A DNA stretch of 21,092 nt from a virus. Shown here piece by piece: positions 1-21,092 of the stretch (positions are counted from its first letter, which is position 1; each line of letters begins with the position of its first letter). The DNA is taken from IMG/VR virus record IMGVR_UViG_3300042479_000196, positions 1 to 21,092 of that record, one strand, 5' to 3'. The position numbers and the translations under genes are program-made. The notes beneath the pieces were generated by a model, which ran no database searches, was not told the origin of the DNA, and was given only the letters and a program-made list of their open reading frames with translations.

Positions 1-119
1 TTGATCCCTGCAATCAAGTTATATGTATCAACCGCATAATCAATTGTTATTGTATCATTTGATAATGTAATATCATTAATCGCTGAAATCAACTCATCCA
101 TTTGTGCTTCTGTAGCCAT
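1..119 (-). CDS. Hypothetical phage protein, N-terminal part only
   Basis: This is the first 39 codons of a minus-strand gene whose remainder lies beyond the window start. It begins MATEAQMDEL and stays open to the edge. The start is supported by an AAGGA ribosome binding site at 127-131, seven bases upstream of ATG. The visible residues are acidic and polar with no recognisable motif. It is the first gene after the terminator that closes the capsid operon and has two possible promoters of its own upstream, so it probably begins a new transcription unit. The product cannot be named from this fragment. Confidence 0.7.
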   Translation of the reverse strand, partial: MATEAQMDELISAINDITLSNDTITIDYAVDTYNLIAGI

Positions 120-156
120 TTTGTTTTCCTTTATATCTGCTCTCGCATTAGAATCT

Positions 157-185
157 ATTATACATAAGCCGTAGGTAGATATGAA
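157..185 (-). promoter_or_regulatory. Possible sigma70-type promoter, proximal
   Basis: On the minus strand a perfect TATAAT (162-157) is preceded, after a 17-base spacer, by TTCATA (185-180), which matches 4 of 6 bases of the -35 consensus. Transcription would start about 30 bases upstream of the gene at 119. In AT-rich DNA such matches arise by chance, so this is a candidate only. Confidence 0.35.
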
Positions 186-233
186 GTTGTTTGGGTAACC
201 TCATTAATGTTCCGTTCACAGGTCCGTGTTTAT

Positions 234-262
234 ATTATATAGGAAACACAGCGTTGTAGCAA
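234..262 (-). promoter_or_regulatory. Possible sigma70-type promoter, distal
   Basis: On the minus strand TTGCTA (262-257) and a perfect TATAAT (239-234) are separated by exactly 17 bases. The site lies just beyond the capsid-operon terminator and points toward the gene at 119. Position, spacing and -10 match make it the best host-type promoter candidate in the window, although the -35 matches only 4 of 6 bases. Confidence 0.5.
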
Positions 263-273
263 TCATAAAGGGT

Positions 274-300
274 AAAAAAGGAGACCGAAGTCTCCCTTTT
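274..300 (-). terminator. Rho-independent terminator after the capsid gene
   Basis: Read on the minus strand there is a GGAGAC / GTCTCC stem (295-290 with 285-280) closed by a UUCG tetraloop with a C-G closing pair, followed by six Ts (279-274). A run of As on the 5' side can extend the stem. It lies about 25 bases past the stop of the capsid gene at 324. This is a textbook intrinsic terminator and marks the end of the structural operon. Confidence 0.92.
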
Positions 301-323
301 TTGTTTTACACTATAATACTTGA

Positions 324-1496
324 TTAAGGTGTAACGTCGCCTGCACCTTGGTTTACACGACTTACTAGAGCCGCTGGACGTGCGCTTGGCAAACTTGCTT
401 GTGCTGTTGTACCTGCTGTGATGTTGTTTAATACACCAACGCCAGCTGGGTTACGTACAATTAATGTACCTTCCATAATGAACTGATCCAAACTAGCATC
501 AGCATTACTGAATACTTCGTTGTTAGGACCTAGGTCACGTAAACTACCCCACTGAACAACATCTTCGTTTAAGAAGTAAATGCTGTTAGGTGATACTTGA
601 TCCATAATCCAAGAATCATAGATTTCGTATGTGTAGTTGAAGTCGCCTTCGTATGTGCTGATTGTGTCACCACGTGCTGAGTCAACACGATTGATACCAC
701 GTGATTGTGGCATATTGTCGCTTAAACTAGTACGCAATGATGTTGGAGCAACAACAGTGCGAATCTTAGCATTGTAACGCTGTTCAGCAACAGTTACCAA
801 TTGCTTGTATAACGCAGGGCTAAAGAACTGGTTAGTAAATGTGCCTGTGTAATACTGGCTACCTTGAGCCGCAATGTTGAATGTGTCGTTAGCAGTAGTA
901 GCACTATCGCTTGACTCATTGTTAGTAGAGGTATTCAAACCTGTTACTGTACCTGATGTTGTGTTGAAAGACATTGTACCAGCAAAGCTGTTCAATGAAC
1001 CCATACGACGACCTGTTTGACCAGCTGGTAAACCAGATGCTGAGCCAGATTGACCTGCATACTTAGTACCGATTTGGTCTTGACGAACTAGTTGTAACTC
1101 AACGTCAAACATCAATTCAATCAATTGCTTGACTTCTTGATATGCTTGTGGGTCACCACCAGATTGCATAACAGCACGTGCTGTGCCTGAAGCGGCAATA
1201 ACTGTACTGAAAATCTGTGTGTAGTTACCTAAGTTGAAACGCTGATTTGATTCTGCTTGGCTGGTATTAACAGCGGCACCTTCAACTTGCGCTTGTACTG
1301 CTGGAGCACGATAGATATCGTCTGTCCATAGTGGCAATGTTGAATTAACTTTGCGCTTTTTTGACATACACATATTAAGTACAGGTGTATCGTCTTTAAC
1401 ACGATTTGAAACATCTAAATCTAAGTCTTTGACAACGATATCTGCACCGTATGCTGTTGTACCGTTACCAATTTGACTGGTTGTAATTTCTGCCAT
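324..1496 (-). CDS. Major capsid protein, SU10/DUF5309-like
   Basis: This 390-residue protein probably forms the icosahedral head shell. The N-terminal segment, with DTPVLNM followed by a Lys/Arg cluster and LPLWTDD, and the middle block around RTVVAPTSLRT resemble the SU10-type (DUF5309) major capsid family, which adopts an HK97-like fold. The length is usual for that family. The Ser/Thr/Gly/Asn-rich stretch near residues 150-210 may be a surface loop. An AAGGAG site lies just upstream of the ATG. It follows the scaffold-like gene by 34 bases and is closed by a strong terminator, the usual place for a highly expressed capsid gene. The family call rests on recognised sequence character, not on a search; virion structural role is very likely. 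Confidence 0.85.
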   Translation of the reverse strand: MAEITTSQIGNGTTAYGADIVVKDLDLDVSNRVKDDTPVLNMCMSKKRKVNSTLPLWTDDIYRAPAVQAQVEGAAVNTSQAESNQRFNLGNYTQIFSTVIAASGTARAVMQSGGDPQAYQEVKQLIELMFDVELQLVRQDQIGTKYAGQSGSASGLPAGQTGRRMGSLNSFAGTMSFNTTSGTVTGLNTSTNNESSDSATTANDTFNIAAQGSQYYTGTFTNQFFSPALYKQLVTVAEQRYNAKIRTVVAPTSLRTSLSDNMPQSRGINRVDSARGDTISTYEGDFNYTYEIYDSWIMDQVSPNSIYFLNEDVVQWGSLRDLGPNNEVFSNADASLDQFIMEGTLIVRNPAGVGVLNNITAGTTAQASLPSARPAALVSRVNQGAGDVTP

Positions 1497-1530
1497 TTTA
1501 TTCTCCTTGAATGTATATATAGGCTATATT

Positions 1531-2694
1531 TTATCTACCACCTCTTGCACCACGAATTTGTGTTAGTCGTTGTGTTAAGAGATTGTCTGCGGCTTTTTTA
1601 TCACCGCCCTTGGCTTGTTCACGAAGCTTGCTGAGTTCATCACTGTTACCCTTTTGGGTACTTGATCCACGGCGTTGCGTTAGCACTGCCATACTTGATC
1701 CAGCTGACTTAGTAGTTGGTTTGTCTCTATAGCGTAATCCATCTCTTACTAATGAAAGTAAGTTCTCATCACTACTGATGAGGTCAATGTTAGGAACACC
1801 AGGTATGATTTCTTGTCTGGCTTGAGGCCATATTTTAGAAACCTTATCTCGCACTTCATTATAGACATATTCGTTTTTCAACTCTTTGTCTGTAAATCCT
1901 TTACGTGCCTGATCCAATCGTTCTGCGACTTGTTGAGCACGAACTTGCCTGAACTGGTCTATCTGTGGCTTCATTTGTCCTATTACGGATTGTTGTTGCC
2001 TGATGTACTGTTCATTCTGTTGCATTGCTGCCCTAATCCTTGCTTGTGTTGCAGGATCATTAGTGCGCTGTAACTGCTGTTGAAAAGTTGTTTGATAGTT
2101 TTGTGTTTTCACAATCTCATCATACGCACCTTGCAACTTTGGTTGAATGGTAAATTCCATCGCTAATGTCAAACCTTCTTGCTCAAGATGCTTTCCCTTT
2201 AGGTACTCGTCAAACTCAGCCTTCTGGATTTTTAACTCTCTTGCTTCTTCGTGTATTGCTGATCCCTGACCTAGTATTGCCGCGGCTTTTTTAGCATCTA
2301 TTACGACTTCTTTACCGTTTCGCATAAACTTGAACTTAGCGTTCGGGTTTGTATCTGCGAATTCAATAAAGTCAATCAAATCTTCTGCTGAACTCTCATT
2401 ACTACCAGTAGTTACCTCTTGAGGGCTATCTGTTTCTTGATTGTCGCTAACATTACTATTATCATTGGTATCACCAACTTCGGCTTCAGCATTATCGCTG
2501 GGTGCCACAGGGCTTGAAGTATCTGCCGATCCATCTTGACCTGTTGCAGGTTGCTCTGCTTGCTGTCTAAGTAGGTTACGCTCTGTGTGTTCACGCATAG
2601 CGGCCATTTTAGATGCAATACTTGCATCGCTTGTAACTGCACTTTGACTTGCGACCGCACTGTTTTCAGTGTTAGGACTTGTCGTTGTTTCCAT
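1531..2694 (-). CDS. Probable capsid scaffolding protein
   Basis: This 387-residue protein lies directly upstream of the capsid gene and has scaffold-like composition. Residues 1-105 are acidic, Ser/Thr/Asn-rich and probably disordered. Residues 118-145 form a compact block containing FKFMRNGKEVVIDAKKA. Residues 150-265 are rich in Gln, Glu and Arg, as expected for long helices or a coiled coil. The C-terminus is basic and Gly-rich, ending RGARGGR, as is common where scaffolds contact the inner capsid surface. A scaffold would guide procapsid assembly and leave before packaging. Start: ATG with AAGGAAA upstream. No protease motif is visible, so I do not call it a prohead protease. Position and composition support the role; sequence homology was not tested. 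Confidence 0.7.
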   Translation of the reverse strand: METTTSPNTENSAVASQSAVTSDASIASKMAAMREHTERNLLRQQAEQPATGQDGSADTSSPVAPSDNAEAEVGDTNDNSNVSDNQETDSPQEVTTGSNESSAEDLIDFIEFADTNPNAKFKFMRNGKEVVIDAKKAAAILGQGSAIHEEARELKIQKAEFDEYLKGKHLEQEGLTLAMEFTIQPKLQGAYDEIVKTQNYQTTFQQQLQRTNDPATQARIRAAMQQNEQYIRQQQSVIGQMKPQIDQFRQVRAQQVAERLDQARKGFTDKELKNEYVYNEVRDKVSKIWPQARQEIIPGVPNIDLISSDENLLSLVRDGLRYRDKPTTKSAGSSMAVLTQRRGSSTQKGNSDELSKLREQAKGGDKKAADNLLTQRLTQIRGARGGR

Positions 2695-2704
2695 TTATGT
2701 TTCC

Positions 2705-3049
2705 TTAATTTAATTCTTCGGGCACGTTAGTGTTACCGAGCTTATTTTTCAAATATACTGCTTTTTTCAAAGAAGTAATGAAACTGTCTATTCCAGCGAG
2801 TTCGTTACATAACGAAACTCGTTGCATATTATCTTCGGGTGTGTGACCTCTTATACTTGCTAAGTTATCAGCACACTCAAACTTAAAATGATGCACGAAC
2901 ATTGCTAAGTCTTTATTCTTAAGCAATGCCTCTGCTTGACTTCCGTAATGTCTAACTCTGTCCTGTTGAGCAGGAGTTAGTTTGTTTATATTACTTAAAT
3001 CAACTGTTAATCTGTTGTTGAAAAAATCTACTGTATTGTCATTAATCAT
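2705..3049 (-). CDS. Hypothetical protein, 114 aa
   Basis: This is a soluble, mostly helical-looking protein with no membrane segment. It sits between the 58-codon ORF and the scaffold gene, ending 10 bases before the scaffold start. The start is well supported: GAGGA, at the very end of the preceding small ORF, lies just upstream of the ATG. Its position between portal and scaffold suggests a head-assembly accessory role, but I recognise no family. Confidence 0.75.
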   Translation of the reverse strand: MINDNTVDFFNNRLTVDLSNINKLTPAQQDRVRHYGSQAEALLKNKDLAMFVHHFKFECADNLASIRGHTPEDNMQRVSLCNELAGIDSFITSLKKAVYLKNKLGNTNVPEELN

Positions 3050-3051
3050 TG

Positions 3052-3228
3052 CTATTCCTCAATATATGGAGTTACATTTTGGTCTTCAATATCTTTGTAT
3101 AACTGAAGAATTCTATTAGAAATATGGTTTATTGATACTATTGGATTGTCACTGTAATCCACTGTAGCAATATCAACTATTTCTTCATTTCCATCATCTA
3201 ACTCTTTTACATATAATGTTGTTTTCAT
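3052..3228 (-). CDS. Small acidic hypothetical protein, 58 aa
   Basis: A 58-codon ORF fills the gap between the portal and the 114-aa gene. It starts MKTTLYVKEL, continues acidic (DDGNEE), and ends TPYIEE before TAG. A TATAAATA element lies 22 bases upstream. Its last codons carry the GAGGA ribosome binding site of the next gene, two bases before that ATG, so the two are probably translationally coupled. Its own ribosome binding site is weak (GGAATAGTA). It reads like a real phage gene in the dense operon; no function is recognisable. Confidence 0.6.
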   Translation of the reverse strand: MKTTLYVKELDDGNEEIVDIATVDYSDNPIVSINHISNRILQLYKDIEDQNVTPYIEE

Positions 3229-3249
3229 TACTATTCCATTGTTGTAATC

Positions 3250-3257
3250 TATTTATA
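3250..3257 (-). promoter_or_regulatory. T4-late-type promoter element TATAAATA
   Basis: A perfect TATAAATA lies on the minus strand between the portal stop and the 58-aa ORF. It is the consensus -10 of T4 late promoters. It would drive the two small genes, scaffold and capsid. A sigma factor of the gp55 type is not in the window, so the link is inferred. Confidence 0.45.
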
Positions 3258-3265
3258 CAAATATT

Positions 3266-5548
3266 TTACGAATATACTTTTGGATCTCCCGCTGCCACTG
3301 CCATAAAATCTAATTGACTTTCAGCATCAACGCCTTCCATTTCTGCTTGTATTTGCTGAGCCTTAACAGTATCTAAATTAGCACTTGCTAAACGTTTCTT
3401 ATCTTCAGCACTTGGTTCACGATTCTTCATTGCTTCAGCACCCTGTGCAATCATCTGTTCTACTTCGTCATCGCTTGGTAAATAACTATCTGCGTCTTTT
3501 ACACCTAAAACATACAATGTATCAGCGAACGGCTTCTTGACCTTTTGATATATTTCTTTAGTCAATGTGCCTGCTTGAACCATACCTGTAGTTGTAGTGT
3601 ATAAATCAGTTTGACACTTTTGAATGATTTGTAATCTGCCCAATGCATTTTCTTCACTCATCATACCCAAACTTAGTTCCATACGTATTTGTTTTCTATC
3701 ACAGAAGTTCATATCGTCCCAAGATTGATAATCTAAGTATACAGGTTGTTTGTCTGGGTGAAATTGTTGTGCTAACTTCTTAACACCATAATCATCACCA
3801 TACTGAATTAGTGTTCTCCATACTAACCAAATCGCTTCTTTAAGACCTTCAGCACTGTTACGAACTGTATTGTCTTGTATGATTTGATTAGGAGTCAATG
3901 CTAACTGTAATTTGATACCTGAGTTACCGGGTGCCATAACTTCTGGATTAAACACATCACTTGGTGTAGTCATTCCAACCATAGCCATTGTATCTTGTTG
4001 TATGCGGTTCATAGCAACTTCCAAGAATTGTAAGTTTCCGCTTGGAGGAGGCAATTGGTAGATATCTTTTGCTGGGTCAAACTTACTGTCTAAGATAAAG
4101 ATAGCGGCTTCGCCATCTTGCAACATCTCAAAGTCTAATCTGTCTGGCTTAACACCAATACGAGGAGTTGCTGTTAATAGTCCTAACTGTATCTCAGCAC
4201 GTGCGGCTGAAGTGTTGTATTCTTGCATAGGTATCACTGATTCAGCGACACTCATACCATAGAAGTTACCTGGTAGTGGCTTAGGACACATATTAGCAAC
4301 AGGAATAAACTCTACTTCTCTTGCACTGATAATGTATGAGCCTGAGTAAATCAACTCAACTAGTTCTAACTCACCATCACCATCAATATCATATTTGTTC
4401 CAAACTGTAACGATTGATATTTGACGACTATCTGGATCAGCACTTGCCGCACTAGAAACAGGAATACCCATAACTGGAACACTATCACGTGCGTGAATAG
4501 CTAAGTTGTTTAGTACTGAACCTGCTTGGTATGCACCATTCATATTGTATTCTGCGTGAGTTCTAAACTCTTCCAAGTTGATGCCTGGATATAGTTCCAT
4601 TGCTTCTTGTATAGTCATTGGATCGTAGTAACCACAGAATGGTTGATCCTTCATCTCAGGAACTGTAGGATCACAGATCCAATAGTGTTGAGCGATTGGG
4701 TGAAATCTAATATTGATATTGTAGCCAGTTAGTTTATATTTGGCTGAATAGATTGTGTTGCGATTGATAGCACTGTTAAGTATTTCTTCTTGGCTTTCAA
4801 TAGAACTAGCTTGTATCTCTTGTTGTTCCATTGCCATCATTTCTGGATCCATATCTTCTGGCATTTGCATCATACTATTCATACGACTTTCTACCATAGT
4901 TTTTGCTAACTCACCTTGTTGTTCGCCAAGTAGTTGTTGAACTTCAGCAATAACTTTATCCATTTCAACACTAACTTTACGCTTACTTTGACGCAATGTT
5001 GTTAATCCACTATCGCCTGCTTGTTGCTCAAATGCTCTTAGTTGGTCATTTGTGCCTTGTGTTTCTACATAACGAGTAATAGGCTCACGTATGGGCTTAA
5101 TCATCATCATACCATTCTTGTGCATCATCGCATCCATAATCCAACGCTCTAATATGAAGTGTGGATCATTCATTTGATTAACAACTTTATGAACCATATC
5201 AGTTGCTTGTCTTGCGGCTATTTCATCTTCTTCTGTATCTGCTACAAACTCAAAGTTGATTTCGCCATTTGGCATTAGTCCCTTAGCAACTACTGCTGTT
5301 GCGTAATCTACTACGGGTTTTACGGATGGGTGAATGTAGTCAATGCCATTCACTGGGGCTGTTGAATCCGTTACAGCAAGACATAGATAGTGATAATCTG
5401 AAGCACGGTTGACCGCGTTTTTGGTGCCTAAATAGCGCAAGTAACTTGCCATTTTTACATCCATCTGGTTCTTCATACGAACGAACCTTGCGTTCATTGT
5501 TCTGTTTTGATTGATGTTCTCAACTGGGATATTTTTGATATCTAACAT
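3266..5548 (-). CDS. Portal protein
   Basis: This 760-residue protein is the probable portal, the dodecameric ring at the capsid vertex through which DNA enters and leaves. Size and layout fit large podoviral portals (the N4 portal is of similar length). The N-terminal 150 residues carry conserved-looking segments such as SVKPVVDYATAVVAKG and HFILERWIMDAM. Residues about 165-255 form a Met/Gln/Glu-rich insertion that may be flexible. The central part contains AISKEV-type barrel and wing-like segments and MCPKPLPGNFYGMSVAESV, a block typical of portals (path through the clip and stem). It lies between terminase and scaffold/capsid genes, the canonical order. The start ATG has only a distant AAAGG (13 bases upstream). 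Confidence 0.82.
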   Translation of the reverse strand: MLDIKNIPVENINQNRTMNARFVRMKNQMDVKMASYLRYLGTKNAVNRASDYHYLCLAVTDSTAPVNGIDYIHPSVKPVVDYATAVVAKGLMPNGEINFEFVADTEEDEIAARQATDMVHKVVNQMNDPHFILERWIMDAMMHKNGMMMIKPIREPITRYVETQGTNDQLRAFEQQAGDSGLTTLRQSKRKVSVEMDKVIAEVQQLLGEQQGELAKTMVESRMNSMMQMPEDMDPEMMAMEQQEIQASSIESQEEILNSAINRNTIYSAKYKLTGYNINIRFHPIAQHYWICDPTVPEMKDQPFCGYYDPMTIQEAMELYPGINLEEFRTHAEYNMNGAYQAGSVLNNLAIHARDSVPVMGIPVSSAASADPDSRQISIVTVWNKYDIDGDGELELVELIYSGSYIISAREVEFIPVANMCPKPLPGNFYGMSVAESVIPMQEYNTSAARAEIQLGLLTATPRIGVKPDRLDFEMLQDGEAAIFILDSKFDPAKDIYQLPPPSGNLQFLEVAMNRIQQDTMAMVGMTTPSDVFNPEVMAPGNSGIKLQLALTPNQIIQDNTVRNSAEGLKEAIWLVWRTLIQYGDDYGVKKLAQQFHPDKQPVYLDYQSWDDMNFCDRKQIRMELSLGMMSEENALGRLQIIQKCQTDLYTTTTGMVQAGTLTKEIYQKVKKPFADTLYVLGVKDADSYLPSDDEVEQMIAQGAEAMKNREPSAEDKKRLASANLDTVKAQQIQAEMEGVDAESQLDFMAVAAGDPKVYS

Positions 5549-5572
5549 AATGGGGTTTTTACCTTTAGTATA

Positions 5573-5584
5573 GACTATTTAGTC
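5573..5584. promoter_or_regulatory. Palindrome with ACTAAATA element before the portal
   Basis: GACTA-TT-TAGTC is a 5-bp inverted repeat with a two-base centre. On the minus strand it contains ACTAAATA (5583-5576), a variant of the TATAAATA element found in other gaps. It sits in the 57-base gap before the portal start. It could be a weak late promoter or a protein-binding site. Confidence 0.3.
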
Positions 5585-5605
5585 AAAGGCTATTCCTCTG
5601 TGTCA

Positions 5606-6241
5606 TTAAGACTTTCTTTCTTCAATGTTGTAGAACCAATCATCTCCTGCGGTCCATTTGCGTGTGCCATCTACAGTCCATAAGTTTTGTGCAGCCTGAA
5701 AATCAGGAAACTTAGTTTCACTAGGAATTAAACTTTGATCGTACCACAAACAACGATTGTTAGGCTGACAAGCAAACTGTCCATTCTCTAACTTAATAAA
5801 GTTAAACGATTTGTGTTCTTCTGCAACTTCAGTAAATCCTGTATCTACATCCATACCTTCACTACAAAAATCTACTGTAAACAAGTAGTTACCATAATGC
5901 CATTCTTTATCTTTGCCTAAAAACTTCACACCTAAGTTGCGTAAGCCTATCTTTTCTATAATAGTAAAACGATAACCCATACAATCCCATAGTTGCAACA
6001 TATCAATAGGCAATGTTCCTGTGTGGTCTTTTTTCCATACATAAGCGTGTATAGGTAGTTTATCGTATAGTGCACCGTAACTGGGTAATAAACTCTCAAT
6101 GCGAAACACTTGTCCACGCAATGCTTTAAGACTGACCCATATTGCAGGTTCTAGTTCTCCGTGTCCTTTTTGAAAGTTATATAAAAACTCACGCTTTACA
6201 AAGCATTTGATTGGTGGTAATGCTGATACTATGTAGCTCAA
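5606..6241 (-). CDS. Conserved-looking hypothetical protein, 211 aa, TTG start
   Basis: This protein is rich in aromatic residues (Trp, Tyr, Phe) and looks globular, with a central YDKLPIHAYVWKK block and a Trp-rich C-terminus (WTVDGTRKWTAGDDWFY). It begins with TTG, not ATG: AGGAG at 6249-6253 lies seven bases upstream, and the TTG overlaps the preceding stop as TTGA, so translation is probably coupled. It sits between terminase and portal. I believe similar proteins occur in other aquatic phages near head genes, but I cannot name a family. A structural or head-completion role is only a guess from position. Confidence 0.78.
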   Translation of the reverse strand: MSYIVSALPPIKCFVKREFLYNFQKGHGELEPAIWVSLKALRGQVFRIESLLPSYGALYDKLPIHAYVWKKDHTGTLPIDMLQLWDCMGYRFTIIEKIGLRNLGVKFLGKDKEWHYGNYLFTVDFCSEGMDVDTGFTEVAEEHKSFNFIKLENGQFACQPNNRCLWYDQSLIPSETKFPDFQAAQNLWTVDGTRKWTAGDDWFYNIEERKS

Positions 6242-6465
6242 TGGTAATCTCCTGGCAAGATGATTTTAGGTCTGCTCATTTCATCTACTGTATCTTTAAG
6301 ATTACAAGCCTGACATTCTAACTCTGTTGAGTCCTCATCTTCCATTTCATAGATAGTATGTGGAACTTCTGCTATCATCATCATCTTCTCAAACATCTTT
6401 GCGTGTTCTTCACACATTATTGTAGGAAGATTGTTTCCTACAGTTGCTAAAAACTTACTATTCAT
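6238..6465 (-). CDS. Small Cys/His protein, 75 aa
   Basis: The ATG at 6465 is preferred because AAGGA lies about seven bases upstream, directly after the terminase stop; a longer frame from 6501 would overlap the terminase and lacks a site. The protein is acidic and Met-rich. It contains CEEH in the N-terminal half and CQAC further on, a spacing that could bind a metal such as zinc. It overlaps the next gene as TTGA. No family is recognised. Confidence 0.7.
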   Translation of the reverse strand: MNSKFLATVGNNLPTIMCEEHAKMFEKMMMIAEVPHTIYEMEDEDSTELECQACNLKDTVDEMSRPKIILPGDYH

Positions 6466-6473
6466 ATATTTCC

Positions 6474-8084
6474 TTAGTTTGCTGAATATGCTTTTTTCCA
6501 AGCAGGTTTGTTAGTATCATCGTGCTTGACGTATCTGTCTCGTTGTGCCATCATTCTTTGTTGAGGACTACGATTATCCCACGGTTCAGCAATACCATTG
6601 AGACAAGCCAGTATAGCATATCTACAACTATCAATACAGTCGTCTGGGTCACTGAATCTACCCTGTACGTCTACATAATAGTTTTGTGCTTCACTTAGAA
6701 AGTTTGTACAGTTTTCGTTAATCATCAAACTACCCACTTCTAACATTTGACGCATTTGATTGATACCATAACTCTTATGATTAGTTGTGCGACCTTCACT
6801 ATCTGGTGGATTCATAATCGCTTTCTCATATACGTTTAGTTCATAACTCTCAAATAGTTCACGTATTGATGCCGCACTCATAGTGTATCTGCCACTAGTG
6901 TTTGCGTCAGCAGGTAAAACGATAGGAGTACCAAACACTTCAGGACGAAGGAGATGATTGATATACTGAGTGGGGACTGCTTCTTCAATACCCTGCACAA
7001 TAATCTGTTTATGTAAATAAGCGGTTCGCTCATATGGTTCCCAATACATTAGTGATATAACTGTTTTATCATTGACTAAGCCTAAGTCAAGTGCGATAAC
7101 TCTATGTATGTTAGGCAATCGTGTGAAATCAATTTCACCCGTCTTATATGTAGGCCAGTTGTTGATTTGGAATACAGCACCTTTACCCATAACAGGCTTA
7201 CCTGCCATACGTGCTTCACGTTCGTGTGGTAAATAATCTCGCTCCAATTGTCTGCGAGTTTCTTTTAATAAGAATGGATGACCCCAAGGATCGTATTCTG
7301 GAACATCATCCCAAGCAACACGAATATAGTTGTATCCTTCTTCTTTGTTCCAGAACTTACTAACCAATCCATTCAATCCTTTGAGGGGAGTAAAAGAACA
7401 TAAAACCTTACCTTGTGTAGTTGCTGTACGAGTTACAATCTCACTAAAGAAATCATCTGGTGGTTGTTCGTCAAATACGGCTAAGTTAAGTTTGAAACCC
7501 TGTAGTTGTCTAACTTCTTGCGTATAATTGGCAAATAACAGATAACTATTACCACCAGACTTATGCTTAATTTCACACCCAATATTATTGGCGCCGTCAT
7601 TACGCATTGTACTAGTAATAATACAGTCACGTGGTATAGCACCAGATCCAAGATTTTCAGTGATTTTGACATCCTGTGTTCCTAACAATTCATTTTGTAA
7701 TACAAGAGCAACTTGGCTCCAACCCTCACCAGCAACCATTGCTGTGATAGGTCCTTCATAACGAAAGCCTTCCCACCATTCAGGATATAATCCAGTGAGA
7801 TGCATTGCTGTCTCAAAACAAGTAGATACTGTTTTACCAATACGATTGGCTGCAAGAATACCTCTACGTTCGTGTATGCCAGTTTTGAAAAACTCAAGTT
7901 GATGCTGAAATGGTCTAAAATACTTTAGTTGGTTGTATTTCATATCATCAGCAACACTGATGCTTAGATCCATTAAACTACTTTTTAATGGTCCCGGTAT
8001 AGTTTTGAGACTGTCAATAGTGAGATTGTTTTTATCCACACTATATCGCAATGCCCTCGCCATTAGAACATCTTCGCCTAGCAT
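6474..8084 (-). CDS. terL: Terminase large subunit (packaging ATPase/nuclease)
   Basis: This 536-residue protein drives DNA into the procapsid and cuts the genome. The ATPase domain shows a Walker A-type loop AANRIGKT at residues 78-85, a Walker B LAVFDE at 201-206 with the catalytic Glu, and a coupling motif SFTP at 230-233. The RNase H-like nuclease domain follows, with acidic residues at D333 (ALDLG), D393 (PADAN) and D482/D485 (SDPDDCID). The length is normal. The start has AAAGG seven bases upstream and shares one base with the upstream stop (TAATG), so translation is coupled to the 99-aa gene. All key residues are present and the enzyme looks intact. Confidence 0.95.
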   Translation of the reverse strand: MLGEDVLMARALRYSVDKNNLTIDSLKTIPGPLKSSLMDLSISVADDMKYNQLKYFRPFQHQLEFFKTGIHERRGILAANRIGKTVSTCFETAMHLTGLYPEWWEGFRYEGPITAMVAGEGWSQVALVLQNELLGTQDVKITENLGSGAIPRDCIITSTMRNDGANNIGCEIKHKSGGNSYLLFANYTQEVRQLQGFKLNLAVFDEQPPDDFFSEIVTRTATTQGKVLCSFTPLKGLNGLVSKFWNKEEGYNYIRVAWDDVPEYDPWGHPFLLKETRRQLERDYLPHEREARMAGKPVMGKGAVFQINNWPTYKTGEIDFTRLPNIHRVIALDLGLVNDKTVISLMYWEPYERTAYLHKQIIVQGIEEAVPTQYINHLLRPEVFGTPIVLPADANTSGRYTMSAASIRELFESYELNVYEKAIMNPPDSEGRTTNHKSYGINQMRQMLEVGSLMINENCTNFLSEAQNYYVDVQGRFSDPDDCIDSCRYAILACLNGIAEPWDNRSPQQRMMAQRDRYVKHDDTNKPAWKKAYSAN

Positions 8085-8383
8085 TAACTTGCCTTTAAAC
8101 TTTTATGTACAAAGTATATTGCTTCAAGTGCTTTGCTTAAATCTTTAAGTTCTTGTGGTGATAGTTTCCAAGTACTTACATCTTCAATCAATACACCATC
8201 ACGCTTATCAAGTCCTGCTTGTAATCGTTCTGTTAGTAATCGTAGTATGTGTTCGCATTGACCAGGAAACTTCTCAGCAAAAGCGACACGATGACTTGCG
8301 TTAATCTTTTGTAAGATTAATGTGTCTTTTACTTTTGCATCTTCTCTTGCCTGATGAATCATCGTGTCTCTTATTTCGTTCAT
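8084..8383 (-). CDS. Hypothetical protein coupled to terminase, 99 aa
   Basis: This is a small, helical-looking, charged protein with no recognised motif. Its stop overlaps the terminase start (TAATG) and its start overlaps the preceding stop (ATGA), so the three genes are tightly coupled. The place just before terL is where many phages encode the small terminase subunit, and the size would suit a compact one. However, no helix-turn-helix is obvious, and a second candidate lies at 12306-12656. I therefore leave the function open. Confidence 0.78.
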   Translation of the reverse strand: MNEIRDTMIHQAREDAKVKDTLILQKINASHRVAFAEKFPGQCEHILRLLTERLQAGLDKRDGVLIEDVSTWKLSPQELKDLSKALEAIYFVHKSLKAS

Positions 8384-9186
8384 TTGGATAAGTCCCAGGG
8401 ATTATTTTTCACTGAATCATTCAAACTAATGAACTCACGGTCTACCCATACTTCCCATTGATTAGATTTATTAACACGATATGTTTGCATAGTACCACGT
8501 AGTTTTTTACCAGTAGGAGTTAATGTGCCATCTTCACGCTGAACAACTTGCTCACCCGTACGTGGATCAAACCATTTAATAACTTCAGGACGAACACGAC
8601 CAAACTTGTCAATCTTTTCACCAACAGGTCGTTCTTGTAATGGACCTAAGATTTCATAACTAATCATACCATTTTTGTATTTTCTAAACACCATATGACA
8701 TTTCATATCCTTAGCACGTGCTTCTTCATCTGGATGAGGAAATGTAGGAACGTAGAATGTATTTTGAACTTCAGTAGATGCTGGCAATGTTCTATCACGT
8801 TCTGGTACAATCTTAAGCGGATCAATAGGAACTAGTTCAGTTCTATCAATGTATGGATTGTCGCTACCAGTAAATTTTGGATCTACTTCAACACCATTTA
8901 ATACATCCATTGCAATTTGATATTTTAGTTTATTAGCACGACCTTTTAGATTTAATACAATGCCTGTTTGGTCATACACAAAACGCTCAAGTTCAGTAGC
9001 CGTAGGGAAGTCTGTCATTAGTCCATCAATATCAAACTCTGGATGAGTTAGTATTGACTTATCTTCTACTATTTGTTTTTTTGACTTTAGTTTTTCCTGC
9101 TTGACTTCTTCTACAATGTCAATAGGATCTTGAGGTGTGGGAGCAATGTCCCAAGTGTTGTCTGTGGTTGTTGTTTTTCTATTCAT
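8380..9186 (-). CDS. Conserved hypothetical protein, 268 aa
   Basis: The start at 9186 is chosen because AAGGAAA lies seven bases upstream; a frame extended to 9201 has no such site. The first 60 residues are Lys/Glu/Thr-rich and probably flexible. Residues about 65-100 contain a compact block (ATELERFVYDQTGIVLNLKG) that reads like a small helical domain. The middle is Pro-rich (TFYVPTFPHPDEE) and the C-terminal third looks like beta structure with FDPRTGEQVVQREDG. It ends NNPWDLSK, overlapping the next start. It resembles neither a nuclease nor a protease that I can recognise. Its location upstream of the terminase suggests a packaging or virion role. Confidence 0.78.
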   Translation of the reverse strand: MNRKTTTTDNTWDIAPTPQDPIDIVEEVKQEKLKSKKQIVEDKSILTHPEFDIDGLMTDFPTATELERFVYDQTGIVLNLKGRANKLKYQIAMDVLNGVEVDPKFTGSDNPYIDRTELVPIDPLKIVPERDRTLPASTEVQNTFYVPTFPHPDEEARAKDMKCHMVFRKYKNGMISYEILGPLQERPVGEKIDKFGRVRPEVIKWFDPRTGEQVVQREDGTLTPTGKKLRGTMQTYRVNKSNQWEVWVDREFISLNDSVKNNPWDLSK

Positions 9187-9213
9187 ATAATTTCCTTTCA
9201 TATCAAAACAATA

Positions 9214-9235
9214 AAAGAGACATAAATGTCTCTTT
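9214..9235 (-). terminator. Hairpin in the gap before the 268-aa gene
   Basis: A perfect 9-bp inverted repeat (AAAGAGACA / TGTCTCTTT) with a 4-base loop is followed on the minus strand by a T-rich run (TTTTATTGTTTT). It could be a weak intrinsic terminator for the microprotein operon. Because TATAAATA lies two bases upstream, it could instead be a 5' hairpin in the mRNA that starts there. Confidence 0.6.
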
Positions 9236-9236
9236 G

Positions 9237-9244
9237 TATTTATA
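9237..9244 (-). promoter_or_regulatory. T4-late-type promoter element TATAAATA
   Basis: A perfect TATAAATA lies in the 59-base gap upstream of the gene set that includes the terminase. A start a few bases downstream would put the 9-bp hairpin at the 5' end of the transcript. It is the second exact copy of this octamer in a gap. Confidence 0.45.
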
Positions 9245-9245
9245 C

Positions 9246-9398
9246 TCAGTAGCCGCTTGTTGCGCCTAATGCACCTTTTTGTCCTGCTGGGCCTGACCTA
9301 CCAGGATTTGGGCGATTAGGCTTTTTGAACTTGCTAGTTGCAACAGTTTTAGTTGCAGGCTTTTTAGTTGCTTTTGGCTTAACAGTTTTGTTCATCAT
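9246..9398 (-). CDS. Basic microprotein, 50 aa
   Basis: This 50-codon ORF starts with an ATG that overlaps the upstream stop (ATGA). The first half is Lys/Thr/Pro/Ala-rich (KPKATKKPATK), like histone tails. The second half is Gly/Pro-rich (GRSGPAGQKG). It ends GATSGY before TGA. It has no Asp or Glu and is strongly basic, so nucleic-acid binding or a disordered virion peptide is plausible. It is one of six small basic proteins in this region. Confidence 0.65.
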   Translation of the reverse strand: MMNKTVKPKATKKPATKTVATSKFKKPNRPNPGRSGPAGQKGALGATSGY

Positions 9399-9694
9399 TT
9401 TGGTGACTTGTATTTGCTTGGTAGTTTGCTACCATTTGCTGTAGAGTTCTTTTTAGGACCTGTATTAGTATTCATACTAACACCTTCTAATGCTGGATTA
9501 ACAGTAGGAGCTGTACCACGACCACGCATTTCTAATGCATCTGTAACCATTTTAGCTAATGATGCTTTTTCACTAGAACTAGCTGATTTAGCATCCATAA
9601 AATCATTGCGTTTAGTTGGTGTACCAGCATTACCTGTTGTAGGGCCGCGCTTCTGGTTAATTTCTTTGGCTTGGGGGTTTTTTGTGTTTAACAT
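9395..9694 (-). CDS. Small basic hypothetical protein, 99 aa
   Basis: The protein is Lys/Asn/Thr/Ser-rich and probably largely disordered. It contains KRGPTTGN near residue 15, a motif shared with the 99-aa protein at 11469-11768 (GRGPTKGN), and ends SKYKSPK. A central segment (SEKASLAKMVTDALEMRGRG) could form one helix. The ribosome binding site AAAGGAAA precedes the ATG. A shared RGPT-x-GN motif suggests a common binding partner or origin. Function unknown. Confidence 0.72.
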   Translation of the reverse strand: MLNTKNPQAKEINQKRGPTTGNAGTPTKRNDFMDAKSASSSEKASLAKMVTDALEMRGRGTAPTVNPALEGVSMNTNTGPKKNSTANGSKLPSKYKSPK

Positions 9695-9705
9695 TTTATT
9701 TCCTT

Positions 9706-11082
9706 TTATGCTTCAGTAACTATTACTACATTAAAGTCTGTGTACTGACCAGCATTGGCTGTTGCGGCTGTAAAACCAGTGCTGTCAACTGCTGTACTTA
9801 AGGCAACATCTGTATATAATGAAAATGTGTTTTCTGACAATACACTAATATAAAAAGAGTTTGTACCATTAATACCTGCTGTTAGTAATTGGTTCATACC
9901 TGTTACTGCTGTTGGAGTTGTAGTAGCACCACTTGTAGCACCTGTAACTACATTGGCAGTATTAAACACATTGGCAGTTGCTAGGTATTCAATACTTGTT
10001 GGCAATACATTTGTAACAACTCCTGTAGCCAAACTTGTAACTTGACTAATGATTTCACCTGCTACAAATTCTCCAGTAGCACTTGAAAATGTAAGTTTAT
10101 TACCTGGATTAGTGAATAAAACAATAGTTCCACGTGCAATACTAATGTTTGTAATTGTTCCTGCTATGGGACTTGATCCACCTGTTTTTGTTGCTGTGAT
10201 ACTAGTTGAACTTGCAAGGCTGGCAACAACAACTGAACCACCCGCGCTAAATGTACCTGTGCCTGCTGTAGCAGTAATAACATCACCAACTTGTAGACCA
10301 ACTAGTGAACTCATTCCTGTGATAGTGAAAGTCCAAGGACCACCAAGACTGGCTGCGCCTACTGTCAATGTCATATTGTTAGTAGTCGTTACTCCGCCTA
10401 AGTTTGCTCCATCGATGGTAATAGTATCTCCTACTGCATAACCAGAACCAACAGTGGTAACAGTTATTGTCACTGCTCCACTGTATGCTGTGCCTGCGCC
10501 TGCTTTTACAACTGTAAAAATTGCACCACTACCACTACCACTAGTAGATAATTGTGGAACAGCGGTATAAGTTGCGGCTGCTGTAACACTGGTTCCTGCT
10601 ACAGTTGTAAAAGTTGTAACTCCACTAGTTAATCCACTTGTAGGAATTGCGCCTATAGTGCCAGTTGTGCTAACAATATTGGCAGTTGAAAGGAATGTTG
10701 GTAATGTGCTTACTGCTGGTAATGAAATGTTGGTAACATCTCCTGCTGTAGGAATAGTGCCACCAATTTTATTAATTGTAATACTCTTATTACCAGTAAC
10801 TTCTTTAACACTTACTACACCACCTGCGGCAAATGTGCCTGTGCCTGCTGTAGCAGTAATAATAGAACCTGATACTAGTCCTGTTACTGCACTCATCAAT
10901 GTAATTGTAGCAGTCCAAGGAACACTTGAAGTGCCTGAACCTGTTACTGTACCAATAGTACCTGTTGTGCTAACAACAGTTGCAACAGTAGGAACTGTAA
11001 CTACTGCTGGATTAGCTTGGCTAATTGTGCTAATTGGATTAGCGTATAAATCTGGGATTAGATCCGTTCTGATTGTTGTCAT
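9706..11082 (-). CDS. Repeat-containing beta-rich virion protein, 458 aa
   Basis: This Thr/Gly/Val/Ser-rich protein is low in charge, typical of beta-sheet virion surface or fibre proteins. A module of about 65 residues occurs twice, at 56-120 and 250-314, both with ITATAGTGTF followed by AGG and ending TNIS. A VSTTGTIG segment also occurs twice, near 37 and 137. Between them, residues about 181-230 contain GSGSGAIFTV and VGSGYAVGDTITI, a motif I know from structural proteins of marine phages. The start has AAGGAAAA upstream. It is followed closely by microprotein genes. Likely a head decoration, whisker or appendage protein; exact role unknown. Confidence 0.8.
   Translation of the reverse strand: MTTIRTDLIPDLYANPISTISQANPAVVTVPTVATVVSTTGTIGTVTGSGTSSVPWTATITLMSAVTGLVSGSIITATAGTGTFAAGGVVSVKEVTGNKSITINKIGGTIPTAGDVTNISLPAVSTLPTFLSTANIVSTTGTIGAIPTSGLTSGVTTFTTVAGTSVTAAATYTAVPQLSTSGSGSGAIFTVVKAGAGTAYSGAVTITVTTVGSGYAVGDTITIDGANLGGVTTTNNMTLTVGAASLGGPWTFTITGMSSLVGLQVGDVITATAGTGTFSAGGSVVVASLASSTSITATKTGGSSPIAGTITNISIARGTIVLFTNPGNKLTFSSATGEFVAGEIISQVTSLATGVVTNVLPTSIEYLATANVFNTANVVTGATSGATTTPTAVTGMNQLLTAGINGTNSFYISVLSENTFSLYTDVALSTAVDSTGFTAATANAGQYTDFNVVIVTEA
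10249..10280. repeat. Direct repeat, copy 1 of 2, in the 458-aa gene
   Basis: This 32-base stretch matches 10831-10862 at 31 of 32 positions. It encodes the core of the duplicated protein module (ITATAGTGTF). Near-identity at DNA level points to a recent duplication or ongoing gene conversion. Confidence 0.85.
10831..10862. repeat. Direct repeat, copy 2 of 2, in the 458-aa gene
   Basis: Partner of the repeat at 10249-10280, with one mismatch. The copies are 582 bases apart, exactly 194 codons, so recombination between them would delete or add one module in frame. Confidence 0.85.
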
Positions 11083-11100
11083 AATATTTTCCTTATATTT

Positions 11101-11469
11101 TTAGTTTACCAATGTGACTGGTGTAATATACACTGGGCTTGAATTTGCCGCAACACTAGCAACAAAAATTGTTGCTGGTGGTATTGATTGTGAAGCAACT
11201 TGTACAATAACTTCAGCATATGCTGGTATTACGCAACTGCCTGCATTAGCGCCATCACCTGTTGGTATAGTTGCTGTTACATTTGCTAGTCCAGTATTAA
11301 AGTAAATGTTTTCAGTAGCACTGCCATTAGTGATTTTTAAGAATACAGGACCACGTTGTCCTGCAAAACTAAAACCTGCTTCTGTTGGTGTAACGTTGAT
11401 TGAACTGCTAGTTGAATTGGCAGTTACTAAATGTGTTAGTCCTGTGACTTGGTATGCTTGAACAGTCAT
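11101..11469 (-). CDS. Small beta-rich structural protein, 122 aa
   Basis: The protein is rich in Thr, Ser, Val and Ala with few charges. It reads as a single beta domain: alternating segments such as VFLKITNG, IYFNTG and VIVQVAS. This is usual for small head decoration or appendage proteins. The start overlaps the upstream stop (TAATG), so translation is coupled. It lies between the microproteins and the 458-aa repeat protein, with which it shares composition. A virion surface role is likely, not proven. Confidence 0.78.
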   Translation of the reverse strand: MTVQAYQVTGLTHLVTANSTSSSINVTPTEAGFSFAGQRGPVFLKITNGSATENIYFNTGLANVTATIPTGDGANAGSCVIPAYAEVIVQVASQSIPPATIFVASVAANSSPVYITPVTLVN

Positions 11470-11768
11470 TATCGTTGATTCCCTTTAGTTGGGCCACGAC
11501 CAAAGTTGAAACTTTCTCTACCAACTTTAGGCATTGCTGTTGTTTGTCCATCACTAACTGCTTGACGAACTTGTGCCTTACCTGTAAACATATCTTTACC
11601 GCATACAGGCATTGCTGTGCCACCACCAGTAGGGCCACGACCTTTGTTGATTAGTGCTCCATCATTCATTGTACCTGAATGTTTGTTAACTAATACTTTT
11701 TCCGAGTCATTGCGGCTGTAGCCTGGGCCACTAAAGCCTGCGTATCCCATTCCTGAATTATCTTTCAT
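11469..11768 (-). CDS. Gly-rich hypothetical protein with GRGPT motifs, 99 aa
   Basis: This protein is Gly/Asn/Lys-rich and probably disordered. It contains KGRGPTGGG near residue 43 and FGRGPTKGNQR at the C-terminus, two copies of a motif also seen in the protein at 9395-9694. Two cysteine-poor stretches with AMPVCGKDMF and AMPKVGRESF look like an internal repeat (AMP-x-x-G-x-x-x-F). The start overlaps the previous stop (ATGA) and has AAAGGAAAA upstream. I recall similar Gly-rich proteins in other aquatic phages; the role is unknown. Confidence 0.75.
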   Translation of the reverse strand: MKDNSGMGYAGFSGPGYSRNDSEKVLVNKHSGTMNDGALINKGRGPTGGGTAMPVCGKDMFTGKAQVRQAVSDGQTTAMPKVGRESFNFGRGPTKGNQR

Positions 11769-11929
11769 TTTGATTTTCCTTTTGTTGTTTTCTTAGCCGT
11801 TTTTGCTGATTGCTTAAACGCACTCGCTGTTGGGGCGCCTTTAGTGCCGGGCTTACGCATCTTTTCACCAGAGCCTGCTTTTATGCGTTCTCGTTTGGCG
11901 TTTATATTTGCATATAATCCATTTTTCAT
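11765..11929 (-). CDS. Basic microprotein, 54 aa
   Basis: The start at 11929 (MKNGLYANIN) is chosen because it lies one base after the stop of the upstream gene; a longer frame from 12019 would overlap the whole C-terminus of that gene. The protein reads KNGLYANINAKRERIKAG, then GSGEKMRKPGTKGAPTA, then a Lys/Thr-rich tail (KTAKKTTKGKSK). This N-terminal block recurs, as I remember, in small proteins of many aquatic phages, often next to a DUF6321-like gene as here. It is very basic and may bind nucleic acid; function unproven. Confidence 0.78.
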   Translation of the reverse strand: MKNGLYANINAKRERIKAGSGEKMRKPGTKGAPTASAFKQSAKTAKKTTKGKSK

Positions 11930-11930
11930 A

Positions 11931-12155
11931 TTAACATCCCCATCTCTTTCTTGCGGCTTTGCCTCTTTCACCATCCCAACCTTCGCTTCTAGCACAAAAA
12001 CTTTTTTGTCTAGGACCACTCTTAGTTGGTGCTTTCAAATTACTACCAGTTGCCTTGTTATACTTGGCACGACCTTTAGCGGTTAAACCAGCGCCTTTGC
12101 TTGCAGGTAATTTCTCACCTCTGCCAACACTTAGTTTAACTTTCTTAGTAGCCAT
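11931..12155 (-). CDS. DUF6321-like small protein, 74 aa
   Basis: The start at 12155 (MATKKVKLSV) follows the previous stop by one base and has AGAAGAAA upstream; the longer frame from 12200 is not supported. The block KGAGLTAKGRAKYNKATGSN followed by LKAP and SFCAR, with a Trp near the end (RKRWGC), matches the DUF6321-type proteins common in aquatic phages. It is basic, with two cysteines that could pair or bind metal. No function is established for the family. Coupled on both sides to other microproteins. Confidence 0.82.
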   Translation of the reverse strand: MATKKVKLSVGRGEKLPASKGAGLTAKGRAKYNKATGSNLKAPTKSGPRQKSFCARSEGWDGERGKAARKRWGC

Positions 12156-12156
12156 A

Positions 12157-12297
12157 TTATTTCTTCTTTTTACGCAACATTGAAAAATCACTACCGTCAA
12201 TCTTGCCGTTTTTATTCTTGTCCATTGCTTTTTGCTTTGGCGACAACTTGTCAGTTTTTTTATCTTTACTGTTTGTAGTTGGTTTTTTGTTCATCAT
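12157..12297 (-). CDS. EF-hand microprotein, 46 aa
   Basis: This 46-codon ORF starts MMNKKPTTNS and ends LRKKKK, one base before the DUF6321-like start. Residues 26-38 read DKNKNGKIDGSDF, which fits the 12-residue EF-hand calcium loop: ligands at positions 1 (D), 3 (N), 5 (N), 9 (D) and 12 (D), invariant Gly at 6 and Ile at 8. Position 12 is Asp rather than the usual Glu. The flanking residues are basic and a single loop of this kind would bind calcium weakly unless it dimerises or docks on a partner, as in dockerin-type loops. Its role in the phage is unknown. Confidence 0.75.
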   Translation of the reverse strand: MMNKKPTTNSKDKKTDKLSPKQKAMDKNKNGKIDGSDFSMLRKKKK

Positions 12298-12302
12298 AAT
12301 GT

Positions 12303-12310
12303 TATTTATT
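12303..12310 (-). promoter_or_regulatory. TAAATA element (AATAAATA)
   Basis: This variant of the TATAAATA element overlaps the end of the 116-aa gene and lies six bases before the EF-hand ATG. Together with the following bases (ATAAATA, one or two bases, CATTATG) it nearly matches the start region of the 116-aa gene at 12654-12668. Confidence 0.25.
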
Positions 12311-12656
12311 CTTTTTTTATTCCAGCGAGTTTAGCCAATGCATCTGTAAAGGCTTTTTGTTTCATATCAATAGTGTCTTGGCTATCAGTAATCTCAATCT
12401 TGCTAATATGTGTCATTAACTTATTTAATATTAGATTGTGATATTTGATGACTAGTTGATGATCCTTACTATCTCTAGCATTGATGAAGTCTTCCATCAA
12501 TATAGTTTCATAACCAACACCTTTTGTTTTTCTTTCCAATGCGGCTAATAGCCCATTTACTGATACTTGATTAGTGCCACCTTTAGGTCTGCCCGCACCT
12601 GGACGAACACCGCCCTTGCCCTTTGCTTTTTCTGTTTTGATTTCTGTCTTTTCCAT
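12306..12656 (-). CDS. Putative DNA-binding protein, candidate terminase small subunit
   Basis: This 116-residue protein has a basic N-terminus with RPGAGRPKGGTNQ at residues 18-30, an AT-hook-like GRPKG core that frequently opens phage small terminase subunits. The rest is helical (VNGLLAALERKTKG, DHQLVIKYHNLILNKL). A small terminase recognises the packaging site and stimulates the large subunit. Against this call, the gene lies about 4 kb from terL and another candidate touches terL at 8084-8383. The start has no clear ribosome binding site and sits four bases after a CATAAATA element. Confidence 0.6.
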   Translation of the reverse strand: MEKTEIKTEKAKGKGGVRPGAGRPKGGTNQVSVNGLLAALERKTKGVGYETILMEDFINARDSKDHQLVIKYHNLILNKLMTHISKIEITDSQDTIDMKQKAFTDALAKLAGIKKE

Positions 12657-12660
12657 AATG

Positions 12661-12668
12661 TATTTATG
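12661..12668 (-). promoter_or_regulatory. TAAATA element (CATAAATA)
   Basis: CATAAATA lies immediately before the start of the 116-aa gene, with a second copy of the core (CCTAAATA, 12679-12672) overlapping the glycosyltransferase stop. Transcription from the inner copy would give a nearly leaderless mRNA; the outer one would leave a short leader. Confidence 0.3.
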
Positions 12669-12670
12669 CT

Positions 12671-13792
12671 TTATTTAGGATAATCTTTCTTTAGCCAATC
12701 TAAGTTGGTTCTATTTGGATTAGGTTCATACCATCCATTACCTGTTTGTATGTTTAGTATGCTTTGAAAGTATTCCTCATACATTGGACCTACTTTGTCT
12801 AATGTAAAATTCTCTGCCCAAGTTCTACAATCTATTGGCTTGATGTTCTCTATATTCTCTGTTGCCCATATAAACTGCTCAAACGTTCTACAACGATATC
12901 CTGTGACACCGTGAATGTTGTTTTCTACGAAACTTCCCCAATCTGTTGTGATTGTGGGTGTGCCACTCATCAATAGTTCTACTTGTACACCACCAAATGG
13001 CTCTACATATTGACTGGGAACAAACGCACCCTTAGCATTAGCCATTAGTTCTCTGCGTGTTTCTGTATCAGCATAGCCAGCAAACAACACATTGTCAGGA
13101 AACTTGATATTGTCTGGATTCTGTCCTGCAACGATAATATTGATATGTGGTAGTTTCTCTGCTATTTGATTGACGATATGAATACCCTTGCCCTCATACA
13201 CTCTACCCAAAAACAAATAGTAATCTTGCTTTACATCTTTGTATGTAAAGTCATCTGGGTCAAAGTAGTTTGGTATGACAACATCATACCATCCTTGATT
13301 ACAACTGCCTACATTGTTTAAGCCACAATAGGCGTGATAGATAGCGTAACTCTCAAATATCTTCCATTTTGCGAAATGACCACCAGCATATCCAATGCCT
13401 GGCTCTACACATATCATATCTGTATGAGCATCACATATGGGTTTTACTCCACTGCCCCAGAATGGTAGTATAAAATCGTTTTTTTGTTTTCGTTTGCCTA
13501 CTTCTCTAATACTGTTAGAGAAAAATGTAGTGTAAGCGTGGTCGTTGTTGTCAAACTTAAAGAAGTTCTTACGCCAGTCGTATGATCCATATGCTTTTTT
13601 TAAGTCATCGTTAGTAATGACTGATACGTGTTCATCACAAATCACATCGCTATCTGTGTGACCATAATGTATTATTTCGTGCCCTAACTTTTTCATCATC
13701 TTGCCGAACTTCCACACTTTTTGTGTGTAAGCGCAAGCGACATATTCTTTACTTGTAACGGTGTGGGGCAAACCTAGTATATGAAATCTCAT
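12671..13792 (-). CDS. Glycosyltransferase, GT4-like
   Basis: This 373-residue protein looks like a GT-B fold retaining glycosyltransferase. The C-terminal nucleotide-sugar half is clear: LFLGRVYEGKG at 193-203, the typical basic pocket Arg/Lys, and EPFGGVQVE at 264-272, the E-x7-E motif of GT4 enzymes, followed by SGTPTITTDWG. The N-terminal acceptor half diverges (GLPHT near residue 7, GIGYAGGHFAKW near 132). It would transfer a sugar to phage DNA, a virion protein or a host envelope glycan; the substrate cannot be read from sequence. It is followed by a tail of the island and diverges from the GNAT gene. AGGAAAAG precedes the ATG. Confidence 0.88.
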   Translation of the reverse strand: MRFHILGLPHTVTSKEYVACAYTQKVWKFGKMMKKLGHEIIHYGHTDSDVICDEHVSVITNDDLKKAYGSYDWRKNFFKFDNNDHAYTTFFSNSIREVGKRKQKNDFILPFWGSGVKPICDAHTDMICVEPGIGYAGGHFAKWKIFESYAIYHAYCGLNNVGSCNQGWYDVVIPNYFDPDDFTYKDVKQDYYLFLGRVYEGKGIHIVNQIAEKLPHINIIVAGQNPDNIKFPDNVLFAGYADTETRRELMANAKGAFVPSQYVEPFGGVQVELLMSGTPTITTDWGSFVENNIHGVTGYRCRTFEQFIWATENIENIKPIDCRTWAENFTLDKVGPMYEEYFQSILNIQTGNGWYEPNPNRTNLDWLKKDYPK

Positions 13793-13807
13793 TCTATTCT
13801 TTTCCTA

Positions 13808-13828
13808 AACATATATTTATGATATGTT
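13808..13828. promoter_or_regulatory. Inverted repeat in the divergent gap, operator-like
   Basis: AACATAT (13808-13814) and ATATGTT (13822-13828) form a perfect 7-bp inverted repeat with a 7-base centre, in the 62-base gap between the divergent glycosyltransferase and acetyltransferase genes. The centre carries CATAAATA on the minus strand (13821-13814), and GTTAAATA runs from it on the plus strand (13826-13833). A dyad over two divergent promoter-like elements suggests a shared operator. Confidence 0.45.
13814..13821 (-). promoter_or_regulatory. TAAATA element upstream of glycosyltransferase (CATAAATA)
   Basis: CATAAATA on the minus strand lies 21 bases upstream of the glycosyltransferase ATG, leaving room for a start and the AGGA site. 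It is well placed to be a promoter and overlaps the dyad. Confidence 0.4.
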
Positions 13829-13833
13829 AAATA
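13826..13833 (+). promoter_or_regulatory. Possible plus-strand TAAATA element
   Basis: GTTAAATA precedes the only plus-strand gene by 21 bases, mirroring the minus-strand element at 13814-13821. The match is to the core only. Confidence 0.3.
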
Positions 13834-13854
13834 TTGTATTATAAAGGAATAGAA

Positions 13855-14373
13855 ATGAAATATACTTGGCGCCCTGCAAATGGATTAGATGTAAAACAAA
13901 TAGTTGATATAACATATCCATACTTATTTGAAGTTCAAGACGTATGGACTATTGATGAGATTGCATTTAGTCACAATATTACTCTTGCTATTGTAAATCA
14001 GTTTTTTTCACCAACTACTGAGTTATTTTCTGTTGCTACTGACAGTAATAACAATATTGTTGCATATACTTGGGCTAAGAAAGGTGAGAAAATGGCTTGG
14101 TCTAATGAAGAAATGTTATCTATTAAATTTGCACATCTTAAGATTGACTTATCAAATAGAGATAAGATAAGTTTGATTAAAGATATGTTAGATATATGGG
14201 AAAGTTTTGCAAAACTAGCACAGGTTAATATTATCTGTAGTACTACAATGCGTGAAACTCAATCTACTTTTTTAAAATTACACGAAAGAAAAGGTTACAT
14301 TGTGCGAGGCAGTGCCGCATATAAGCGATTACCTACTAGGCAGGTACCTAGTAGAGATTCACTCCAAAGTTGA
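13855..14373 (+). CDS. GNAT-like acetyltransferase, 172 aa
   Basis: This is the only gene on the plus strand. The ATG at 13855 is chosen because AAGGA (13844-13848) lies six bases upstream; a TTG at 13834 is possible but not supported. The C-terminal part reads as a GNAT fold: a beta strand (IICSTTM) followed by a helix (TQSTFLKLHERKG) and a strand (YIVRGSAAYKRL), like motif B of these enzymes. A clear motif A acetyl-CoA loop (Q-x-x-G-x-G/A) is not visible; SNRDK stands near its place, so activity is uncertain. Such proteins occur in phages, where they may modify host or virion proteins. Its 3' end overlaps the Dps-like gene by 15 bases, tail to tail. Confidence 0.68.
   Translation: MKYTWRPANGLDVKQIVDITYPYLFEVQDVWTIDEIAFSHNITLAIVNQFFSPTTELFSVATDSNNNIVAYTWAKKGEKMAWSNEEMLSIKFAHLKIDLSNRDKISLIKDMLDIWESFAKLAQVNIICSTTMRETQSTFLKLHERKGYIVRGSAAYKRLPTRQVPSRDSLQS
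14333..14354. terminator. Inverted repeat between convergent genes
   Basis: CTACTAGG and CCTAGTAG form a perfect 8-bp stem with a 6-base loop. It lies inside the last codons of the plus-strand gene and four bases past the stop of the minus-strand Dps-like gene. There is no T-run on either side, so it would be a weak or rho-assisted bidirectional terminator, or an mRNA-stabilising hairpin. Confidence 0.5.
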
Positions 14374-14790
14374 TCGTAACATCCATATGCTCTTTGCCAA
14401 ATCTAATATTTGATCCTGAGCGTAGTTGGCTATTTCTTTGTGACCTTCGTCTTCAGCAATAGCCATAAGTTCTTCGTATGTTCCTTTAAGTAATTCCAAA
14501 TCATCTTTAACTCCTTCTAAAAATCCATCTGCATCTTCTTCAAAGATGCCTGTGCCTATTTCACTTTGATTTAATACATCTTGTATTTCACAAGGCATAT
14601 AATCATCTAATGTGCGTAGTAGTTCTCCAAGAATATCTATCTGTGCTTGTCGTCTTTCATAGACACCTTGTAGTAACTTATGGTCACTGCGAAAGTTGCG
14701 ACCCAAAATGTTAATGTGCGCTACGTGTGAGCGATAGTAAGCAACAAAGTTATTGTTGAAGGTTTGTGTTAGTATTTCTTGTGTTGTCAT
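14359..14790 (-). CDS. Dps-like ferritin (mini-ferritin)
   Basis: This 143-residue protein matches the Dps family. The four ferroxidase ligands of E. coli Dps (H51, H63, D78, E82) have exact counterparts at H25, H37, D52 and E56, with identical spacing, in HINILGRNF, DH, ID and GE contexts. The Dps C-terminal signature appears as SIWMLRSTLE at 134-143. Members form 12-subunit shells that oxidise iron with peroxide and store it. The Trp next to the first His in most Dps proteins is Ile here, and the N-terminus has no Lys, so the DNA-binding tail of E. coli Dps is absent. Iron or peroxide control is more likely than DNA compaction. The ribosome binding site is weak (GATAAG). Confidence 0.82.
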   Translation of the reverse strand: MTTQEILTQTFNNNFVAYYRSHVAHINILGRNFRSDHKLLQGVYERRQAQIDILGELLRTLDDYMPCEIQDVLNQSEIGTGIFEEDADGFLEGVKDDLELLKGTYEELMAIAEDEGHKEIANYAQDQILDLAKSIWMLRSTLE

Positions 14791-14798
14791 ATCTATAC

Positions 14799-15503
14799 TT
14801 ATCTGTTTATTTGTGCTAGTTCTTCAGGTCTCCAAGGTCTACCTGACATTGGGTTTATTTCCATTCCTCTATAAGGACCTTTAGTAGGTACGGGAGGACC
14901 TAATGGTGCTGAGTAAGTTAGTGCTCCTAATCCTACTCCTGCTTTTGCTATATTGCCTGCATTTTGCATTACCTTTTCTGCGGCAACCTGTCGCATTTTA
15001 TTTGTGTAATCCATTCCTCGTTGCATCATACCAGGAGCTTGCGTTTGTGGTGCAACAGTTGTGGGTGCTGTAACTTGTGCTGGTGATACAGGACCTTTAG
15101 GAAATTGTACTGTATTACTACCCAACTGATTAGCCATTTGATTGAATGCACCTGCACCACCTGTTCCAGTAGCACGTGCGGCTTGTCCAATATTTTGTGC
15201 GGCTTTCCCAGCTTGACTTACTTGTGAGGCTTGTGCTGGTGATATAGGACCTTTATAAGCATCAATAAGTTTTTTTACACCATATGCGGCTGCGGCTGCA
15301 GGAACACCATACTCAAGCACATTCCCTACTGCATTCATACCCATACCTTGTGCTAAACCTGTGTATTCCTCACTACGGTCCATAGGACCTAATCCTTGTT
15401 GAGGAGGAGGACTAGTTTGACTACCAAGATAAGCATTTATTTCCTCATCAGTATAGCCATTTGCTTTTGCTTCGTCTATCTTTGCTTGTAATGTTGGATC
15501 CAT
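14799..15503 (-). CDS. Putative virion/ejection-associated protein, 234 aa
   Basis: The N-terminus contains KIDEAKANGYTDEEINAYLG, a short helical motif (A-x-x-x-G-Y-T/S-D-E-E-I) found at the start of internal virion and injection proteins in several phages. Residues 60-90 are Ala-rich and rather hydrophobic (VPAAAAAYGV), a possible membrane-active helix. KGPISPAQ and KGPVSPAQ form an internal repeat, and the C-terminus is Pro-rich with GRPWRPEEL. The start has AGGAAG upstream and follows the 863-aa gene by one base. A role in the ejected protein set is inferred from context. Confidence 0.72.
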   Translation of the reverse strand: MDPTLQAKIDEAKANGYTDEEINAYLGSQTSPPPQQGLGPMDRSEEYTGLAQGMGMNAVGNVLEYGVPAAAAAYGVKKLIDAYKGPISPAQASQVSQAGKAAQNIGQAARATGTGGAGAFNQMANQLGSNTVQFPKGPVSPAQVTAPTTVAPQTQAPGMMQRGMDYTNKMRQVAAEKVMQNAGNIAKAGVGLGALTYSAPLGPPVPTKGPYRGMEINPMSGRPWRPEELAQINR

Positions 15504-15504
15504 T

Positions 15505-18096
15505 TTATCTTCCTAATATTTCTGCTATTGGCTTAGTCTTCTTCCAAGTTCCTGAATTAGGATCATACTCTGGAATAGGGAACTTTCTATAACCTTCACG
15601 AACCGCGGCAGTTGTTGCACCATTACCTGCAATATATTGGGCACGTTGTTTAGCAATGTTGCCATATACTTCGGATAACGATTGTGATTCTTTACGCCAC
15701 GCTTTATCAAGTTGTAATGCGTTAGTCGCTGGTTGTGTATCAGCCCAATCTCCTTTGTATCTTGCCAAGTCACCACTAAACTGACTTTGTGCCATAGCAT
15801 TGTATGCGCCAAGTGCTGGGACTTTAGTAGGATCAACGTTGCTTTCTCTATTAGCACGTTGTTCAGCATCACTAACTGAACCAGGACCTGCTGTTTGTTT
15901 TAGTGTCGCGGCATTGATACGTTGGTTAGCAATATTGTATTCTTCTAATGCTGTTCTTTCTTGTGATGTTAAATTTAATAATGCTAAACGCTGACTAACT
16001 TCTGCTTCCGGTTTGAATATTCCACCAAAAATATCACGCATAATACTTAATTTCTGATCACCTGGAGCTCCTTGTGCGGCATTGTATAAGCCAAATAGTT
16101 TATTGCTATCAACACCAGGTCTATCAAAGATAGCGAACTGTTGTTTGCGAACTGAACTAACTGTGTCACCCGCTTGTGCTTGTGGGCGAACTTCTTCATC
16201 AAGTATCTTGTTAAAACTTTCACTACGCTTACCTGCAACTTGAATTGCTTCTTTAGTTTGTGCTTCACCAAGTGCGGCATTTTGTCTTTGTTGCCATACG
16301 GGCATTCCTGCTGTTGATACAGGAACATTAGTTGCTGGTGCACCACCTTGTGCTTGTTGTAATCGTTGTTGAGCGGCAGCACGTTCAGTTTGGAATGTTT
16401 GTAGGCTTTTGGCTGCACCGGGTGCACCGGGTTTTAGACGTTTAATCTCTTTGTCAAGGGACTCAATATCACTTTGTGCTCTACGAACTGCTGCCGGATC
16501 AACCGAAGTCGTTGCAACTGTTGTAGTAGCCGCTTGTTGAGGATTCACATATGAAGCCGGCGCTCCACCTTGTTGTCCTGGGAATGCTGGCAACGGTTGT
16601 GGTATAAAGCCTTCACCACCTGCTTTACCTGCACTACCGGCTGCGGCTGCACTATAAACATTTTGAACGTTCTGTGCTGGAGTTGATAAGCCAGTTGCAT
16701 CATAACGAGTTTTACCAGATTGGAAGTAAGTATCACGGGTAACGGGATCGGTAAATACTTGTCCAGTAATAACTTGTGGTTGACCATCAGGCCCTATAAT
16801 AGTTTTCTGCATTAATCCGCCAGCACCTTGTGGCAACAAGAATGATTTGGTTGGCATAGCGGCTGCACTTAATTCTGCAAGTTTTTCTTGACCTATTTTT
16901 TTACCAGTAGCGTCAAATCCTACAATGATATTGCCATTCTTATCACGTCCAGCACTAAACTTTTGACCTTTACTATCAACAGCACTTTCCATTGTTATTG
17001 TAGGATTAATAAGTTCCATTTCTTTCTGTGCTAAATCGTTTAATCCTAAACGAGCAAGTAATATGGCTTTTATATAACTGCCTTCTTTGTTTTTTTCCTT
17101 AAGGTATCTAGCGTAATCTGTAGGTGTCGCTTCAGCAAGTTTTTGATTGGCATCATCTATCCCTTTTTGTTTTTTATAATCATCAAACATAAAGTTTTGC
17201 GCTAATGCTTTGTTGCCTTCACCAGCATTTGGATCAGCAATGATTGTTGCAAAACTATTGCGGCGCTTTGCTGGATCTTTTTCGTTAGCACCATTAATGA
17301 TTGCTTCACGGTATATATCTTCTGTTCTGGCTCCACCTTCGCCTTGACCTTCGGCTATCCTATTATCTTGTGATTGTTGTGCTGCCATACCCATTTGTGC
17401 TAATGTAGGCAATGCTGCCAATCCTGGCACTGCCGGTCTTTGAGCATTAGCAGATACAGTTGGTGGCAAATTGGCTTGATTACTTGCTACTTGTACTCCG
17501 GGGCCTGGAGTTGGAGGTTGTCCAATGTTAGGGGATGGTCTGTTAGCCATCTCAGGACTAATAGGTCCTTGACTTGGCAATTGTTGCATCATTGCGACGG
17601 GTCGTTGCTGATTAGCGACCGGTTGTTGACGATATTGTTGAAACTGTTGTGCGAACTGTTCTTGTTGTGGGCGTAGTTGTTCTTCTGTAGGAGCAACAGG
17701 ACCAATTACAGTTGGTGTTAATGGATTACTGGCACTTAAATCTCTTGCGCTACCCTCAATCTTTACTGTCTGTTCGCCAGTTTGTGGATTAGTTGTAATC
17801 GTTTGTTTTACTGGAGTAGGTTCGGCTGCAGCCTCATCTTGTTGTGTTGCTAATCTTCTACGTAGTGTTTCTTCTGGGTCAGTAAAGAGTTGTGCCGCTT
17901 GATTCATCCTAGCTTGGGCACTGTTCATTCTGTTGTCAAACGCTTGACGAGTTATATCACCATAACCCATTGGCTCTGTGTAACCACCACCACTGGCAAC
18001 CGCTTCATCAGACATAGCCTGTGCTCGTCTGCGTTTACGTTCTTCTTCGTCGGGATCGTAACCAACCCCATAATCCATATAATCATATAGTGCCAT
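15505..18096 (-). CDS. Large Gln/Ala-rich internal virion-like protein, 863 aa
   Basis: This is the longest complete gene here. The N-terminal 110 residues are charged with a DPDEEERKRRR cluster. A long Pro/Gln-rich low-complexity region follows (about 120-230), then a mostly helical body, a beta-like patch (about 360-440, with a GRDKNGNIIVGFDATGKKIG hairpin-like run), a Gly/Ala-rich region around 490-540, and helical C-terminal domains ending KPIAEILGR. No lysozyme or transglycosylase motif is evident. Size, composition and its place between two Ala/Gln-rich genes fit an internal or DNA-ejection protein of podovirus type. The start has AAGGTATAAACA before ATG. It is not homologous to any protein I can name. 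Confidence 0.75.
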   Translation of the reverse strand: MALYDYMDYGVGYDPDEEERKRRRAQAMSDEAVASGGGYTEPMGYGDITRQAFDNRMNSAQARMNQAAQLFTDPEETLRRRLATQQDEAAAEPTPVKQTITTNPQTGEQTVKIEGSARDLSASNPLTPTVIGPVAPTEEQLRPQQEQFAQQFQQYRQQPVANQQRPVAMMQQLPSQGPISPEMANRPSPNIGQPPTPGPGVQVASNQANLPPTVSANAQRPAVPGLAALPTLAQMGMAAQQSQDNRIAEGQGEGGARTEDIYREAIINGANEKDPAKRRNSFATIIADPNAGEGNKALAQNFMFDDYKKQKGIDDANQKLAEATPTDYARYLKEKNKEGSYIKAILLARLGLNDLAQKEMELINPTITMESAVDSKGQKFSAGRDKNGNIIVGFDATGKKIGQEKLAELSAAAMPTKSFLLPQGAGGLMQKTIIGPDGQPQVITGQVFTDPVTRDTYFQSGKTRYDATGLSTPAQNVQNVYSAAAAGSAGKAGGEGFIPQPLPAFPGQQGGAPASYVNPQQAATTTVATTSVDPAAVRRAQSDIESLDKEIKRLKPGAPGAAKSLQTFQTERAAAQQRLQQAQGGAPATNVPVSTAGMPVWQQRQNAALGEAQTKEAIQVAGKRSESFNKILDEEVRPQAQAGDTVSSVRKQQFAIFDRPGVDSNKLFGLYNAAQGAPGDQKLSIMRDIFGGIFKPEAEVSQRLALLNLTSQERTALEEYNIANQRINAATLKQTAGPGSVSDAEQRANRESNVDPTKVPALGAYNAMAQSQFSGDLARYKGDWADTQPATNALQLDKAWRKESQSLSEVYGNIAKQRAQYIAGNGATTAAVREGYRKFPIPEYDPNSGTWKKTKPIAEILGR

Positions 18097-18106
18097 TGTT
18101 TATACC

Positions 18107-18820
18107 TTAAAATTTGAAGCCAGCATTAAAGCCTGTTTGAGTAGAACCTTGCGTTCCACCAAAGTTAGCATTATAAGTTGACTGAGGAGTACCATATAAG
18201 CCGGCTAAGTATTTGCTTACTGTATCTAAAGGTATGCCGGCTGCTGTGACACCAGTTCCGGCTGCACCTAATGCTTGACCTAAACTTGATTGCCCATATC
18301 CAGCTAATGCTTGACCGGCTTGTAGTCGTTGTCCGGCAATCTGGCTTTGTAAGTCCGCGGCTGTTTTTGCTTGTAGTGCGGCGTTCTGTCCAGCAAGTTG
18401 TTGTCCTGCTAACGCTTGACGAGCACTACCTAAATTACCACTGCCACCAAACTGTGCTTGTTGTTGTGCTAAGTTTTGCATATATTGTGCTTGTGCTGGA
18501 GCCAGTGCTGATTGTATTTGATTACGTTCGTAGTCTGGACTGAATAAACTTTGTAATCCAGCAACACCTGAGCGTGATGCAGATTCACCAAGTTCTCCTG
18601 CTGTTTGTTGTACTTGTCCTGCTGTACCTGCTAAGTTTTGTGCGGCATTTACCGTACCACCTACATTTTGATTATAAACATCAGTAATGGCTTGTGAACC
18701 TTGCTTGAATGCAGGGATAATGTTCTCTGTTAAAAAGCCAGTTTTTGCTTTGATATCGGCTACTTGTTCTGGTATTAAATCAGGGGTTGTGTATGTTGTT
18801 GAGGCTCCACCGTATGGCAT
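18107..18820 (-). CDS. Putative DNA-ejection/internal protein, 236 aa
   Basis: The start at 18820 (MPYGGASTTY) is preferred: AAGGAAA lies eight bases upstream, whereas the frame open to 18886 has no site. The protein is Ala/Gln/Gly-rich and helical (residues about 100-200: LAQQQAQ, ARQALAGQQLAGQ, GQRLQAGQALAGYG). The last part reads GIPLDTVSKYLAGLYGTPQSTYNANFGGTQGS, a motif I associate with phage injection or head proteins, ending GFKF. Together with the next two genes it forms a probable ejection set. Function inferred. Confidence 0.73.
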   Translation of the reverse strand: MPYGGASTTYTTPDLIPEQVADIKAKTGFLTENIIPAFKQGSQAITDVYNQNVGGTVNAAQNLAGTAGQVQQTAGELGESASRSGVAGLQSLFSPDYERNQIQSALAPAQAQYMQNLAQQQAQFGGSGNLGSARQALAGQQLAGQNAALQAKTAADLQSQIAGQRLQAGQALAGYGQSSLGQALGAAGTGVTAAGIPLDTVSKYLAGLYGTPQSTYNANFGGTQGSTQTGFNAGFKF

Positions 18821-18840
18821 TTTAATTTCCTTATAATATG

Positions 18841-18848
18841 TATTTAGT
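18841..18848 (-). promoter_or_regulatory. TAAATA element (ACTAAATA)
   Basis: ACTAAATA on the minus strand lies in the 49-base gap between the collagen-like gene and the 236-aa gene, 20 bases before the latter's ATG. It is the same variant as before the portal. Confidence 0.3.
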
Positions 18849-18869
18849 GTTTCATTACTATTGACTAAC

Positions 18870-21092
18870 TTACGGGTTATCAACATATGGATTTACAATA
18901 GCATCAACTTGTCGTTGTATTCTATAATAAGTTTCCCAATCGCCTGCTGCCGCTGCCGCTTGTTGTCTAGTAAACCAATCACTACCTAATTGTCTTGTTA
19001 TTTCAGCGTTGATAGGTGATGTTGATGTTGGCGTTGATGTTATTTGTGTTGGTGATACTGGTGCTATCACTGGTAGTTGTCCAACTTTGCTGTAATCAAA
19101 GTTCATAACATTTCTGTTAGCATCAGTGATAGGAACTCGTCTTGTTGCTGGTGCTACTTTAGGTGTTGTGCTTGTCTTACCCAATATCATATCATTGATT
19201 TCTTCCATAGTCAATGGGCGAGCCATTTGCTGTAATCCATATGGTGTGTCTGGCGCATTTGGATTAGTGTTATACAACGTATCGTTGAATGTAGGACCTG
19301 TTTGGAATGCTTTCATTCCCCAATTAAACTTACTCTGTGCAGGATCGTTTGTATTGTAGAATGCACTTGGTCTAATAAAGCCTGGATTTAAGTATCCTAA
19401 GTTAGTTGGTGTTGTTGGTGGAATAAATCGTGTAGCGCCTGTAGCCGCTGTAGCCCCAGTAGTTCCGGTAGCGCCTGTAGCCGCTGTAGCACCTGTTGCG
19501 GCACTTGCTCCTGTTGCGGCTGACGCTCCACTACTACCAGAAGCACCACTACTTCCTGATGCTCCAGATGATCCTGATGCTCCACTTGCGCCCGATGCTC
19601 CACTTGCGCCCGATGCTCCACTTGCTCCACTTGCTCCGCTACTTCCGGATGCTCCACTTGCTCCCGATGATCCTGATGCTCCACTTGCTCCGCTACTTCC
19701 GGACGCTCCTGAGCTTCCTGACGCACCTTTAGTGCCACTTGCGCCCACGGTGCCCGAAGCACCAACTGTTCCACTTGCACCCACAGTTCCTGATGCACCT
19801 ACTGTGCCCGAAGCACCAACTGTTCCACTTGCACCCACAGTTCCTGATGCACCTACGGTTCCTGTAGCACCAGAGGCTGCACCCGATGATCCACTGGCTG
19901 CTCCTGTTGATCCACTTGCTCCTGTTGCGGCGCCTGTTGCACCCGATGCGGCTGAAGTTGCACCACTCGCGGCTCCAGTAGCCCCACTGGTTGCTCCAAC
20001 TGTTCCGCTTGCCCCTACTGTTCCTGTAGCACCTACTACACCTGATGCCCCACTTGTTGCACCTGTTGCGGCTCCAGTAGCACCACTGGCTGCTCCTGTT
20101 GCTCCTGTTGCGGCTGTTGTTGCGCCACTTGCACCTGTAGTTAGTTTTAATGCCGCATCAATATCTTTTTGACTTACGCCATATGTTTCCATTGCTTCAG
20201 CAAGTTGTTGCGCTGTAGGATTACCTGCCATAAATGTTCTAATGGCTTCGTAGTAAGCATCCATACCTTGATTGTTTCTGGCATAGGCTGCACCTGGGCT
20301 ATCATCACTTGACGCGGCACTACTTGCGCCTACTGCGCTACTTGCTCCTACAGCACTGCTTGCTCCAACTGTTCCAGTAGCACCAACGACGGGTCCAGTT
20401 GCGCCTGTATCTCCACCACCGCCTGTATTCTCACCACCGATTGTAGTTGTTGGTGTGCCACCGCTACCTATTACAACTGGGCCTGTGTCTGTTACAACAT
20501 TAGTATCTCTGTCACGCTTTGCTGTAACAACTATTTCAGGAATGTTATTTGGATCGGTATTAGTTGTAAGTGCGGCAGCCGCAATTCTTAGCGCATCTTG
20601 GTCCGCTTGTGGTAAGTTGTTTATTGACGCATTATTTGGATCGTTGATGAATGTAGCAATAGCAACTTTAGATGGATCAGTTGCATCTGCTTTAGTAGTG
20701 CCTGCTGTAGGATTTAACAATGATAATAGATAGGCTACTGCCCCGTGTCCTATTACATCAAGTGCTGCCGCTATAGCAGGAATAAACGCCAATGCTGTAT
20801 CTACCGTTGGGTTACTATTGATTTGGTCTAACTTAGTTTGGAAGTCATTCACCAAACTATCTACATTTGTATTGTTTGCTTGATTTACAAAATCGTTATT
20901 GACTAAATCAGTAGGTGTTACTGCACCAGTTGTAGAACCTGTATCTATTGTAGTTGAACCAGTTCCACCTGTTATTGTATCAGTAGGAATGACAGGTCCT
21001 GTGTCTAATCCTGTTGTATCTGTGATGTTACCTGTTGTAATCTCAGCCGGCGTAACTGCACCTGTTGTTACATTATTAGTATTGCCACTACC
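18870..21092 (-). CDS. Collagen-like virion protein, 5' end outside the window
   Basis: The reading frame is open to the window edge: 740 codons are visible and the true start is beyond 21092. A TTG at 20855 is an internal codon. The visible N-terminal part is Thr/Gly/Asn-rich with two copies of TTGAVTP. A hydrophobic Ala-rich stretch follows ([22 protein letters not shown] split by charges), then EIVVTAKR, which resembles a TonB-box-like sequence. From about 20138 down to 19436 lies a run of roughly 78 Gly-Ala-Ser/Thr triplets, a collagen-like region; a shorter Gly-rich block lies near 20310-20415. The C-terminal 160 residues are globular, with [11 protein letters not shown] and [20 protein letters not shown]. 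Probably a trimeric virion fibre-like or ejected protein. Confidence 0.82.
19751..19858. repeat. 54-bp tandem repeat in the collagen-like gene
   Basis: Two adjacent 54-base units (19751-19804 and 19805-19858) differ by one base near the end. Each encodes six Gly-x-y triplets (GASGTV three times). Shorter 18-base and 9-base periodicities continue on both sides across about 19436-20138, so copy number is likely to vary in frame. Confidence 0.88.

What the first reader, a model, noticed from the sequence alone, without database searches (positions are those of the whole stretch)
14359..14790. Phage gene encodes a Dps-like ferritin with an intact ferroxidase centre
The spacings H25-H37-D52-E56 equal those of E. 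coli Dps H51-H63-D78-E82 exactly, and the family's WMLR C-terminus is present. That is direct sequence evidence for a working iron-oxidising site. It lacks the Lys-rich N-terminal tail used for DNA binding and replaces the usual adjacent Trp by Ile. A phage could use it to protect its DNA from iron and peroxide during infection, to hold iron, or to be packaged in the virion. I infer that it is cargo, as it sits among accessory genes inside the structural block.
Basis: partly seen in the sequence, partly recalled or inferred. Interest (0 to 1): 0.75.

Follow-up and report, generated by a model that had tools for sequence, protein, structure and literature searches.

The report
Dps-type ferritin kept by phages
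This phage gene makes a small iron-storing protein of the Dps type, and a group of related uncultured phages keeps it in the same place, so it probably protects the infected cell and the new phage DNA from iron damage; genes of this kind are already known in phages.

Summary
Window 14359-14790 (minus strand, 143 aa) is a Dps-family mini-ferritin: Pfam Ferritin E 6e-12, PHROG 3636 E 6e-24; AlphaFold model pLDDT 96.9 with the Dps helix pattern; VIA Z 20-22 against solved Dps. H25-H37-D52-E56 align with E. coli Dps H51-H63-D78-E82 and are invariant in 63 of 63 distinct sequences. 'Intact' is too strong: the fifth canonical ligand (Asp/Glu67) is Gln here (Q40 E16 G6 K1 in the 63), and the neighbouring Trp is absent in all 63. 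The protein is acidic (net -15) without a Lys-rich tail, so tail-driven DNA binding is unlikely.

It is not loose cargo: 25 of 25 terminase-fetched loci with a readable slot carry it, while 28 of 28 long contigs of the sister clade have no Ferritin match. In 46 of 79 relatives a covarying pseudoknotted RNA starts at its stop codon; the window lacks this RNA.

Phage Dps and ferritin as ROS defence are in print: new member of a known kind. Most likely role: iron oxidation and storage late in infection. Activity, timing and virion packaging are untested.

The parts
14359..14790 (-). Dps-type mini-ferritin gene, 143 aa plus stop (ATG at 14790-14788, TGA at 14361-14359)
14716..14718 (-). codon of His25 (E. 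coli Dps His51 equivalent), ferroxidase ligand
   Evidence: alignment; invariant 63 of 63
14680..14682 (-). codon of His37 (E. coli His63 equivalent)
14635..14637 (-). codon of Asp52 (E. coli Asp78 equivalent)
14623..14625 (-). codon of Glu56 (E. coli Glu82 equivalent)
14668..14670 (-). codon of Gln41 at the place of the canonical Asp/Glu67 site-B ligand; Q40 E16 G6 K1 in 63 distinct sequences
14713..14715 (-). codon of Ile26 at the place of E. coli Trp52; V40 I10 A9 L4, no Trp in 63
14725..14727 (-). codon of His22 at the place of E. coli Lys48; His in 63 of 63
14799..15503 (-). 234-aa ORF directly upstream; its stop ends 8 nt before the Dps start, so Dps is the next cistron
   Evidence: no Pfam match above cut-off
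15505..18096 (-). 863-aa ORF of the same gene run; an internal virion or ejection role would be inference from place and composition only
   Evidence: no Pfam match above cut-off and no PHROG match; no significant profile match to 13 SU10 proteins
13834..14373 (+). convergent ORF whose 3' end overlaps the Dps 3' end; called GNAT in my scripts, a label from recall without a Pfam or NCBIfam match; found in 78 of 80 Dps loci, on the strand opposite to Dps
6474..8084 (-). large terminase subunit, used as Dps-independent anchor
324..1496 (-). SU10-type major capsid protein
3266..5548 (-). SU10-type portal protein

Best explanation
The gene encodes a phage-owned Dps mini-ferritin that is a fixed gene of one clade of podovirus-like phages. 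Most likely it is made late in infection, assembles like other Dps proteins into a hollow shell with ferroxidase sites at subunit interfaces, oxidises Fe2+ (with O2 or H2O2) and stores the ferric mineral. That removes the fuel for Fenton chemistry while phage DNA is replicated and packed, and keeps the cell productive. It does this without binding DNA through a basic tail. Shown: the gene, a confident fold prediction, conservation of four ligands, low dN/dS, the fixed slot directly behind another gene. Inferred: shell assembly, activity with Gln at the fifth ligand, late timing, benefit to the phage.
For: Family: PF00210 6e-12, PHROG 3636 6e-24, and 53 of 53 aligned members match PHROG 3636. 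Fold: pLDDT 96.9, pTM 0.91, helices A-B-BC-C-D; Foldseek top hits are Dps proteins (HP-NAP TM 0.93), VIA Z 20-22 over 141-143 residues. Site: H25, H37, D52, E56 invariant in 63 of 63 distinct sequences and identical in E. coli, S-EIV1, SU10 and LAh_8. dN/dS 0.067-0.221 in the 11 of 12 pairs where it could be computed, 6 of these 11 with dS above 1, where it is unreliable. Kept by the clade: 25 of 25 terminase-fetched loci with a readable slot; no Ferritin match in 28 of 28 long sister contigs and in the complete sister genome MW202484. Operon place: in 70 of 73 rows (window included) with an assignable upstream ORF, that ORF ends between 4 nt inside and 14 nt before the Dps start. No tail; net charge -12 to -20 in 61 full-length sequences; a solved Dps is titled as protecting DNA without binding (1o9r). 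A non-acidic residue at position 67 is tolerated in NpDps4 (Asn67), which still binds two irons (PMC6675082, passages), and CAIP has Gln there (alignment).
Against: I found no activity, oligomer or expression data for this clade. The fifth ligand is Gln, Gly or Lys in 47 of 63 sequences, so the site may work differently or more slowly. Loss of the Trp next to His25 in all 63 is unexplained. No late promoter was found: promoter-like sites in 11900-21092 did not exceed shuffles (19 against a mean of 22.4). The upstream genes could not be identified, so late timing rests on place and on an RNA element that in other phages follows lysis genes and that this window lacks.
Confidence: 0.62

Rival explanations
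1. The protein is a virion component: assembled or subunit Dps is packed in the head, or ejected, and handles iron or peroxide at the start of infection.
For: It follows large unidentified genes beside the structural genes. In phage SU10, whose capsid and portal families match this window, the Dps-domain protein CDS67 was seen by mass spectrometry with 6 peptides and 35.8% coverage (PMC4281155, passages). In the BFVD search 3 of the 18 models at E <= 0.001 bear the name prohead protease.
Against: The SU10 sample was only PEG-precipitated and its authors warn that early or middle proteins could be present; DNA polymerase and thioredoxin were seen too. In the passages of the SU10 virion paper that I saw, gp20-24 are the ejection proteins, and its main text holds no occurrence of 'Dps' (its supplement was not seen). 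SU10 Dps is a middle gene. The window's upstream proteins show no significant profile match to SU10 gp20-24 (single SU10 sequences, so a weak test).
Confidence: 0.13
2. It binds and compacts phage or host DNA directly, as E. coli Dps does.
For: PHROG 3636 is named DNA binding protein.
Against: No N-terminal tail, net charge -15 (pI 4.5), -12 to -20 in 61 full-length sequences. Only 15.4 bits against the curated cut-off of 114 for the E. coli Dps equivalog model.
Confidence: 0.05
3. It serves the host more than the phage: iron and peroxide control that lets an infected cell survive light-driven or grazer-made oxidants until lysis, as proposed for aquatic phages.
For: PMC6802176 reports oxidative-stress genes in 254 of its phage genomes, names ferritin among them, and proposes phage-mediated ROS defence (passages).
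Against: Not separable from the best explanation by sequence; a gene at the end of a late-type run would come late for host survival.
Confidence: 0.13
4. The ferroxidase centre is crippled and the protein is now a metal-binding or purely structural shell.
For: Site-B carboxylate absent in 47 of 63 and Trp absent in 63 of 63.
Against: The four other ligands are invariant in 63 of 63 while many other positions vary; dN/dS is low; His22 is also invariant.
Confidence: 0.07

Closest known systems
HP-NAP and CAIP (Helicobacter Dps proteins, 1ji4/4eve and 5lbh)
   Same: Best sequence and fold matches: phmmer 3.5e-12 and 6.5e-12, TM 0.91-0.93, nearly the same length, no tail, His at 22, 25 and 37; CAIP also has Gln at 41.
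   Different: 27-30% identity; both have Trp at 26, the 63 clade sequences never do.
Dps of cyanophage S-EIV1 (AHV82153)
   Same: His22, non-Trp 26 (Leu), non-acidic 41 (Gly) and the four main ligands.
   Different: 28% identity in that alignment; N-terminal extension; sits beside sulfate adenylyltransferase, not in a structural block.
Dps-domain protein CDS67 of phage SU10 and other C3 podoviruses
   Same: Dps fold in BFVD and the four main ligands; its phage has the same capsid and portal families.
   Different: 14% identity, Trp at 26, Asp at 41, Lys at 22, N-terminal extension; a middle gene.
Dps and catalase genes of gut Gratiaviridae and Flandersviridae phages
   Same: Phage-borne Dps proposed as oxidative-stress protection (PMC8008677, passages).
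   Different: Anaerobe hosts; sequences not compared here.
His-type ferroxidase Dps of cyanobacteria (NpDps4)
   Same: Non-acidic residue at position 67 (PMC6675082, passages).
   Different: NpDps4 has His at 78; the 63 clade sequences keep Asp there.

Membership tests
Dps family (mini-ferritin) | Match to ferritin-like profile above curated cut-off | tested here: met
   PF00210 46.1 bits, cut-off 24.5
Dps family (mini-ferritin) | Four-helix bundle with a short helix between B and C and no fifth helix | tested here: met
   Model helices 3-27, 33-60, 69-75, 87-114, 118-142, pLDDT 96.9; Z 20-22 to solved Dps
Dps family (mini-ferritin) | His-His and Asp-Glu ligands at the H51, H63, D78, E82 places | tested here: met
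   Alignment with E. coli Dps; invariant in 63 of 63
Dps family (mini-ferritin) | Twelve-subunit shell with inter-subunit ferroxidase centres | not testable with these tools
   Single-chain model only
Dps family (mini-ferritin) | Fe2+ oxidation with H2O2 or O2 | not testable with these tools
   No assay
Canonical five-ligand ferroxidase subclass | Asp or Glu at position 67 | tested here: not met
   Gln41 in the window; Q40 E16 G6 K1 in 63 sequences; definition from PMC6675082 (passages)
E. coli Dps equivalog (NCBIfam PRK09448) | Score above the curated cut-off of 114 bits | tested here: not met
   15.4 bits
DNA-binding Dps with Lys-rich N-terminal tail | Basic N-terminal extension | tested here: not met
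   No extension; net charge -15
PHROG 3636 (phage Dps-like proteins) | Match to the PHROG profile over its length | tested here: met
   6e-24, profile 8-147 of 149; 53 of 53 members

The most novel reading that the evidence does not exclude
The Dps is the closing cistron of the late transcript of a phage clade, made in bulk just before or during head filling, with a variant iron site (His22 in place of Lys48, Gln or another residue in place of Asp67, no Trp) tuned to another oxidant, and it travels with or inside the new virion as an iron-handling part. In many relatives a conserved pseudoknotted RNA ends that message.
Probability: 0.12. Interest if true: 0.62.

Novelty: new member of a known kind. 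Interest (0 to 1): 0.36.

Why it matters
It turns a single odd gene into a clade-wide trait: one group of podovirus-like phages keeps a ferritin in a fixed slot, while no ferritin was found in its sister group. That makes the question of why a phage needs its own iron store testable by comparing the two groups, and it offers Dps proteins without the Trp and mostly without the fifth ligand for testing what those residues do. It does not open a new class of system.

Tried and rejected
Rejected: chance spacing match (profiles, fold, 63 of 63 invariance). Rejected: loose accessory cargo. Rejected: tail-driven DNA binding as the main role. Tried without result: close relatives in named phages (tblastn of 50,697 records at E <= 1: 12 records, 2 of them over at least 80% of the query; best S-EIV1, E 5e-7). 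Tried without result: bacterial relatives of the clade (one scan of genome contigs: 308 pattern matches, 1 relative at 22% identity in an Acholeplasmataceae MAG), so the source of the gene is open; that scan needs conserved words and would miss distant Dps. Tried without result: homology of the upstream ORFs to SU10 structural and ejection proteins (best probabilities 12-20%; the SU10 side was single sequences). Promoter and terminator scans gave no more sites than shuffles. Literature: ten searches; I recognised no paper on this clade in the listings, but most subscription papers are not in the library, so this is no claim of absence.

Limits of the counts. One search kept the best 80 of 86 Dps loci. 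The residue table used the window plus 79 loci (L080 dropped, a fragment with a stop in frame) = 80 rows, 63 distinct, a few of them short at the N-terminus. One search used the 61 of these that are at least 140 aa, window included. The distances are from the tblastn match start, which for L013, L019 and L020 is not the start codon. One search kept the best 80 of 251 terminase loci; 25 of the 80 met my rule (gene called terS more than 2,500 bases into the locus), and several of these are contigs that one search had found too. One locus outside the rule, L090 (that gene at 1,558, terminase 97% identical), shows no Dps; in the window Dps ends 1.7 kb upstream of that gene, so its slot is probably not in view. 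In one search I sent 28 long sister contigs and 9 window-clade contigs; 6 of the 9 had been fetched through Dps and the other 3 are among the 25, so the 9 of 9 adds little; their completeness is not known and a gap could hide a gene. In the second terminase scan (scored) 2 of 80 loci carry Dps and both are window-clade by terminase identity (84% and 79%); L239 (87%) does not reach the slot; four loci of intermediate identity (L233, L234, L236, L237) show no Dps, but their slot is not in view, so where the gene was gained is not known. The RNA model was built from 33 of the loci it was then searched on, and its helices were read from the same alignment, which favours them over the slid controls.

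Full report
What is there. The finding's coordinates hold one ORF on the minus strand, 143 aa, start 14790, stop 14361-14359. The window is itself one virus record of 21,092 bases with an SU10-type capsid protein and portal and a large terminase. ARAGORN finds no tRNA and Rfam no match at gathering score.

Is it Dps? Pfam Ferritin matches at 6.2e-12 (46.1 bits, cut-off 24.5) over residues 5-143, PHROG 3636 at 6e-24, and the best solved structures by sequence are HP-NAP (3.5e-12) and CAIP (6.5e-12). AlphaFold on 53 aligned clade members gives pLDDT 96.9 and pTM 0.91 with helices at 3-27, 33-60, 69-75, 87-114 and 118-142. The first 50 Foldseek rows in the PDB are Dps-type proteins under various names (HP-NAP TM 0.93), and VIA-align gives Z 20-22, rmsd 1.2-1.7 over 141-143 residues for its 50 rows. 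Foldseek against viral models finds other phage Dps, first an uncultured Caudovirales protein at 45% identity. Among 50,697 named phage records tblastn finds only 12 at E <= 1, the best S-EIV1 at 5e-7.

The iron site. In the alignment with E. coli K-12 Dps, H25, H37, D52 and E56 fall on H51, H63, D78 and E82, and these columns are identical in S-EIV1, SU10 and LAh_8 as well. Among 80 rows (63 distinct sequences) from the window and 79 IMG/VR loci they are invariant. So is H22, at the place of E. coli Lys48, which with Asp67 and Asp78 forms the second site in E. coli Dps according to PMC6150300 (passages). The fifth canonical ligand, Asp/Glu at position 67 (PMC6675082, passages), is Gln41 here and Q40, E16, G6, K1 in the 63. 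Position 26 is V40, I10, A9, L4 and never Trp. PMC6675082 describes a cyanobacterial Dps with Asn67 that still binds two irons at its centre, so loss of the carboxylate does not rule out a working site; that protein also has two extra His ligands, which the phage clade lacks at position 78. I therefore call the site 'main ligands conserved, fifth replaced', not intact.

DNA binding. No N-terminal extension; 61 full-length sequences have net charge -12 to -20 and pI 4.2-4.7, the window protein -15 and 4.5. Tail-driven DNA binding is unlikely. A solved Dps is titled as protecting DNA without binding it (1o9r).

Selection. Pairwise dN/dS between the window gene and 12 relatives is 0.067-0.221 in the 11 pairs where it could be computed; in 6 of the 11 dS exceeds 1, so only the 5 closer pairs (0.067-0.137) should be trusted.

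Where it sits. In the 80 Dps loci the gene lies between a run of large ORFs (o18107 found in 45, o15505 in 51, o14799 in 24; many loci are too short to show them) and the gene I call terS (78 of 80); a convergent ORF on the other strand was found in 78 of 80. The glycosyltransferase near it in the window occurs in only 4 of 80. Of 80 rows (window and 79 loci), 73 have an assignable upstream ORF, and in 70 of these it ends between 4 nt inside and 14 nt before the Dps start; in the window the gap is 8 nt.

Is it a core gene? Loci fetched by Dps cannot answer this, so I fetched loci by the large terminase. Of the best 80 of 251, 25 show the slot by my rule, and 25 of 25 have Dps. A second scan led by the terminase of the Manatee Spring podovirus MW202484 (51% identity to the window's by tblastn, 49% in the alignment) gave 80 loci, of which two carry Dps, both with window-like terminases. 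Pfam Ferritin searched over whole records found nothing in 28 of 28 sister contigs of 39-44 kb and nothing in the complete MW202484, and hits in 9 of 9 window-clade contigs, 6 of which had been chosen through Dps. So the gene marks one clade and was not found in its sister.

How it most likely works. A soluble mini-ferritin, made late, that oxidises and stores iron in the infected cell. Published readings of phage Dps and ferritin point the same way: gut phages (PMC8008677, passages), lake phages (PMC6802176, passages), Lactobacillus phages (PMC6669764, passages). Late timing is inferred from the place of the gene and from the RNA element described next; no promoter evidence supports it.

The RNA beside it. 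In 53 of 79 Dps loci a covariance model made from 33 of them finds an element of about 100 nt; in 46 of the 53 it is on the Dps strand and begins at the Dps stop (within -80 to +30 nt), in 6 it lies 159-962 nt further on, in one it is on the other strand. Four helices, the first crossing two others (a pseudoknot), are paired in 99.4% of 528 cells; all 16 pairs have changes on both sides; 0 of 500 shuffles reach the covariation score, and slid controls fall to 26-44% paired. The helices were read from this same alignment. Rfam's Atu_At1 matches along its full length but below its gathering score of 60 (41.7 bits, E 4.1e-6; 36 bits, E 9.7e-5), and 7 whole loci give no match at gathering level. 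Of 75 of these listed loci, many on contigs already held, 36 have Dps by the profile. I read 18 without Dps, some of them near copies of each other: in 15 a same-strand ORF ends at the start of the element; in 4 of 4 tested, that gene run holds a phage lysozyme. So the element marks ends of late-type gene runs in other phages too. The window lacks it, and so do 36 of 36 sister-clade loci searched. It is a lead of its own and not part of the Dps claim.

Verdict. Well supported as a Dps-family gene, clade-wide rather than cargo; activity, timing and virion packaging untested. New member of a known kind; the unusual points are the fixed slot, the missing Trp and the replaced fifth ligand.

Noticed in passing
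L005:5356-5474, L032:8427-8545, L047:454-572 and 50 further loci; absent from the window: A pseudoknotted, strongly covarying RNA of about 100 nt begins at the Dps stop in 46 of 79 relatives and at the end of lysis-type gene runs in other phages (at least 120 stretches in IMG/VR, scan cut at its limit). Rfam Atu_At1 (Rhizobiales sRNA) matches it end to end below the gathering score. In the helices 5 G-U cells against 1 C-A cell weakly favour the Dps strand. Possible 3'-end or stability element of late phage messages.
   Followed up: partly
window 14333-14354: Where relatives have that RNA, the window has a perfect 8-bp inverted repeat (CTACTAGG/CCTAGTAG) just behind the Dps stop, inside the 3' end of the convergent ORF (read).
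   Followed up: no
window 5606-6241; L046:4773 and L057:7503: A gene matching PHROG 3704, named ferredoxin, has no Pfam match; in several cyanophage records the same stretch is annotated purM or PurM, so the name looks doubtful. It moves: between terminase and portal in the window, directly behind Dps on the opposite strand in L046 and L057; found in 4 of 80 Dps loci, many of which do not reach the terminase end.
   Followed up: partly
window 12671-13792: Glycosyltransferase about 70% identical to genes of large cyanophages such as S-CAM7, found in only 4 of 80 Dps loci: a candidate for recent exchange.
   Followed up: partly
window 18870-20855: 661-aa ORF with long Gly-Ala-Ser/Thr collagen-like triplet runs; phages often have such runs in fibres (recalled).
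   Followed up: no
BFVD models A0A6J7WPK9, A0A6J7XDU5, A0A6J7WIS1: Uncultured phage proteins named prohead protease carry a part that matches the Dps model; either fusions or naming errors.
   Followed up: no
L022, L024, L045, L066, L068, L074 and others: Some Dps loci carry about 3.5-5 kb of extra sequence between the convergent ORF and the gene called terS.
   Followed up: no
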